Part shown: positions 1 to 64,000 of the stretch, piece after piece | How the letters are laid out: the number at the start of each line of letters is the position of its first letter | Position numbering within the stretch: position 1 is the stretch's first letter | DNA from: Pseudooceanicola sediminis | GTDB taxonomy: Bacteria; Pseudomonadota; Alphaproteobacteria; Rhodobacterales; Rhodobacteraceae | Assembly (NCBI RefSeq): GCF_003575965.1 | Contig: NZ_QWJJ01000008.1 | Span: forward strand, 158,941-222,940 | Reading direction: 5' to 3' | Length of the DNA: 64,000 bases | Program-made: the position numbers and the translations under genes | The notes under the pieces: model-generated | What the model saw: the letters and a program-made list of their open reading frames with translations, nothing else | Databases searched by the model: none | What the model was told of the DNA's origin: nothing

Positions 1-788
1 CCGACATCCAGGATATCGCGGGCATACACCGGCAGCATGGCAAAGGCGCCGCCCAGCAGAACTGCAAACAAATCCAGAGAGATAGCGCCGAAAATGATTC
101 GTCGCGCACGGATAAAGCGGAACCCTGCCGTGACCTCAGACCAGCTGCGCCCGGCCGGCGCACCGCGCCGCGGCTGGCGCGGCACCATGGCCACCAGCGC
201 ACCGGCGGCGAACAGGAACACGACCGACACGCCATAGGCTGCCTCGGGCGCCAGGCCGTACAGCAGGCCCCCTGCCACGGGTCCGCAGATCGTCGCCACC
301 TCGTTGACGCTGGAATTCATCGCCAGCGCCTTGGGCAGATGCGCCGGCTTGACGATATTGGTGATCAGCGAACTGCGCGCCGGGTTGTAGAAGGCCCGCG
401 CCGTGCCGAACAGCACCATCACCATGAACACCAGGCGCACGTCGCCATTGCCCCGCAGGGTCAGCACCAGAAGGCCCCCGGCGACCAGCGCCTCGACCCA
501 CATGCAAAGCGTCATGATGCCCCGCCGCGAAAACCGGTCCGAGACGGTGCCGGTCACCAGCACGAGGATCAGCGCGGGCGCGAATTGCGACAGGCCCACC
601 AGCCCGAGGTCAAAGGGATTGCGCGTCAGGTCATAGACCTGCCAGCCCACTGCAACAGTCTGAATCTGAATGGCAAACCCTGTCAGGAACAGGGCCGCCA
701 TGAAAAAACCGTATCCGGGGTTCTGGAACACGTCCCAACGAGAGGGCTGTGCAGCGGTTTCAGCGGGGTCCGACTTGGCCGCGCTCAC
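1..788 (-). CDS. MFS transporter, N-terminal part (runs off left edge)
   Basis: Incomplete gene: 262 codons are visible and the C-terminal half lies beyond the left edge. It is an inner-membrane major facilitator, most like the MFS_3/EntS group of small-molecule exporters; the substrate cannot be told. The product begins VSAAKSDPAETAAQPSRWDV and then shows a run of hydrophobic helices. The loop after the second helix carries the family signature (SDRFSRRG), and a charged linker near residues 185-200 probably precedes helices 7-12. The GTG at 786-788 is the first start after an in-frame stop and has only a weak ribosome site. No partner gene is visible. Confidence 0.8.
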   Translation of the reverse strand, partial: MSAAKSDPAETAAQPSRWDVFQNPGYGFFMAALFLTGFAIQIQTVAVGWQVYDLTRNPFDLGLVGLSQFAPALILVLVTGTVSDRFSRRGIMTLCMWVEALVAGGLLVLTLRGNGDVRLVFMVMVLFGTARAFYNPARSSLITNIVKPAHLPKALAMNSSVNEVATICGPVAGGLLYGLAPEAAYGVSVVFLFAAGALVAMVPRQPRRGAPAGRSWSEVTAGFRFIRARRIIFGAISLDLFAVLLGGAFAMLPVYARDILDV

Positions 789-1191
789 GAATAGAAGTCC
801 GAAGTCATCTCAATCCGATCATCACGAATTTGAATTGGGTCGACGTCGAACCGCAGGCCGAGGACCCTGTCCAGGATGGCGGAGGAAATCGCCTGATGGG
901 GTCTCGGCGGCGGCGCGTCGTGGCCATATGGACCAAGTTTTCGCGCTTTGCCAAGGCCGTCCGATGCTTTGCGATCCTTGTATAGGCAAAAATATCGCAC
1001 CCCGCGCCACGGCCCGGGCCTCACCTGCCCGTGCCTCACCTGCCCGCGCCCCGAATGCCCGCGGCCCGCGCACCCCAACGCCCCCCGCCCGCGCAGCGGA
1101 CCGCATGATTGCACACGAAAAAAGGGGTGCAGCCATTGCCACGCCCCCTTTCGCAATTCCCACGACAACTCGCCCGGACCCGGCCCGGATG
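789..1191. other. gene-free interval between MFS and acyl-CoA synthetase genes
   Basis: About 400 bases with no convincing gene. Bases 1018-1065 are GC-rich and hold degenerate copies of cctgcccgtgcctcacctgc-type sequence. A short imperfect hairpin (tgcac/gtgca around an A-run) lies near 1110-1131 and could be a weak terminator for the minus-strand gene to its right. Reading frames here have poor codon use and no ribosome sites. Confidence 0.5.
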
Positions 1192-3090
1192 TCAGGCGGT
1201 TTCCTTCTCCTCGGCCCAGTCCCAGGGCCGGGTGTAATTGCCCAGAACCCGGGTCAGTTCGGCCTCGTCCACGGCACCGGTGCGCACCAGCCGCGCCGTC
1301 AGGCCGCGTTTCTTGTCGTCCACCACGTCCCGCACCTCGGCGGCCAGCCCGGCCTCGGCCAGCGCTTCGTTGTAGATCCGCTTGATCGCCATCTTGCGCA
1401 GGTCGGGCTTGAACACCTTGCCCACGGCGGTTTTCGGCAGCTCTTCCAGAACCTCGACGTATTTCGGAATCGCCGCGCGTTCGTGCACGTAGACCTTGCA
1501 GTGGGCCAGCAGTTCCTCGGTCGTGACCTCGGCCCCCTCGATCAGCTCGACATAGGCGCAGGGGATCTCGCCCGCGCGCGCATCCGGCTGCCCGATGGCC
1601 CCGGCAAAGGCAACGGCGGAATGCGCCAGCAGGGCATCCTCGATCATGGCGGGGTCGATGTTGTGGCCACCACGGATGATCAGATCCTTGGCCCGCCCGG
1701 TGATGAACAGGTACCCGTCGACATCCAGCCGGCCCAGATCGCCGGTGCGCAGATAACGATCGTAATGGAACAGATCATGGTTCTTGACCTCTTCCGTATA
1801 GGTCGACCCGGCAAAGACACCGGGGCTTGCGATGCAGATCTCGCCCACCTCGTCGACGCCGCATTCGCGCGTCACCCCGCCGGAATTGTCAAAGATCCGC
1901 ACGTCCGTATAGGGAAACGGCACCCCGACCGAGCCGAGCTTGCGCGGGCCGCTGTCGGGGTTGCACGACACGAGGCAGGTCGCCTCGGTCAGCCCGTACC
2001 CCTCAAGGATCGTCACGCCCGCCGCCGACTCGAACCGGCGAAACAGCTCCTGCGGCAACGGCGCAGAGCCGGAAAAGGCCAGCTTCACGCTCGACAGATC
2101 CGCATCGACCGGCTTTTGCATCAGCACGGCAACAGCCGTCGGAACGGTCGTGATGAAGGTGATCTTCCAACGCTCGCACAACTTCCAGAAATTGTCGAAA
2201 ACGCCATCGCCACGATAACCCGCAGGCGTCGGAAACACGACATGCGCCCCCGACATCACCGCGCCCATCAGCATCACCTGACAGGCAAAGACATGAAACA
2301 TCGGCAGCGGGCACATGATGTTGTCGTCTTCGCCAAACAGCAGGGTCGACCCGAGCCAGCCGTTGTAGACGATCCCTTCGTTCAGGTGGCGTGCCACCTT
2401 GGGCATCCCCGTTGTCCCGCCGGTATGGAAATAGGCCGCGACGCGGTTCACCTGGCGGTCTTCGAACTGCAGCTGCCTTGGCTGGCGCGCCATCTCGTCG
2501 ACGAAGCTCTTGATGCGGGCATGGTGCGGCGCGGGCATCTTGGGGCGCAGCAGCGGCACCAGCCAGCTTTTCGGCGGGGCAAGGTAGCGGTTCAGGTCGA
2601 TTTCCAGCACCGTCTCGACACCGGGGCAGGCGCGCACGGCCTCGGCCACCTTCTGTGGCACGTCGGTCTTTGGAAACGCCTTCAGCGTGACCACGACCTT
2701 GGCCCTGGTCTCTTGCAGGATCGAGGCGATCTGTTCGCTGTCCAGCATCGGGTTGATCGGGTTCACGATGCCCGCGACCATGCCGCCCAGCGTGGCATAG
2801 ATCGTCTCCATCGCGTTCGGCAGCACCAGCGCGACCACGTCGTCCTCGCCCACGCCAAGCTCTCGGAACAGGTTCGCCGCCTGGCTGACCTTGTCCAGCA
2901 TCTCGGCCCAGCTGACCGTTTCAGCCCGATCCTTCGGGCCGGATTCCAACTGAAACGAGACTGCGTTGTGGCTGGGAAATGCCGCTGCGGTCCGGGCCAC
3001 CATGCCAAGGACGGTCTTGGGAACGTCACGCTCCTCCCAGGGCATCTCGTTCGTCAGTTTCAATGCGTCGCCAACGCCTGAAAAGGTCAT
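1192..3090 (-). CDS. AMP-forming acyl-CoA synthetase
   Basis: 632-residue adenylate-forming enzyme that activates a carboxylic acid with ATP and joins it to CoA in the cytoplasm. The P-loop HTGGTTGMPK lies near residue 220. Later come the adenylate-binding GYGLTEAT motif, the YLRTGDLG motif and hinge, and the C-terminal catalytic lysine in LPKTAVGKVFKP. The length and the long insert before the P-loop fit the PRK07529-like group rather than classical FadD. The ATG at 3090 is chosen over longer starts because GGGAGGAG lies just upstream of it. It is a single-gene unit. Substrate is unknown; a medium- or long-chain or aryl acid is possible. Confidence 0.88.
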   Translation of the reverse strand: MTFSGVGDALKLTNEMPWEERDVPKTVLGMVARTAAAFPSHNAVSFQLESGPKDRAETVSWAEMLDKVSQAANLFRELGVGEDDVVALVLPNAMETIYATLGGMVAGIVNPINPMLDSEQIASILQETRAKVVVTLKAFPKTDVPQKVAEAVRACPGVETVLEIDLNRYLAPPKSWLVPLLRPKMPAPHHARIKSFVDEMARQPRQLQFEDRQVNRVAAYFHTGGTTGMPKVARHLNEGIVYNGWLGSTLLFGEDDNIMCPLPMFHVFACQVMLMGAVMSGAHVVFPTPAGYRGDGVFDNFWKLCERWKITFITTVPTAVAVLMQKPVDADLSSVKLAFSGSAPLPQELFRRFESAAGVTILEGYGLTEATCLVSCNPDSGPRKLGSVGVPFPYTDVRIFDNSGGVTRECGVDEVGEICIASPGVFAGSTYTEEVKNHDLFHYDRYLRTGDLGRLDVDGYLFITGRAKDLIIRGGHNIDPAMIEDALLAHSAVAFAGAIGQPDARAGEIPCAYVELIEGAEVTTEELLAHCKVYVHERAAIPKYVEVLEELPKTAVGKVFKPDLRKMAIKRIYNEALAEAGLAAEVRDVVDDKKRGLTARLVRTGAVDEAELTRVLGNYTRPWDWAEEKETA

Positions 3091-3575
3091 GCTCTCTCCT
3101 CCCATGTCCTCTCCGCGCCTTTTCCGCGCGGTAGGACCGCAGACTTTCATCCCCACGCACAATGACAAGCGTGACGCTGCGTTTGTCCCCCCCGACGTCG
3201 CGTGAAGCACGCCGCATCGGGGATGGTCACGCCGCACGTCCGCGCGCCCGTCGCCCGGCCCATCTGACAAGTATGCAAGTGAACGCGCGGTTTAGAAAGC
3301 CTTTTGGCGGTGTCGGCTCATGCTGTCTGCCCCCGGCCCCGCTACACCGGGGCCCAATCCCCGGCAGGCCCGCTACACCGGGGGGCAATCCCCGGCAGGC
3401 CCGTCACACCGGGGCCCCGTCAACGGGCAGGGCGCGCGGCGCGGTCCGCATGAGACAGGCCGGTGCCAGCACAGTCGCGCCAGGGCCATCGCAGTCGCGC
3501 CGGGGGCGGTGTGCCGCGCCCGCCCTGTCAGGCCGACCGTGCAGCCCCCCGCACCGGTCGGCCTGCACAACCGGA
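3091..3575. other. gene-free interval with short tandem repeats
   Basis: 485 bases upstream of the acyl-CoA synthetase and downstream of the ABC exporter, both on the minus strand. I see no gene. It holds the 31-bp tandem repeat listed separately and two cagtcgcgcc repeats at about 3474-3500. The promoter of the synthetase gene should lie at 3100-3300, but no clear -35/-10 pair can be named. Confidence 0.5.
3338..3418. repeat. 31-bp tandem repeat, 2.6 copies
   Basis: Copies start at 3338, 3369 and 3400 (the last is 19 bases). The unit begins cccgctacaccgggg and ends aatccccggcagg; copies 1 and 2 differ only at the bases after the first G-run. Each unit contains two ccgggg/ccccgg elements that can pair, so an RNA from either strand would fold into serial hairpins. 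It lies just downstream of the ABC exporter. Confidence 0.8.
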
Positions 3576-5390
3576 TCAGGCGGCGTCGGCCGAACCTGCG
3601 GTGAACTGCAACCGTGCCAAGCGCGCATACAACCCGCCCTGCGCCACCAGTTGATCGTGGGTGCCCTGGGCGACGATGCGGCCCTGATCCATCACGATGA
3701 TCCGGTCGGCCTTTTTCACCGTGGCCAGACGGTGCGCGATGATGATCGTGGTGCGCCCCTCGGCCACCGTCTCGATCGCTTGCTGCACCAGGCGCTCGCT
3801 CTCGGCGTCCAGCGCGCTGGTGGCCTCGTCAAGCAGCAGCACCGGCGCGTCGCGCAGGATGGCACGGGCGATGGCGATGCGCTGTTTCTGCCCGCCCGAC
3901 AGCATCACGCCGCGCTCGCCCACCGGGCTGTCATAGCCCTGGGGCAGCGCCAGGATGAACCCCTCCGCCGCGGCCGCCTTTGCCGCCGCCACGACCTCGT
4001 CGTCGCCCGCCTCGGGCCAGCCAAAGCGGATGTTTTCGCGCGCCGTGTCGGCAAAGATCACCGGATCCTGCGCCACCAGCGCCATGGATCGGCGGAACGC
4101 GGGCCGCGACATCGCCGCCAGGTCGACCCCATCCAGCAGAACGCGTCCCTGTTCCGGGTCGTAGAACCGCAGGATCAACTGCATGATCGTCGATTTGCCC
4201 GCGCCCGACGGGCCGACGACCGCCACAGTCTCGCCGGGGTGGATGGTCAGGTTGACCCCCTCCAGCGCCGCCGCCGACGGACGCGAGGGGTAGTGGAACG
4301 TGACATCCTCAAAGGTGATTTCGCCGCGCACCGGGGCGGGCGGCGCAATCGGCGCGGCCGGATCCTTGACCCGGTCCTGCGCCTGCAACAGCTCGACCAG
4401 CCGTTCGGTGGCCCCCGCGGCGCGTTGCAATTCGCCCCAGATCTCGGACAGGGCCGCCACGGACCCCGCCACCATGATGGCATAGATCACGAATTGCACC
4501 AGCGCGCCGGTGCTCATCGTGCCCATGCGCACGTCATGCGCGCCGATCCACAGCACCCCGACCACCCCCGAGAAGATCAGGAAGATCACGATTACCGTCA
4601 TCATCGCGCGCGTCCAGATCCGCGTCAGGGCGGACCCGTAGCTTGCCTCGGTCACGGTGTCGAACCTGGCCCGGCTGCGCCCCTCGTGCGTATAGGCCTG
4701 CACCGTCTGCACCGACAGCAGCGCCTCGCTCGCGTTGCCAGACGACTGCGCGATCCAGTCCTGGTTCTCCCGGCTCAACCGGCGCAGCTTGCGCCCCAGC
4801 GTCAGGATCGGCACCACCACCAGCGGCACGATCAGCAACGCCAGCCCGCTCAGCTTGGGCGATGTCAGCATCATCAACACGAACCCGCCCGAAAAGATCA
4901 GCACATTGCGCAGCGCGATCGACACGGACGACCCGATCACCGACTGGATCAGCGTCGTATCCGTGGTGATCCGGCTCAGCACCTCGCCGGTCATCGTGGT
5001 CTCGTAGAATGCCGGGCTCATCCCGATGACGCGCCCGAACACCGCCTTGCGGATATCGGCCACCACCCGCTCGCCCAGCCGCGTCACCAGCGCATAGCGC
5101 AGCCCCGTGCCCACGGCCAGCAGCGCCGCGATACCGATGGCGGCGGCAAAATACTGGTTCAGCAGCTCGACCTGGCCCGAATTGAAATTGTCGATCACCC
5201 GTCGCGCCGCCAGCGGCAGCACCAGCGACACGCAGGCCGTCAGCACCAGCGCGCAGATCGCGCCTGTCATCATCACCCGGTAGGGCGCCAGAAAGGGCCA
5301 AAGATGGCTCAGCGCCCCCACCTTGCGAGAGGTCTCGCGGGTCTGCGCGTCACTGTCACTTACCGGTCTGCGGGCCACGCCGTACCTCAT
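3576..5390 (-). CDS. ABC exporter, fused permease-ATPase (MsbA-like)
   Basis: 604-residue half-transporter that would act as a homodimer in the inner membrane, exporting lipids or hydrophobic compounds. Residues about 25-320 form the six-helix ABC exporter domain. The ATPase domain follows with Walker A GPSGAGKST, signature LSGGQKQR, Walker B VLLLDEATSALD and the switch histidine in IIIAHRLAT. Order and length are those of the MsbA/multidrug ABC family. The ATG at 5390 is used; an internal GTG ten codons later is possible. No periplasmic partner or regulator is adjacent, so the substrate is unknown. Confidence 0.9.
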   Translation of the reverse strand: MRYGVARRPVSDSDAQTRETSRKVGALSHLWPFLAPYRVMMTGAICALVLTACVSLVLPLAARRVIDNFNSGQVELLNQYFAAAIGIAALLAVGTGLRYALVTRLGERVVADIRKAVFGRVIGMSPAFYETTMTGEVLSRITTDTTLIQSVIGSSVSIALRNVLIFSGGFVLMMLTSPKLSGLALLIVPLVVVPILTLGRKLRRLSRENQDWIAQSSGNASEALLSVQTVQAYTHEGRSRARFDTVTEASYGSALTRIWTRAMMTVIVIFLIFSGVVGVLWIGAHDVRMGTMSTGALVQFVIYAIMVAGSVAALSEIWGELQRAAGATERLVELLQAQDRVKDPAAPIAPPAPVRGEITFEDVTFHYPSRPSAAALEGVNLTIHPGETVAVVGPSGAGKSTIMQLILRFYDPEQGRVLLDGVDLAAMSRPAFRRSMALVAQDPVIFADTARENIRFGWPEAGDDEVVAAAKAAAAEGFILALPQGYDSPVGERGVMLSGGQKQRIAIARAILRDAPVLLLDEATSALDAESERLVQQAIETVAEGRTTIIIAHRLATVKKADRIIVMDQGRIVAQGTHDQLVAQGGLYARLARLQFTAGSADAA

Positions 5391-5646
5391 CTGTTGACGC
5401 CCTCGGGTGGGCCATGGCTACATGACGGCCCACTTCCTCGGGGTCAAGGCGCGGGCCGCAAATGCCCCGGAAACGGTCAATTTGCCTCAACTCCCCCGGC
5501 CCCACCGCCGCGCCGTGTCAGCGGCACTTGACGACCCACCCCGCTTAACTGTTTCCATACATACGAAATCGGACAATAGCGTTTGAGGTGCCGGGCCAAT
5601 CCGTGCCTCAATGGCGCAGGGCAGAACCAAGGGGAGGCAGGGCAAA

Positions 5647-6210
5647 GTGACACGCGATCTCGCGCTGGTGGTGAACGGGCAACCGGTCACGTTGCACGTC
5701 GATGCCGACCGCACGCTTCTGGACCTGCTGCGCGACGAGCTGTCGCTGAATGGGCCCAAATACGGCTGCGGCATGGCGCAATGCGGCGCCTGCACCGTGC
5801 TGGTCGACGGTGCCCCGGCGCGGGCCTGCGTGCTGCGCGGCGCATTGGCCGAAGGGCGCAGCATCACCACGCTCGAAGGTCTGGCCGACCCCGACACCGG
5901 CGCGCTGCACCCTGTCCAGCAAGGCTTTCTTGACGCCGAGGGCGCGCAATGCGGCTATTGCCTGAACGGCATGATCATGACCACCCACGCGCTGCTGGCC
6001 CGCACGCCGGATCCGACCGAAGACCAGATTCGCGATGCCCTGCGCCACAACCTGTGCCGCTGCGGTGCGCAGGTCGAAATCATCGCGTCGGTCAAACGCG
6101 CCGCCACCCTGATGCAGGCAACCCCGACGCAAGCCCCCAAAGTGCACGCCCCCCAAATTCAGGCCCCCCGAATTCAGGCCCGCCAAGTGCACGCCGGTGA
6201 TCCGGAATGA
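5647..6210 (+). CDS. (2Fe-2S) subunit of a molybdenum hydroxylase (NicA/IorA-like)
   Basis: 187-residue small subunit of a xanthine-oxidase-family hydroxylase. It passes electrons from the molybdenum site through two [2Fe-2S] clusters. Plant-type cluster ligands are C41, C46 and C49 in YGCGMAQCGACT; the second cluster uses the QCGYC and CRC motifs of the C-terminal helical domain. The GTG at 5647 is preferred because aaggggagg lies nine bases upstream; the ATG at 5611 has no ribosome site. The last 22 residues are an unusual A-P-rich repeat coded by degenerate 15-bp units. It overlaps the large-subunit gene by ATGA. No FAD subunit is present, as in NicAB and IorAB. Confidence 0.88.
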   Translation: MTRDLALVVNGQPVTLHVDADRTLLDLLRDELSLNGPKYGCGMAQCGACTVLVDGAPARACVLRGALAEGRSITTLEGLADPDTGALHPVQQGFLDAEGAQCGYCLNGMIMTTHALLARTPDPTEDQIRDALRHNLCRCGAQVEIIASVKRAATLMQATPTQAPKVHAPQIQAPRIQARQVHAGDPE

Positions 6211-9200
6211 CCGACGCCCTGACGATCCGCCGCAACGGCGACACCTTCCTGACTCTTTCGCCCGACGGCACGGCAACCGGTTACAACGGCCATGTCGACC
6301 TTGGCACCGGGTTGCAGACCGCCCTCGCCCAGATCGTGGCCGAGGAGCTGGACCTGCCGCTTTCTGCCGTGCGGATCGTGCTGGGCGACACCGCCCGCAC
6401 CCCCGACCAGGGGCCGACGATTGCATCCGAGTCGATCCAGATCACCGCCGTTCCCTTGCGTGCCGCCGCCGCACAGGCGCGTCACTGGCTGGCGCGGGCC
6501 GGGGCGCTGCGGCTGAATGCCCCGCTGGCCGATATCAGCACGCAGGACGGCCATGTCATCTGGCAGGACCAGCGTATCTCCTACGCCGCCCTGCTGGCGG
6601 GGCGCGCCGAGGTCCTGCCGCTGGATGACGCCGCCCCGCTGAAAGATCCCGCCAACTATACCCTGGTCGGTCACAAGGCCGGGCGCACCGACCTGCCCGC
6701 CAAGCTGACCGGCGATTTCGACTATATCCACGATATCCGCCTGCCCGGTATGCTGCATGGCCATGTCATCCGCCCCCCATACGCCGGGCGCGATTCGGGC
6801 GATTTCATCGGGCGCAGTCTGATCAGCTTTGACGACTCCGCCATTGCCGCCCTGCCCGGCTTTGTCGCGGTGGTGCGGCAGGCCGATTTCCTCGCCGTCG
6901 TTGCCACCAAGGCGCATCTGGCCCGTCAGATGGCCGAGGCGCTGCCGGTGCAATGGCACCGCCCCCCCGACCTGCCCGACCTCTCCGATCCCGTTGCCGC
7001 GATCAAGGATCACCCCTCCTCGCCGCGCGTCCTCGACACCACCGGCGATATCCGCGCGGGGCTGGCCGATTGCAGCCCCCGGCTGGACCGCCGCTATGTC
7101 TGGCCCTGGCACATGCATGCCTCCATCGGGCCGTCCTGCGCCGTGGCCGATTGGAACGGCGGCGCGCCGATCGTCTGGTCCGGCACGCAGAACCCGCACA
7201 TGCTGCGCGGTGACCTCGCCACGCTGACCGGCCTCGCGCCCGAGGTGATCGAGGTGCGCCGCCACCAGGCCGCCGGTTGCTATGGCCGCAACTGCGCCGA
7301 TGACGTGGCGGGCGACGCGCTGCTGCTGACCCGCGCCCTGGGTCAGCGGGTCCGCGTGCAACTGACCCGCGCGCAGGAAAACCTGTGGGAACCCAAAGGT
7401 GCCGCACAGGTGATGGAGGTGTCCGGCGGTGTGAATGCCGCGGGCGATTTCCACGCCTATGCCTTCGACAGCTGGTACCCCTCCAACCGTGGTCCCAACC
7501 TCGCGCTGCTGCTGACCGGCGCGATCTCCCCCGAACCGCGCCCCTCCGACATGGGCGACCGTACCATCGTTCCGCCCTATCGCATCGCGCACAAGCGGAT
7601 CACCGTGCACGACATGGCCCCCATCGTGCGCGCGGCATGGCTGCGCGGCGTCTCGGCGCTGCCCAATACCTTCGCGCACGAAAGCTTTGTCGATGAACTG
7701 GCCGCGCAGGCGCAGGAAGACCCCGTCGCCTTCCGTCTGCGCCACCTCGACGATCCGCGCCAGGCCGACCTCGTGCGCCGCACCGCGCAGGCCGCAGCCT
7801 GGCAGACCCGCACCCAACCCACCCTGCGCCGCAAGGGGCGCATGGCCTATGGTCAGGGCTTTGCCTATGCCACCTACGTGCACGGCGCCTTTCCCGGCAC
7901 CGCCGCCGCCTCGGCCGCATGGGTCGTCGATGTCGCGGTCGACATGGAAACGGGCGAAGTCACGCTGTCGCGCGTGTTTGTCGGGCAGGATCAGGGCCTC
8001 GCCATCAATCCCGACCACGTGCGCCAGCAGATCCACGGCAATGTCATCCAGACCGCCTCGCGTGCGTTGCAGGAAAGCGTCAGCTTCGACCAGATCACCG
8101 TCACCGACCAAAGCTGGGCGACATACCCCCTCGCCACCTTTCCCCAGACCCCGCAGATCGAAACGATGCTGGTGGCGCGCCCCGACGACCCGCCCCTCGG
8201 GGTCGGGGAAAGCGCGGGCGTGCCCGCCGCCGCCGCCATCGCCAACGCCATCTTCGACGCCACCGGAGTGCGGATGCGCGAGGTGCCGTTCACGCCGGAA
8301 CGGATGCGCGACGCCCTCGGCATCCAGCCGCGCCAATCCGCCCCTCTCGCCCTGCCGGGCCGCAGGAAACGCAAGACCCTGCTGGCAACGACCCTCGGCC
8401 TGACCGCGGCCCTCGGCCTCGGCGCGCTGTCCTTCCCGCTGGCCCGCGCCATCCCGAAAACCACCGCCCCCGCCGCCGCCAACTTTTCGGCCGAAACGCT
8501 GACACGCGGCGAAACCCTCTTTGCGCTCGGCAACTGCGCCTCTTGCCATACGGCCCCGGATGGCGCACCGAACGCCGGGGGCCGCGCCATCGACACCCCC
8601 TTCGGCACGGTGCATTCCACCAATCTGACGCCCGATCCCGATACCGGCCTCGGGACCTGGTCCTTTGCCGCCTTCGCCCGCGCCATGCGCGCCGGGATCA
8701 GCCGCGATGGCCACAACCTCTATCCCGCCTTCCCCTACACGTCCTTCGCCGGGATGGCAGAGGACGACCTCTTTGCCCTCTATGCCCATCTGCAAACCCT
8801 GCCTGCGGTGGCCCAGCCCACCCCCAAGGCGCAGATGAGCGTTCCACGCCCCGCCCTCGCCGCCTGGAACGCCCTCTTTCACCGTCCGCAATCGCTGGCG
8901 CCCGACCCGGCGCAAGGCGCCGACTGGAACCGGGGGCGCTACCTTGTCGAAACCGTCGGGCATTGTTCGGAATGTCACACGCCGCGCACCGCCCTCGGCG
9001 CGCAGGCCAAGACCCCGCTCAGCGGTGCAATGGTGCGCGACTGGTTCGCGCCCGCCCTTGCCGGGCCTGACGCGCAGCTGCGCGGCACGGATGACATCGC
9101 CGCATATCTCTCCACCGGCGTCGCGCCCGGCCGCGCCGCCGCCTCCGGCCCGATGGCCGAGGTGATCGCCGGCCTTTCCACGCTACCCGACGGCGACATC

Positions 9201-9563
9201 ACCGCGATGGCGACCTACCTCGCCTCGCTGCCGACTGACGCACCCGCGCCGCTGCCCGAACAGGCCGCGACCATACCCGACCGTATCGACCGGATCTTTG
9301 CCAATGCCTGCGCCAGCTGTCACGAGGCGGCGCTGCCCGACCTACTGACCGCCGCGCAGATCCCGCTGACCCGCGCCCCGGCGATCCGCGCGCCCTCGCC
9401 CGCCGCCGCACAGGCGACGATCCGCGACGGGTTGCGCGCCCCCACCGGCACCGCGCTGCGCGACATGCCCGCCTTTGGCGCGGACCTGGCCGAGGCCGAC
9501 ATCCTTGCGCTGGCCCGCTATCTGCGCGCGCGCTACGCCCCAGACCTGCCCGGCTGGGACTAA
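6207..9563 (+). CDS. molybdopterin hydroxylase large subunit fused to a three-haem cytochrome c (NicB-like)
   Basis: 1118-residue fusion. Residues 1 to about 705 are the molybdopterin-binding domain of the isoquinoline 1-oxidoreductase/nicotinate dehydrogenase group, with the presumed catalytic glutamate in GVGESAG near residue 668. A hydrophobic segment near 724-745 follows a basic RRKRK stretch and should anchor the tail in the membrane. The rest is a cytochrome c region with three CxxCH haem sites at residues 777, 920 and 1035. Known relatives hydroxylate N-heterocycles or oxidise aldehydes and hand electrons to the respiratory chain through these haems. Substrate here is not known. Accessory genes (xdhC, mobA-like) are not adjacent. 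Confidence 0.87.
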   Translation: MTDALTIRRNGDTFLTLSPDGTATGYNGHVDLGTGLQTALAQIVAEELDLPLSAVRIVLGDTARTPDQGPTIASESIQITAVPLRAAAAQARHWLARAGALRLNAPLADISTQDGHVIWQDQRISYAALLAGRAEVLPLDDAAPLKDPANYTLVGHKAGRTDLPAKLTGDFDYIHDIRLPGMLHGHVIRPPYAGRDSGDFIGRSLISFDDSAIAALPGFVAVVRQADFLAVVATKAHLARQMAEALPVQWHRPPDLPDLSDPVAAIKDHPSSPRVLDTTGDIRAGLADCSPRLDRRYVWPWHMHASIGPSCAVADWNGGAPIVWSGTQNPHMLRGDLATLTGLAPEVIEVRRHQAAGCYGRNCADDVAGDALLLTRALGQRVRVQLTRAQENLWEPKGAAQVMEVSGGVNAAGDFHAYAFDSWYPSNRGPNLALLLTGAISPEPRPSDMGDRTIVPPYRIAHKRITVHDMAPIVRAAWLRGVSALPNTFAHESFVDELAAQAQEDPVAFRLRHLDDPRQADLVRRTAQAAAWQTRTQPTLRRKGRMAYGQGFAYATYVHGAFPGTAAASAAWVVDVAVDMETGEVTLSRVFVGQDQGLAINPDHVRQQIHGNVIQTASRALQESVSFDQITVTDQSWATYPLATFPQTPQIETMLVARPDDPPLGVGESAGVPAAAAIANAIFDATGVRMREVPFTPERMRDALGIQPRQSAPLALPGRRKRKTLLATTLGLTAALGLGALSFPLARAIPKTTAPAAANFSAETLTRGETLFALGNCASCHTAPDGAPNAGGRAIDTPFGTVHSTNLTPDPDTGLGTWSFAAFARAMRAGISRDGHNLYPAFPYTSFAGMAEDDLFALYAHLQTLPAVAQPTPKAQMSVPRPALAAWNALFHRPQSLAPDPAQGADWNRGRYLVETVGHCSECHTPRTALGAQAKTPLSGAMVRDWFAPALAGPDAQLRGTDDIAAYLSTGVAPGRAAASGPMAEVIAGLSTLPDGDITAMATYLASLPTDAPAPLPEQAATIPDRIDRIFANACASCHEAALPDLLTAAQIPLTRAPAIRAPSPAAAQATIRDGLRAPTGTALRDMPAFGADLAEADILALARYLRARYAPDLPGWD

Positions 9564-10732
9564 AGCGCACCCAGCACCGCGCACAGGCGCGCAATCTCGT
9601 CCTGCGTCGTCAGATAGCTGACCGAGGCACGGCAGACCGGCCCCGCCAGACCCGACAGCGGGCCATAGTGCGCGGGTACCGCGTTGATCGTCACGCCTTG
9701 GGCGCGCAGCGCCTGCATCACCTCGGCCGGCGTCATGCGCGCATGGGTAAAGGTGGTGATATGGCTCTGAACCACGCCGCTTTCGCGCAGGCTCACCCCC
9801 GCCACGCCGGACAAACCGGCGCGTAAGGCCGCGACCTTGTCAAACGTCGCCCGGCGGATCTCCTCGACCCTGAGGTCCAGCGCCAGCCCCAGCGCCACCC
9901 CAAGGCCCAGCAGCGGCGCGGGCGCATACTCGTTGCTCTCGAACCGCGCAGCGTCGCGCCGCAATACGACCTTGCCCGCCTGCCAGCCTGCCGCGCGCAC
10001 GTTCAGCGCACCCGGTGTCGCCGCACATCCCTGTCGCACGTACAGCACCCCAGTTCCCTTGGGCCCGCGCAACGCCTTGCGCCCCGGGGCCGTCAGCATG
10101 TCGCAACCGATCCGACCGACATCGCAGGGCAGCAGGCCCAGCGCCTGCGCCGCATCCAGCAGATAGGGCACACCCGCCGCCCGCGCGATCTGCCCCACCT
10201 CGGCCACCGGCTCTGCGATGCCCAGGTGCGCCGGAACCCATGTCACCGCGATCAGCCGCACCCGGTCATCCATCATCGCCGCCAGCGCGCCGGTATCCAT
10301 CCGCCCATCCGGTCCCGTCGGGATCGTCTCGATCACCGCACCGCTGCGCCGCGCGGCCTCCACCAGGGTAAAGACGTTGCCGCCCCATTCATGCGCGCCA
10401 ACCAGCACACGGTCGCCCCCCTGCAAGGCAGGCAAGGCATGAAAGGCCGCGTTCCAGGCCTGCGAACTTCCCGTTGTCAGCGCGACCTCCTCGGCACGCG
10501 CCCCGATCAGCCGCGCCGCCGCCGCCCGTGCCGCTTCGATGGCGTCGGCCACGGCCACGCCTGCCTCATGCGGGGCCAGCGCAGCCTCGGCCTGCAAATG
10601 CGCCTGCATCGCTTCCAACACCGCGCGCGGCACCAGGCCGCTGCTGGCCGCGTTGAAATGAACCACCCCCGGCAGCGCCGGCGTGGCCGCGCGCAACGCC
10701 TCGATATCCAGTCCCATCTGATCCGCCATCAT
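9560..10732 (-). CDS. class V PLP-dependent aminotransferase (NifS-like fold)
   Basis: 390-residue pyridoxal-phosphate enzyme of the class V family (cysteine desulfurase, isopenicillin N epimerase, kynureninase-like). Visible elements are the N-terminal VHFNAASSG motif, the aspartate of the DAAQA motif that contacts the cofactor, and the Schiff-base lysine region TAPGRKALRGPKGTG. It lacks the cysteine-bearing loop of true IscS, so desulfurase activity is uncertain. Two adjacent ATGs (10732 and 10729) follow a GGGG-type ribosome site; the longer is given. Its stop overlaps the end of the convergent hydroxylase gene. It is transcribed divergently from the panE-like gene. Confidence 0.8.
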   Translation of the reverse strand: MMADQMGLDIEALRAATPALPGVVHFNAASSGLVPRAVLEAMQAHLQAEAALAPHEAGVAVADAIEAARAAAARLIGARAEEVALTTGSSQAWNAAFHALPALQGGDRVLVGAHEWGGNVFTLVEAARRSGAVIETIPTGPDGRMDTGALAAMMDDRVRLIAVTWVPAHLGIAEPVAEVGQIARAAGVPYLLDAAQALGLLPCDVGRIGCDMLTAPGRKALRGPKGTGVLYVRQGCAATPGALNVRAAGWQAGKVVLRRDAARFESNEYAPAPLLGLGVALGLALDLRVEEIRRATFDKVAALRAGLSGVAGVSLRESGVVQSHITTFTHARMTPAEVMQALRAQGVTINAVPAHYGPLSGLAGPVCRASVSYLTTQDEIARLCAVLGAL

Positions 10733-10871
10733 CACCCCTGCCCCAACCGTTTCTGTCCCGCAGGCTATCCGCCCACGCACCGGCGTCAAACCCTCTCGGA
10801 CCGCGCTGCGGGTGATTTCCGCGCCAAAGATTTGCCCATCGCGGCGGGGTCCTCCGCGATTTTTGGCGCGG

Positions 10872-10904
10872 CCTTGCGCAAAACCCTTGCGTCAAAGCCT
10901 TGAT
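10872..10904. repeat. three 13-bp direct repeats (CCTTGCG) upstream of panE-like gene
   Basis: CCTTGCG begins at 10872 and 10885, and CCTTGAT at 10898, an exact 13-base period. They lie in the divergent intergenic region about 75-110 bases before the panE-like start. This fits a multi-copy activator or repressor site, but no regulator gene is nearby. Confidence 0.45.
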
Positions 10905-10979
10905 TCGGAATTTACTTCAATAATCACGTTACTTTTCTTGCAACCATTCCGAGACATCGGTCCACGATTGGGAATTTTC

Positions 10980-11954
10980 ATGACGCGTCCCTCCATTGCC
11001 ATTGTCGGTGCCGGTGCCATCGGGTCGATCCTCGCCGCGCGCCTTGCACAATCGGGGGCCGATGTCCGCCTTGTGGCGCGCGGCACGCGTCTGGCGCAGA
11101 TCCGGCAGGATGGCCTGCGCATCCGTGATCTGGACGGCGAGGTCACGGTGCATGTGCCCGTGGTCGCCGCCCTCGCCGCGCCGGTCAGCGTGCTGTTCCT
11201 CTGCGTGAAAGGCCCCGCGATCGAGGCCGCGATCCGTGACAACCTTGCAGGCATGGGGCCGGACACCCGCGTCGTGCCGCTGGTCAACGGTATCCCGTGG
11301 TGGTTCTTTGATGACCTGGGCCACCCGGTGCGCGCGGTCGATCCCGATGGCGCGCTGTTCGACCTGGTGCCCTTCGACCAGATCGTCGGGTCGGTCACCA
11401 TGATGACGGCGGCTTTTGACGACGACGGCACCGTCGTGTCGACCATCCCGCACAAGCTCGCCCTGGGGCCGACAACGCCGAACGGCCCCCGCCCCGTCGA
11501 TCTGGCAGACGAAATCACCGCCGCCGGCATCACGCTGGACCGTGCCGACCACATCCGCCCGCTGGTCTGGCAAAAGCTGGCGCTGAACCTCGCCACCAAT
11601 CCGTTGTCGGCGCTGACAGGGCAGACCCTGGAACAGATTGCCGCCGATCCCGCCAGCCTGGCCCGCGCCACCGCCATCGCGGTCGAGGCCGAAACCCTTG
11701 CCGCCGCCTGGGGCTGCCCCATCGACATCGCAGCCCACATGCCCGCGCAGCTGGCCCGCGCCGGTGCGTTCCGCACCTCGATGCTGCAAGACGCCGAGGC
11801 AGGCCGCCCGCTGGAGCTGGCCCCGATCTGCGACGCCCCGCTGGAACTGGCCGAGGCGCGCGCCATCGCCATGCCCGAAACCGCCACCCTGCTGAGCGAA
11901 CTTCGTGCCAAACTGGGCACACCCGCAGCCGCCCTGCCCCAAGGAGCCTTGTGA
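10980..11954 (+). CDS. 2-dehydropantoate 2-reductase family protein (PanE/ApbA-like)
   Basis: 324-residue NAD(P)H-dependent reductase. The N-terminal Rossmann motif is VGAGAIGSILAARL, and the C-terminal ketopantoate-reductase domain (about 180-310) includes the conserved lysine of the LVWQKLALNLATNPLSAL stretch. Family members reduce 2-ketopantoate for CoA synthesis, but many paralogues reduce other 2-oxo acids. Coupling to a class II aldolase rather than to panB or panC argues for a catabolic or side role. The ATG at 10980 is used although its ribosome site is weak. The stop overlaps the next start (TGATG). Confidence 0.8.
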   Translation: MTRPSIAIVGAGAIGSILAARLAQSGADVRLVARGTRLAQIRQDGLRIRDLDGEVTVHVPVVAALAAPVSVLFLCVKGPAIEAAIRDNLAGMGPDTRVVPLVNGIPWWFFDDLGHPVRAVDPDGALFDLVPFDQIVGSVTMMTAAFDDDGTVVSTIPHKLALGPTTPNGPRPVDLADEITAAGITLDRADHIRPLVWQKLALNLATNPLSALTGQTLEQIAADPASLARATAIAVEAETLAAAWGCPIDIAAHMPAQLARAGAFRTSMLQDAEAGRPLELAPICDAPLELAEARAIAMPETATLLSELRAKLGTPAAALPQGAL

Positions 11955-12709
11955 TGACCATCCACACCACCGACCGCCTCGCCGGCAAATCCGAAGCCGA
12001 CCTGCGCGTCCAGCTCGCCGATTTCTACCACCTCGTCAGCTACCTCGGCTGGACCGAGCTGATCTTCAACCACATCTCCGTGCGGGTGCCCGGCGAAACC
12101 CACGCCTACCTCGTGAACCCCTTCGGGCTGCACTATGACGAGGTGACGCCCGAGAACCTGATCAAGGTCGGCATCGACGGCAAGAAGATCGAGGACAGCC
12201 CCTATGACGCCAACCCCGCCGGGTTCGCGCTGCACGGTGTCATCCACGAAAACCGCCCCGACGTCGGCTGCATCGCTCATACCCACACCACGCCGATTTC
12301 CGCCATCACCATGAAGGCCTTCGGCATCGACCACGACAGCTTTTATGGCGCGCAGCTCTATGGCCGCGTCGGCTATCACGGGTTTGAAGGCATCACGCTC
12401 TACGACGATGAACGCCCCCGGATGCTCGACTCGCTGGGCGACAGGCATGTCCTCGTCCTGCGCAACCACGGTATCGCCGTGTGCGAGGCCGACATCCCCC
12501 TCACCTTCTTCCTGCTCTGGACCGTCCAGCGCGCGGCGGAAATCCAATGCGCCTCGCAGGGCATTCCCGGCCCCAACACCACCCTGCCCGAAGTCATCAA
12601 GCAGAAATGTGCCGACGATGCCCAGCGCCTGAAGGAAAGCGCAAAGTTCGCGGACCTGCTGTTCGATGCCATGGTGCGCAAGATGAAACGCGACCAGGGC
12701 CGCGCCTGA
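11954..12709 (+). CDS. class II aldolase/adducin family protein
   Basis: 251-residue cytoplasmic protein of the AraD/FucA family of zinc aldolases and epimerases. Zinc-ligand histidines are visible in IAHTHTT and in LRNHGIAV, and the NHISVRVPG motif is typical of the family. AAGGAG seven bases before the ATG at 11954 sets the start, which overlaps the panE-like stop. With a 2-oxo-acid reductase beside it, a role in cleaving or making hydroxy-keto acids is reasonable, but the substrate is unknown. Roseobacters carry several such genes, often annotated as 'class II aldolase'. Confidence 0.85.
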   Translation: MTIHTTDRLAGKSEADLRVQLADFYHLVSYLGWTELIFNHISVRVPGETHAYLVNPFGLHYDEVTPENLIKVGIDGKKIEDSPYDANPAGFALHGVIHENRPDVGCIAHTHTTPISAITMKAFGIDHDSFYGAQLYGRVGYHGFEGITLYDDERPRMLDSLGDRHVLVLRNHGIAVCEADIPLTFFLLWTVQRAAEIQCASQGIPGPNTTLPEVIKQKCADDAQRLKESAKFADLLFDAMVRKMKRDQGRA

Positions 12710-12741
12710 CCGGGATCACCTGACCGGGACAAGCTGACCGG
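12707..12741. repeat. three TGACCGG repeats, 14-bp period
   Basis: TGACCGG occurs at 12707, 12721 and 12735, and the first copy includes the aldolase stop codon. The even 14-base period suggests local duplication or a repeated binding or processing site. Confidence 0.5.
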
Positions 12742-12767
12742 AAACACGACCCGGCCCCCCCGGAACA

Positions 12768-12805
12768 GCGCCCGAAAAACATGCATATTCACGTTTTTCG
12801 GGCGC
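12768..12805. terminator. perfect 13-bp inverted repeat (probable terminator or attenuator)
   Basis: GCGCCCGAAAAAC (12768-12780) pairs exactly with GTTTTTCGGGCGC (12793-12805) around a 12-base loop. The T-run sits inside the right arm instead of after it, so it is not a textbook intrinsic terminator. It lies between the aldolase stop and the promoter region of the iac-like operon and probably insulates the two units. Confidence 0.5.
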
Positions 12806-12879
12806 CCCTTGCAGATTTCTCTTAGTGAATCGACCTTAATGCGGTAATATTGACGTAATAAAGACGAAACGGAGCCCTC

Positions 12880-14046
12880 ATGACCCCCGACTTTCCCCCA
12901 GGCCTCAGCCCGGACGCCGCGATGACCGTATCGCTGGATCTCGGCACGTCCGGGGGGCCACGGGTCGCGGTCAAGGAATGCCTCGCGATCGAGGGGTTGC
13001 CGACCCGCGCAGGCTCGGCCGCGCTGGCCGATGCGCCGCCTGCCCTCGCTCATGCGCAGGTCGTGCAAACCCTGCTCGACACCGGCTGCCAGATCGTCGG
13101 GCGCGCCAACATGCACGAACTGGCCTACGGGATGACCGGCGCGAACGCGCATACCGGGACGCCGCAGAACCCGCGCTGGCCCGACCGCATTCCCGGCGGC
13201 TCCTCCTCTGGCTCGGCGGTTCTGGTGGCGCAGGGCGCGGTCGATTTCGCCGTCGGCACCGACACCGGCGGCTCGATCCGCCAGCCTGCGGGCTGTTGCG
13301 GTGTCTTCGGGCTGAAACCGACCTTCGGGCGGATCAGCCGCGCCGGGGCCACCCCTGTCGCCTCCACCCTCGACTCCATCGGCCCCTTTGCCGCGACGGC
13401 CCCCATGCTGACGCGTGCCATGTCCCTGATGGACCCCACCTTTCAGGCCGAAAGCCTCGCCAGCCCCCCCTCGCTGGCGCTGCTCCGGCCCGAGGCCGCG
13501 TCCGATATCACCGCCAGTTTCGACGCGGCCACCAAACTCCTGCACGATGCAACGCTGACCGAGGCGACGCTGCCCAGCCTCGATGCCGCCTATCACGCCT
13601 CGATGACCATCATCGGGCATGAAATCGCGGCCGAATTCGGCGCCCTCGCCGCCTCCAACGCCACCCTTGGCGCGGATGTGCGCGCCCGCATCCTGAACGG
13701 CACGCGCATCACCGCCCGGCAACTGGCCGACGCCGAAGCCGTCCGCACCCGCTTTACCGCCGAAATCGACGCGCTGCTGGACACGCACGACGCCATCCTG
13801 TTGCCGCTTCTGGCCCGCACGCCCCCCACCTGGGCCGTGGCCGCAGACCCGGCCGCCGTCCTGCCGATGACCCGCTTTATCCGCCAGTTCAACATGTCCG
13901 GCCACCCGGCGCTGGCCCTGCCCACCCTGACGGCAGACGGCCTGCCCGCTGGTTTGCAACTGATCGGTGCCAAGGGGGCCGATGCCCGCCTCTGCGCCAT
14001 CGCCGAATGGATCGCCGCCCGCACCCCTGAAGAGGAGACAGCCTGA
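12880..14046 (+). CDS. iacH: amidase-signature enzyme, IacH-like
   Basis: 388-residue cytoplasmic amidase. The catalytic triad of the amidase-signature family is visible: lysine in RVAVKE, cis-serine in the GGSSSGSA loop, and the nucleophile serine in GTDTGGSIRQP. The length is short for the family (usually 450-500). In characterised iac clusters an amidase (IacH) takes part after oxidation of indole-3-acetic acid, plausibly on an oxindole-type amide bond; that role is inferred here from synteny. It is the first gene of the operon; GGAG five bases before the ATG supports the start, and the stop overlaps the next start (TGATG). Confidence 0.8.
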   Translation: MTPDFPPGLSPDAAMTVSLDLGTSGGPRVAVKECLAIEGLPTRAGSAALADAPPALAHAQVVQTLLDTGCQIVGRANMHELAYGMTGANAHTGTPQNPRWPDRIPGGSSSGSAVLVAQGAVDFAVGTDTGGSIRQPAGCCGVFGLKPTFGRISRAGATPVASTLDSIGPFAATAPMLTRAMSLMDPTFQAESLASPPSLALLRPEAASDITASFDAATKLLHDATLTEATLPSLDAAYHASMTIIGHEIAAEFGALAASNATLGADVRARILNGTRITARQLADAEAVRTRFTAEIDALLDTHDAILLPLLARTPPTWAVAADPAAVLPMTRFIRQFNMSGHPALALPTLTADGLPAGLQLIGAKGADARLCAIAEWIAARTPEEETA

Positions 14047-15206
14047 TGTCCCAAGCTCTCGCAGAAGCCACCACAACGGTGGCGCAGACCCCCGATGTCA
14101 CGCTCGACACCGTGCTGGCCCAGATCCGCGCCCGCCGGGCCGAATTCGAAGGTCTGGCCCATGTCCCCGCCGACATGGTCGCACAGCTGCAACAGGTCGG
14201 GGTCTACCGGGCCTTCGTGCCGAAACGCTTTGGCGGTGACGCCCTGTCGCCCGCCGACTTCTGCCGCCTGATCGAAAAGATCTCGATGGCCGATGCCTCG
14301 ACCGGCTGGGTCTCCAGCTTCGGGGTCTCCTCGACCTACCTGGCGGCGCTGCCGCCCGAAACCTTCGCCAAGATCTACGGCGCCAACCCGAACACCGTCT
14401 TTGCCGGGGCGATGTTCCCGCCGCAAAAGGCCACCCGCGAAGGCGACCGGCTGCGCGTGTCGGGTCGCTGGCCGTGGTGCTCCGGCTCCATGGGGGCCTC
14501 GCTGATCGGCGTCGGCATCAAGATCGAGGGCGAATCCTCGCCCCTGCCACGCTCTGCCATCTTCCCCGTCGCGGACGTCACCATCGACCAGACATGGGAC
14601 ACCGTCGGCCTGCGCGCCACCGGCTCGCATGACGTGGTGGTCGAGGGCAAGCTGGTGGACGAGGACTGGACCTTCATCCGTGGGTCCGCGCCGCAGCTCG
14701 ACGACCCGATCTTCCGCTTTCCCGCCATGGCGCTGGCCGCGCAGGTGCTGGCCGTCGTCGCCCTTGGCACCGCCCGCGAGGCGCTGGACTGGGTGAAATC
14801 CGACGCCGCCAAGAAGGCCTCGATCACCGGCGCGCCCAGCCCCGGCGCGCGCCCCTATGTGCAGGCCGACCTGGCCCGCGCCGAGGCGCTGCTGCGCTCC
14901 GCCCGTGCCCATTTCTACGAAACCATCGAAGACGCCTGGGACCAACTGCTGACCAAGGGCGAGGTCGACCCCGATCTGCGCATCCGCCTGCGCCTTGTCG
15001 CCACCCAAGCCGCGCGTGATGGGGCCGAGGCCGCCCGCATCGCCTTTGTCATGGGTGGGTCCAACGCCATGCGCACCGGCCACACGCTGGGGCGCTGCAT
15101 GATCGACGCCGCCTGCGTCGCCCAGCACGCCTTCATGAACGAAGGCACCTGGACCGCCGCCGGTGCCGGAATGTTCGGCGAAGCGACGCCCCCCGGTTAC
15201 CCATGA
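14046..15206 (+). CDS. iacA: flavin-dependent monooxygenase of acyl-CoA-dehydrogenase fold, IacA-like
   Basis: 386-residue group D flavoprotein monooxygenase. Acyl-CoA dehydrogenase N-terminal, middle and PF08028-type C-terminal domains can be followed in order. There is no base-catalyst glutamate motif of true acyl-CoA dehydrogenases; the fold instead matches HsaA, DszC and IacA. IacA in pseudomonads starts auxin breakdown by oxidising the indole ring of indole-3-acetic acid, using reduced flavin from a partner reductase. That partner would be the flavin reductase gene at 19393. The start codon overlaps the amidase stop, so the two are translationally coupled. Confidence 0.82.
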   Translation: MSQALAEATTTVAQTPDVTLDTVLAQIRARRAEFEGLAHVPADMVAQLQQVGVYRAFVPKRFGGDALSPADFCRLIEKISMADASTGWVSSFGVSSTYLAALPPETFAKIYGANPNTVFAGAMFPPQKATREGDRLRVSGRWPWCSGSMGASLIGVGIKIEGESSPLPRSAIFPVADVTIDQTWDTVGLRATGSHDVVVEGKLVDEDWTFIRGSAPQLDDPIFRFPAMALAAQVLAVVALGTAREALDWVKSDAAKKASITGAPSPGARPYVQADLARAEALLRSARAHFYETIEDAWDQLLTKGEVDPDLRIRLRLVATQAARDGAEAARIAFVMGGSNAMRTGHTLGRCMIDAACVAQHAFMNEGTWTAAGAGMFGEATPPGYP

Positions 15207-15244
15207 CCTAACAGGTCCGATCCGGCCCTGAATGCCGCGCAGAA

Positions 15245-15288
15245 ATACCGACGTGATACCGACACGATACGGCACTTGATACCGACAC
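15245..15288. repeat. four phased ATACCG repeats
   Basis: ATACCG-type cores begin at 15245, 15256, 15267 and 15279, that is every 11 to 12 bases, one helical turn. They lie in the 105-base gap between iacA-like and iacB-like genes. Pairs with the same 11-base spacing occur at 41620-41637 and, reversed, at 62133-62150. Confidence 0.65.
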
Positions 15289-15311
15289 CCCAAAATCCAC
15301 GGTGAAATGAT

Positions 15312-15668
15312 ATGACTGCTCCTCTCCGCACCCTTCTCTGCTTCAACAACCACCCGACCTTCTTCAGCCTGCCCTTCGATCAGATCGGCCCGGTGTGGAA
15401 GGCCACACAGGAACTGATGTCCTCCATCGCCAAGATGGATGGTGTTGAAATCGTTGGTACTTTTGATGACGATCAGACCATGGTTGGCGCAAGTCAGGGC
15501 TTTCCTTACACCTGGTACATCCTCGCGGACTTTCCCAACCGCGATGCCGTGCAGGCCGCCTGCAACTTCCTGCGCACCATCGTCGTGGGCGAAGGCAACG
15601 ACCGCCTCTGGAAGTACATGACAGTCGAAGCCCGCATGGGCCGCGCACTGGAAATTCCCGACCTGTAA
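15312..15668 (+). CDS. iacB: small protein in iacB position
   Basis: 118-residue soluble protein without a signal peptide or membrane segment. It is rich in aromatic residues (NNHPTFFSLPF, FPYTWYILADFPN) and looks like a single ferredoxin-like alpha/beta barrel domain of the EthD/dimeric barrel type, though I cannot prove that. Its place between the monooxygenase and the Rieske oxygenase is that of iacB, a small gene of unclear biochemical role in auxin-degrading bacteria. The symbol rests mainly on gene order. The ribosome site before the ATG is weak (GGTGAAA). Confidence 0.65.
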   Translation: MTAPLRTLLCFNNHPTFFSLPFDQIGPVWKATQELMSSIAKMDGVEIVGTFDDDQTMVGASQGFPYTWYILADFPNRDAVQAACNFLRTIVVGEGNDRLWKYMTVEARMGRALEIPDL

Positions 15669-15690
15669 GCAACTGGAAAGAGACGGAAAA

Positions 15691-15885
15691 GTGACTGACT
15701 CCGCGAAAATCCGCCAGATCGTCGAAGCCTCCCGCGCCCGCTTTTTGCGGGGTGTTCTGGTGCAGGCGACGGTGCCCGGGCGGCCCCCCGTCGCGGTGAA
15801 TTCCGTCTCGACTCCCCGCGCCAAGACCAGCTTCCGCCCCCTGCGCACTCCTCCCTCCCAGCCCATCACGAAGGACAGGACATGA
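15691..15885 (+). CDS. 64-residue coupled small protein in the iac-like operon
   Basis: Small ORF with a GTG start 22 bases after the iacB-like stop and a purine-rich GGAAAGAGACGGAAAA before it. Its TGA overlaps the Rieske gene start (ATGA), the same coupling as its neighbours, which supports translation. The product is basic and proline-rich with no recognised domain: residues 1-25 could form a helix (SAKIRQIVEASRARFLRG) and the rest is likely disordered. In the iacHABICDEFG order reported for other bacteria, iacI sits in this slot. This could be a reduced or unrelated replacement, or simply leader sequence for iacC. Confidence 0.5.
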   Translation: MTDSAKIRQIVEASRARFLRGVLVQATVPGRPPVAVNSVSTPRAKTSFRPLRTPPSQPITKDRT

Positions 15886-17159
15886 CCCTCGATCATTTCC
15901 CCCAAGGCCCGCAAGACGCCAGCTATGCCCCGCTGGTGAAGGGCGACCGCGTTGCCACCCCGATGTATGAAGACCCCGCCATTTTCGATGTCGAGATGGA
16001 GAAAATCTTTGGCAAAACATGGGTTTGGGTCGGGCACGAATCCGAGGTTCCCGACAAGGGAAACTTCAAGCTGTCGGTCGTCGGCACCCAGCCGGTGATC
16101 ATTTCGCATGACCGAAAGGGCGCACTGCACGTGCTGGTCAATCGCTGCCGCCACCGCGCCGCGACCGTCTGCGAGATCAAGAAGGGCAAGACCAGCTCCT
16201 TCCAATGCCCCTACCACGGCTGGGGCTATGCCCTCGACGGCAGTCTTCGCGGTGTCCCCTACACCGAAGGCTACAACACCGACTTCGACAAAAAAGACTA
16301 TGGTCTCAAGAAGTTGAAGGTTGAAACATACCAGGGCATGATCTTCGCCTCCTTCAACATGGACGTCGAACCGCTGGAGGATTTCCTCGGCAATGCCAAA
16401 CCCTGGATCGACCTGTTCATGAAACAGGGTGGCGGATTCCCGGTCAAAACCCTCGGGGAACATCAGTTCAAGGTCCCGATGAACTGGAAGATCCAGTTGG
16501 AAAACACCACTGACGCCTACCATTTTCCCGTTGTTCACAAGAGCTTCATGCAATCTCTCGACGGTGAGGCAACGCAGCAGTTCTCCTTCCTCGAAGACGA
16601 TGACGGCTGGGTCGAAGACCTTGGCAACGGCCACTCCGTCATGGTGATGATGCCCGAGTTGAACGACCTCGACGACAACCTCGATGCCCCGATCCCCGAA
16701 CGCTTCCAGGCGCTGGCGGAAACCCTGCGCGCCGACTACGACGAAGATCAGGTCCGCCGCATCGTGCGCGCCGTCGGCGGCTGCGGCTTCAACCTCAACC
16801 TGTTCCCGAACGCCGCCTGCTCGCTGTCGTTCTTCCGCATCCTGCGCCCTGTCTCGGTGAACGAGACCGAGATCCGCCACATTGCCCTTGGCATGGACGG
16901 CGGCCCGGAGGCGGCAAACCAGATGCGCATGCGTCTTCATGAGCATTTTCAAGGGCCTATGGGCTTCGGCTCTCCCGATGATGCTGAGGTCTGGGAACGT
17001 GTGCAACGCGGCTCTGCCGGCGGCGGCGACCTGGATGTGATGGTCAACCGTGGCAAGGGCCTGGAAGAAACCTCCGAAAATGGCCTGCCCAAGGGCGACA
17101 TCAGTGCCGAAACCGGCATGCGTGCCGCCTACGCCAAGTGGCAGGAGATGATGGCGTGA
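15882..17159 (+). CDS. iacC: Rieske aromatic-ring oxygenase, alpha subunit (IacC-like)
   Basis: 425-residue catalytic subunit of a ring-hydroxylating oxygenase. The Rieske [2Fe-2S] site is C89-x-H91-x17-C109-x2-H112. The mononuclear iron site shows D211, H214 and H219 in DAYHFPVVH, with the aspartate bridging neighbouring subunits in this family. Electrons should come from the reductase at 18427. In auxin catabolism IacCD acts late, towards catechol. It overlaps the previous small ORF by ATGA, has AAGGA before its ATG, and overlaps the beta subunit by GTGA. Sequence alone cannot exclude an anthranilate- or benzoate-type substrate. Confidence 0.85.
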   Translation: MTLDHFPQGPQDASYAPLVKGDRVATPMYEDPAIFDVEMEKIFGKTWVWVGHESEVPDKGNFKLSVVGTQPVIISHDRKGALHVLVNRCRHRAATVCEIKKGKTSSFQCPYHGWGYALDGSLRGVPYTEGYNTDFDKKDYGLKKLKVETYQGMIFASFNMDVEPLEDFLGNAKPWIDLFMKQGGGFPVKTLGEHQFKVPMNWKIQLENTTDAYHFPVVHKSFMQSLDGEATQQFSFLEDDDGWVEDLGNGHSVMVMMPELNDLDDNLDAPIPERFQALAETLRADYDEDQVRRIVRAVGGCGFNLNLFPNAACSLSFFRILRPVSVNETEIRHIALGMDGGPEAANQMRMRLHEHFQGPMGFGSPDDAEVWERVQRGSAGGGDLDVMVNRGKGLEETSENGLPKGDISAETGMRAAYAKWQEMMA

Positions 17160-17647
17160 AAGACATGACACCCGAGACAGAAATCACACTGGATGACGCG
17201 ATCAAGTTCCTCTGGAGCGAGGCCGACATCCTGGATCGCAACGATTTTGATGCCTGGTTGCCGCTTTGGCATGGCGGACATTACATCATCCCCATCGGCG
17301 ATGAAGTGACGGATTTCGCCAACAATCTCAACATCGTCTACGATGATGCGCAGATGCGAAAGGCCCGCGCCGCGCGCCTGTCGGGGGGCTTTTCGATCTC
17401 TGCCGCGCCGCCGGCGCGCACTGTGCGCACGCTGTCCCGCTTCGTCTTTACCGAAGAGGCACCCGGCGCCGTCACCATCCGTTCCGCCCTGCATGTGATC
17501 GAGGACAAGTTCGGCCGCCAGCGCATGTTTGCCGCCAATGTCGAACACAAGCTGATCGCGACCGAAAACGGTATCCGCATCACCCAGAAGGTCGTGCGGC
17601 TGCTGAACTCCGACGGAATGCTGACCTCGATCAGCTACCTTTTCTGA
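17156..17647 (+). CDS. iacD: aromatic-ring oxygenase beta subunit (IacD-like)
   Basis: 163-residue structural subunit of the alpha3beta3 ring-hydroxylating oxygenase, with the NTF2/SnoaL-like cone fold. Typical features are the N-terminal helix with EADILDRNDFDAWLPLW, the YDDAQMRKARAARL helix, and a beta-rich C terminus ending in ISYLF. The GTG at 17156 is chosen because AGGAG stands eight bases upstream and it overlaps the alpha-subunit stop by GTGA; a GTG at 17138 and an ATG at 17165 are alternatives. It has no catalytic residues of its own. Confidence 0.85.
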   Translation: MKDMTPETEITLDDAIKFLWSEADILDRNDFDAWLPLWHGGHYIIPIGDEVTDFANNLNIVYDDAQMRKARAARLSGGFSISAAPPARTVRTLSRFVFTEEAPGAVTIRSALHVIEDKFGRQRMFAANVEHKLIATENGIRITQKVVRLLNSDGMLTSISYLF

Positions 17648-17648
17648 A

Positions 17649-18410
17649 ATGGGGGCTCCCTTGCCAGACGTCATCCAGACCGCCGTTGTCACCGGGGCCG
17701 CCAGCGGTGTCGGTGCCCGTATCGCCCGCGCGCTGCACGCCGCGGGGTTCCGGGTTGTCATCTCAGATATCGATTCCGAGGGCGCATCGGCACTGGCGAC
17801 GGACCTCGACCTGGCCGGTGAAACCGCCGTCACCGCGACGCTGGATGTGTCCAAACCCGAGCATTTTCAAGAAGTTCTGGACAAGGTCATCGACCGATGG
17901 GGATCGTGCGAAGTGCTGGTGAACAACGCCGCACTGACCAAGGCGCAACCCGTGCTCGACATCGCACCTGAGGATTTCAACAGGATCCTGACGGTCAACG
18001 CGGGCGGCACCTTTGCGGGCAGCCAGATCTTCGGGCGGCACTTCAAGGACCGCGGCTATGGCCGCATCATCAACATGGCCAGCCTGGCCGGACAGAACGG
18101 CGGCACCACCACGGGCGCGCATTACGCCGCCTCCAAGGGCGCGATCATGACATTGACCAAGGTGTTTGCCCGCGACCTCGCCCCCTTTGGCATCACCTGT
18201 AACGCCATCGCGCCCGGTCCGCTGGACAGCCCGATGGTGCATGACCTGGTCCCGGCGGACAAGATGCCGGGAATGCTGGCCAATATCCCCGCCGGGCAGT
18301 TGGGCGACCCGGCCTTTGTCGCCAACCTCGTGGCCCTGCTTGCCGGTCCCGCGGCCAGTTTCGTCACCGGCGCCTGCTGGGACGTCAACGGCGGCCTGTT
18401 CATGCGCTGA
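17649..18410 (+). CDS. iacE: short-chain dehydrogenase/reductase (IacE-like)
   Basis: 253-residue classical SDR. The cofactor motif TGAASGVG lies near residues 15-22, NNAA follows, and the catalytic Y159-x3-K163 is in YAASKG, with the serine in the NMASLAG strand. Family members use NAD(H) or NADP(H) to oxidise alcohols or reduce ketones. In iac clusters IacE acts on an early oxidised indole-acetate intermediate; this assignment rests on synteny. The ATG one base after the beta-subunit stop is used; a TTG at 17661 with GGGGGC before it is an alternative. Confidence 0.82.
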   Translation: MGAPLPDVIQTAVVTGAASGVGARIARALHAAGFRVVISDIDSEGASALATDLDLAGETAVTATLDVSKPEHFQEVLDKVIDRWGSCEVLVNNAALTKAQPVLDIAPEDFNRILTVNAGGTFAGSQIFGRHFKDRGYGRIINMASLAGQNGGTTTGAHYAASKGAIMTLTKVFARDLAPFGITCNAIAPGPLDSPMVHDLVPADKMPGMLANIPAGQLGDPAFVANLVALLAGPAASFVTGACWDVNGGLFMR

Positions 18411-18426
18411 GGCGGAAAGAAGACCT

Positions 18427-19383
18427 ATGACCACCGAGACCCTGACACTGATGATCGCGGAACGCCTTGACGACAAAGGCGATATCATGCGGCTGACCCT
18501 GACGGACCCGACAGGCGCGCCCCTTCCCCCCGTCACGGCGGGGGCGCATATCGACGTGCTGGTCGCCACCGACAGCGATACGATGTGGCGACAGTATTCC
18601 CTGGCGGGCGATCCCGCGGATCGCAGCAACTGGACGCTGGGCATCCTGAAGGAACCCGCCAGCCGCGGCGGCTCGGTCGCGCTGCACGATATCGCCCGCA
18701 AGGGGGCCGAGCTGCGCATCACCGGGCCGCGCAACCACTTCGGCCTGGTCGAGGCAGACAAGACCTACCTCTACGGCGGGGGCGTCGGCGTTACTCCGAT
18801 GCTTGCAATGGCGTATGAGTTGCACGCCAGGGGTGCCGCATTCGAACTGCACTACTGCACCCGCAGCGCCGATCGTGCCGCCTTTGACGACCTCCTCCGA
18901 GCCGCACCCTTTGCCGAGTCTGTCCACCAGCATCACGACGACGCAGAGAGCAAGTTCAACACCGACGCGCTGCCCGACCCCGCCGACGACACCCATCTGT
19001 ATATCTGCGGCCCCGAAGGGTTCATGTCCTGGCTGATCGGCGCGGCCGAGGCCCGGGGCCATGCCTCGGCCCACATACATCGCGAATATTTCTCGGCAGA
19101 CGTGGACGTCACGGGCGACACCTTCGAAGTCGAGGCCCGCGCCTCTGGCATCACCGTCACCGTAGGCGAGGGCGAATCCATCGTCACAGCCCTTGCACGA
19201 AGCGGCATCTCGGTAGAAGTGAAGTGTGAGGAAGGCATTTGCGGCACCTGCCTGACCGATGTTCTTGAGGGAGAGCCGGACCACCGCGATCATTTCCTCA
19301 CCGATGAAGAAAAGGCGGACAACAGCGAGATGTGCCTGTGCTGCTCGCGCGCGAACTCTGCGCGACTGGTGCTGGATATCTGA
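18427..19383 (+). CDS. iacF: ferredoxin reductase component of the Rieske oxygenase (IacF-like)
   Basis: 318-residue electron-transfer protein of the vanillate-demethylase/phthalate-dioxygenase reductase type. Domains in order: flavin-binding barrel with RQYSLAGDP, NAD(H)-binding domain with YGGGVGVTPM and CGPEGFM, then a C-terminal plant-type [2Fe-2S] domain with C267, C272, C275 and a final cysteine in MCLCCSR. It would pass electrons from NADH to the Rieske centre of the oxygenase coded upstream. The start ATG at 18427 follows GGCGGAAAGAAG. No stand-alone ferredoxin gene is needed or present. Confidence 0.87.
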   Translation: MTTETLTLMIAERLDDKGDIMRLTLTDPTGAPLPPVTAGAHIDVLVATDSDTMWRQYSLAGDPADRSNWTLGILKEPASRGGSVALHDIARKGAELRITGPRNHFGLVEADKTYLYGGGVGVTPMLAMAYELHARGAAFELHYCTRSADRAAFDDLLRAAPFAESVHQHHDDAESKFNTDALPDPADDTHLYICGPEGFMSWLIGAAEARGHASAHIHREYFSADVDVTGDTFEVEARASGITVTVGEGESIVTALARSGISVEVKCEEGICGTCLTDVLEGEPDHRDHFLTDEEKADNSEMCLCCSRANSARLVLDI

Positions 19384-19392
19384 GGAATGATC

Positions 19393-19920
19393 ATGACCGA
19401 CAGCCCACCCCCACCCGAGCACAAAAAACCGACCGAGGCGGAGGTTCAGACCTTTCGCGAAGGTATGGCCCGCCTCGGCGCCGCCATCACCATCCTGACA
19501 ACCGATGGCCCTGCGGGCAAACATGGCATGACGGCCTCGGCCGTGTGCTCGGTGACGGACAGCCCGCCGACCCTGCTGGTGTGCATCAACAAATCGAACC
19601 GCAGCCATGACATCATCGAAAAGAACGGCGTGATTGCCGTGAACGTCCTGGGCGGGCGGCATCGTGAGCTTTCGGCCGCCTTTGCCAGCAAGAAGAGCGA
19701 GGAGGCACGTTTCGCCGGTGGCGTCTGGCGCACGATGGCCACCGGCAGCCCTTTGCTGACGGATGCGCCTGTCGCCTTCGATTGCAAGATCACGGACAGC
19801 AACACCGTTGGGTCCCACACCGTCTTCTTTTGCGAGGTGCAGGCGATGGAACTGGCGAAAGGTCAGGCGGAAACCCTGATTTGGTTCGGTCGTGACTTTC
19901 ACCACCTGACGGCGATCTGA
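19393..19920 (+). CDS. iacG: NAD(P)H:flavin reductase (IacG-like)
   Basis: 175-residue protein of the FMN-binding split-barrel flavin reductase family (HpaC/DszD-like). Signature segments are the MTASAVCSVTDSPPTLLV core and the GSHTVFFCEV strand. It makes free reduced flavin for a two-component monooxygenase, here most likely the IacA-like enzyme at 14046. The second ATG (19393) is preferred because GAGGA lies six bases upstream; an ATG at 19387 overlaps that site. It is the last gene of the operon, 18 bases from the convergent regulator stop. Confidence 0.85.
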   Translation: MTDSPPPPEHKKPTEAEVQTFREGMARLGAAITILTTDGPAGKHGMTASAVCSVTDSPPTLLVCINKSNRSHDIIEKNGVIAVNVLGGRHRELSAAFASKKSEEARFAGGVWRTMATGSPLLTDAPVAFDCKITDSNTVGSHTVFFCEVQAMELAKGQAETLIWFGRDFHHLTAI

Positions 19921-19938
19921 CCCATGATCCCGGCGCGC

Positions 19939-20421
19939 TCAATACTCTCCCAAACGGTGAAAAACGCGCTCCATCAGGGTGTTGAGGGTGCGCTGTTCTT
20001 CTGCATCCAGATCCTGAAACGCCCCGGCAAACACCAGATCGGCAATCGCGCGGGCCTCGCGGCGGCGCGCGTCGCCCAGCGGCGTCAGGGTCACCTCGGT
20101 TACGCGGGCATCGGTCGGTCGGGCGCGCGTTGTCACCAGACCATCGGCCACCATCCGCTGGATGATCTTGGTGGCCGTGTTCAACTTGATGATGCAGACC
20201 TCCGCGATCTCGGACACGCTCATGTGCTCGTCCTCGAACAGGGACATCAGCACACGCCAGCGCGGCACGTCCAGACCGATCGCCTTCAGCCGCTTTTCCA
20301 TCGTCATGAAGTAGCGTGCCGAGGTGCGGGTCAGCCAATAGAACGGCCAGTCCTGCTTGCGGAATCGGCCCTCGCTCGCATCGGTATCCTGCGCATCTTT
20401 CTTGTCGATCGGATCGCTCAT
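19939..20421 (-). CDS. iacR: MarR-family transcriptional regulator (IacR-like)
   Basis: 160-residue winged-helix repressor of the MarR family. The recognition region is VSEIAEVCIIKLNTATKIIQ and the wing carries the expected charged DARVTEVTLTPLG segment; flanking helices form the dimer interface. MarR proteins in auxin-degrading bacteria (IacR) repress the catabolic genes until an indole-acetate-type ligand binds. It converges on the iac-like operon and diverges from the TRAP genes, so it could control both. AGAGG before the ATG at 20421 fixes the start; a longer upstream frame exists but lacks a ribosome site. Confidence 0.82.
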   Translation of the reverse strand: MSDPIDKKDAQDTDASEGRFRKQDWPFYWLTRTSARYFMTMEKRLKAIGLDVPRWRVLMSLFEDEHMSVSEIAEVCIIKLNTATKIIQRMVADGLVTTRARPTDARVTEVTLTPLGDARRREARAIADLVFAGAFQDLDAEEQRTLNTLMERVFHRLGEY

Positions 20422-20574
20422 GCTGCCTCTTTTCTCGCCCCTACCACCCGCGCACCGTGCATCGTGACACCAAAATGATGAAGGTCGCTGACTTTCGCCA
20501 GAAAAAACCAAGAATAGTCACGTGAACATTACGATGATTTTCAGAACAACAGCAACTCAACAGGGAAACCAAAG
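20422..20574. promoter_or_regulatory. divergent iacR / TRAP control region with candidate operators
   Basis: 153 bases must hold both promoters. Candidate MarR-type site: AAGGTC-GCT-GACTTT (20481-20495), a near-perfect inverted repeat with one mismatch. A second palindrome, TCACGTGA, is at 20518-20525. The half-site AAGGTCG recurs reversed at 12831-12837 upstream of the first iac-like gene. Assigning them to IacR is inference. Confidence 0.45.
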
Positions 20575-21594
20575 ATGCTCTTCAAGAAGCTGACAATGAC
20601 GACGACTGCGGCGCTGGCGCTGTCCACCGCGGCTGCGATGGCCGACACCACGCTGACGGTGGCCAACTGGCTGCCCCCCTCGCACCCCCTCGTTTCCGAG
20701 GTGATCGTGCCAATGACCGAAGCGATCGCCGAGGCGACCGGCGGATCGGTCACCACCAACATCCTGCCCGCCCCCCTGGGGCCGCCACCTGCGCATTTCG
20801 ACTTTGCCGTCAATGGTGTGGCCGACATCACCTTCGGCGTGCAGAACTATTCGCCGGGCCGCTTCAAGACGACCAGCGTGGCTGAAATGCCCTTTCTCGG
20901 CAACAGCGCGACCGCAATGTCCGTCGCTTACTGGCGCACCTTCGAGGCGATGCTGAAACAGGCCGGTGAATACGATCAGGTCAAGGTTCTGGGCGTTTTC
21001 ACCCATGGTCCGGGCGAGATCTTCATCAAGGAGGGCGACGCCTCAAGCACCGACGTCCTCAAGGGCACCAAGATGCGCGTCGGCGGTGGTCTGATCAACG
21101 AAGTCACTACCCAGCTGGGCGCCGTACCCGTAGAAGGCCCCTCCTCCAAGGCGTACGAACTGCTTAGCCAGGGCGTGGCCGACGGGATCTTCTTTCCCTA
21201 CGAATCCGTCAACTCCTTCGGCCTGATCCCGCAACTGACCAAGGGGATCGACGTGCCCGGCGGCCTCTACAACACGTCGTTCTTCGTCGTGATGAACAAG
21301 GCCAAATGGGACAGCCTGACCAGCGAAGAGCAGGCCGAGATCGACAGCGTCACCGGTGAATCGCTGGCCCGGCTTGCCGGCCAGATGTGGGACAGCGCCG
21401 ACGCCAAGGGCAAGGCGGCGATGGACGGCAAGATCGAAATCACCACGGCGACCGACGACCAGATGGTTGCCTGGACAGATGCGCTCGCCCCCGTGATCAA
21501 GGAAAAGATGGATGAAATCGCGTCGACCGGTGTCGACGCCGAAGCAGCCATGAAGATGATGGAAGACGAAATCGCCAAGGTCGAGGCCGAATGA
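20575..21594 (+). CDS. TRAP transporter substrate-binding protein (DctP family)
   Basis: 339-residue periplasmic solute receptor. A signal peptide (basic MLFKKL, hydrophobic core, cleavage after AAAMA) is followed by the mature TTLTVANWLPPSHP start typical of DctP proteins. The QLGAVPVEGP and DGIFFPYESV stretches lie in the family core, where an arginine normally binds the ligand carboxylate (the likely site here is KMRVGGG). Such receptors bind organic acids, including aromatic ones. Being divergent from iacR, the likely cargo is indole-3-acetate or a related aromatic acid; that is inference. It overlaps the small permease gene by ATGA. Confidence 0.88.
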   Translation: MLFKKLTMTTTAALALSTAAAMADTTLTVANWLPPSHPLVSEVIVPMTEAIAEATGGSVTTNILPAPLGPPPAHFDFAVNGVADITFGVQNYSPGRFKTTSVAEMPFLGNSATAMSVAYWRTFEAMLKQAGEYDQVKVLGVFTHGPGEIFIKEGDASSTDVLKGTKMRVGGGLINEVTTQLGAVPVEGPSSKAYELLSQGVADGIFFPYESVNSFGLIPQLTKGIDVPGGLYNTSFFVVMNKAKWDSLTSEEQAEIDSVTGESLARLAGQMWDSADAKGKAAMDGKIEITTATDDQMVAWTDALAPVIKEKMDEIASTGVDAEAAMKMMEDEIAKVEAE

Positions 21595-22142
21595 GCCCCA
21601 ATCCTGCCGAACATTTCGCAGCGGGTCCGGAGGCAGCAATGTCTCCGGCTCCCGGCAAACGGACCAGCGCGTTCAGCATCTGGCCCCGGCGCATTCTGGC
21701 CTGGGTATGCGGTGCGATCCTGCTGGTGCTGATGACACTGACCGTCGTCGACGTGATCGGTCGCTACATCTTCAACGCTCCGCTGATCGGGTCCACCGAA
21801 TTGACCGAGGTGCTGCTGGTGTCGGTGATCTTCATCGGTCTGCCCGCCGTCTGCATGGACGATGAACATGTCACCGTCGATCTGGTGACCTCGCAGATGC
21901 CCGCGTGGGTTCATCCCTTCCGAAAAGCACTGCTGGCGCTGATCTCCGCCACGATCTTTGGCGTCATCTCCTGGCGGCTCTGGATCTACGGCAGCCAGAT
22001 CGCGGGCTATCACGGCGTCACCAATTCGCTGCGGATTCCCGTCGGGCCTTTCGCATGGCTCTGCTCGGTCTGTGCCGCCGTGGCCGTCGTCATCACGCTC
22101 TACGTCGCCGCCCGTGATCTGCGCCGTGCTCTCAGGGCCTGA
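21591..22142 (+). CDS. TRAP transporter small permease (DctQ family)
   Basis: 183-residue inner-membrane subunit with four predicted helices: about 35-57, 70-92, 110-132 and 147-168. Conserved DctQ features include the DVIGRYIFN segment after helix 1 and the PRRILAW lead-in. A 30-residue polar N-terminal extension is longer than usual. It pairs with the large permease downstream, and the start overlaps the receptor stop (ATGA), so the three subunits should be made together. Confidence 0.85.
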   Translation: MSPNPAEHFAAGPEAAMSPAPGKRTSAFSIWPRRILAWVCGAILLVLMTLTVVDVIGRYIFNAPLIGSTELTEVLLVSVIFIGLPAVCMDDEHVTVDLVTSQMPAWVHPFRKALLALISATIFGVISWRLWIYGSQIAGYHGVTNSLRIPVGPFAWLCSVCAAVAVVITLYVAARDLRRALRA

Positions 22143-22194
22143 CCCTGCGCGGCGCTGATCCCCTCAAGCCCTGAACATCGAGACGTTTTCCCCC

Positions 22195-23493
22195 ATGGAA
22201 CTTCTAGCCAACTGGCCCGTCGGCATGGCCGCCCTGTTTGTCCTGCTGCTCGTGGGCCTGCCGATTTCCATAGCCCTGACGCTGATCGGCCTGCTCGGCA
22301 CGGTCTCGATCATAGGGTGGAGCCCGGCCCTGTCGCTGCTGGGCACGACCTTCTTCGACCAGGGCAAGAACTACTCCCTGTCGGTGCTGCCGCTGTTCCT
22401 GCTGATGGGCAACTTCGTGGTGCAATCTGGCATCGCAAGAGAGCTGTACGAGGCCGCCCATGCCTGGTTGCGCCATCGCAAGGGCGGTCTGGCCCTGGCC
22501 ACCGTCATCGCCTGCGGCGGCTTTTCCTCGGTCTGCGGCTCTTCCATGGCGACGGCGGCGACGATGGCACGGATCTCGCTGCCCTCTATGCGCCGCTATG
22601 GCTATCCAGATGATCTGTCGACCGCCTCGATCGCGGCTGGCGGCACGTTGGGCATCCTGATCCCGCCATCGGTGATCCTTGTCTTCTATGGCATCATGAC
22701 CCAGCAGGACATCGGCAAACTGTTCCTGGCGGGGATCGTGCCCGGCCTGCTGGGCATCCTCGGCTATACGACCGCCGTCTGGATCTCCGTGCGGTTTCGC
22801 GGCATCGACCTTGCAACCGAACCCAAGCTGCCCCTGCGCGACCGCCTGCGCGCCCTCAAGGGGACCCTGGGCGCAATCATTTTGTTCATCTTCGTCATGG
22901 GCGGCATCTACCTTGGCGTGTTCACCCCGACCGAAAGCGCCGGGATGGGCGCTGCGGGGGCCCTGCTCTTGACGATCCTGTCAGGCAAATTCTCGGTCTC
23001 ATCGGCCTTCGTGACGCTGTTCGACGCGGCGAAAACAACGGCGATGATGTTTTTCATCCTGTTTGGCGCACTGACCTTTACCAACTATGTCAACTTCAGC
23101 GGCATGACCGCCGACATGCAGGCCTTTGTCACCTTTTTCGGAGACGGGCCGACCTCCGTGATCCTGACCATCCTGGTGATTTACCTGGTTCTCGGCTGCG
23201 TCCTCGAGGGGCTTTCGATGATCATGCTGACAGTTCCGATCTTCTATCCGGTTGTCGCGGCGCAGGGGTTCGACCTGATCTGGTTTGGCGTCTTCGTCGT
23301 GGTGATCACCGAAATATCCTACATCACTCCGCCGGTTGGCATGAACGCCTTCGTATTGCGCTCAGTGGTCAAGGACGTCCAGTTGAGCACGATATTTCGG
23401 GGTCTCGTCCCCTTCGTACTGATGGATATCGTGCGGATCGTCTTGTTGATCCTGGTGCCTGGACTGGTTCTGTTCCTGCCCAACAGCATGTAG
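22195..23493 (+). CDS. TRAP transporter large permease (DctM family)
   Basis: 432-residue ion-coupled permease with about twelve membrane segments, the transport core of the tripartite system. Family hallmarks seen are the GLPISIALTLIG start, the SGSS-like turn near CGGFSSVCGSSMATAATM, the GGTLGILIPPSVILVFYG loop and the late VVITEISYITPPVGMN segment. Length is normal. The 52-base gap from the small permease lacks a clear terminator, so it is probably co-transcribed. A tRNA gene follows 56 bases later. Confidence 0.88.
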   Translation: MELLANWPVGMAALFVLLLVGLPISIALTLIGLLGTVSIIGWSPALSLLGTTFFDQGKNYSLSVLPLFLLMGNFVVQSGIARELYEAAHAWLRHRKGGLALATVIACGGFSSVCGSSMATAATMARISLPSMRRYGYPDDLSTASIAAGGTLGILIPPSVILVFYGIMTQQDIGKLFLAGIVPGLLGILGYTTAVWISVRFRGIDLATEPKLPLRDRLRALKGTLGAIILFIFVMGGIYLGVFTPTESAGMGAAGALLLTILSGKFSVSSAFVTLFDAAKTTAMMFFILFGALTFTNYVNFSGMTADMQAFVTFFGDGPTSVILTILVIYLVLGCVLEGLSMIMLTVPIFYPVVAAQGFDLIWFGVFVVVITEISYITPPVGMNAFVLRSVVKDVQLSTIFRGLVPFVLMDIVRIVLLILVPGLVLFLPNSM

Positions 23494-23549
23494 CGGGCGC
23501 TCTGCCTCTTGACCGTGCTTTGCCCATGAAATATGTGCTCTCAGCAAGA

Positions 23550-23623
23550 GCGGGTATGGTGTAATGGTAGCGCCCTAGCCTTCCAAGCTAGTCGTGCGGG
23601 TTCGATTCCCGCTACCCGCTCCA
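23550..23623 (+). tRNA. tRNA-Gly (anticodon TCC)
   Basis: Complete cloverleaf of 74 bases with encoded CCA. The acceptor stem is GCGGGTA with TACCCGC and a T discriminator; the anticodon arm CTAGC-CTTCCAA-GCTAG gives anticodon TCC; the T-arm GCGGG-TTCGATT-CCCGC is perfect. It reads GGA and, with a modified wobble base, other glycine codons. No integrase or att duplication was seen beside it. Confidence 0.97.
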
Positions 23624-23802
23624 GGATTTCCCTCCTGACACAGTCTGACGGCACGGATCACGACGTTGGCAAAAGCCGACACTCTGGCTCCGTGCCGAAT
23701 TTCCCCGGCTCACCCTAGACAGTCCCCTCCTAAAAGCGCTCGTGCTGAAACCCGCCGCTGCGCAGGTGCAACGCGCTGGCATCAGTTCGGAAACAGACGA
23801 AA

Positions 23803-23835
23803 ATCGCCCGCGACAGCCTATGCTGCGCGGGCGAT
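23803..23835 (-). terminator. intrinsic terminator of the minus-strand envelope-protein pair
   Basis: ATCGCCCGCG (23803-23812) pairs with CGCGGGCGAT (23826-23835). Read on the minus strand the stem is followed by TTTTCG, so it ends transcription of the genes at 23890-24658. Confidence 0.75.
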
Positions 23836-23889
23836 GTGCTTTGTCGTCAACTCAGATGCCGTCAGTCGCAACCACCGCAATGGTCGCCG

Positions 23890-24291
23890 TCAGCGATAGT
23901 CCGGGTATTGCGGCGGCGGGGGGGGCGGCGGCGGCGGAGGAGTCGGTGCAGGCTTGCGCGCAGCACCCGCAGCAACCCCGGCACCGACGCCTTGCATCAG
24001 CGCCGCGATCAGCCCAGTCATCGACGCGGCAGCGGGGGGAGGCGCCGCCGTGGTATGCGCCATCGGGACGGGACGCGTGCGCGCGCTCAGTGCCAGAAAG
24101 ATCAGGCCAAGCCCGAAATAGGCACAGCCGATCACCAAGGCGGCAAACAGCGCGTCATGCGTCTGCGCCAGGTAGATCCAGGCGGCCACCGTCAGGAAAC
24201 CCAGACCGATGGACATCAGGATCAACGCCCCGAGGGAATATCCCGCCCGGCGCACCATCCGCGAAATGGAGTATCTGAGAGATCCGAACAT
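23890..24291 (-). CDS. YqjE/holin-like membrane protein with proline-rich tail
   Basis: 133-residue inner-membrane protein with two helices (about 18-40 and 46-68) separated by a short loop, as in the phage-holin-superfamily/YqjE proteins (PF07332). After a small Ala/Gly-rich amphipathic stretch, the C terminus holds ten consecutive prolines and ends QYPDYR. It starts seven bases after the DUF883 gene stop. The YqjD-YqjE pair is known as an inner-membrane, ribosome-associated, stationary-phase module in enterobacteria; a similar role here is only inferred. Confidence 0.7.
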   Translation of the reverse strand: MFGSLRYSISRMVRRAGYSLGALILMSIGLGFLTVAAWIYLAQTHDALFAALVIGCAYFGLGLIFLALSARTRPVPMAHTTAAPPPAAASMTGLIAALMQGVGAGVAAGAARKPAPTPPPPPPPPPPQYPDYR

Positions 24292-24298
24292 TCAGCCC

Positions 24299-24658
24299 TC
24301 AGCGCCGCGCCATCAGCAGGCCGATCAAAAAGCCGACGCCGCTGGCGATGGCAACCGAGGCTGCGGGATTTTCACGAACACGGTCTTCTGCGGTCGCGTA
24401 GGCCTGGCGCGCCTGCGCATCGGCATAGGCAAGACCCGCCTCTGCTTCACCGCGCACCTGCTCCGCCTTGGCGCGGGCAGCACCGCTCAGATGCGCACCC
24501 TGCGCCTTGCCGTATTCGGTCAGTGCACGGGTCAGTTCGGCGACGTCTTTCTGCACGGCCTCGAGTTGCGCCTGGATCACAGCGGTATCGGGGCTGTCTT
24601 TTTTCGCGTCCGAAGTGGTCGTGGGTTTCGCGCCAGTGGCTGTTGTCGGTTGTGCCAT
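24299..24658 (-). CDS. DUF883 family protein (ElaB/YqjD-like)
   Basis: 119-residue protein with a long heptad-rich helix (about 30-95) and a C-terminal membrane anchor, VAIASGVGFLIGLLMARR, preceded by the conserved RVRENPAAS motif of the ElaB/YqjD family. In E. coli these tail-anchored proteins bind ribosomes on entry to stationary phase. AAGGAGG eight bases before the ATG at 24658 sets the start, eleven codons inside the longest frame. It is the promoter-proximal gene of the two-gene unit. Confidence 0.82.
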   Translation of the reverse strand: MAQPTTATGAKPTTTSDAKKDSPDTAVIQAQLEAVQKDVAELTRALTEYGKAQGAHLSGAARAKAEQVRGEAEAGLAYADAQARQAYATAEDRVRENPAASVAIASGVGFLIGLLMARR

Positions 24659-24994
24659 CGTGTCATCCTCCTTGGAGACATTTGAATTCACGGATCAACG
24701 CTTTGCCTGACGCATTGTTCCATTTTAGCGCCTCATATGCACGCCTTTCCTGCGGCGTTGGCCGGTGTGGTGCCGTCGTCAGCAGGGCACCAGGCGTGGC
24801 CCGTCTGCGATGTGGGCGTTAACGGCCCTGCCGCCGCTGCACATGTCGCTCCTCTTCGCAGGCCGTATCTGGGGGCAGATGTCGGAATTCGGCAGGGACG
24901 GCAAATTCTTACCGGATGCGGCAACGAACAGCCCCGCCGTCGCCTCGCTGGCAATGTCATGGGGATGTGACCGTAACATGGCGCTCCGCAGCCG
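24659..24994. other. gene-free interval
   Basis: 336 bases between two minus-strand units. It should hold the promoter of the DUF883 gene (about 24660-24760) and the 3' end region of the DUF1992 gene. Short reading frames in it have no ribosome sites or recognisable products, and I see no repeat or strong hairpin. Confidence 0.5.
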
Positions 24995-25303
24995 CTATCT
25001 TGTCCAGGATTTGCGCGCAATATCGATCCGGGCCTCCAGCATCGACATGTCACGCAGAATGTCCCGGCGGCGTGTCCGGTCGCCCTCTCCCCGCAACTCT
25101 TCGCGCAGGCGGCGCAGCTCACGTGACAGACTGACGAATTCGGGCACGCCCCCTGCCTCGTGTACAAGACGGTTCAACAGGGCGTTTTCCGGGTCATCCT
25201 GCGTCGTCAGCGGCTTGCCCGCCCCGGGCAGATCATCGAATGCTCCGCGCGCCTCGGCTTCGGCGATCCGGGCATTGATCAGGTCAATCAGCGGGTGATC
25301 CAT
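24995..25303 (-). CDS. DUF1992 (DnaJ-C28-like) domain protein
   Basis: 102-residue soluble protein that is essentially a single DUF1992 domain: the N-terminal IDLINARIAEAEARGAFDDL segment, the LPGAGKPL turn, and an arginine/glutamate-rich helix. The domain is also found in DNAJC28 and enterobacterial YhdN. Its molecular function is not established. It appears to be a single-gene unit. The ATG at 25303 has GGAG-type purines upstream (GGAGACGCTGA). Confidence 0.85.
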   Translation of the reverse strand: MDHPLIDLINARIAEAEARGAFDDLPGAGKPLTTQDDPENALLNRLVHEAGGVPEFVSLSRELRRLREELRGEGDRTRRRDILRDMSMLEARIDIARKSWTR

Positions 25304-25405
25304 TCAGCGTCTCCTCGGAGCACCGCCCCTCATGGCATGTGGGCGAGTTTGGCAAAATACGTCCGCGCGTCAATGCGCAAACATCTGCACGCCCCAGAAC
25401 GCAAA

Positions 25406-25433
25406 ATCCCCGCCCGGCTGCCCGGGCGGGGAT
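25406..25433 (-). terminator. intrinsic terminator of the 5'-nucleotidase gene
   Basis: ATCCCCGCCCGG (25406-25417) pairs with CCGGGCGGGGAT (25422-25433) around a four-base loop. On the minus strand the stem runs into TTTTGC, 30 bases past the gene's stop. Confidence 0.85.
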
Positions 25434-25462
25434 GATCGGCGTGCGCAATTAGCCACGTGCCC

Positions 25463-27031
25463 TTACTTGGCGGTGATGTGACCGTCGGTGTAAGGCGTAT
25501 AGGGCGAATTTTCCGCCAGGTATTCTGCCGTCACATCGGCCAGATCGGGGCCGTAGTCATAGGCATTGGGCGAATCCTTGAACATCGCGTACCCGTCGCC
25601 GCCATTGCGAACGTAGTTGTTCGTCACGGCAAGATAGGTTGCCTCGGGGTCGATCGGTGCCCAGCCTTCGCCATCCACGACCATGACATCGCTGATGCGG
25701 GTGCCAGCATCGGCTGCCTTGTCAAAGGTGAACTTCAGGCCGGCCACCTGCGGGAAACGTCCTGCCCCCTCTTCCAGCTGGCTGACGCCGTTTTCCAGCG
25801 CCGCGACCAGGTTGGCCCCCGTCGTCTCGAATGTGGCCAGCGTGTTCTGGAACGGCAGCACCGTCAGGACCTCGCCCATCGTCACCTCGCCCGCGTCGAT
25901 ACTGGCGCGCAGACCACCGCCATTGGTGATCGCGACCGTCACGCCCTGATCGGCCACGCGGGCCAACATCGCGTCGGCAACCAGGTTGCCCATCTGGCAT
26001 TCACCGGCCCGGCACGAATCCTTGGCACCATCGATGGCCTCGGCCGTTTCGGCCACGACCTTGGTGCGGATCTCTTCCAGCGGCTTGGCAGCCTCTGCAA
26101 TCCGCTCCACCGTCGGGCCGTCTTCGGCGACTGTCCCATCCAGGGAAATCGGCGCGCCGACCGCCTTGATGACATGGCCGTCGTCGTCGAAGGTCACGTT
26201 CAGCTCACCCAGGAACTTGCCATAGGCATAGGCCGAAACGATCGCCGTATCGCCCACCATCGTGGGATAGGGGCCTTCGGCACCATCCATGTCGCCCAGC
26301 AGGGTGTTGGTATGACCCCCAACGATCACGTCAACGCCCACCGTGTTGGCGGCGACATCCTGGTCGACCTTGTAACCCGAATGGCTAAGCACGACGATCT
26401 TGTTGACGCCTTCGGCACCCAGCTTGTCGACCTCGGTCTGAACCGCCTCGGAGGGATCGGTGAACGTTACGTTGGCACCGGGGCTGGACAGCTCGTCCGT
26501 GTCCTGGGGCGTCAGACCGATCAGACCGATCTTTTCGCCACCGACCTCGATCACCGTCGATTTCATCAGGCTGTCGGCCAGCAAGGGCTCGGCGCTGACA
26601 TCGGCGTTCGACATCAGGACAGGGAAATCGACCGCATCCATGAAGCCACGCAGAACCTCCGGGCCATCGTCGAATTCGTGGTTGCCCACGGTCATCGCAT
26701 CATAGCCCATCTTGTTCATCATTTCGGCGGCCAGTTTGCCCTTGTAGTAGGTATAGAACAGCGTGCCCTGGAACTGGTCCCCACCGTCGACAAGGATCGA
26801 GTTGCCGGCGGTCTTGCGCTCTTCTGCGATCTGGGTCACCAGGCGGGCCGAGCCGCCAAAGCATTTGCCCTCGGCATTGTCTTCGGCGCCGCAGCTCGAA
26901 TCATACTTGCTCACCGGCTCGAACCGGGCATGAAAGTCGTTCGTGTGCAGGATGGTAAGGTCGTAATCGGCCATTGCGGAACCGGCACTCAGGGCCAGCA
27001 CGGCGGCGCTTGTCAGCAGGCGGACATGCAT
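25463..27031 (-). CDS. periplasmic bifunctional metallophosphatase/5'-nucleotidase (UshA-like)
   Basis: 522-residue secreted enzyme that removes phosphate from nucleotides or related esters. The signal peptide ends at AGSAMA. The metallophosphatase domain shows its metal motifs in order: ILHTNDFHARFEP, DGGDQFQG, VGNHEFDDG, VLSHSG and GGHTNT. The C-terminal 5'-nucleotidase domain (about 330-500) includes the substrate-binding GGGLRASIDAG region. GAGGA before the ATG at 27031 sets the start. It supplies nucleosides that the salvage operon at 44.8-49.4 kb could use, though the two are not linked. Confidence 0.9.
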   Translation of the reverse strand: MHVRLLTSAAVLALSAGSAMADYDLTILHTNDFHARFEPVSKYDSSCGAEDNAEGKCFGGSARLVTQIAEERKTAGNSILVDGGDQFQGTLFYTYYKGKLAAEMMNKMGYDAMTVGNHEFDDGPEVLRGFMDAVDFPVLMSNADVSAEPLLADSLMKSTVIEVGGEKIGLIGLTPQDTDELSSPGANVTFTDPSEAVQTEVDKLGAEGVNKIVVLSHSGYKVDQDVAANTVGVDVIVGGHTNTLLGDMDGAEGPYPTMVGDTAIVSAYAYGKFLGELNVTFDDDGHVIKAVGAPISLDGTVAEDGPTVERIAEAAKPLEEIRTKVVAETAEAIDGAKDSCRAGECQMGNLVADAMLARVADQGVTVAITNGGGLRASIDAGEVTMGEVLTVLPFQNTLATFETTGANLVAALENGVSQLEEGAGRFPQVAGLKFTFDKAADAGTRISDVMVVDGEGWAPIDPEATYLAVTNNYVRNGGDGYAMFKDSPNAYDYGPDLADVTAEYLAENSPYTPYTDGHITAK

Positions 27032-27304
27032 CGCGGAATCCTCTCTGTTCGTTTCTTTGTTGTGTCGGGAATGCTGCCCCGTCACGTCCCCCCATGTCAA
27101 AGCCGATCTCTACGTCACCCTGATGACAATGCGGGCGAAAGTGCGTCGCCGCCCAACCCGTCATCTTTTTGTTACACTCCGACGGTGCTGCGCATCCCCG
27201 TTGCACAGCCGACACCCCAAGCCATCGCGTGCCCGGCAGTTTGCCCTGTCGGCATCCTGCAATAGCTTGACCGCTGCATCAGAAACGGGCATCCGGAGGA
27301 TACC

Positions 27305-27640
27305 ATGATCTACAAGATTTTCACCACCGAGCAGTGGCAGCAGCTGGAGGCCGAGGGCACCACCCAAGGCGCCCCGATCGACCTGTCCGACGGCTTCATC
27401 CACTTTTCTACCGCCGATCAGGTGGCCGAAACCGCGTCAAAGCACTTTGCCGAGCAGGACGCCCTGATCCTTGCCGCCGTGGACCCTGCCCCGCTTGGCG
27501 ACGCCCTGAGATGGGAGGAAAGCCGCGGTGGCGCGTTGTTTCCCCACCTCTATGCGCCGCTCAGGCACGAGGACGTGGTAAATCACTGGCCCTTGGCACT
27601 CTCGGGCGGGCGGCACTTGTTTCCCGATGGCATTCTGTGA
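27305..27640 (+). CDS. DUF952 family protein
   Basis: 111-residue cytoplasmic protein. The pattern IYKI....W and [14 protein letters not shown], with a late VVNHWPL...HLFPDG, is diagnostic of DUF952, a small alpha/beta family resembling ADP-ribosyltransferase/glutathione-transferase-linked proteins of unproved function. GGAGG ends six bases before its ATG. Its stop overlaps the pyrD start (GTGA), which suggests coupled expression. Confidence 0.85.
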
Positions 27641-28764
27641 CCGGACCGTCTGACGCGGCACGCCCCGGCCCTGTGTCTCGGGGCCCTGGCCCTCACGGAT
27701 TCGTTGCTCGGGGCTACGAAGGGCTGGGCCTGCGGCTGTTGCACCGGTTCGATCCGGAACTGGCACATACGATTTCGCTTCATGCGCTGCGCGCCGGCCT
27801 CGTGCCCCTGGCGCGCCAGATCACCTCACCCCGGCTCAGAACGTCGATCGCCGGCTTGTCCCTGGCCAATCCCGTCGGACTTGCCGCGGGCTATGACAAG
27901 AACGCGATCGCGCTTGCACCACTGTCGCGCGCGGGGTTCGGGTTTCTCGAAGTCGGCGCGGCCACACCTCGGGCACAGCCGGGCAATCCGAAACCCCGCG
28001 TCTTTCGACTGCGCCAAGATCGCGCCGTGATCAACCGGTTCGGCTTCAACAACGACGGTATGCACGCCATTGCAGATCGCCTGGCACAGCGTCCTCATGA
28101 TGCGGTGATCGGCCTCAACCTAGGGGCAAACAAGGACAGCGGCGACCGCGCAAACGATTTCTGCGCCGTTCTCGAAACCTGTGCGCCGTCTCTTGATTTC
28201 GCCACGGTCAACGTCTCGTCGCCCAACACGGAAAAGTTGCGCGATCTTCAGGGCAAGGCGGCCCTGTCGGCCCTCCTCACGGGCGTGCTCGCAACGCGCG
28301 ATGCGATGGCCCGCCCCATACCGATCTTTCTGAAAATTGCGCCTGACCTCGACGATGCGGGCCTTGCCGACGTGGCCGAGGTCGCGCTGGCGCATGGTCT
28401 CGACGCCATAATCGCGACCAACACCACTCTGGATCGCACCGGCCTGACCAGCGCCCATCGTGCCGAGGCCGGGGGCCTTTCCGGCGCACCGCTGTTCGAA
28501 AAATCCACCCGCGTGCTGGCGCGCCTCTCTGCGCTGACCGATGGGCAGATCCCCCTGATCGGCGTCGGCGGAATCGCCACGCCTGAACAGGCCTACGACA
28601 AGATCCGCGCAGGCGCCTCTGCGGTGCAGCTCTATTCGTCGCTCGTCTATGGCGGTCTGTCGCTGGCAGCTGACGTCGCCCATGGCCTTGACGCCCTGCT
28701 GGCCCGCGACGGGTTTGCCAACGTGGCCGATGCCGTCGGTACACAAAGGGAGACCTGGCTGTGA
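27637..28764 (+). CDS. pyrD: dihydroorotate dehydrogenase (quinone), class 2
   Basis: Membrane-associated enzyme of pyrimidine synthesis that oxidises dihydroorotate to orotate and reduces ubiquinone. The N-terminal amphipathic helix ([19 protein letters not shown]) of class 2 enzymes is followed by [21 protein letters not shown], the catalytic-serine region NVSSPNT and the FMN phosphate motif IGVGGI. 375 residues are given from the GTG overlapping the DUF952 stop; this is about 20 more than usual, so a start nearer codon 25 is possible. It overlaps the next gene by GTGA. Confidence 0.92.
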
Positions 28765-29102
28765 TCACGCTCTGGCATAATCCGCGCTGCTCCAAGTCCC
28801 GCGCCGCCCTCGCCCTGGTCGAGGCGAGCGGCACCGCCTTTTCGCTTCGTCTCTACCTCGACGACGCCCCTTCACGTGATGAACTGACTGCGCTGCAAGC
28901 CAAGCTCGCCCTGCCCGTCATCGACATGATGCGCACGAACGAGGCAGTGTTCCGCGAACTCGGCCTCAGCAAGACCGACGATGACGCGACGCTACTGGCC
29001 GCCATGGTCGCGCACCCGAAACTTATCGAACGCCCGGTGCTGATCGCCAGCAACCGCGCCGTCATCGCCCGTCCGCCCGAAAAGGTGCACGACCTCCTCT
29101 GA
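28761..29102 (+). CDS. arsC: ArsC/Spx-family arsenate reductase-like protein
   Basis: 113-residue thioredoxin-fold protein of the glutaredoxin-coupled ArsC family. The catalytic cysteine is in HNPRCSKSR, and the C-terminal IERPVL segment with its conserved arginine is present. True ArsC reduces arsenate with glutathione/glutaredoxin; without ars neighbours, a general redox role is also possible. AGGGAGA lies about nine bases before the GTG start, which overlaps the pyrD stop. Confidence 0.85.
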
Positions 29103-30440
29103 TCAGCCCGCCCGCACCTGCGCCTCCAGCGCCGGATAGCGCAGGCCAAGGGTGACGCCCCGCGCCACAAAGCTGATCAGATAGCTTGCCCATAGACCGT
29201 GGTTGCCAAAGGCGGGCACCAGCACGGCAACGCTGGCAACATAGACGACCAGACTGATCGCCATCATGTTGCGCATGTCGCCTGCCCGCGTCGCACCGAT
29301 GAATACGCCATCCAGCATCCAGGCCCAGACGCCGAACACCGGCGCCGCGATGATCCACGGCAGGAACCGCCGCGCGCCGATCCGCACATCCGGGGCGCTG
29401 GTCATCAGGTCGATGATCATCCCGCCGAAGATCCAGAAGGCCAGCGACATCACGACACAGATCACCAGCCCCCAACCGCCGCTCAGCACGACCGAGCGGC
29501 GCAGACTGTCGCGTTCGCCACGCCCCATGCTCTGCCCGACCAGCGCCTCGGCGGCAAAGGCAAAGCCGTCCAGCGCAAACGCGGTAAACAGCAGGAATTG
29601 CATCAGCACCTGGTTCGCCGCCAGTTGCACATCCCCGAAATTCGACCCCAGGAACATGAACGACACCACGATCCCCTGCAACATCAACGAGCGCAACAGG
29701 ATATCGCGGTTCACCAGCGCCATCCGCGTCAGCCGGGTTCGGTCGAACACCCGTGCCCAATCCCGCCAGGCCGGCACGGCAAACGCCCCACGGCATAACC
29801 AGAACCCCAGGCCCAGCCCGGCCCATTCGGAAATGAGCGTCGCCAGGGCGACGCCCTCGACGCCCCACTCCAGCTGCAATACGAACAGCAGGTCCAGGCC
29901 GATATTCACGCCATTCATCGCCAGTTGAACCGCCAGAACGGCACCTGTCCGCTCCTGCGCGATCAGCCAGCCGGTCAGGCCATACAGCGCAATGGCGGCA
30001 GGGGCCGAAAATATCCGGATGCCCATGTAACTGCGCGCCAACGCCTCCACCTCGGCCGAAGCGGGGCTGGCCCGAAATGCGATCCAGAACAGCGGCACCT
30101 GGGCCACGATGATCACCAGGCCCGCGCCCAGTCCGATCATCAGCGCGCGCGTCAGCAGTGCGGCGACCTCAGGTGTGTCGCCGGCACCGGCGGCATTCGC
30201 GGTCAGGCCGGTGGTGCCCATTCGCAGAAAACCGAAGACCCAGTAGAATGTTGCCAGGATCACGGCACCGATGCCGACCGCACCGATCGGCGCCGCCTCG
30301 CCCAGTTGCCCGATCACGCCGGTATCGACCGCCCCAAGGATCGGCACCGTCGCATTGGCCAGCACGATCGGGATCGCAATACGCAGCACCCGCGCATGTG
30401 TCAGCGGCGTGCGTGCCTCGACCGCTTGACCAAGGCTCAC
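29103..30440 (-). CDS. MATE family efflux transporter (DinF-like)
   Basis: 445-residue inner-membrane antiporter with twelve predicted helices in two halves, exporting cationic or amphipathic compounds in exchange for H+ or Na+. The sequence (IAIPIVLANATVPILGAVDT near the N terminus, the MGTTGLTANAAGAG segment, and a matching second half) is of the DinF branch. The GTG at 30440 is preferred because it overlaps the upstream stop by GTGA. Stop codons of this gene and the convergent arsC gene are directly adjacent. Confidence 0.88.
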   Translation of the reverse strand: MSLGQAVEARTPLTHARVLRIAIPIVLANATVPILGAVDTGVIGQLGEAAPIGAVGIGAVILATFYWVFGFLRMGTTGLTANAAGAGDTPEVAALLTRALMIGLGAGLVIIVAQVPLFWIAFRASPASAEVEALARSYMGIRIFSAPAAIALYGLTGWLIAQERTGAVLAVQLAMNGVNIGLDLLFVLQLEWGVEGVALATLISEWAGLGLGFWLCRGAFAVPAWRDWARVFDRTRLTRMALVNRDILLRSLMLQGIVVSFMFLGSNFGDVQLAANQVLMQFLLFTAFALDGFAFAAEALVGQSMGRGERDSLRRSVVLSGGWGLVICVVMSLAFWIFGGMIIDLMTSAPDVRIGARRFLPWIIAAPVFGVWAWMLDGVFIGATRAGDMRNMMAISLVVYVASVAVLVPAFGNHGLWASYLISFVARGVTLGLRYPALEAQVRAG

Positions 30441-30955
30441 TCGCTCGCCTCGCCATTCCCCGGCATGCGGAAATGCCCAGTGGCCTGCGCGATCGGGCGC
30501 GCCACGTTGTCCTGCCACGCCTCGACCCGCACACTGGCATAGCGCCGACCCGACCGGGTCACCTCGGCGCGCGCATAGGCGTCGCGCGGCAGCCCGGACC
30601 GCAGGTAATCGACCGTCAGTCCGATGGTCTTGGGCAAACGCGGCAAGTGCCCCTCCCGGACCTGCGCCGGATCCAGCACGCCGCGCTCAAGGTCGCGCCA
30701 CAACATCGCCCAGCTCAGCCCGATCACCGCCGTCACCTCCAGAAAGGCCGCCGTGGCGCCCCCATGCAGCGCCGGCAATTCGGGGTTGCCGATCAGCATG
30801 TCGTCGTAGGGCAGGATAGAAGTCAGCTCATCCCCGCGCCGGTCGAACCGTATGCCCAGGAAACGGATATAGGGCACCCCCCCGACCAGGGCTTCCAGCG
30901 CGGCATCCCTGCGCTGCTTGATCACCTGAACAGGTTCCGGGCGGCTCCGCTTCAT
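30437..30955 (-). CDS. PaaI-type hotdog thioesterase, second of a tandem pair
   Basis: 172-residue hotdog-fold protein that probably hydrolyses an acyl-CoA in the cytoplasm. The family core is visible as [20 protein letters not shown], the substrate-facing helix, followed by [19 protein letters not shown] strands. It differs from its neighbour in having a longer linker after the central helix, so the pair may act together or arose by an old duplication. It overlaps both neighbours by four bases. Substrate unknown. Confidence 0.8.
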
Positions 30956-31389
30956 GATGCGTCCTCGATCATACTGAAGGTAAAGGCCCCCGTCGCCGTC
31001 GCGACCGGGTTGTCGCGATCGTCGTCCAGCGCGACCGCCCGCACGAAGGCCACGCTGCGTGTCACGTGATAGCAATTTGCCTCGGCGCGGATCGCCTGGC
31101 CGGGAACCGCCGGACGCATATAGTCGATTCGCAGATCCAGCGTCGCCGTGGGCGCCCCCGACAACGGGTGACTGGCCACCGCCGCGCCACAGGTCGTGTC
31201 CAGCAACGCCGACACCGCCCCACCGGCCATGACGCCGGTTTCCGGGTCACCGATCAGCTTGGTGTCATAGGGCATGGTGAAAACCGCCCGCCCCGGTGTC
31301 AGCTCCGCGACCTCCATTCCCAGGGCCTGCGCATGTGGCAACGCCAGCATGAATTGACGGGCGATTTCCAGCGGGTCTGTTTCTGTCAT
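30952..31389 (-). CDS. PaaI-type hotdog thioesterase, first of a tandem pair
   Basis: 145-residue hotdog protein. [24 protein letters not shown] is the central helix region that carries the catalytic acid in PaaI thioesterases, and [17 protein letters not shown] is the matching strand pair. Such enzymes release free CoA from aromatic or short acyl-CoAs. The ATG at 31389 follows AAGGAAAG; a longer frame to 31455 has no ribosome site. First gene of a three-gene unit with the second thioesterase and the MATE exporter. Confidence 0.82.
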
Positions 31390-31530
31390 GATCACTTTCC
31401 TTGTCTCCGCATAGAATAACGGATCCGGGGGCGCTGCAAGCCACGACCAGCTCACGCCTCCTCAGGATGGTTGCCCTTCCGCGCCACAATGCGTACCGTT
31501 CAACTCCAGTCCCCTAAGTCAGCGGCAGCG

Positions 31531-31905
31531 ATGTCCGAGAAAAAGCTCAGCTTCAAGGAAATGTGCGAAAAGTTCGAGGTCACCCCCCGGACCCTTCGCT
31601 ACTACGAATATATCGAGCTGCTTCAGCCCGAACGTGACGGGCGTGCACGCTGGTATGGCCCGCGCGAAGTCGCCCGCATGACGCTGATCATGCGCGGTCG
31701 CCGCTTCGGCTTCTCGCTTGAGGAAATGCGCCAGTGGCTGGAAATGCGTGAACAGGCCGGCTCCGAGGCTCAGCTCAAGATATGGGTCGAGATGGCAGAC
31801 CGCCAGATGGCCGAGCTGACCGAACAGCGCCGCCAGATCGACGAGGCGATGGACGAATTGCGCCAGTTGCGCGAAACCGCCGCCAGCGAACTCAGCCAGA
31901 GCTGA
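31531..31905 (+). CDS. MerR-family regulator (first of two)
   Basis: 124-residue MerR-type protein with the N-terminal winged helix (FKEMCEKFEVTPRTLRYYEY) and a coiled-coil dimerisation helix, but no metal-binding cysteines. It is closest in style to the LiuR-like MerR proteins that control acyl-CoA catabolism. Placed next to a second MerR gene and the beta-oxidation block, it probably senses an acyl-CoA or fatty acid and regulates these genes. The ATG at 31531 is chosen because homologues begin close to the helix-turn-helix; upstream ATGs exist. Confidence 0.82.
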   Translation: MSEKKLSFKEMCEKFEVTPRTLRYYEYIELLQPERDGRARWYGPREVARMTLIMRGRRFGFSLEEMRQWLEMREQAGSEAQLKIWVEMADRQMAELTEQRRQIDEAMDELRQLRETAASELSQS

Positions 31906-32311
31906 TCCGCCAGGACCACCGCCCTCTTGCGCCACCGTGAACAGGTCGGCTTACGTGGCGTGTCGCGCCTACAGGCGTAATCACGCCGTCAGGCGCAGAT
32001 ATTGCACCTCCTGATTGTACCGGCCACCAATCTTTGAAATTGTGCCCGATACCGTCGCGTCACCGGGCGGCACGTCGCATGCGCCGGACGAATCGAACCG
32101 TGACGGCGGGGGCGCCCCCGCTCCGTTCACCGTGCCTGATGCACGACCATGGAGGTAACGAAATTGCGCCCGCCCCGGCGTCACCGATGCTTATCTTACG
32201 TCATCTTTAAAGTGACGTGACGTATCACTTACGTCAACCTGCGGCCCCTTGTATCCATTACTCGTGGCCTGCATTCCTGACCAGTCGATAAAAATTTCAC
32301 ATGGGTATGTT
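31906..32311. other. intergenic region between the two MerR genes
   Basis: About 400 bases without a credible gene. The right part carries the operator-like dyads at 32196-32236. The middle (32030-32160) is GC-rich with no repeat seen. Confidence 0.5.
32196..32236. promoter_or_regulatory. overlapping TGACGT inverted repeats, candidate MerR operator
   Basis: Two dyads overlap: TTACGTCA paired with TGACGTGA around CTTTAAAG-type sequence (32196-32220), and TGACGTA-TCACT-TACGTCA (32218-32236), a perfect 7-bp inverted repeat with a 5-base spacer. The 19-bp size suits a MerR operator. It stands about 80 bases before the second MerR start, so autoregulation and control of the fatty-acid genes are plausible. 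Confidence 0.6.
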
Positions 32312-32719
32312 ATGCCAGACACAGACGACCTTATGACGATCCGCGCGATGTGCGATGACTATGATGTCACTCCGCGCACGCTGCGGTTCTACGAAGCGAA
32401 GGAGTTGCTCTTTCCGATCCGCGAAGGCCAGAAACGCCTGTTCACACGCCGCGATCGTGCACGGCTGAAACTGATCCTGCGGGGCAAACGCTTCGGCTTT
32501 TCCCTGGAAGAGATCCGCCAGCTGCTCGACCTCTACGACATGGGCGACCAGCAGCAGACCCAGCTGGCCCGCACCTACGGCGTGGCAAAGGACCGCCTCC
32601 GCATGATGGAGGCGCAGCGTGCCGAACTCGACACGGCGATAACGGAATTGAAAGAGCAGATGGATTGGGTGGCCCGCATGATCGGCTCCATGAAGGGGGC
32701 GGCAAAGGCGGCTGAGTAA
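32312..32719 (+). CDS. MerR-family regulator (second of two)
   Basis: 135-residue MerR-type protein, clearly a paralogue of the product at 31531: both share TPRTLR(F/Y)YE and RGKRFGFSLEEIRQ-like segments. No cysteine sensor motif is present; the C-terminal helix (KDRLRMMEAQRAELDTAI) should form the dimer coil. It lies 39 bases before the acyl-CoA dehydrogenase gene with no terminator between, so it may be part of that transcript. The ATG at 32312 follows a weak ribosome site. Confidence 0.83.
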   Translation: MPDTDDLMTIRAMCDDYDVTPRTLRFYEAKELLFPIREGQKRLFTRRDRARLKLILRGKRFGFSLEEIRQLLDLYDMGDQQQTQLARTYGVAKDRLRMMEAQRAELDTAITELKEQMDWVARMIGSMKGAAKAAE

Positions 32720-32758
32720 GCCGCAGGGCCCATTTGAAAGACCTCGGGAGGAGGAACG

Positions 32759-34537
32759 ATGCCTAGCTACACCGGACCGGTAGACGACCTGCAATTCGTC
32801 ATTCACGACGTGCTCAAGATTACCGAGCAGAACGTCCCGGCTTACGAGGAACTGGACCGTGATTTCACGGCCGCCATCCTCGGCGAAGCGGCAAAGATTT
32901 CCTCCGAGGTCATCGCCCCCCTCAACACCGTTGGCGACAAGGAAGGCGTCACGCTGGAAAACGGCGTCGTGCGCACCCCGACCGGGTTCAAGGCCGCCTT
33001 TGATCAGCTGCGCGACGGCGGCTGGACGGGCCTTGACTGCGATCCCGAATACGGCGGGCAAGGCATGCCCTACATTCTGACGGTGGCGACGGGCGAGATG
33101 TTCTCCGCCGCCAACCAGGCCTTCATGATGTACCCTGGCCTGACCCACGGCGCCTACTCCGCGATCCACGCTCACGGCACGGACGCGCAGAAACAGACCT
33201 TCCTGCCGAAAATGGTTTCCTGTGAATGGACCGGCACCATGAACCTGACCGAGCCGCAATGCGGCACCGATCTGGGCCTCATGCGCACCAAGGCCGAACC
33301 GCAGGAGGACGGCAGCTACCTGATCACCGGGCAAAAGATCTTCATCTCTGCCGGCGATCACGACATAGCCGACAATGTCATCCACCTCGTGCTGGCCAAG
33401 ATCCCCGGCGGCCCCGAGGGCATCAAGGGCGTGTCCCTGTTCATCGTGCCGAAACTCATGGTGAACGAGGACGGCTCGCTCGGCGATCGCAACTCTCTCT
33501 CGGTCGGCAAGATCGAAGAAAAGATGGGTATCCACGGCAATGCCACCTGCGTGATGAACTACGATGGTGCGACCGGTTACCTGCTGGGCGAAGCGCACAA
33601 GGGCATGCGCGCCATGTTCACCATGATGAACGAAGCCCGCCTTGGCGTTGGTATGCAAGGCCTGTCCCAGGCCGTCGCCGCCTACCAGAACGCCGTGATC
33701 TACGCCAATGACCGCCTGCAGGGGCGCGACGTGACGGGCGCGAAAAACCCCGACGGCCCAGCGGACCCGATCATCGTGCACCCTGACGTGCGCCGCATGC
33801 TGATGGATCAGAAAAGCTTCATCGAGGGCGCCCGCGCCTTCGGTCTGTGGGGCGGCACCCTGATAGACAAGGCCCGCTCCATGGGCGACGAAGACGCCGA
33901 AGGCCTCGTCTCCCTGTTGACCCCGGTTCTGAAAGGCTTCCTCACAGACCAGGGCTACGACATGACGGTCCAGGCCCAGCAGGTCTACGGCGGCCATGGC
34001 TATATCGAGGAATGGGGCATGTCGCAGTTCACCCGCGACGCCCGCATCGCGATGATCTACGAGGGCGCGAATGGCGTGCAGGCGCTGGACCTGGTGGGAC
34101 GCAAGCTCTCGGCCAAGGGCGGCAAACCGGCAATGACCCTGTTCGAGATCATCAAGACCTTCTGCAAGGAAAACGCCGAAGACGAAGAGATCGCGAAGGA
34201 TTTCATCGAACCGCTCAAGGGTGCCTCGAAACAGCTCCAGGAAGCTGCCATGTACTTCATGCAGAGCGGCATGAAAAACCCGAACCACGCACTGGCAGGG
34301 TCCTACGATTTCATGCACCTCTTCGGGCATGTCTGCCTCGGCTACATGTGGGCACAGATGGCCATCGCCGCCAAGGCAAAGCTGGACGCCGGGACCGGCG
34401 ATGCCGCGTTCTACAAAACCAAGATCGCAACGGGTCGCTACTACATGGCGCGTCGCCTGCCGGCGACGGCCATGCATCTGCAGCGCATTCTTTCAGGCGC
34501 CGATACCGTCATGGCACTTGACGCAGCCAGCTTCTGA
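32759..34537 (+). CDS. acyl-CoA dehydrogenase with C-terminal extension (FadE/DmdC-type)
   Basis: 592-residue FAD enzyme that makes the first double bond in acyl-CoA oxidation and passes electrons to ETF. Three standard domains cover about 40-460, with the [10 protein letters not shown] and [13 protein letters not shown] motifs; a C-terminal PF12806-type extension follows. The catalytic glutamate is probably in [13 protein letters not shown]. This length class includes DmdC of DMSP breakdown and the broad fatty-acid enzymes of roseobacters; position beside fadA and fadJ favours the latter. GGGAGGAGG before the ATG is a very strong ribosome site. Confidence 0.88.
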
Positions 34538-34691
34538 CGCCGCGCATTCAGCCTGGAAAGGGGGAGCGCGGAGCGATTTCTCGCCCCCCTCGATAGGATG
34601 AATTCGGAGCGGCAAAGGCTAGCGGCAAAGGCTAACGGCGGCAAGCGATGCAGGAAACCGAACAGCCCGCTCGATCACGATGCCTCTGGCA

Positions 34692-34712
34692 GGGGTATTT
34701 TTGGCCAGATGA
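34692..34712 (+). repeat. 21-bp intergenic module, copy 1
   Basis: GGGGTATTTTTGGCCAGATGA. Four copies in the window differ only at the two bases after GGGGTATTT. This copy lies 155 bases past the acyl-CoA dehydrogenase stop and has no G-run hairpin in front of it. Confidence 0.85.
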
Positions 34713-34901
34713 TAAAGAGCCGCTGTGCTTTCAGATTTCGCAAATTGACTTTGAAAGTGGCTCCGCCCCGTCCCGCTTCACCGGATTGGCTACCAGATAT
34801 ATCGAGGACGGGGCGTCACCTGGCACGCCCATCGGCTCCCCAGCCTGTAGCGCCTCACGATGGTGACGCGTGCTGGTTAAAAAAGCGTGACCAGTTCCCT
34901 G

Positions 34902-34922
34902 TCATCTGGCCATAAATACCCC
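34902..34922 (-). repeat. 21-bp intergenic module, copy 2 (inverted)
   Basis: GGGGTATTTATGGCCAGATGA on the minus strand, facing copy 1 at a distance of 189 bases. On the same strand it is preceded by a GGGGG-TTTCACA-CCCCC hairpin, as copies 3 and 4 have G-rich hairpins. Confidence 0.85.
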
Positions 34923-34978
34923 ACAGGGGTCCGGGGGTGTGAAACCCCCGGCTCTGACTGATCAACCGGGAGGACACC

Positions 34979-35614
34979 ATGACGATCAAGCTCTACTGCT
35001 TCGGGGAAAGCGGCAACGCCTACAAGGCGGCCTTGCCGCTGGAACTGTCGGGCCTGGACTGGCAAGCGGTCAAGGTCGATTTCTTCGGCGGCGAAACACG
35101 CAGCCCGGACTATCAGGCCTTGAACATCATGGGCGAGGTCCCTGTGCTCGTGGACGGCGAGACGACCCTGACCCAGTCCGGCGTCATGCAGATGTACATC
35201 TCGGAGAAGTGTGGCAAGTTCGGGGGCGCGTCCGCGGCCGAGGCCCGGGATGTCATGCGCTGGGTGTTCTTTGACAATCACAAGATGTCATCCCAGGCAG
35301 GCATGCTGCGCTTTCAGATGAATTTCCTGCCCGAAAACAAGCGCAACGCGGATGTCATCGGCTTTATCTCAGCCCGCCTCAAAGCCGCCTTCAAGACGCT
35401 CGACGCGGGCCTTTCGGGGCGTGACTGGCTGGTCGGAGATGGGCCGACCAACGCAGATTTCTCGAACTGCGGGTACCTTTTCTACCCCGAGCCCTTCACC
35501 TTCGAGCGCGGCGACTGGCCGAATATCGACCGCTGGCTGAGCAACATCGAATCCCTGCCCGGGTGGAAGCATCCCTACGACCTGATGCCCGGCAACCCGT
35601 CCGAACGCAGCTGA
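34979..35614 (+). CDS. glutathione S-transferase family protein
   Basis: 211-residue protein with an N-terminal thioredoxin-like domain (GESGNAYKAALPLEL near the active-site turn, and the cis-proline in GEVPVLVDG) and an all-helical C-terminal domain with the (N/D)xxD-type motif in PTNADFSNCG. Several bacterial GSTs handle reactive electrophiles or isomerise intermediates. Its place inside a beta-oxidation cluster suggests protection from or processing of enoyl compounds, but this is not proved. CGGGAGG gives a strong start at 34979. Confidence 0.85.
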   Translation: MTIKLYCFGESGNAYKAALPLELSGLDWQAVKVDFFGGETRSPDYQALNIMGEVPVLVDGETTLTQSGVMQMYISEKCGKFGGASAAEARDVMRWVFFDNHKMSSQAGMLRFQMNFLPENKRNADVIGFISARLKAAFKTLDAGLSGRDWLVGDGPTNADFSNCGYLFYPEPFTFERGDWPNIDRWLSNIESLPGWKHPYDLMPGNPSERS

Positions 35615-35741
35615 CGAAACGTCGCGGAACCGTCTGTTGCAACGCAACGTCGTGGTGGCTTTCCCCGCGCAGGCTGCCGACATTGAACGAAGACCGGGGG
35701 GCGGAGGGGCTCCCCACAGAACCAGGAGGACTTGGGACATC

Positions 35742-36953
35742 ATGACCGAAGCCTATATCTACGATTCAGTCCGATCCCCGCGCGGCAAGGGCCGCAAGGA
35801 TGGATCGCTTCATGAAGTCACGTCCGTCGCGCTCGGCAAGCAGATGCTGAACGCGATCCGCGAGCGCTCGGATCTCTCCGGGCACGCGGTCGAGGACGTC
35901 ATCTGGGGCAATGCCACGCAGGCCATGGAACAGGGCGGTTGCCTCGCGCGCACCACTGTGCTGGCGTCTGATCTGGACGAGGCCATTCCGGGCCTGTCGA
36001 TCAACCGCTTCTGCGCCAGCGGCATGGAGGCCGTGAACCTGGCCGCGAACCAGATCAAGGGCGGCGCAGGCATGGCCTATATCGCGGGTGGCGTGGAATG
36101 CATGTCGCGCGTGCCCATGGGCAGCGACGGCGCCGCCGTTGCCGTCGATCCGACCGTGGCGATGGACAGCTACTTCGTGCCCCAGGGCATCTCTGCCGAT
36201 ATCATCGCCACCGAATACGGCTTTTCGCGCGATGACGTGGATGCCTTTGCCGTGGAATCCCAGAACCGGGCCGCAGCGGCGTGGGCCGACAACCGGTTCG
36301 CGAAATCCATCATCACCATCCGCGACGTGAACGGCCTGCCCATCCTGGATACCGATGAATACATGCGCCCTGGCACCGACATGCAGGCCCTCGGCGGCCT
36401 CAAGGCCAGTTTCAAGGACATGGGCGAGGTCATGCCCGGTTTCGACAAGGTCGCGATGCTGAAGTACCCGCACCTGGCGGCGATCAACCACGTGCATCAC
36501 GCTGGCAACTCCTCCGGTATCGTTGACGGGTCCGCGGCGATCCTGATCGGGAGCAAGGAATTCGGCGAGGCGCATGGCCTGAAACCGCGTGCCCGCATCC
36601 GCGCCACGGCCAAGATCGGCACCGATCCGACGATCATGCTGACCGGCCCCGTGCCCGCCACGCAAAAGATCCTCAAGGATGCAGGCATGACGATCAATGA
36701 CATCGACCTGTTCGAAGTGAACGAGGCGTTTTCCGCCGTCGTGCTGCGCTTCATGCAGGCCTTCGATGTCGATCATGCCAAGCTGAACGTCAACGGCGGC
36801 GCGATCGCCATGGGCCACCCCCTCGGGGCGTCCGGCGCGATCATCATCGGCACCCTGCTGGACGAGATGGAGCGGACCGGCAAGGGCACTGGCCTTGCCA
36901 CGCTCTGCGTCGCGTCGGGCATGGGCGCGGCCACGATCATCGAGCTGGTGTAA
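35742..36953 (+). CDS. fadA: acetyl-CoA C-acyltransferase (FadA-type thiolase)
   Basis: 403-residue thiolase that cleaves 3-ketoacyl-CoA with CoA to acetyl-CoA and a shortened acyl-CoA. The acyl-carrying cysteine is in NRFCASGMEAV; NEAFSAV, GGAIAMGHPLGASGA and the second cysteine in TLCVASGMG complete the active site. AGGAGG stands upstream of the ATG at 35742. It is 15 bases upstream of the multifunctional enzyme gene, the usual FadA-FadB/J partner. Confidence 0.92.
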   Translation: MTEAYIYDSVRSPRGKGRKDGSLHEVTSVALGKQMLNAIRERSDLSGHAVEDVIWGNATQAMEQGGCLARTTVLASDLDEAIPGLSINRFCASGMEAVNLAANQIKGGAGMAYIAGGVECMSRVPMGSDGAAVAVDPTVAMDSYFVPQGISADIIATEYGFSRDDVDAFAVESQNRAAAAWADNRFAKSIITIRDVNGLPILDTDEYMRPGTDMQALGGLKASFKDMGEVMPGFDKVAMLKYPHLAAINHVHHAGNSSGIVDGSAAILIGSKEFGEAHGLKPRARIRATAKIGTDPTIMLTGPVPATQKILKDAGMTINDIDLFEVNEAFSAVVLRFMQAFDVDHAKLNVNGGAIAMGHPLGASGAIIIGTLLDEMERTGKGTGLATLCVASGMGAATIIELV

Positions 36954-36968
36954 GGGGAGGATCATCAC

Positions 36969-39158
36969 ATGACCGATTTCACGATGGAAAAGGGCGCCGA
37001 TGGCGTCGCAGTGATCACCTGGGACCTGCCCGGCAAGAGCATGAACGTGCTGACGATGGCGGGGGCCAGGGAACTGGACGCCGCCATCACCGATGCGCTG
37101 GACGACGATACCGTCAAGGGCATCGTCATCACCTCGGGCAAGGACAGCTTTGCGGCGGGCATGGACCTGAACGTCCTTGCGGGTTTCAAGGAAGAAGGGG
37201 CCGAGGGCGTCTTCAACGGTGTCATGTCGCTGCACCACATGCTGCGCAAGATCGAACGCGCCGGCATGGATGCCAAGACCAACAAGGGCGGCAAGCCGAT
37301 TGCCACCGCCCTGACCGGCACCGCGCTCGGGATCGGGTTGGAACTGCCGCTGTCGACGCATCGGATCTTTGCACCCGACGCGCCCAAGGCCAAGATCGGC
37401 TTGCCGGAAATCCAGGTCGGGATCTTTCCCGGCTCGGGTGGCACGACGCGGCTGGTGCGCAAGCTGGGCGTGATGACCGCCTCGCCCTTCCTGCTGCAAG
37501 CCAAGCTGAGCGATCCGAAAGCGGCCCAGAAAGCCGGGATCATCGACGAAGTGGTCGACGATCCGCTGGCGGCGGCCAAAGCCTGGGTTCTGAGCGCGAC
37601 CGACGCCGATATCCTCAAGCCCTGGGATGCCAAGGGTTACAAGGTCCCCGGTGGCGCGCCCTATCACCCGGCGGGTTTCCAGACCTTCGTCGGGGCCAAC
37701 GCGATGATCATGGCAAATACCTGGGGCGCCTACCCGGCCCCGCGCGCCATGCTGAGCGCGGTCTATGAGGGGCTGATGGTGCCCTTTGATACCGCGCTGA
37801 AGATCGAGGCGCGCTGGTTTACGTCGGTGATCATGAACCCGTCCTCCGGCAACATGATCCGGTCGCTGTTCCTGAACAAGGAAGCGCTGGAAAAGGGTGC
37901 GAACCGTCCCGAAGCCCCCGATCAGCGCGTCAGAAAGCTCGGCGTGCTGGGCGCGGGCATGATGGGGGCCGGCATTGCGCTGGTCTCGGCCCAGGCCGGT
38001 ATCGAAGTGGTGCTGATCGACCAGAAGCAGGAGGCCGCCGACAAGGGCCGCGCCTATACCGAGGCCTATCTGGACAAGGGGATCGCCCGCAAGAAGACCA
38101 CGCCGGAGAAGAAGGCCGAGGTGCTGGGCCGCATCACCGCGACGACCGACTACAACGCCCTCTCGGACGCCGATCTGATCATCGAGGCGGTGTTCGAGGA
38201 CCCGGGAATCAAGGCCGAGGTCACGAAGGCAGTTGAGGCGGTCATTCCCGAGACCTGCATCTTTGCCTCCAACACCTCGACCCTGCCGATCACGGACCTG
38301 GCCAAGGCGTCGTCGCGGCCAGAGCAGTTCATCGGCATCCACTTCTTCTCGCCGGTCGAGAAGATGCTGCTGGTCGAGATCATCAAGGGCAAGGAGACCG
38401 GCGATATCGCCGTCGCCAAGGCGCTGGATTACGTGCGCCAGATCCGCAAGACCCCCATCGTCGTCAATGACGAGCGGTTCTTTTATGCCAACCGCTGCAT
38501 CATTCCCTACCTGAACGAAGGTGCGCGGATGGTCAGTGAAGGTGTGTCGCCCACGCTGGTGGAAAACGCCGCCAGGATGCTGGGGATGCCGGTCGGCCCG
38601 CTGCAACTGATCGACGAGACTTCGATCGATCTGGCCGTGAAGATCGCCAAGGCGACCAAGGCCGCCATGGGTGACGCCTACCCTGCCGACGCCAAGGGCA
38701 CCGACGACCTGATGTTCTGGCTGTTCGACGAGGGGCGTCTGGGGCGCAAGGCAAACGCGGGGTTTTACGACTACGACGAAAAGGGCAAGCGCACCGGGAT
38801 CTGGTCGGGGCTGGCAGAGAAATATCCCCTTGCCGAAGAGCAACCCGACCTGATCGACGTGCAGCACCGCCTGATGTTCGCGCAGGTGCTGGAGGCCGTG
38901 CGCGCGTTGCAGGACGGTGTGCTGGAGGATATCCGCGAAGGCGATGTCGGCGCCATCCTCGGCTGGGGCTTTGCGCCCTGGTCCGGCGGGCCGTTCAGCT
39001 GGCTGGACATGATCGGCGCGGCCTATGCGGCCGAGCGCTGTGACGACCTGGCCGAAACCCATGGCAAGCGCTTTGCCTGCCCGGATCTGTTGCGCGAGAT
39101 GGCCGACAAGAACCAGAGTTTCTACAAGCGATTCGGCCCGGACGCCAAAGCGGCCTGA
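36969..39158 (+). CDS. fadJ: multifunctional fatty-acid oxidation enzyme (enoyl-CoA hydratase/3-hydroxyacyl-CoA dehydrogenase)
   Basis: 729-residue FadB/FadJ-type alpha subunit. Residues 1 to about 190 are the crotonase domain (oxyanion-hole TSGKDSFAAGMDLN and GTALGIGLELPL), then a linker. The NAD-binding motif LGAGMMGAGIALVSAQAG lies near 325, and the C-terminal 3-hydroxyacyl-CoA dehydrogenase domain holds the catalytic histidine in IGIHFFSPVEKM. With FadA it would form the trifunctional complex. The symbol is by family; fadB would be equally defensible. A strong terminator follows. Confidence 0.92.
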   Translation: MTDFTMEKGADGVAVITWDLPGKSMNVLTMAGARELDAAITDALDDDTVKGIVITSGKDSFAAGMDLNVLAGFKEEGAEGVFNGVMSLHHMLRKIERAGMDAKTNKGGKPIATALTGTALGIGLELPLSTHRIFAPDAPKAKIGLPEIQVGIFPGSGGTTRLVRKLGVMTASPFLLQAKLSDPKAAQKAGIIDEVVDDPLAAAKAWVLSATDADILKPWDAKGYKVPGGAPYHPAGFQTFVGANAMIMANTWGAYPAPRAMLSAVYEGLMVPFDTALKIEARWFTSVIMNPSSGNMIRSLFLNKEALEKGANRPEAPDQRVRKLGVLGAGMMGAGIALVSAQAGIEVVLIDQKQEAADKGRAYTEAYLDKGIARKKTTPEKKAEVLGRITATTDYNALSDADLIIEAVFEDPGIKAEVTKAVEAVIPETCIFASNTSTLPITDLAKASSRPEQFIGIHFFSPVEKMLLVEIIKGKETGDIAVAKALDYVRQIRKTPIVVNDERFFYANRCIIPYLNEGARMVSEGVSPTLVENAARMLGMPVGPLQLIDETSIDLAVKIAKATKAAMGDAYPADAKGTDDLMFWLFDEGRLGRKANAGFYDYDEKGKRTGIWSGLAEKYPLAEEQPDLIDVQHRLMFAQVLEAVRALQDGVLEDIREGDVGAILGWGFAPWSGGPFSWLDMIGAAYAAERCDDLAETHGKRFACPDLLREMADKNQSFYKRFGPDAKAA

Positions 39159-39180
39159 TCTGACGCTCAGGACAGGACTG

Positions 39181-39212
39181 AAACCGCCCGGTGGAGACGC
39201 CGGGCGGTTTTT
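39181..39212 (+). terminator. intrinsic terminator of the beta-oxidation block
   Basis: AAACCGCCCGG (39181-39191) pairs with CCGGGCGGTTT (39200-39210) around TGGAGACG, and T-residues follow, 22 bases past the fadJ stop. A clear Rho-independent terminator. Confidence 0.9.
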
Positions 39213-39256
39213 CATACGATGTCGGAGGGGGCGCTGCCCCCGCCTGCGGCCCCCCG

Positions 39257-39277
39257 GGGGTATTTCCGGCCAGATGA
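39257..39277 (+). repeat. 21-bp intergenic module, copy 3
   Basis: GGGGTATTTCCGGCCAGATGA. It is preceded by GGGGGCGCTGCCCCC (39227-39241) and a CCCCCGGGG junction, the same layout as copy 4. It lies between the fadJ terminator and the convergent TetR gene. Confidence 0.85.
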
Positions 39278-39330
39278 TGGAGAGCCGGATGCGGGGGTGC
39301 ACGCATGACGGAGAGCCGGTCGCCCCCGGG

Positions 39331-40110
39331 TCAGCGTGGCGGCAGGCCGAGGGCAGGAGCGAAGATCTCGATCACCTGGGAGACGCGGGCGGAGAGCTCT
39401 TCTTCGTCCTGCTCGGGTGTCGGGTGAATCGACATTGCCGCGACCTGGCGAAAGCCGATGATCGCGCCGATCATCAGGCGTGACAGGTCCACCGGCTGCT
39501 CTGCCGTGATGGCTCCGTCGCTGCGCAGGCGCTGAAAGCGTTCCATGCTCTGGGCGACCATTGCCGCGACTTCGAGGCGATGAAAGCTCTCTGACAGTTC
39601 GGGGTGCTGGTGGGAATCGGCGATCACCAGACGGGTCAGGGTCAATCGCCGCGGCGACAGGATATAGCGCACCATGGAAAACAGCGAGCGGTGCAATTCC
39701 TCGCGCGGGTCGTCGCCCGGGCGATAGGCATAGGCCGACAGCGGGGTCATGTGGTCCTGTTCGCCCAGCAGGGCCTCGAACGCCGCACGCTTGTCGGGAA
39801 AGATCCGGTAGAGGGTGCGTTTCGACATTCCCGCCTCGGCCGCGATCTTTTCCATCGTGGCGCGCGCGAAACCGTCGCGTCGGAATACCTGCCCCGCCGC
39901 ATGCACCAGCGCCCTGCGCCGGGCCTCGGGGCTGAGGGCGAGCGGGCGGCCGGTGCGGACCTCGCGCGGGCCGGGTGCGCAGCAGGGTGCGGGGCTGCGC
40001 AGGTCGAGCCCTGGCGCGCCGGTGCCGGGGAGAGGGGCCGTGCCGCCGCCCTGACCATTGCCCGCACCAGGGGTATCCTTTTCTGCGTCCGGCCCGGTCA
40101 TCTGCTGCAT
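39331..40110 (-). CDS. TetR-family transcriptional regulator
   Basis: 259-residue TetR-type protein. The helix-turn-helix lies near 80-115 (VFRRDGFARATMEKIAAEAG, then MSKRTLYRIFPDK). It follows an unusually long, low-complexity N-terminal extension of about 55 residues rich in glycine, proline and cysteine. The rest forms the ligand-binding domain. It is divergent from the MFS pump gene, a classic arrangement for a drug-pump repressor. An ATG at 40110 or 40098 may be used; an even later internal start before the helix-turn-helix is possible. Confidence 0.85.
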   Translation of the reverse strand: MQQMTGPDAEKDTPGAGNGQGGGTAPLPGTGAPGLDLRSPAPCCAPGPREVRTGRPLALSPEARRRALVHAAGQVFRRDGFARATMEKIAAEAGMSKRTLYRIFPDKRAAFEALLGEQDHMTPLSAYAYRPGDDPREELHRSLFSMVRYILSPRRLTLTRLVIADSHQHPELSESFHRLEVAAMVAQSMERFQRLRSDGAITAEQPVDLSRLMIGAIIGFRQVAAMSIHPTPEQDEEELSARVSQVIEIFAPALGLPPR

Positions 40111-40165
40111 CCCTGTTCTTGCATGGCGGCTTGTCGCGCTGCGACGCAGAATAATCTTGACTATA

Positions 40166-40183
40166 GGAAACGCAAGTGTTTCT
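40166..40183. promoter_or_regulatory. candidate TetR operator in the divergent tetR/MFS region
   Basis: GAAAC-GCAAGT-GTTTC (40167-40182) is a 5-bp inverted repeat in the 136-base divergent gap. TTGACT at 40157-40162 just before it could be a -35 element of the pump gene, so binding would block the promoter. Confidence 0.45.
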
Positions 40184-40246
40184 TAAGTCACAACACATGC
40201 GTTCATCATGCAATGGACGCTGTCACGTTTTTTTCAGGAGCACTTC

Positions 40247-41455
40247 ATGGATCGTGAAACACGCATCCTTGCAATCTGCCTTGGCGCCATTGCCGCGCTC
40301 GGGCCCTTCGCGATGGATATGTACCTTGCCGCCATGCCCAAGATGGCCGCCGACCTGGGCGCCGCCGAAGGCGAGATCGAATTGTCGGTCATGGCCTTCT
40401 TCATCGGCTTTTGCGGCGGGCAGCTGGTGCTGGGGCCCCTGTCGGACCGCACGGGGCGCAAACCCGTGGTCTATTTCGGGCTTGCCATGTTCTTCCTCTC
40501 CTCCATCGGCTGCATCTTTGCCGGGTCGGTACACCAACTGATGCTGTGGCGCCTGATGCAGGGTATCGGCGGCTCCATCGGCATGGTCATCGCCATGTCC
40601 TCGGTGCGCGACAAGTTCAGCGGCCACATGGCGGCGCGGATGATGTCGATGGTGGTGATCGTGCTGGGGCTGGCCCCGGTGGTGTCGCCCATCATCGGTG
40701 GCACACTGCTGACCTTCGGGCCGTGGCAGTGGATCTTCTATGCCCTCGCCCTTCTGTCGGCGCTGGTGTTTTTCATCGTCTGGCGTTTCATGCCCGAGCC
40801 ACGCTCGCCCGAGGCCCGCGCCCAGAGCAATCCGCGCCACGCCCTGCGCAACTACGGCCGCCTGCTGGTGAACCGGGAGTTCATTCCCTATGCCGGGGGC
40901 ATGGCCCTGACACAGGGCGGCTTCTTCGCCTATCTATCCTCGGCCTCGGTGGTGCTGATCGGCTATTATGGCCTGACCCCGCTGGAGTTTTCGGCAGCCT
41001 TTGCCGTCAACGCCCTTGGTCTGACGTTGACGGCGCGTTTCGCCCACAAGCTGATCGCCCGCTACGGCGCGGTGGTGCTGGCCCGTCGCGCCATGACCTT
41101 TCGCGCCGCGGTCACGGTTCTGATGACGCTGCTGCTGGTGCTGGGCGGGTTGACGCTGCCCGCGTTCCTGGTGCTGTGCTTCTTCTTCGTCGGCAGCCTG
41201 GGCCTGGTGATGCCGACCTGTTCGCTGCTGGCGCTGGACCGCCAAGGCAAGCTGGCGGGCACCGCCTCGGCCCTGATGGGGGCCTGCGGATTCGGCTGTG
41301 GCGCCCTGGGGGCGCTGGCAGTGGGGCTGCTGACGGATGGCACCGCGATGGCGCTGGTGATCGTGATCACCGCGGCCACCGTCGGGGCGCTGGTGCTGGC
41401 GCTGACCACGTTTTCCGACGAAGCCGGCGTTCAGCCCCTGCCCGCCTCGTCCTGA
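40247..41455 (+). CDS. Bcr/CflA-family drug-resistance MFS transporter
   Basis: 402-residue inner-membrane proton-driven exporter with twelve helices. Family marks are the first helix ending ALGPFAMDMYLAAMP, the GPLSDRTGRKPVV loop after helix 2, and the RLMQGIGGSIGM segment in helix 4. Relatives export bicyclomycin, chloramphenicol or natural small molecules. CAGGAG before the ATG at 40247 decides the start. The neighbouring TetR protein is the likely repressor. Confidence 0.9.
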   Translation: MDRETRILAICLGAIAALGPFAMDMYLAAMPKMAADLGAAEGEIELSVMAFFIGFCGGQLVLGPLSDRTGRKPVVYFGLAMFFLSSIGCIFAGSVHQLMLWRLMQGIGGSIGMVIAMSSVRDKFSGHMAARMMSMVVIVLGLAPVVSPIIGGTLLTFGPWQWIFYALALLSALVFFIVWRFMPEPRSPEARAQSNPRHALRNYGRLLVNREFIPYAGGMALTQGGFFAYLSSASVVLIGYYGLTPLEFSAAFAVNALGLTLTARFAHKLIARYGAVVLARRAMTFRAAVTVLMTLLLVLGGLTLPAFLVLCFFFVGSLGLVMPTCSLLALDRQGKLAGTASALMGACGFGCGALGALAVGLLTDGTAMALVIVITAATVGALVLALTTFSDEAGVQPLPASS

Positions 41456-41814
41456 GACAAGCGCGAACAGAGCTTCAACCGGGCCGGGGCGCGACCAGCA
41501 CTCCGGCCCTTTTGCCGAGACCTGCCCGTTGGAGCCTGCCCTCGCGCACATGGCATCCTGCGTCCGGTGCGTTAACCAGTCGGAAAATGCAGGTTCGCGC
41601 ACCGCTCGGAAACCGGCAAGATACCGTCAGGATACCGACGTCGTGATTTCGTGCTTGGGGCCTTGTTTACCAGTTGAATCCGCCCGCCGGGGATAGCGAG
41701 CCGGGACACCCCGAACCGACGCGGCGCACGGCGCATTAACCCATCTCGCGTCGGAAACTCTCAGAAACCGATCAAGGCGTCCTGTGCCGGGCAATGGCGC
41801 TGACCGCCGCCGGA
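41456..41814. other. gene-free convergent interval with a GATACCG pair
   Basis: 359 bases between the stops of the MFS and Hint-domain genes, without a gene. GATACCG occurs at 41620 and 41631 (11-base spacing), followed by GACGTCGTG. No strong intrinsic terminator was seen. Confidence 0.55.
41620..41637 (+). repeat. phased GATACCG pair
   Basis: Two GATACCG copies 11 bases apart, matching the spacing of the repeats at 15245-15288 and 62133-62150. Confidence 0.6.
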
Positions 41815-42564
41815 TCAGCAGATCGGGCTGGAACCGCGCGGTTGCACCCGGCCGGTCTGTTGGCGGCGGCGGGCAACCAGACCAGCCCATTTGACATCCA
41901 GTTCCCACAGGATTTCGGCGATCAGATCGCCAGCGGTCTCTTGGCAGAGGACCGTATAAGGACCAGGCGACCGGGTCGGCGGCGCGAACCTTCGGTTCAG
42001 CACGTCGCCCCCCGCCGGGCAGATGCACAATGCGCCGGTGCTTGCGAACACCAGTTCATCTTCATCGAAAGCAAGGACATAGGAGGCCCGTTCACCCGCC
42101 ATCGGACGGCGTGAGGTGGCACTCAGCCCCCCAAGGGTTTCTGCGCGCAACAGCACCAGCGGATCGCCCAATGCCTTTTCCGCAACGTCGCTTTCGATCA
42201 GCACCCCCTGACGGGGCAGCAATGTCAGGTCTTCGCGGTTGCCTATTGCGCCGCCGGGCACATGAAGCGCCATGATCCTGGTGGTCGCATCGTCCCTGCT
42301 GTCGTCCAGTGCGATGCAGGTAATGCCCCGCAACGGTTGCAGGCCGTTGTCCAGCGTCAGAACCACACCACCGACGCGCAGTTTCTCGATCTTTTGCCAT
42401 CCCACGGCCGTCGCCACGCGGGTGCCGGCCAACATGCCGGACATGGCGCTTTCGCGGTCGCGGAACCGGATTTCGTTTTCATACGCGGAGAGCGGCGTCT
42501 TCGCGCCGTCCCTGGCCTCGGCCTCACGACGTTGCAGCGCCTTGCGCAAGCTGATGTCAAACAT
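41815..42564 (-). CDS. Hint-domain (hedgehog/intein-like) protein
   Basis: 249-residue protein. The segment MSGMLAGTRVATAVGWQKIEKLRVGG, from about residue 40, resembles the start of a Hint domain, but the usual catalytic cysteine (CFxxGTxI) is replaced (GMLAGTRVAT). Further Hint-like strands include LTLLPRQGVLIE. Rhodobacteraceae carry many such proteins, often joined to secreted repeat proteins; this one is a short stand-alone copy. Self-splicing or cleavage is doubtful without the cysteine. No signal peptide. The start ATG at 42564 is chosen over a frame reaching 42603. Confidence 0.7.
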   Translation of the reverse strand: MFDISLRKALQRREAEARDGAKTPLSAYENEIRFRDRESAMSGMLAGTRVATAVGWQKIEKLRVGGVVLTLDNGLQPLRGITCIALDDSRDDATTRIMALHVPGGAIGNREDLTLLPRQGVLIESDVAEKALGDPLVLLRAETLGGLSATSRRPMAGERASYVLAFDEDELVFASTGALCICPAGGDVLNRRFAPPTRSPGPYTVLCQETAGDLIAEILWELDVKWAGLVARRRQQTGRVQPRGSSPIC

Positions 42565-43691
42565 CTTCGTCAGTCCAGTCTGGCGCGCCCACAGGGGTCG
42601 CATCGCGGGAAAACCTAGATCACACCCCCCAACAAAGACCGTCTGAACACCCAGCCAGCCGACCGCGGCACAGGGCAGGAAACACCCTGTTAAGCAGTTG
42701 ATCAGATTTTCGCATTATCAATTGCGCCTGTCGAGGGACAGACACCGGACAGGAGGGTATTGAGAGCAGGTAGCGTCGAATAATCGCGATTACAGGCGAG
42801 GAAACGCCTAAACGCGCCAAGCCGGCCATGTCGAACGGATCGCAGAGGGACGGAAAATCGACAAGAACAGGGCTGAACCGCATCACGCGACATCGCTTGT
42901 GACGCGGCAAAGCGTCGGTCGACGTCATTTCAGTGCAACTCGGTCAGCGCCCCATTGCGCATCCTTTTGCACATCGAATCGCCTTCAGTCGATACACCGT
43001 GCGCTCGCGCTCAAAGCATCGCGCACCCTCAGGCGCTTTCGTGGTCCCCTCATGCACGATGGTCGTCCTGCGACATGCCACAGCAGCCCTGTCCGAAGAG
43101 GTCGTATCGCGCAGAATTTCCTTTGGCACCGATCTCTCACCCCCTAGGGTGTGCAACCTGCGCCATACCGAGGTGACCTTTCCAAACAGCTACCCGTCGG
43201 CCGACGACATCGCGAACAGCCATGATCCAGCTTCGGCGCTACATCTGGCGGGCCACTTCGCCCCCCCCACCAGGGCCGGCGGCAGCCAGTGCCTGCTTTG
43301 CCGGCACCCTGCCCAACCTCAGCGGACGCGCGTTCGCACACGCCAACGCAGCCGCGCCGCCGGGCGCAGCTTGCGGTGCGGATAACCCCATCGCAGCATC
43401 ACGGCGCCACATACCAGCCCCGACACGCCAATCGTCAAAACCTGTTCCAAGAGCCGTCTCCTTGCAAATTGCACCCGTCACGCCCGACCACACCCCGCGC
43501 CCGAGCCACGCCTGCCTCGGCCTGATCTGCCAGAGCGCGCATTAACGCCGAGTAAACGGGACTTGCCTTCTCCGTCTTTGCGCGCGCGATTGCGGCCCCG
43601 ACAAACCCCGTGCTATTCTTCTGGGCAATCAGAAGGCTGGTAGATGTCCCTGACAGAGCCCCCGCAGAACGATCCGGAAGAGCAGACCTGA
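42565..43691. other. gene-poor 1.1-kb region
   Basis: The longest stretch with no well-supported gene. Several overlapping frames of 60-150 codons exist on both strands, but none combines a ribosome site, typical codon use and a recognisable product. Only the 43-codon frame at 43319-43450 (listed) has a good ribosome site. Base composition is a little lower in GC than the flanks around 42660-43130. It may be decayed coding DNA or hold an RNA gene. Confidence 0.45.
43319..43450 (-). CDS. possible 43-residue single-helix membrane protein
   Basis: Small frame starting at TTG (43448-43450), with AAGGAG seven bases upstream. The product begins MEQVLTIGVSGLVCGAVML, a single hydrophobic helix, and continues with a strongly basic tail (RWGYPHRKLRPAARLRWRVR). 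Topology would be that of a small anchored peptide. No family was recognised, and conservation is unknown. The rare start codon and short length keep confidence low. Confidence 0.3.
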   Translation of the reverse strand: MEQVLTIGVSGLVCGAVMLRWGYPHRKLRPAARLRWRVRTRVR

Positions 43692-44735
43692 ATGACAGCC
43701 TTGGAGAAGTATCAGCGGTTGGAGGCCGCCGCCCTGTGGCGCGAGGCCCCGGATGCGCAGCGCCGGGACGTCATCGTTTCGATCGGCGAGGCGACGCTGA
43801 TGATCGCAGACCTTCAGGATCGTCCGCTGACACATTGGTCGATTGCGGCCCTCGCCCGGGCCAATCCCGGCGAGATGCCCGCCCTCTACCACCCGGATGG
43901 CGATCCCGGCGAAACCTTGGAACTGGGCGCTGACGAAGCCGAGATGATCGAAGCGCTGGAAAAGCTGCGCAGTACGATCGAACGCCGGCGCCCGCGCAAG
44001 GGCCGCCTGCGGCTGTGGATGGTGCTGGTATTTGTCGCGGTGATCGCGGGGTTCGGCTATCTCTGGCTGCCCGGCGCGCTGGAACGTCAGGCCCTTGCCG
44101 TGCTGCCCCAGGTCAAGAGGGACGAGATCGGCGCCAAGCTGTTCAGCAAGGTTCAGACGCTGACCGGCGCCCCCTGCGGCGCGGCTGGCGGTGACATTGC
44201 CTTGCAACGGCTGGCAGAACGCCTGCGCGGGTCCAACGGAGCCCTGCCGCAACTGTTCGTCGTGCGCAGCGGCGTGCCGGAAACCGCGCATCTGCCCGGC
44301 GGTATCGTGCTGCTGAACCGTGCCATGGTCGAGGATTTCGAAGACCCCGAGGTCACCGCCGGTTACATCGTGGCAGAACGCCTGCGCGCTGCTGCCCGCG
44401 ATCCGATTGCCCGGCTGCTGGACGAGGCGGGCACGGCCGCCGTCCTGCGCCTGCTGACCACGGGCGAGATTTCGGACGACATCCTGCGCGCCCACGCCCG
44501 GACATTGATCAACGCCGCCCCGGCAAAGCTGTCAGACGATACACTGATCAGCGGCTTCACCGCGGCAGGGATCCAGACCCGTCCCTATGCTGCGGCGCAT
44601 GGCCTCGGCGTGCAGAGCACGCGCGCGACCGACATGCTGAAACTGATAGAGGCAGACCCCTTTCCCAACGGGGCCCCGGCCCCCGTCCTGCGCGATTCAG
44701 ACTGGCTGCGCCTTCAGGGTATCTGCGGCAACTAG
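43692..44735 (+). CDS. conserved hypothetical membrane-anchored protein
   Basis: 347 residues. The cytoplasmic N-terminal 100 residues include an acidic helical stretch (ETLELGADEAEMIEALEKL) and end in a basic RRRPRKGRLRL. One membrane helix (about 108-128, LWMVLVFVAVIAGFGYLWLP) follows, then a 215-residue domain outside. That domain resembles membrane peptidases of the M48 type in layout (ETAHLPGGIVLLNRAMVEDF) but has no HExxH motif, so it is probably inactive as a protease. The ATG directly follows the stop of a 15-codon frame that begins at 43644. Function unknown. Confidence 0.75.
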   Translation: MTALEKYQRLEAAALWREAPDAQRRDVIVSIGEATLMIADLQDRPLTHWSIAALARANPGEMPALYHPDGDPGETLELGADEAEMIEALEKLRSTIERRRPRKGRLRLWMVLVFVAVIAGFGYLWLPGALERQALAVLPQVKRDEIGAKLFSKVQTLTGAPCGAAGGDIALQRLAERLRGSNGALPQLFVVRSGVPETAHLPGGIVLLNRAMVEDFEDPEVTAGYIVAERLRAAARDPIARLLDEAGTAAVLRLLTTGEISDDILRAHARTLINAAPAKLSDDTLISGFTAAGIQTRPYAAAHGLGVQSTRATDMLKLIEADPFPNGAPAPVLRDSDWLRLQGICGN

Positions 44736-44765
44736 CACCGACAAACCACTGTCCTGAAAAGGAAA

Positions 44766-44793
44766 ACGGCCCGCAACCATCGGTGCGGGCCGT
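44766..44793 (-). terminator. terminator between convergent genes, mainly for the salvage operon
   Basis: ACGGCCCGCA (44766-44775) pairs with TGCGGGCCGT (44784-44793). Read on the minus strand it is followed by TTTTCC, 26 bases after the upp stop. Confidence 0.85.
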
Positions 44794-44818
44794 CTGTTTC
44801 GCCAGGTGTGTCGCCGTG

Positions 44819-45466
44819 TCACTTGGTGCCGAACATCCGGTCGCCAGCATCCCCCAGGCCCGGGACAATATACCCCATATCGTTCAGGTGACTGTCGAGA
44901 GACGCCGTCACGATCGGCACATCCGGATGAGCCTCCTTCATCCGCGCCACACCCTCGGGGGCGGCCAGAAGACACAGGAAACGGATGTTCGTCGCGCCCG
45001 CCTTCTTCAGCAGATCAATCGCCGCCACGGATGAATTGCCTGTCGCCAGCATCGGGTCGACGGCGATCACCAGCCGGTCACCCAGGCCGTCGGGCACCTT
45101 GAAATAGTATTGCACCGGTTGCAGGGTTTCTTCGTCCCGGTACAGCCCGACAAAGCCGACCCGCGCCGCGGGCACCAACTCCAGGATGCCATCCAGCAGC
45201 CCGTTACCCGCCCGCAGGATCGAGATCAGAGCGAGCTTCTTGCCATCCAGCACAGGCGCATCCATCTCCTCCATCGGGGTCTTGATGCGACGTGTGGTCA
45301 TTTCCATGTTGCGCGTAATCTCATAGGCCAGCAACTGGCTGATTTCACGCAGCAATTGACGAAATTTCGCGGTCGAGGTCTCTTCCTCGCGCATCAGCGT
45401 CAGCTTGTGCTGCACCATCGGGTGCGTGACGACGGTCAGGTGTTCGGTCTCGGGGCTATCGCTCAT
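44819..45466 (-). CDS. upp: uracil phosphoribosyltransferase
   Basis: 215-residue cytoplasmic enzyme that joins uracil to PRPP to give UMP. The PRPP-binding loop [13 protein letters not shown] and the uracil-binding C-terminal segment [20 protein letters not shown] are both intact, and the length is normal. It is the last gene of a five-gene salvage operon; its start overlaps the add stop by ATGA. It takes up the uracil released from uridine by the phosphorylase upstream in the operon. Confidence 0.95.
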
Positions 45467-46518
45467 GCCGGGGTCTCCTCAAGGCGCTTGGCCAGTTTCT
45501 CTTTGGTGGCTGCATCGCAGAATGCGGCATCCAATGCGGTGCGGGCGATCTCGGCAAAGACCCCCCTGTCCCAGCCGAAGGCCAGGCGCAATGCCTCGTA
45601 TTCGCGGGTCATCGTCGTGTGAAAGAAGGGCGGGTCGTCGGTCGAAACGGTTACCTTCACGCCACGTTCGCGCAGCATCTGGATCGGGTGGCGGGTGAAA
45701 TCGGGATACAGCTTTAGCGCCACGTTCGAACCGGGGCAAACCTCCAGAACCACGCCGGACTCCGCCAGTTGGTCGACCAGGGCCAGATCCTCGATCGCGC
45801 GCACGCCATGGCCAATGCGGCTGACACCCAGGTCGCTGATCGCGTCGCGGATCGACTGCGGCCCCCCCCATTCGCCCGCGTGTGCCGTCAGGTGCAGCCC
45901 GGCTTCGCGTGCCATGTCAAAGGCATAGCTGAAATCCTTGGGCTTGCCCTTGGCCTCATCCCCCGCGATGCCAAATCCGACGATCCAGTCGCCTGCCGTC
46001 TCGGCGGCACAAGCCGCGCTGGCGCGGGCCTTTTCGGGGCCGAAGTGGCGAATGCAGGTGATCACGCCACGCAGCACGATGCCCATGTCGCGTTCAGCCG
46101 CATCGGCGGCCTCGCGGATCGCATGCAGATATTCCTTCCACGCCCCAACGTCGCTGCCACCACAAAAATCCGGCGACAGGAAGGTCTCGGAATAGATCAC
46201 GCCCGACTCTGCCGATTGCTCCAGCACGGCGGTGGTCAGGCGCGCATAATCCTCGGGGGTGTTCAGCACCTCGGTCGCGGCTTCGTAAACCCTCAGGAAA
46301 TCAACGAAATCACTGTAGGCATAGTGCCCTTGCGCGTCGAAAACCTTGCCGAGGTCGATACGTTTTTCCTGCGCTAGGCGCCTGATGAACGCGGGTGGCG
46401 CCGCACCTTCGTGGTGCAGGTGCAGCTCCAGCTTTGGCAGGGTGGCCAGGTCAAAACTCAGATCGACATCACGCTCCCTGGCACGCTCCCTGCCGCGCTC
46501 CCTGTCCCGGTCTCTCAT
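45463..46518 (-). CDS. add: adenosine deaminase
   Basis: 351-residue zinc hydrolase converting adenosine (or a related base) to inosine. Metal and active-site motifs: HLHHEGA near residue 33, where HxHxEG or HxHLDG is usual, HAGEWGG with the proton-shuttling glutamate, the SRIGHG histidine, and STDDPP. Residues 1-17 are a low-complexity Arg/Glu/Asp run ([17 protein letters not shown]) absent from typical enzymes; an alternative start further in is possible, but AAGGAG supports this ATG. Adenine deaminase activity cannot be excluded. It overlaps upp and deoB by four bases each. Confidence 0.88.
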
Positions 46519-47717
46519 ATCAGGCTCCTTCCCGGCCCCTGCGCCGCCACGCCCAGATGGCGCGCAACGGTGGCCGCAATATCACTAAACTGGCAGAGGC
46601 CAAGTGCCCCTGCCCCGAGCCCGGCAATCAGCACCGGCACACGTTCCCGCGTATGATCGTTGCCGAACCAGCTGGGATCATTTCCATGGTCTGCCGTAAG
46701 CAGCAACATGTCGCCCTTTTTCAGGCGTCCGATCACCGTGCCGATCCGCGCGTCGAACCATTCCAACGCGCGGGCATATCCCGAAATATCGCGCCGATGT
46801 CCATAGAGGCTGTCGAATTCCACGAAATTGGCAAAGGTGAGAGAGCCTTCCTCGGCCTCCTCAACAAGGCGATCCAGCTGGTCCATCAGCGCGGCGTCGT
46901 CGCCCTTGACCACATCGTCGATCCCCTGCATCGAGAAGATGTCACCGATCTTGCCGACCCCGTGCACGCTGCCGCCCGCAGCCTGCACCCAATCGCAAAG
47001 CGACGGGCTGGGAAGCGCCATCGCATAGTCGCGCCGGTTGGCCGTCCGGGCAAACGACCCTGCATCGCCCACGAAGGGGCGCGTGATGACACGGCCCACC
47101 TTCATTGCGTGCAACATGGGGGAAAGATCCCTGGCCAGCTTTTGCAGGCGGTCATTGCCGAAACTGTCCTCGTGCGCCGCAATCTGGAACACGCTGTCGG
47201 CCGAGGTATAGCAGATCGGCCAACCGGTTGCGACATGCTCTGCGCCAAGGCGGGCGATGATCTCGGTCCCGCTGGCGTGGACATTGCCCAGGATGCCTTC
47301 TGTGCCTGCCAGGCGGCACACTTCGGCCACCAGATCGTCGGGGAACGCTGGCGTTGTCTCTGGAAAATAATGCCAATCCCAGGGCACGGGCACGCCCGCC
47401 AGCTCCCAGTGGCCGGTCGGCGTGTCCTTGCCCGGGCTGGTCTCGCTCGCGGCGCCCCACAGCCCGCCTGGCACGCCCCCCAGGGCAGTTTCCCCCGAGG
47501 CGAGTTCGACCGCCGCCCACAGCCCAAGCGCGCAAAGGTTCGGCAGATGCAGCGGGCCGCTGCGCCCCACCTCGGCGCGCCCCTCGGTACAAGCCTGCGC
47601 GATATGGGCCAGCGTATTCGCCCCGGCATCGGGACGGTCACCGTTAAAGAAATCCGCCGCGTCCGGCGCACCGCCGATCCCGACGGAATCCATGACCACC
47701 AAAAAGGCCCGGCTCAT
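46515..47717 (-). CDS. deoB: phosphopentomutase
   Basis: 400-residue enzyme of the alkaline phosphatase superfamily that interconverts (deoxy)ribose 1-phosphate and 5-phosphate. The phosphate-accepting threonine is in GKDTPTGHWE, and metal ligands are visible in VVMDSVGIG, TADHGNDPSW and the nearby GNDHTRE segment. Length is that of typical DeoB. It links nucleoside cleavage by deoA to central carbon metabolism. The gene overlaps add and deoA by four bases each. Confidence 0.95.
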   Translation of the reverse strand: MSRAFLVVMDSVGIGGAPDAADFFNGDRPDAGANTLAHIAQACTEGRAEVGRSGPLHLPNLCALGLWAAVELASGETALGGVPGGLWGAASETSPGKDTPTGHWELAGVPVPWDWHYFPETTPAFPDDLVAEVCRLAGTEGILGNVHASGTEIIARLGAEHVATGWPICYTSADSVFQIAAHEDSFGNDRLQKLARDLSPMLHAMKVGRVITRPFVGDAGSFARTANRRDYAMALPSPSLCDWVQAAGGSVHGVGKIGDIFSMQGIDDVVKGDDAALMDQLDRLVEEAEEGSLTFANFVEFDSLYGHRRDISGYARALEWFDARIGTVIGRLKKGDMLLLTADHGNDPSWFGNDHTRERVPVLIAGLGAGALGLCQFSDIAATVARHLGVAAQGPGRSLI

Positions 47718-49024
47718 CCGGTGATCCTTTCCAGAATCAGCGAACCCGGCTTCGCCTCTGCCACGTCTCGTATCGTCACCGCAGCCTGAACGGCCGCGAC
47801 GGCAGCATCCGCACCACCTTCGCGCGCGGCATGAACCCGTGCAATCGCCTGCCCCGCCTCGACCCGCTGGCCAAGACGCAACACATCCGTCAGCCCGACG
47901 GCCGGGTCGATCACATCGGCCTCGACCTTGCGCCCGCCCCCCAGGTCAACCACGGCAAGGCCAAGCGCCTCTCCGTCAATCGCCGCGATCACCCCGGAAC
48001 GGTCTGAAACGACCTCGCGGATCACCGTCGCCTCGGGCAGGAACCGTTGCCAATCATCGGTAAACCGCACAGGCCCGCCCATCAGCGCGACCATGCGCCC
48101 GAAATGCTCGGCTGCGCGTCCGCTGGTCAACGCATTTTCCATCGCCTCCGCTCCGGCCTCGATATCGCTCACCAAGCCTCCCTGCAGCAGCAGCCCGGCC
48201 CCGAGCGCGATGCTCAGCTCTGCCAGACGCCCCCGTTCCTGTCCGCATAGCACACGCATGGACGCCGCCACCTCCAGCGCATTGCCAAGCGAGGATGCGA
48301 GAGGCTGGCTCATATCCGACAAGACGGCCTCGGTCGGACAGCCTGCGGCATTGGCAGTCGACACCAGTGCCCGCGCCAGCGCAGCAGCGTCGTGCTGTGA
48401 TTTCATGAAGGCACCTGAGCCGCATTTGACGTCCAGCACCAACCCCTCAAGCCCCGCCGCCAGTTTCTTGGAAAGGATCGAGGCGGTAATCAGGTCAAGG
48501 CTCTCCACTGTCGCCGTCACATCGCGGATCGCGTACAAACGGCGATCCGCCGGTGCGATATCACCGCTGGCCGACACGATGGCGCAGCCCGCCTGCGTCA
48601 CCAACTGGCGAAAGGCCCCTTCCGTCACCTGGGTGGACACGCCGGGAATGGCCTCCATCTTGTCCAGGGTGCCGCCGGTATGCCCCAGCCCACGCCCAGA
48701 GATCATAGGCACATAGGCGCCACAGGCCGCCAGGGCGGGCGCCAGCACCAGGCTGACGCAATCCCCCACTCCGCCGGTCGAATGCTTGTCCAGTACCGGC
48801 CCGGGCAGATCCCAGTTCAGCACCCGCCCGCTGTCGCGCATCGCAAGGGTCAGGGCCACCCGCCCCTCTTCTCCGATGCCCTTCAGCAGCACGGCCATGG
48901 CAAAGGCCCCGGCCTGGGCATCCGTTACCGTTCCGTCCGATAGCCCCTGGGCGAACCACGTCAGATCCGCCTTGCCCGGCGCGCGCCCGTCGCGCAGCGC
49001 CCCGATAATCCGTCGCGCGTCCAT
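47714..49024 (-). CDS. deoA: thymidine phosphorylase
   Basis: 436-residue nucleoside phosphorylase of family 3 that splits thymidine or uridine into base and sugar 1-phosphate. The N-terminal helical domain (DARRIIGALRDGRAP) is followed by the phosphate-binding KHSTGGVGD and the PMISGRGLGHTGGTLDK signature. The ATG at 49024 is used; it lies one base after the cdd stop. A frame reaching 49054 exists but lacks support. Confidence 0.94.
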   Translation of the reverse strand: MDARRIIGALRDGRAPGKADLTWFAQGLSDGTVTDAQAGAFAMAVLLKGIGEEGRVALTLAMRDSGRVLNWDLPGPVLDKHSTGGVGDCVSLVLAPALAACGAYVPMISGRGLGHTGGTLDKMEAIPGVSTQVTEGAFRQLVTQAGCAIVSASGDIAPADRRLYAIRDVTATVESLDLITASILSKKLAAGLEGLVLDVKCGSGAFMKSQHDAAALARALVSTANAAGCPTEAVLSDMSQPLASSLGNALEVAASMRVLCGQERGRLAELSIALGAGLLLQGGLVSDIEAGAEAMENALTSGRAAEHFGRMVALMGGPVRFTDDWQRFLPEATVIREVVSDRSGVIAAIDGEALGLAVVDLGGGRKVEADVIDPAVGLTDVLRLGQRVEAGQAIARVHAAREGGADAAVAAVQAAVTIRDVAEAKPGSLILERITG

Positions 49025-49025
49025 C

Positions 49026-49418
49026 TCAGGTGTTGGCCATGTGATCCGCCACAAACCGCCCCGGCAGGATCTCGTCCAGCGTCATCTCCAGCGTCTTGCC
49101 ATCCGTCGTGCACATCGTCACCCGCACCTCGGGCTTGCCGAATTCGACCAGTTTCTGACGGCACCCGCCACAGGGGGGAACCGGCGCGGGACTATCCGCA
49201 ATCACGTAGACTTCGGTCAATTCCGTCTCTCCCGCCGCCACCATGGCCGCGATCGCCCCTGCCTCGGCACAGGTACCTTCCGGATAGGCGACGTTTTCGA
49301 CGTTGCAGCCCGAATAGATCACACCAGAGGCCGATCGGATGGCCGCGCCTACCTTGAACTTGGAATAGGGGGCATAGGCATTTTCACGCACGGCGGTGGC
49401 GGCTTGCAGCAGGTCCAT
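49026..49418 (-). CDS. cdd: cytidine deaminase
   Basis: 130-residue tetrameric zinc enzyme converting (deoxy)cytidine to (deoxy)uridine. The zinc site is complete: cysteine and the catalytic glutamate in TCAEAGAIA, and the two cysteines of PPCGGCRQ. Start at 49418 follows GATGAGGA; longer in-frame starts lack a site. First gene of the salvage operon cdd-deoA-deoB-add-upp, so its promoter lies in 49419-49640. Confidence 0.94.
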   Translation of the reverse strand: MDLLQAATAVRENAYAPYSKFKVGAAIRSASGVIYSGCNVENVAYPEGTCAEAGAIAAMVAAGETELTEVYVIADSPAPVPPCGGCRQKLVEFGKPEVRVTMCTTDGKTLEMTLDEILPGRFVADHMANT

Positions 49419-49665
49419 CTTGTGGGTCCTCATCTTTGGGTCAGTCGGCACTTGGTTCGGCACCGCAGCGCCGACCGTTTCCGGCGCAGTGTTTAAGCCT
49501 GCGAACCACTTTGCAAGGGCTAACCCGACACCCCCTTTGCGCTTTGCGCCCCACCCGATCACACGCGCCGCGGGAATGCCTTTCAGAGATCCTTAACCGG
49601 CCTTATGAATAGTTGGCGCGGCCATAATATCACACCGCTCGGGGGTTCCCCCTGATGGTAATTTG

Positions 49666-49679
49666 GTTTAGCGCTAAAC
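49666..49679. promoter_or_regulatory. 14-bp perfect palindrome upstream of maeB (LacI-type operator?)
   Basis: GTTTAGCGCTAAAC is a perfect palindrome with a central CG step, the form of LacI-family operators. It stands 27 bases before the maeB start, where a bound repressor would block transcription. The regulator is not in the window. Confidence 0.55.
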
Positions 49680-49705
49680 TACTTCCAAAGAGGATGAGGC
49701 CGCTC

Positions 49706-51988
<2,283 letters not shown>

Positions 51989-52051
51989 TCAGACGGGGCG
52001 CGACACCGATTTGGTGCAGCGCCCCGCCAAAACCTGTGTTGCAGACATGTC

Positions 52052-52126
52052 TTTGCAGACTTTGCAAAGTTGCCGCCGGCACAGTCTCTTCTGGAAATAA
52101 TCGGAAACTTTGCAAAGTTTTGCAGG
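52052..52126. promoter_or_regulatory. paired TTTGCAAA motifs upstream of prpE (ScfR/PccR-type sites)
   Basis: Two sites 48 bases apart. The first is TTTGCAGA-C-TTTGCAAA (52052-52068), containing the palindrome ACTTTGCAAAGT. The second is AAACTTTGCAAAGTTT (52105-52120), a 16-bp palindrome, followed by TTTGCAGG (52119-52126). TTTGCAAA pairs are the known target of short-chain fatty acyl-CoA regulators such as PccR of Rhodobacter sphaeroides, which controls propionyl-CoA assimilation. That the next gene is a propionyl-CoA synthetase makes the match convincing. Confidence 0.72.
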
Positions 52127-52268
52127 CCAATTGACGCCTGACAAACAGATTTTTCACCTGTGGATGGCGCTTTAGTCCATTCAATTCTTGCTCTGAGGCC
52201 ACTCGCTCCCGTACCTCATTAGGAACCCGAGGCAACCATAAGTTGCCAAGGTCAAGGAGGAGGATCTT

Positions 52269-54173
52269 ATGGGTTACAAAGACGTCTATGCCGCCTGGGC
52301 AGCGGATCCGGAGGCATTCTGGATGCAGGCTGCCGAAGCCATCGACTGGGACCGCAAGCCAACCAGGGCGCTGTTCGACGACAATGCGCCCCTTTACGAG
52401 TGGTATTCGGACGGGATGGTCAACGCCTGCTGGAACGCAGTCGACCGTCATGTCGAAAATGGCCGCGGCGAACAGACAGCGATCATCTACGACAGCCCGA
52501 TCACGCATACAAAACACGAAATTTCGTTCGTCGAGCTGCGCAACCGTGTGGCCACGCTCGCCGGTGCTCTGCGCGCCAAGGGTGTCGAAAAAGGTGACCG
52601 CGTGATCATCTACATGCCGATGATCCCCGAAGCGATCGAGGCAATGCTGGCCTGCGCGCGCATCGGTGCGGTCCATTCGGTGGTCTTTGGGGGCTTTGCC
52701 GCAAACGAACTGGCCGTGCGGATCGACGACTGCCAGCCCAAGGCAATCATCGCCGCGTCCTGCGGGTTGGAGCCGGGGCGAACGGTGCATTACAAACCCC
52801 TGCTGGACGGCGCAATCGATCTGGCCGAGCACACACCCGATTTCTGCGTCATTTACCAACGCGAACAAGAGGTTGCCCAGCTTACCCCGGGCCGGGATGT
52901 GAACTGGCACGGATTTCAGTATGGCATTCAACCGGCGGATTGCCTGCCCGTCGAGGGAAACCACCCCGCCTACATCCTCTATACGTCCGGTACGACAGGG
53001 CAACCAAAGGGCGTGGTTCGTGCCACCGCCGGTCATCTGGTCGCGTTGGAATGGTCAATGCAGAATGTCTACGACGTGGATCCGGGAGACGTCTTTTGGG
53101 CCGCGTCGGATGTCGGCTGGGTCGTCGGTCACAGCTACATCTGCTATGGTCCCCTCGTACACGGGAACACCACCATCGTGTTCGAGGGCAAGCCCATTGG
53201 CACCCCGGACGCCGGCACGTTCTGGCGGGTGATTTCCGAGCATAAGGTCAAAAGCTTTTTCACGGCACCAACCGCTTTTCGTGCGGTCAAACGCGAAGAC
53301 CTCGAGGGCACCCATGTCGGCAGGTACGATCTGAGCTGCCTCAAGAATGTCTTCCTTGCCGGGGAACGCGCCGATCCCGACACGCTGATCTGGGCACAGG
53401 AAAAACTCGGCAAACCGGTGATCGACCACTGGTGGCAAACCGAAACCGGCTGGCCTGTCGCCGCCAACCCGATGGGTATCGAGGCACTGCCGATCAAGCT
53501 CGGCTCGCCATCTGTCCCGATGCCCGGATATGATATTCAGGTGCTGGACGACGCCGGCCAGCCGGTGCCTGCGGGCGAACTTGGTGCGATCGCCATCAAG
53601 CTGCCCCTGCCCCCTGGCACGCTGCCGACACTCTGGCAGGCAGAGGGCCGGTTCCGCACCAGCTATCTGACGCATTTTCCCGGCTACTATGAAACCGGCG
53701 ATGCAGGGATGATTGATGAAGATGGCTATGTCTACATCATGGCGCGCACCGACGACGTGATCAACGTTGCCGGGCATCGCCTGTCGACCGGCGCGATGGA
53801 GGAGATCCTGGCAAGCCACCCCGACGTGGCCGAAACGGCCGTCATTGGGGTCGCCGATCCACTGAAGGGTCAGTTGCCTGTCGGATTTGTGTGCCTGTCC
53901 AAGGGGGTGAACCGCCCGCATGCAGAGATCGCGCGGGAATGCGTCGAAATGGTGCGTGACAGGATCGGGCCGGTCGCCGCCTTCAAGCTGGCCGTGGTCG
54001 TCGATCGCCTGCCCAAGACACGATCGGGCAAGATCCTGCGCGCCACCATGGTCAAGATCGCGGATGCGCAGGACTTCAAGTTGCCAGCCACCATCGACGA
54101 CCCAGCAGTGCTGGATGAAATTCGCACGGCCCTGCAAGGCATCGGGTATGCCAGACAGGCCCATCCCGCCTGA
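52269..54173 (+). CDS. prpE: propionyl-CoA synthetase
   Basis: 634-residue AMP-forming enzyme that activates propionate (and probably acrylate or acetate) to its CoA ester. The N-terminal YAAWAADPEAFWMQAAE segment is typical of the acetyl/propionyl-CoA synthetase family. Key motifs: YTSGTTGQPKG, the WWQTETGWP substrate region with tryptophan, YYETGDAG, and the regulatory acetylation lysine in PKTRSGKILR. Strong AAGGAGGAGG before the ATG. It stands alone and ends at an intrinsic terminator, with its own TTTGCAAA-bearing promoter region. Confidence 0.92.
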   Translation: MGYKDVYAAWAADPEAFWMQAAEAIDWDRKPTRALFDDNAPLYEWYSDGMVNACWNAVDRHVENGRGEQTAIIYDSPITHTKHEISFVELRNRVATLAGALRAKGVEKGDRVIIYMPMIPEAIEAMLACARIGAVHSVVFGGFAANELAVRIDDCQPKAIIAASCGLEPGRTVHYKPLLDGAIDLAEHTPDFCVIYQREQEVAQLTPGRDVNWHGFQYGIQPADCLPVEGNHPAYILYTSGTTGQPKGVVRATAGHLVALEWSMQNVYDVDPGDVFWAASDVGWVVGHSYICYGPLVHGNTTIVFEGKPIGTPDAGTFWRVISEHKVKSFFTAPTAFRAVKREDLEGTHVGRYDLSCLKNVFLAGERADPDTLIWAQEKLGKPVIDHWWQTETGWPVAANPMGIEALPIKLGSPSVPMPGYDIQVLDDAGQPVPAGELGAIAIKLPLPPGTLPTLWQAEGRFRTSYLTHFPGYYETGDAGMIDEDGYVYIMARTDDVINVAGHRLSTGAMEEILASHPDVAETAVIGVADPLKGQLPVGFVCLSKGVNRPHAEIARECVEMVRDRIGPVAAFKLAVVVDRLPKTRSGKILRATMVKIADAQDFKLPATIDDPAVLDEIRTALQGIGYARQAHPA

Positions 54174-54186
54174 GCCCGTCACGCAA

Positions 54187-54214
54187 AAAGGGCGGCCTTT
54201 CCGGGCCGCCCTTT
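54187..54214. terminator. bidirectional terminator after prpE
   Basis: AAAGGGCGGCC (54187-54197) pairs with GGCCGCCCTTT (54204-54214) around TTTCCG. It serves prpE and the convergent CsbD-like gene, with A/T tracts on both sides. Confidence 0.88.
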
Positions 54215-54233
54215 CTCAACAATGCGATCAGTA

Positions 54234-54431
54234 TCAGTACTTTGCGACGAATTCGTCAACCTGACGCTCGGCTTCGTCTTTTTCGATGCCGTAGCGCTCC
54301 TGGATCTTGCCGACAAGCTGTTCACGCTTGCCCGCGACGACATCCACGTCGTCATTCGTCAGCTTGCCCCAGTTTTCCTGAGCAGTGCCTTTGAATTGTT
54401 TCCAGTTACCTTCAATGCGATCCCAGTTCAT
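54234..54431 (-). CDS. CsbD family stress-response protein
   Basis: 65-residue soluble protein. MNWDRIEGNWKQFKGTAQ, the GKL...D...GK spacing and the ERYGIEKDEAERQVDEF ending are diagnostic of the CsbD family, small helical proteins induced by general stress in many bacteria, with no known activity. The family consensus start at MNWD sets the ATG at 54431, with GGAGGATAAACTC upstream. Single-gene unit. Confidence 0.9.
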   Translation of the reverse strand: MNWDRIEGNWKQFKGTAQENWGKLTNDDVDVVAGKREQLVGKIQERYGIEKDEAERQVDEFVAKY

Positions 54432-54586
54432 GAGTTTATCCTCCATCTGAGCTACCGGATGTCCATGCATCCGTCAGAGAGAAAACGTGACAACCCGCTT
54501 CGGGGTTCCGAAAGGCAGCGTGTCGCAGGCGGTCTTTTGCCGAGCATCGCGCACCCGCAGCAGCCCTGTTCCGGGCACCCGGAGCG

Positions 54587-55351
54587 TCAGACAAATTGCT
54601 CCTGGATCAGGCGTTCTTCCAACCCGTGACCGGGATCGAAAAGGATGTTGTGACGCACGTCGGAGGCCGAGCTGACCTCAACCGAAAGGACATTTGTCAC
54701 CGATCTGCGGCTGTCGGCGTCTGCCATCACCGGGCGCTTTTCCGGCTCCAGCACGTCAAAGCGGATCACGGCAGTCTTGCGCAACAGAGCCCCGCGCCAC
54801 CGCCTTGGCCGGAACGGCGCAATCGCCGTCAGCGCCAGCACGTCGGACCCGATCGGCAGGATCGGCCCATGCGCCGAATAATTGTACGCGGTCGAGCCTG
54901 CGGGCGTCGCGATCAGGGCACCGTCGCAAACCAGATCATCCAGTCGCACGCGCCCGTCGACCGTGATGCGCAACTTGGCCGCCTGCGGCCCGGCGCGCAA
55001 CAGCGACACCTCGTTGATCGCCAACGCGGTCTGCACCTTGCCGTCCGCCCGGGTGGCACGCATCTCAAGCGGATTGATCACCTCTTCCTCGGCGGCGGTC
55101 AGACGCTCGATCAGATCCTCCTCGGAATAGTCGTTCATCAGAAAACCGACGGTGCCGCGGTTCATCCCGTAAACCGGTGCGCGCAGGTTCGTGGTGCGGT
55201 GCAGCGTCGCCAACATGAATCCGTCGCCCCCGAGGGCGACGATCACGTCCGCTTCGCTTTCGGGAACCGACCCGAACCGTGCTGTCAGGCTTTTACGTGC
55301 CGCCTGCGCCGAAGGGCCGCGACTGGCGGTAAAAGCAAGCTTGATGCTCAT
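54587..55351 (-). CDS. nadK: NAD kinase
   Basis: 254-residue enzyme that phosphorylates NAD to NADP. Core motifs are GGDGFMLATLH, the NEVSLLR strand, and TPAGSTAYN, which forms part of the NAD site. Its length is that of the compact alphaproteobacterial form. The gene is divergent from glyA, with 211 bases between them. The ATG at 55351 begins MSIKLAFTASRGP, typical for the group. Confidence 0.92.
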   Translation of the reverse strand: MSIKLAFTASRGPSAQAARKSLTARFGSVPESEADVIVALGGDGFMLATLHRTTNLRAPVYGMNRGTVGFLMNDYSEEDLIERLTAAEEEVINPLEMRATRADGKVQTALAINEVSLLRAGPQAAKLRITVDGRVRLDDLVCDGALIATPAGSTAYNYSAHGPILPIGSDVLALTAIAPFRPRRWRGALLRKTAVIRFDVLEPEKRPVMADADSRRSVTNVLSVEVSSASDVRHNILFDPGHGLEERLIQEQFV

Positions 55352-55562
55352 CGGGTGGCTGCCTCGCTTGCGAACCCTGAAACCAAAGGCCCGGAGCGCG
55401 TCGCGCGTTTCCGAAAGCCGTCATTCGGTTCCGAAACAACCACAACTCGGGGAAAGGTGCCAGCCCTGCCGCTTTTCATATTGATCATGACGATTTGGAC
55501 ACTTCCTCAGGGGGCACTGTCATTGTAGGTACCCGCTCAACAGCAGTTGATGGAGTTACCCC

Positions 55563-56846
55563 ATGACCGATACCGGCTTTTTCACAGACACCCTCGAAGC
55601 CCGCGATCCGGAAATTTTTGGCGCCATCCGCAAGGAGCTTGGCCGTCAGCGTGACGAGATCGAACTGATTGCCTCCGAAAACATCGTCAGCCGCGCCGTG
55701 ATGGAGGCGCAAGGCTCTGTCATGACGAACAAATATGCCGAAGGTTACCCGGGCCGTCGCTATTACGGCGGCTGCCAGTTCGTCGACATTGCCGAGGATC
55801 TGGCGATCGAGCGTGCCAAGCAGCTGTTCGGCTGCGGCTTTGTCAACGTGCAGCCGAATTCGGGTAGCCAGGCCAACCAGGGTGTCTTTACCGCCCTGCT
55901 GCAACCCGGCGACACCATCCTGGGCATGAGCCTGGATGCGGGTGGCCACCTGACCCACGGTGCCAAACCGAACCAGTCGGGCAAGTGGTTCAACGCCATC
56001 CAGTACGGGGTGCGCAAGCAGGACAGCCTGATCGACTATGATCAGGTTCAGGAACTGGCGACCGAGCACAAACCCAAGATGATCATCGCTGGCGGCTCGG
56101 CCATTCCCCGTCAGGTGGATTTCGCGAAAATGCGCCAGATTGCAGACAGTGTTGGTGCCTACCTGATGGTCGACATGGCGCACTTTGCCGGTCTGGTCGC
56201 GGCGGGCGAGCACCCCAGCCCCTTTCCCCATGCCGATGTCGTCACCACCACCACCCACAAGACGCTGCGTGGTCCCCGTGGCGGGATGATCCTGACGAAT
56301 GACGAAGCGATCGCGAAAAAGGTCAACTCGGCCATTTTCCCCGGTATCCAGGGCGGCCCGCTGATGCACGTCATCGCCGGCAAGGCCGTTGCCTTTGGCG
56401 AGGCGCTGCGCCCCGAGTTCAAGACCTATCAAAAGCAGGTCCGCGCCAATGCCGTCGCACTGGCTGATCAGCTGATGAAGGGCGGGCTCGATATCGTCAC
56501 CGGCGGCACCGACACCCACGTCATGCTGGTTGACCTGCGCCCCAAGGGCGTCAAGGGCAACGAGACTGAAAAGGCGCTGGAGCGGGCGCATATCACCTGC
56601 AACAAGAACGGCATTCCGTTTGACCCGGAAAAACCGACCGTGACCTCGGGCGTGCGCCTCGGCACCCCCGCCGGGACGACGCGCGGGTTTGGCGAGGACG
56701 AATTCCGCCAGATTGCGGATTGGATCGTCGAGGTCGTCGATGGTCTGGCCGCCAATGGCGCCGATGCCAACGGTGACGTCGAGGCCAAGGTGGCAGGCGA
56801 AGTTGCGGCGCTCTGCGCGCGCTTTCCGCTCTATCCCGAACTCTGA
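55563..56846 (+). CDS. glyA: serine hydroxymethyltransferase
   Basis: 427-residue PLP enzyme interconverting serine and glycine with tetrahydrofolate. The active lysine is in [13 protein letters not shown], with the substrate-binding [13 protein letters not shown] and [11 protein letters not shown] segments near the start. Full length. The downstream ribF gene begins 47 bases later, across a hairpin, so the two could be co-transcribed. The start is supported by GATGGAG seven bases upstream. Confidence 0.96.
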
Positions 56847-56872
56847 AACGGCGGCTCTTGCCTCTCTCTCGC

Positions 56873-56895
56873 ATGGGCGCTACGCAAGCGCCCAT
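56873..56895 (+). promoter_or_regulatory. perfect hairpin covering the ribF start
   Basis: ATGGGCGCT (56873-56881) pairs with AGCGCCCAT (56887-56895) around a five-base loop. The right arm includes the first two bases of the chosen ribF start codon, so translation could be limited by folding. It may also damp read-through from glyA. Confidence 0.45.
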
Positions 56896-57832
56896 GCGCA
56901 TCGTCAGAGACCATCAATTCGTCACGGACCGCGACCGCGGCGCCGTCGCTGCCATCGGAAACTTCGATGGCGTGCACCTGGGCCACCGCTCCGTGATCGA
57001 CCTCGCCCGGGCCGAGGCAACCCGCATGGGTGCCCCCCTTGGTGTCGTCACGTTCGAGCCGCATCCGCGACAGTTGTTTGCCCCCGACTCGCCCGACTTC
57101 CGGCTGACCAATTCGACGGCGCGCGCGCATCGGCTGGAAAAGCTGGGCGTTGACGTGCTGTATGAGCTGAACTTTACCCCCTCTCTCGCCAATCTCACGC
57201 CCGAAGCCTTTGCCGATGGGGTGCTGCGCGCAGGGCTGGGCCTGCGAAAGATCGTCGTCGGGGCCGACTTTCATTTCGGCAAGGGCCGCGAGGGCGACGT
57301 CGAGGATCTGATCGCCTTTGGCAAGACCTTCGGCTTTGACGTGCAGGTCGTGCCGTTGCTGGAAAACGAATCCGAGGAGGTTTCCTCGACAGCGATCCGC
57401 GCCGCCCTGGCAGAAGGACGCCCACGTGATGCCGCCGCCATGCTTGGCCACTGGCATCGGATCGAAGGAACGGTCATTCGGGGCGATCAGCGTGGTCGTG
57501 ACCTTGGCTATCCGACGGCGAACATGTCACTGCGCGGGCTGCACAAGCCCTGCTACGGTGTCTATGCGGTGCTGGTCGACGTGCTGACGGGGCCGAACAA
57601 GGGCAGCTACAAGGGGGCAGCCTCGCTTGGGATGCGCCCTATGTTCGATGGCAAGGTGCCCAACCTGGAAACCTTCCTGTTCGATTTCCGTGGCGATCTT
57701 TATGGCAGCGAGCTGTCGGTGGCACTGGTCGACTACCTGCGGCCTGAAATGAAATTCGACGGTCTGGAAGGGTTGATTGCCCAGATGGATGCCGATTGCA
57801 CCCGCGCACGGCAGATCCTGGAGCCCTTATGA
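56894..57832 (+). CDS. ribF: bifunctional riboflavin kinase/FAD synthetase
   Basis: 312-residue enzyme making FMN and then FAD. The N-terminal nucleotidyltransferase domain has GNFDGVHLGH and the SSTAIR motif; the C-terminal flavokinase domain begins near residue 190 with RDLGYPTAN. ATG 56894 begins MRIVRDHQFV; an upstream ATG at 56873, in the left arm of a hairpin, is an alternative start. Flavin supply may matter for the flavoenzymes in this window, but linkage is to glyA. It overlaps the next gene by ATGA. Confidence 0.93.
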   Translation: MRIVRDHQFVTDRDRGAVAAIGNFDGVHLGHRSVIDLARAEATRMGAPLGVVTFEPHPRQLFAPDSPDFRLTNSTARAHRLEKLGVDVLYELNFTPSLANLTPEAFADGVLRAGLGLRKIVVGADFHFGKGREGDVEDLIAFGKTFGFDVQVVPLLENESEEVSSTAIRAALAEGRPRDAAAMLGHWHRIEGTVIRGDQRGRDLGYPTANMSLRGLHKPCYGVYAVLVDVLTGPNKGSYKGAASLGMRPMFDGKVPNLETFLFDFRGDLYGSELSVALVDYLRPEMKFDGLEGLIAQMDADCTRARQILEPL

Positions 57833-58326
57833 GCAACCCTCGCACGCCTTCGCCCCGCACGGACCCGATCGATCGCAGCGGCCTGCGCCCGCGGTTCTGG
57901 GAAAATGTGTCGCTGAACCGCATGACCCAGAAGGAATGGGAAGCACTGTGCGACGGTTGCGGCAAGTGCTGCCTGAACAAGCTGGAAGACGAAGAGACCG
58001 GCGAGGTCGCCCTGACCCGCGTCGCCTGCCGCCTGCTGGACGGGCATTCGTGCCTGTGTTCGCAATATCCGATACGGCACCAGTTCGTGCCTGAATGCAT
58101 CTCGCTCTCGGCCAAGAACCTTGAGAGCCACCTCTACTGGATGCCGGAGACCTGTGCCTATCGCCTGCTGCACGAGGGGCGCCCGCTGTTTCACTGGCAT
58201 CCGCTGATTTCCGGCGATCCCGACAGCGTGCATGCGGCAGGTGTCTCCGCGCAGGACATCACGGTGCCGGAGTTCGAAATCGACGAGGAGGACTGGGAGG
58301 ACTACATCATCGAGGAACCGACCTAA
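57829..58326 (+). CDS. YcgN family cysteine-cluster protein (UPF0260)
   Basis: 165-residue protein with the characteristic cysteine pattern: CDGCGKCCLNK, CRLLDGHSCLC, PECISL and ETCAYRL. These cysteines could bind iron-sulfur or zinc. The family is widespread and of unknown function. The acidic C terminus (DEEDWEDYIIEEP) is usual for it. The start overlaps the ribF stop, and the TAA overlaps the next ATG by one base. Confidence 0.88.
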   Translation: MSNPRTPSPRTDPIDRSGLRPRFWENVSLNRMTQKEWEALCDGCGKCCLNKLEDEETGEVALTRVACRLLDGHSCLCSQYPIRHQFVPECISLSAKNLESHLYWMPETCAYRLLHEGRPLFHWHPLISGDPDSVHAAGVSAQDITVPEFEIDEEDWEDYIIEEPT

Positions 58327-59372
58327 TGTTTTTTGCCTCCGACAACGCCGGACCGGCCCACCCCTCCATCGCCGAGGCGCTGGTACACGCAAACACCGGC
58401 TACCAGATGCCCTATGGCAAAGACACGATCATGGATCAGGTCCGCGACCGTCTGCGCACGATTTTCGAGGCCCCCGAGGCTGCGATATATCTGGTGGCGA
58501 CCGGCACCGCCGCAAATTCCCTTTCACTCGCAACCTATTGCCAACCCTGGCAAACCGTCTTTTGCAGCCCCGTGGCGCATATCAATGAGGACGAGTGCAA
58601 TTCCCCCGAATTCTACATGGGTGGCGCCAAGCTGACCCTGGTGGGGGACAGTGACAAGATGACGCCGGCGGCGCTGCGCGCGGCCATGGGGCACGACGCC
58701 CGCATCGCCGTGCACTCTGCCCAGCCTGGTCCGTTATCGATCACGCAGGCCACGGAAAAAGGGCGCATCTATACCTGTGACGAAATCGCCGCGCTGTCGG
58801 CCATTGCCGCCGATCTGGGCCAGCCGACGCATCTGGATGGCGCGCGCTTTGCCAATGCGCTGGTGGCGCTCGGCTGCACCCCGGCAGAGATGACCTGGAA
58901 GGCGGGTGTCGATGTGGTCAGCTTTGGTGGCACAAAGAATGGCTGCGTCGGCGTTGAGGCAGTGATTTTCTTTGACCCGGCAAAGGCTTGGGAATTCGAG
59001 CTGCGCCGCAAGCGGGGCGCGCACCTGTTTTCCAAGCACCGCTACCTGTCGGCACAGATGCTGGCCTACCTCGAAGGTGGCCTCTGGCTCGACCTGGCGA
59101 AACGGTCGAACGCGCGCATGGCCCTTCTGGCGGACGGGTTGCGCAAGATTCCCGGGACCAGCTTTCTGCACGACCCCCAGGCGAATATCGTCTTTGCCAA
59201 CCTGCCCCGTGCTGCCCACAAGCGCCTCATGCAGGCCGGTGCGCGGTATTACCTGACATCCGGTGACCTGGACGGGGCGGATGAAGACGAACTGCTGACC
59301 GCCCGTCTGGTCTGCGACTGGTCCCTGCCCGAGGCCGAGATAACGCGGTTTCTGGAAATCGCCGCCGGATAG
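58326..59372 (+). CDS. ltaE: low-specificity L-threonine aldolase
   Basis: 348-residue PLP enzyme that cleaves threonine or allo-threonine to glycine and acetaldehyde. The PLP lysine lies in SFGGTKNG, and MFFASDNAGPAHPSI, THLDGARFANAL and HINEDEC are family segments. Being in the same transcription unit as glyA (serine/glycine) suggests a shared role in glycine metabolism. Its start overlaps the ycgN-like stop. A strong hairpin follows. Confidence 0.9.
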   Translation: MFFASDNAGPAHPSIAEALVHANTGYQMPYGKDTIMDQVRDRLRTIFEAPEAAIYLVATGTAANSLSLATYCQPWQTVFCSPVAHINEDECNSPEFYMGGAKLTLVGDSDKMTPAALRAAMGHDARIAVHSAQPGPLSITQATEKGRIYTCDEIAALSAIAADLGQPTHLDGARFANALVALGCTPAEMTWKAGVDVVSFGGTKNGCVGVEAVIFFDPAKAWEFELRRKRGAHLFSKHRYLSAQMLAYLEGGLWLDLAKRSNARMALLADGLRKIPGTSFLHDPQANIVFANLPRAAHKRLMQAGARYYLTSGDLDGADEDELLTARLVCDWSLPEAEITRFLEIAAG

Positions 59373-59390
59373 CGCCGGCCCCAATCCGCA

Positions 59391-59426
59391 GCCACCGGGA
59401 AAAGCAGCCGCGCTTTTCCCGGTGGC
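59391..59426. terminator. terminator after ltaE
   Basis: GCCACCGGGAAAAGC (59391-59405) pairs perfectly with GCTTTTCCCGGTGGC (59412-59426), a 15-bp stem with a six-base loop. It separates convergent genes, with the T-run inside the right arm. Confidence 0.8.
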
Positions 59427-59475
59427 GCATCTCTCTAGCCGCGCAGCATTCCCAGAGGCTTAGCTTTCCAGGCCG

Positions 59476-60306
59476 TCAGGCGTCCTGCATCATGAAGGAA
59501 CGCACGGCATCACCGACGGCCCCGGCGTGGGTGACAGGGCCCATGTGGGCGGCCCCGGCGATCACCACACGTTCGGCTGCGGGCATCTGGGTCTGCAAGG
59601 CGTCGTTGATCCGCGCGGCATAGATGGGACTGTCCGCCCCCTCCATCAAGAGAACCGGACATGTCAGGGCCGATAGCCGCCCCCGCGACAGCATCCCGGC
59701 CGGATCGCCATAGTTGGTTTCCCGGATGGCATCGATCAACGGAATGCGCGCAGCAAAGCCTTCGCGTTGAGATTGAGGCAGGCGATCCCATTCACGGCCG
59801 TCGCCCCAGAGCCTCATGAAGGCGCGGGCGGCGCCTTCGTTGTCGCCTGCCGCCATCGCATCGGCAAAGGGGGCCATGTCGCGATCGTGCTGCGCCTTCA
59901 GTTCGGGGAAGGCCCGAAAACCGGCGGTAAAGAACACCGGTTCGTAGAGCGAGAGCGAGCGGACCAGTCCGGGCTGTTCCACCGCCAGACGCAACGCGGC
60001 GGTGGCACCGAAGGAATGCCCCAGAATATCAACCGGACCGCCGCCCCAATTGCGGATCAGGCCCGAAGCCATCTCAACACTCTGTTCCTGATACGAAACA
60101 TCGGGATGCCAGGCACCGCTTTTGCCATGCCCGGGCAGGTCGAAGGCGCGGCTTTCCACCTTGGGCAACAGGCGGGTCGCCACCCCACGCCATGCCCCCG
60201 AATGGGCCAGCGAACAGTGGATCATCAACAGGCGGCGGTCTGCGCCAGCCTCCTCTCCCCATGCCTGCCAGGCCGTTTCGTGACCGCCGAAGATCGAGTG
60301 CAACAT
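59476..60306 (-). CDS. alpha/beta-hydrolase fold protein
   Basis: 276-residue cytoplasmic hydrolase of the alpha/beta family. The nucleophile elbow is GHSFGATAAL (serine), the oxyanion strand is LMIHCSLAHSG, and the catalytic histidine is in IAGAAHMGPVTH. Relatives include ester and meta-cleavage-product hydrolases; nothing here picks a substrate. The ATG at 60306 overlaps the stop of the gene ahead of it. The pair with the isomerase-like gene suggests an aromatic or small-molecule degradation step. Confidence 0.83.
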   Translation of the reverse strand: MLHSIFGGHETAWQAWGEEAGADRRLLMIHCSLAHSGAWRGVATRLLPKVESRAFDLPGHGKSGAWHPDVSYQEQSVEMASGLIRNWGGGPVDILGHSFGATAALRLAVEQPGLVRSLSLYEPVFFTAGFRAFPELKAQHDRDMAPFADAMAAGDNEGAARAFMRLWGDGREWDRLPQSQREGFAARIPLIDAIRETNYGDPAGMLSRGRLSALTCPVLLMEGADSPIYAARINDALQTQMPAAERVVIAGAAHMGPVTHAGAVGDAVRSFMMQDA

Positions 60307-60908
60307 CACAGTTTACCGTCGAGAAACGCCTCGAGGTCGGACAGGCGGTCATGTCCCCAGAACCGCTCCGTTCCGTCGACGACATAGAACGGTGCGCCGA
60401 AGACCCCGGCGTTCAGCGCCTCTTCGGTGTTGCGGGCAAAGGTTTCGGCCCCGCTGAGAAGGCCGCTGTTGGCCAGTTCGGGGTCGAACCCGGCGCGCGA
60501 CAGGCAATCGCGGATCACCTCGTCATCGGCGACATTGCGATCCTCGCGCCAGCAGGCGGCCAGGAAAAGCCGGCTGAGCAGGCCGACGTCCCCGCCCCCG
60601 GCCGCCTGCGCGGCGATGATTGCATAGCAGGATGGCGCAGGGTTGGTGGGGAAAAACGCCGGATGCAAGGTCAGTTGCAAACCGGATTTCACCATGGCGC
60701 GGCGCAGCTCTTGCAGGCGGTATTCCTGACGGGCGATCGGCCGTTCCGACAGCGCGAGGCCCCCGGTGCGGTTGAAAATCGTCGTGAGATCAACGGGTTT
60801 GTAGGAAATCGTGGCCCCATGCCGTGCTGCCACCTGTTCCAGCCGGTCACCGGCAAGATAGGTGAAGGGAGAGATGGTGGTGAAGTAGTAGTCGATATGC
60901 TTGGTCAT
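60306..60908 (-). CDS. 2-hydroxychromene-2-carboxylate isomerase family protein (DsbA-like fold)
   Basis: 200-residue protein of the HCCA isomerase/kappa-GST group. It has a thioredoxin-like fold with a helical insert, and the start is [20 protein letters not shown]; the SPF segment holds the serine that replaces the DsbA cysteine. The [12 protein letters not shown] loop carries the cis-proline. True HCCA isomerases act in naphthalene breakdown using glutathione, but many roseobacter copies have no such pathway nearby. It begins close to the prs promoter, divergent from it. Confidence 0.82.
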
Positions 60909-61014
60909 TTTCCCAGCCTTCCGGACGCAGGTTGTTTGGCAAGACCGTAACGGGGTGCTAAGCGGGGTTCAACGTCACGAATCTGTCATCGCGCCGCCCT
61001 CCGGAGACCAGTCC

Positions 61015-62031
61015 ATGCCTAATATCATCGAGCCCAAGTTGATTGCGGGCAACTCAAATATGCCATTGGCCACATCCATTGCGCGGCGGATGTCGATGCA
61101 CCGCGGGATGAGCGTGGACCTGGTCAAGGCCCGGGTCGAGCGGTTCAACGACGGCGAGATCTTCGTCGAAGTGTTTGAAAACGTGCGCGGCGAGGACATG
61201 TTCATCATCCAGAGCACCTCGAACCCGGCCAACGACAACCTGATGGAATTGCTGATCATGACCGACGCGCTGCGCCGGTCGTCGGCGGCGCGCATCACCG
61301 CCGTGATCCCCTATTTCGGCTATGCCCGTCAGGATCGCCGCACCAAGGCGCGCACCCCCATCACCGCCAAGCTGGTGGCCAACATGCTGGTCGAGGCGGG
61401 GGTCGAGCGCGTGCTGACGCTGGACCTGCATGCTGCTCAGATTCAAGGGTTTTTCGACATTCCCGTCGACAACCTCTATGCCAGCCCGATCTTTGCGCTG
61501 GATATCATGGAGCAGTTCAAGGACCGCTTGCAGGATGTCATGGTCGTGTCGCCCGACGTCGGCGGCGTGGCCCGCGCCCGAGAGCTGGCCAAGCGGATCA
61601 ACGTCCCGCTGAGCATCGTCGACAAGCGGCGGGAAAAGCCCGGCGAGATTGCCGAGATGACCGTCATCGGCGAGGTGAAGGACAAGATCTGCATCATCGT
61701 CGATGACATCTGCGACACCGCGGGCACGCTGTGCAAGGCCGCGGAATTGCTGATGGATTACGGCGCAACCGAGGTGCATTCCTATATCTCGCACGGGGTT
61801 CTGTCGGGTCCGGCGGTCGAGCGGATCTCAAACTCGGTCATGAAGAACCTGGTGATCACGGATTCCATCGCCGCCACCGATCCGGTGAAGGCCTGCGACA
61901 AGATCCGCATCCTGCCGACCGCGCCGATGTTCGCCCAGGCAATCCTGAACATCTGGAACGGCACCTCGGTCAGTTCGCTGTTCGAGACCGGGACGCTGGA
62001 GCCGATCTACGAAGGGTATTTCCGCGGCTGA
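61015..62031 (+). CDS. prs: ribose-phosphate pyrophosphokinase
   Basis: 338-residue enzyme making PRPP from ribose 5-phosphate and ATP for nucleotide, histidine and NAD synthesis. The PRPP-binding motif [14 protein letters not shown] and the [12 protein letters not shown] flexible-loop region are conserved, as is the [10 protein letters not shown] strand. CGGAG upstream of the ATG at 61015 sets the start, 38 codons inside the longest frame. It produces the PRPP used by upp, coded 15 kb away. Confidence 0.95.
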
Positions 62032-62058
62032 GCCGGAGCCGATTTCAGAGCGTTTCGA

Positions 62059-62096
62059 GGGCGCGGGGACCGGAATGTCGGTACCCGCGCCCTTTT
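62059..62096 (+). terminator. intrinsic terminator of prs
   Basis: GGGCGCGGG (62059-62067) pairs with CCCGCGCCC (62084-62092); an inner ACCG/CGGT pairing extends the stem, and TTTT follows. A clear Rho-independent terminator. Confidence 0.9.
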
Positions 62097-62132
62097 GCCA
62101 TCCAAGTCATTGATATCGCTGTTTTCGAACGT

Positions 62133-62150
62133 CGGTATCTGAACGGTATC
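62133..62150 (-). repeat. phased GATACCG pair (inverted)
   Basis: CGGTATC at 62133 and 62144, i.e. two GATACCG copies 11 bases apart on the minus strand, followed on that strand by GACGTTCG as at 41640. Confidence 0.6.
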
Positions 62151-62265
62151 AAGGCGGTTTGCGAACGGTTCTTCGCGGCGGAGATGTGACGGCACCGATC
62201 GGGCGGTGCGTGGGTCTGCACGGGCGGCAAGAGGGGCTCCGCCCCCGGCGCAAGCGCCTTCCCCC

Positions 62266-62286
62266 GGGGTATTTCCGGCCAGATGA
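62266..62286 (+). repeat. 21-bp intergenic module, copy 4
   Basis: GGGGTATTTCCGGCCAGATGA, identical to copy 3. It is preceded by GGGGCTCCGCCCC and GGCGCAAGCGCC hairpins and a CCCCCGGGG junction. Confidence 0.85.
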
Positions 62287-62372
62287 GCGAGCCTGCGGGC
62301 GGCGGGATGGCTTGGGGGCGCGCCGGGTTTGCGAAACGGGTCGGCGGGGAGAGCCGAGATTGGGCTGAAGCG

Positions 62373-62822
62373 TCAGCGGCGGGCGGCGAAGAAATCGCGC
62401 AGCAGGGTTTCCGCCTCACGCGCGGCAATGCCGTCGTAGACGTCGGGCACATGATGGCACTGGGGATGCGAGAAGATCCGCGGCCCCTGGGCGATGCCGC
62501 CCGACTTTGGATCCGCAGCGCCGTAGCAGAGCCGTGCGATGCGGGCGGCGGAGATGACCGCGGCGCAGGCCGGACAAGGTTCGAGCGTGACGTAGAGCAC
62601 GTGCCCGGTCAGGCGTTCGCTGTGCCGCGCGGCGCAGGCGGCGCGGATCACCAGCACCTCGGCATGGGCCGTCGGATCGCTGAGTTCGCGTGTGCGGTTG
62701 CCGTCGCGCGCGACGATGCGCCCGGCGGGATCGAGCAGCACCGCGCCGACCGGCACCTCGCCCCGGGCGGCGGCGGCGCGGGCCTCGTCCAGCGCGATCT
62801 GCATATGGGAGGTGAATGTCAT
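62373..62822 (-). CDS. tadA: tRNA(Arg) adenosine-34 deaminase
   Basis: 149-residue zinc deaminase that edits A34 of tRNA-Arg to inosine. The zinc ligands and catalytic glutamate are in PTAHAEVLVIR and EPCPACAAVI. The MQIALDEARAAAARGEVPVGA beginning is typical. The ATG at 62822 begins MTFTSHM; MQIAL six codons later is an alternative. It is divergent from rluB, with 77 bases between. Confidence 0.92.
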   Translation of the reverse strand: MTFTSHMQIALDEARAAAARGEVPVGAVLLDPAGRIVARDGNRTRELSDPTAHAEVLVIRAACAARHSERLTGHVLYVTLEPCPACAAVISAARIARLCYGAADPKSGGIAQGPRIFSHPQCHHVPDVYDGIAAREAETLLRDFFAARR

Positions 62823-62899
62823 GCCCCTTGGTGCCGTGTTGACCCCGCGCTTGCAAGATGATCCTTCCTTGACGGCGTGATCCGCGCTAGAGCCGGGTC

Positions 62900-64000
62900 A
62901 TGACACGCAAGCCCACGCCCCGCCCCGACCGCCCCGCCGCCTCTGCCGATCCCCGCGCCCCGGGGCAGGCTGACGCCTTGCCGCCCGATACCGGCGCGGA
63001 GGGCGTGCCGGAGAGATCCGCCGGAAGGACGGCCGGGGCGACTCTCGGGACCGGGGCCTCTGCCGGAACAGGTGCCGACGCCGCCGGGCGGCCCGGTGAC
63101 CGCATCGCCAAGGTGCTGTCACGCGCCGGTGTCGCCAGTCGGCGCGACGCGGAGAAGATGATCGCCGAGGGCCGTGTCGCGGTGAACGGCAAGGTGATCG
63201 ACAGCCCCGCCCTGAACATCACCGGGGGCGCCCGCATCACGGTTGACGGCCGCCCCATTGCCGCGGCCGAACCGGCGCGGTTGTGGCTGTATCACAAGCC
63301 CACCGGGCTGGTGACCACGACAAAGGACGAACAGGGCCGAGCGACGATTTTCGACACCCTGCCCGAGGACATGCCACGGGTTCTGTCGGTCGGGCGGCTT
63401 GACCTGAATTCGGAAGGGTTGCTGTTGCTGACCAACGACGGCGGCATCAAGCGCCAGCTGGAGCTGCCCTCGACCGGCTGGTTGCGGCGCTATCGGGTGC
63501 GGGTCAAGGGCGCGCCGACGGACGAGATGCTGGCACCCCTGCGCGAGGGCATCGTGGTGGACCGCGAGGAATTCCAGCCGATGATCGTGTCGGTGGATCG
63601 CCAGCAGGGGGCGAATGCCTGGCTGACGGTGGCGCTGCGCGAGGGCAAGAACCGCGAGATCCGCCGGGCCATGGAAAACATCGGCCTGGTGGTGAACCGG
63701 CTGATCCGGGTCAGCTATGGCCCCTTTCAGCTGGGCACCCTGAAGGCGGGGGCCGTGGAAGAGGTCAAGCGCCGGGTGATGCGCGACCAGCTGGGGCTGG
63801 AGCCGGAGGAAGAGGACACCACCCCTGCCCCGCGCAAGCGGCTGGTGCGCAAGAGCAAGCCGTCCGGCGTCGGGTCGGACATCACGGAAGAGACCTTTGG
63901 CGGGCGTGGCCGCACCGGCGGCCGGGGCGGGCCGAAGGCTGCGGGTGGCGCGGCGGGCAAGCCAGGTGCGCGGTCGCCGGGCAAGCCCGGTGCGCGGTCG
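62900..64000 (+). CDS. rluB: 23S rRNA pseudouridine synthase RluB-like (runs off right edge)
   Basis: 367 codons are seen and the gene continues past the window. Residues 1-70 are a low-complexity, disordered lead. An S4 RNA-binding domain (IAKVLSRAGVASRRDAEKMI) follows, then the RsuA/RluB catalytic domain with the active aspartate in GRLDLNSEGLLLL and the LREGKNREIRRAM motif. A disordered tail, GGRGRTGGRGGPK with KPGARSPG repeats coded by 24-bp units at 63955-64000, is cut by the edge. RluB modifies U2605 of 23S rRNA; RluE/RsuA cannot be fully excluded. Confidence 0.88.
   Translation, partial: MTRKPTPRPDRPAASADPRAPGQADALPPDTGAEGVPERSAGRTAGATLGTGASAGTGADAAGRPGDRIAKVLSRAGVASRRDAEKMIAEGRVAVNGKVIDSPALNITGGARITVDGRPIAAAEPARLWLYHKPTGLVTTTKDEQGRATIFDTLPEDMPRVLSVGRLDLNSEGLLLLTNDGGIKRQLELPSTGWLRRYRVRVKGAPTDEMLAPLREGIVVDREEFQPMIVSVDRQQGANAWLTVALREGKNREIRRAMENIGLVVNRLIRVSYGPFQLGTLKAGAVEEVKRRVMRDQLGLEPEEEDTTPAPRKRLVRKSKPSGVGSDITEETFGGRGRTGGRGGPKAAGGAAGKPGARSPGKPGARS

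Follow-up and report, generated by a model that had tools for sequence, protein, structure and literature searches.

Organization of the locus

The stretch of Pseudooceanicola sediminis DNA analysed here (64,000 nucleotides, referred to as the window) carries, at 12880–19920, genes in the order iacH-A-B-C-D-E-F-G, followed by a convergent IacR-type MarR gene and a divergent TRAP transporter. Two further genes, denoted KPR and ALD, lie upstream of iacH.

10917..10931, − strand: weak operator-like match before KPR (three mismatches), in a stretch unchanged in P. spongiae
10980..11954, + strand: KPR, ketopantoate-reductase-like 2-oxoacid/2-hydroxyacid oxidoreductase (ApbA/PanE; Pfam ApbA and ApbA_C)
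11954..12709, + strand: ALD, class II aldolase/adducin-fold enzyme (Pfam Aldolase_II)
12844..12858, − strand: operator-like motif before iacH, exact (shared-word comparison)
12880..14046, + strand: iacH, amidase (Pfam Amidase; 45–46% to iacH of Acinetobacter, Caballeronia and Enterobacter)
14046..15206, + strand: iacA, flavin-dependent monooxygenase of the acyl-CoA-dehydrogenase fold (Pfam Acyl-CoA_dh_2; 43–48% to the Acinetobacter, Caballeronia and Enterobacter loci)
15312..15668, + strand: iacB, small protein (41–50% to iacB of three of the Acinetobacter, Caballeronia and Enterobacter loci; 89% to Thioclava L004)
15691..15885, + strand: 64-codon ORF, not IacI, located where relatives have iacI (no family match)
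15882..17159, + strand: iacC, Rieske dioxygenase alpha subunit (family search and locus comparison)
17153..17647, + strand: iacD, dioxygenase beta subunit (family search; an in-frame upstream start at 17138 is possible)
17649..18410, + strand: iacE, SDR (family search and locus comparison)
18427..19383, + strand: iacF, ferredoxin reductase (family search and locus comparison)
19387..19920, + strand: iacG, flavin reductase (family search and locus comparison)
19939..20511, − strand: iacR, MarR-family regulator, convergent to the iac genes (likely start codon at about 20421; match to 7KUA)
20518..20532, + strand: exact copy of the operator-like motif in the iacR–dctP gap (overlapped by a weak opposite-strand copy)
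20575..21594, + strand: TRAP receptor (DctP-like), aromatic-acid type (Pfam over cut-off; structure comparison)
21591..22142, + strand: TRAP small membrane subunit, DctQ (Pfam over cut-off)
22195..23493, + strand: TRAP large membrane subunit, DctM (Pfam over cut-off)

The positions and families given in the initial annotation for the nine plus-strand genes, the convergent MarR gene and the TRAP genes agree with the open reading frames and Pfam assignments. KPR and ALD (10980–12709), which that annotation had overlooked, belong to the iac unit. The IacA monooxygenase is of the class named 'group D'.

The gene order had also been read as iacHABICDEFG, with the 64-codon ORF as iacI; this assignment was rejected, as the ORF matches no family and the sole iacI homologue of the genome is found on contig C8, beside a second IacR-like MarR gene. 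Among 87 other sequences, the ORF is matched only in Pseudooceanicola spongiae, the closest named relative. The reading frame is kept there. Differences by codon position number 18/12/27 in its 64 codons, compared with 1/2/34 in 118 codons of iacB and 11/8/109 in 425 of iacC, so that the ORF appears to encode, at most, a small protein under weak constraint. The 'full IAA route' claimed for the cluster holds for the iacA–H core, but the cluster as read is an incomplete set, since iacI is missing from it.

Membership of the iac family

On its gene content, the locus is a member of the iac (auxin to catechol) family, as had been proposed: all iacA–H core genes are present together with a MarR regulator of the IacR group. 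The marker genes of such clusters are iacA, iacB and iacI according to the accessible part of PMC9613470, and the first two lie inside the cluster. In a survey of 88 loci (80 from one search, seven plasmid loci and the window locus), the eight iacA–H core genes are complete in 81, with seven present in six loci and six in one cut contig; with 81/88 complete, chance assembly is of no concern. Locus comparison showed iac loci matching at 59–98%, with the remaining iac genes adjoining.

The cluster of Pseudomonas putida 1290 shares with the window the iacA–I and iacR families, and leads from IAA to catechol (PMC9613470, as far as available). Its gene order is ABCDEFGRHI, in contrast to HAB-CDEFG-R in the window, where iacI is unlinked and KPR-ALD and the TRAP genes are added. 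The iac clusters of the marine Marinomonas sp. MWYL1 and NFXS50 resemble the window in having an adjoining class II aldolase and 2-dehydropantoate 2-reductase, whose function is given as unknown, and a MarR-type iacR, but differ in their ABC importer, in having iacI in the cluster and in that their iacH is a distant amidase (PMC11373566). The iad loci (Variovorax and Bradyrhizobium, with IadR of Ruegeria pomeroyi) likewise encode auxin degradation under a MarR regulator; unlike these, the window has the iac markers iacA and iacB, and the comparison with solved structures places the MarR much nearer to IacR than to IadR. A molybdenum hydroxylase pair at 5611–9563, with a counterpart in one of the 87 other loci (P. 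spongiae), was first taken as 'iorB' and is not that enzyme. A hybrid iac/iad reading was dropped because iorB/iotA is defined, in the available text of PMC9613470, as indolepyruvate ferredoxin oxidoreductase. Indeed, at the locus the MarR is IacR-like and the hydroxylase pair is no iorB/iotA, neither of which points to an iad locus.

IacR and a shared operator-like motif

The best solved relative of the window MarR is 7KUA, the IacR of P. putida 1290 (E 1.5e-34), far ahead of the IadR structure 3CDH (1.5e-10); by sequence it is a member of the IacR group, as originally annotated. A motif, TNACGTSAAYATTAC, was found through shared words and has three exact matches genome-wide: before iacH, in the gap between iacR and the TRAP genes, and before the remote iacI. 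A search for simple inverted repeats yielded no consistent operator. The motif was derived by comparing the sites that it describes, and its independent test lies in the other loci: allowing two mismatches or fewer, it precedes iacH in 52/84 of them and is absent before iacH in 32, and the reversed pattern is found in none of the 84. Before dctP it is found in only 4/33 loci, and control of the TRAP genes outside the window is therefore argued from gene position. At up to two mismatches, the whole genome that carries the window has 26 matches to the motif and 12 to the backward pattern, and that of P. spongiae 29 and 7; such counts are weakly informative, and specificity is limited to exact matches. 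It is probable that IacR binds this predicted operator-like motif.

The TRAP transporter, KPR and ALD

The TRAP transporter is complete, with DctP, DctQ and DctM in one operon. It had been described as an unusual partner for auxin uptake, a description at odds with the presence of an iac-adjacent TRAP in 29 of the 37 Rhodobacterales loci surveyed (a sample chosen by likeness to the window IacC). The proposed tie to iac is upheld: such a transporter adjoins iac in 34/88 loci, with several gene orders, and shares the operator-like motif in the window. The other 54 loci are without it, so that TRAP is dispensable for iac in general. The best structural matches of the modelled DctP are aromatic-acid receptors, which suggests a receptor of the TarP type. 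It differs from the known ones (TarP_Sse, TarP_Csal, TarP_Rhp; 4P56) in its pairing with auxin catabolism. The ligands of the solved structures are mandelate (4P56), indole pyruvate and IAA (4PGN/4PGP) and D-tryptophan (4NAP).

KPR passes two NCBIfam subfamily models and no equivalog cut-off in a test for 2-dehydropantoate 2-reductase; D-mandelate dehydrogenases of the KPR family exist. In ALD, residues H109, H111 and H172 are invariant among 26 aligned relatives and presumably have a metal role. Its fold is common to enzymes of the NovR/TqaM type and also to aldolases and adducin. With NovR, pyruvic oxime dioxygenase and TqaM, non-haem iron enzymes of the class II aldolase fold, ALD shares 19–26% identity. 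Its weak predicted model (pLDDT 71) scores nearer to NovR and pyruvic oxime dioxygenase than to E. coli fuculose aldolase.

These enzymes suggest, tentatively, an addition to the iac pathway: a mobile 'auxin-precursor' module of importer, KPR and ALD would have joined iac several times and come under IacR. TRAP would import indole-3-lactate or another aryl 2-hydroxy acid, KPR would oxidise it to indole-3-pyruvate, and ALD, as a candidate O2-using non-haem iron oxygenase of the class II aldolase fold, would oxidatively decarboxylate this to IAA for the Iac enzymes to finish. One TRAP subtype occurs with KPR in 20/21 loci and the other in 0/13, but the Fisher value of 1.5e-8 overstates this link because related loci are treated as independent; a tree-aware test leaves three independent pairs (p 0.25). 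Also against the proposal, KPR proteins of different lineages are merely 34–39% alike, and a 60% relative of ALD in Thalassospira belongs to another pathway without KPR. The best PDB match of the ALD model is 3OCR, whose title names no function, and TqaM is equalled in score by adducin (19.4) and a fuculose aldolase from Glaciozyma (19.3). No NovR-like enzyme in auxin catabolism was found among the matches listed in a literature search.

It is unlikely that KPR and ALD instead act downstream, on an oxaloacetate-like C4 side-chain fragment released between DOAA and catechol, with TRAP importing IAA alone. A retro-aldol reaction that splits the side chain of DOAA would be chemically reasonable, and both genes are co-conserved with iac across several lineages; however, about 62–64 of the 88 loci have neither in the fetched flanks (48 + 13 + 1 = 62; two have KPR only), which shows that core IAA breakdown can do without them, and the tie to one TRAP subtype points towards import. 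That TRAP is a chance neighbour importing an auxin-unrelated phenolic or other aromatic acid is quite improbable: the solved receptors nearest to DctP do bind acids of the coumarate, mandelate and 4-hydroxyphenylacetate type, but the varied gene orders in which TRAP adjoins iac, and the motif in the iacR–dctP gap, argue for a link.

Ring cleavage and the proposed pathway

The genome has three ring-hydroxylase alpha matches, of which the one on the window contig (C48) is IacC. The nearest curated models to IacC are the anthranilate, phenylpropionate and benzoate dioxygenases, but its scores lie far under their cut-offs (214/672, 197/830 and 189/781 bits), and the matching iac loci carry the other iac genes alongside; a benzoate/anthranilate-type operon is scarcely credible. 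The initial annotation stated that catechol genes are absent from the window, and two family searches agree with it: none of the four intradiol-dioxygenase matches in the genome is on C48, and the ring-hydroxylase match there is IacC. Canonical catechol 1,2-dioxygenase was sought and rejected, with three genome matches all under the TIGR02439 cut-off (best 147.6/392 bits); the C14 dioxygenase falls under every curated cut-off, and canonical CatA was not found in the genome.

The locus very probably forms an iac regulon under IacR, whose products take up auxin or a closely similar aromatic acid and break it down as far as catechol. The order of reactions in IAA breakdown and the binding of IAA by IacR proteins are taken from published work, available in part. 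Without inducer, IacR would occupy the predicted operators upstream of iacH, in the iacR–dctP gap and upstream of the remote iacI, and IAA would release it. TRAP would then bring in IAA, a closely similar aromatic carboxylate, or both. IacA, together with IacG, would convert IAA to 2-oxoindole-3-acetate, from which IacE would form DOAA; IacCDF and IacI, probably with IacH, would convert DOAA to catechol, for cleavage by enzymes whose genes lie in other parts of the genome. The pathway is presumably active in the Pseudooceanicola sediminis strain.

Implications for auxin use in the sea

Auxin is a plant and algal hormone that passes between marine algae and bacteria; here a marine bacterium carries a known gene set to consume it. 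In the literature searched, no importer was named as feeding auxin catabolism, and 'TRAP transporter', 'indole-3-acetic acid' and 'iac' were not found together in one paper; the available portion of PMC11676955 lists MFS proteins as DOAA transporters. Given a predicted operator, a receptor whose fold is well solved and two small enzymes, the importer question is open to direct test, and the operator offers a handle for unlinked members of the auxin regulon, as with the remote iacI. If the precursor module is real, its hosts would draw on indole-lactate and auxin as a single resource, and a new route to IAA would run through the iac-cluster 'aldolases of unknown function'.

Identity and setting of the iac cluster

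The assignment of this cluster to the iac (auxin to catechol) system in the initial annotation is borne out by the relatives of the alpha subunit IacC, by loci that share the iacA-H core, by an IacR-type MarR protein and by rival models that stay below cut-off; judged on these comparisons, the cluster is a genuine iac system. Among plasmids (939 records matched), the first 30 of the 40 IacC matches listed run from 85% to 54% and are followed by 38%, and the alpha subunit scores far under the curated cut-offs for the anthranilate, benzoate and phenylpropionate models. The loci compared (n = 88) comprise the window, 7 plasmid loci and 80 named genome loci, the last picked by IacC as the best 80 of 550 relatives and so biased toward close kin; all eight of iacA-H are present in 81, seven in 6 and six in one cut contig. 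Against Acinetobacter, Caballeronia and Enterobacter loci (L008-L010, L082), the window proteins show identities of 59-65% (IacC), 43-48% (IacA), 41-50% (IacB, where found), 45-46% (IacH) and only 28-51% (IacG), similar to the 40-61% tabulated between the published systems of P. xenovorans LB400 and P. putida 1290 (PMC11676955, Table 3). Of 394 genomes sampled from the family, 12 have IacC (E up to 1e-150), the source genome among them.

The genes and families originally named proved correct when re-read, but two genes had been overlooked, namely KPR (ketopantoate-reductase-like, 10980..11954) and ALD (class II aldolase-like, 11954..12709), which overlap by one base. The plus-strand order is KPR-ALD-iacH-A-B-(64-codon ORF)-C-D-E-F-G, with iacR convergent, followed by the plus-strand TRAP genes dctP-Q-M. 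The source genome is 4.44 Mb in 54 contigs, with the window on contig C48, and of the named genomes surveyed Pseudooceanicola spongiae HQ09 is the nearest to it (IacC 98%). The flanking features are:

5611-9563, plus strand: molybdenum hydroxylase, two genes (a 2Fe-2S subunit and a large subunit with fused cytochrome c domains), upstream of KPR
9560-10789, minus strand: aminotransferase class V protein, divergent from KPR
23550-23623, plus strand: tRNA-Gly (tcc), directly behind dctM

Among the 87 other iac loci, the molybdenum hydroxylase pair occurs in P. spongiae only, and the aminotransferase gene was not found at that locus; the nearest curated model for the latter's product is EgtE, an ergothioneine enzyme, with a score far below cut-off. 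The cluster may have integrated at the tRNA-Gly gene.

An unlinked iacI

In most relatives the NTF2-fold gene iacI lies between iacB and iacC, its published place, or at another point of the locus, in many cases divergently from iacH. Five of the 88 loci are without it: the window, P. spongiae, L048, L050 and L092. In P. spongiae as in the window, the iacB-iacC gap is occupied by an ORF of 64-67 codons. This ORF has no family match and nothing similar in the rest of the 88 sequences, and its earlier reading as part of the iac set, in the place of iacI, was given up in favour of a homologue on contig C8. A profile of six IacI proteins matched once in the source genome (C8, E 8.3e-77), once in P. 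spongiae and twice in P. endophyticus. Because this single match is on C8 and none is in the iac locus of the window, the source genome has iacI, unlinked from the cluster. On C8 the gene lies behind a second MarR gene that shares 44% identity with iacR, and the pair is also found in P. spongiae:

L105 10295-11572 (source contig C8), and L107 in P. spongiae: isolated IacR-like MarR and iacI pair, iacI being preceded by an exact operator-like site

IacR and its predicted operator

The best solved relative of the window MarR is 7KUA (E 1.5e-34), the IacR of P. putida 1290, then 7L19 and 7L1I, which are among the structures of the same paper (PMC9613470); the IadR structure 3CDH gave E 1.5e-10. 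IacR proteins are described as binding IAA, with Tyr44 of P. putida IacR near the carboxylate (PMC9613470). By alignment, the window MarR retains the two tyrosines of the first helix as candidate counterparts of Tyr44.

Comparison of promoter regions revealed one element shared by three places: upstream of iacH, between iacR and dctP, and upstream of the remote iacI. The motif TNACGTSAAYATTAC occurs without mismatch at these three sites and nowhere else in the 4.44 Mb source genome; P. spongiae likewise has three perfect copies in all, at the corresponding genes. As the pattern was derived from these sites, it was tested on further loci: when the two genomes that supplied it are excluded, it occurs within 2 mismatches upstream of iacH in 52 of 84 loci, where the reversed pattern gave 0/84 and shuffles expect 0.75. 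With all loci counted, the same threshold gave 54/86 for iacH, 4/33 for dctP and 0/23 for KPR, the KPR promoter of the window having only a version with 3 mismatches. It precedes divergent-type iacI in 35 of 56 cases, often in the same intergenic stretch as iacH and hence not independently. Of 880 segments drawn at random from these loci, true sites not being excluded, 18 contain it. An IacR operator identified earlier is used in PMC8242030.

Ring cleavage

The absence of catechol genes from the window, as first described, agrees with the genome search, in which none of the four intradiol-dioxygenase matches is on C48. Contig C14 encodes an intradiol dioxygenase (under every curated cut-off) whose N-terminal domain is of the catechol type, a muconate cycloisomerase (above cut-off, 397 vs 335 bits) and an alpha/beta hydrolase, and this group is the likely exit for catechol. 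On the same contig (L112 689-11144), an octopine-dehydrogenase-like gene, a 3-hydroxyacyl-CoA dehydrogenase and a second TRAP face the genes for the cycloisomerase and the dioxygenase, and this dehydrogenase pair has relatives near iac in L009 and L147.

Elsewhere, maleylacetate reductase and intradiol dioxygenase lie near iac in 24 of the 88 loci, mostly alphaproteobacterial (e.g. L005 1-1462, L007 1-1161), and muconolactone isomerase in 11, two of which also have maleylacetate reductase. Some iac loci may route ring products via maleylacetate, not catechol alone.

The TRAP importer and its module

Two loci, L048 and L050, have a type-1 TRAP with KPR; neither ALD above threshold nor iacI was found in their fetched flanks. 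The P. endophyticus locus L108 (contig C23 of genome G002) is a second iac set of its genome and carries the other iacI form; within the 19 kb fetched, it showed no TRAP matching that of the window. In the window, a putative aromatic-acid TRAP importer is apparently under IacR control. The variant features of this iac system are, as read from the sequence, an unlinked iacI, a putative aromatic-acid TRAP importer and an importer-KPR-ALD module.
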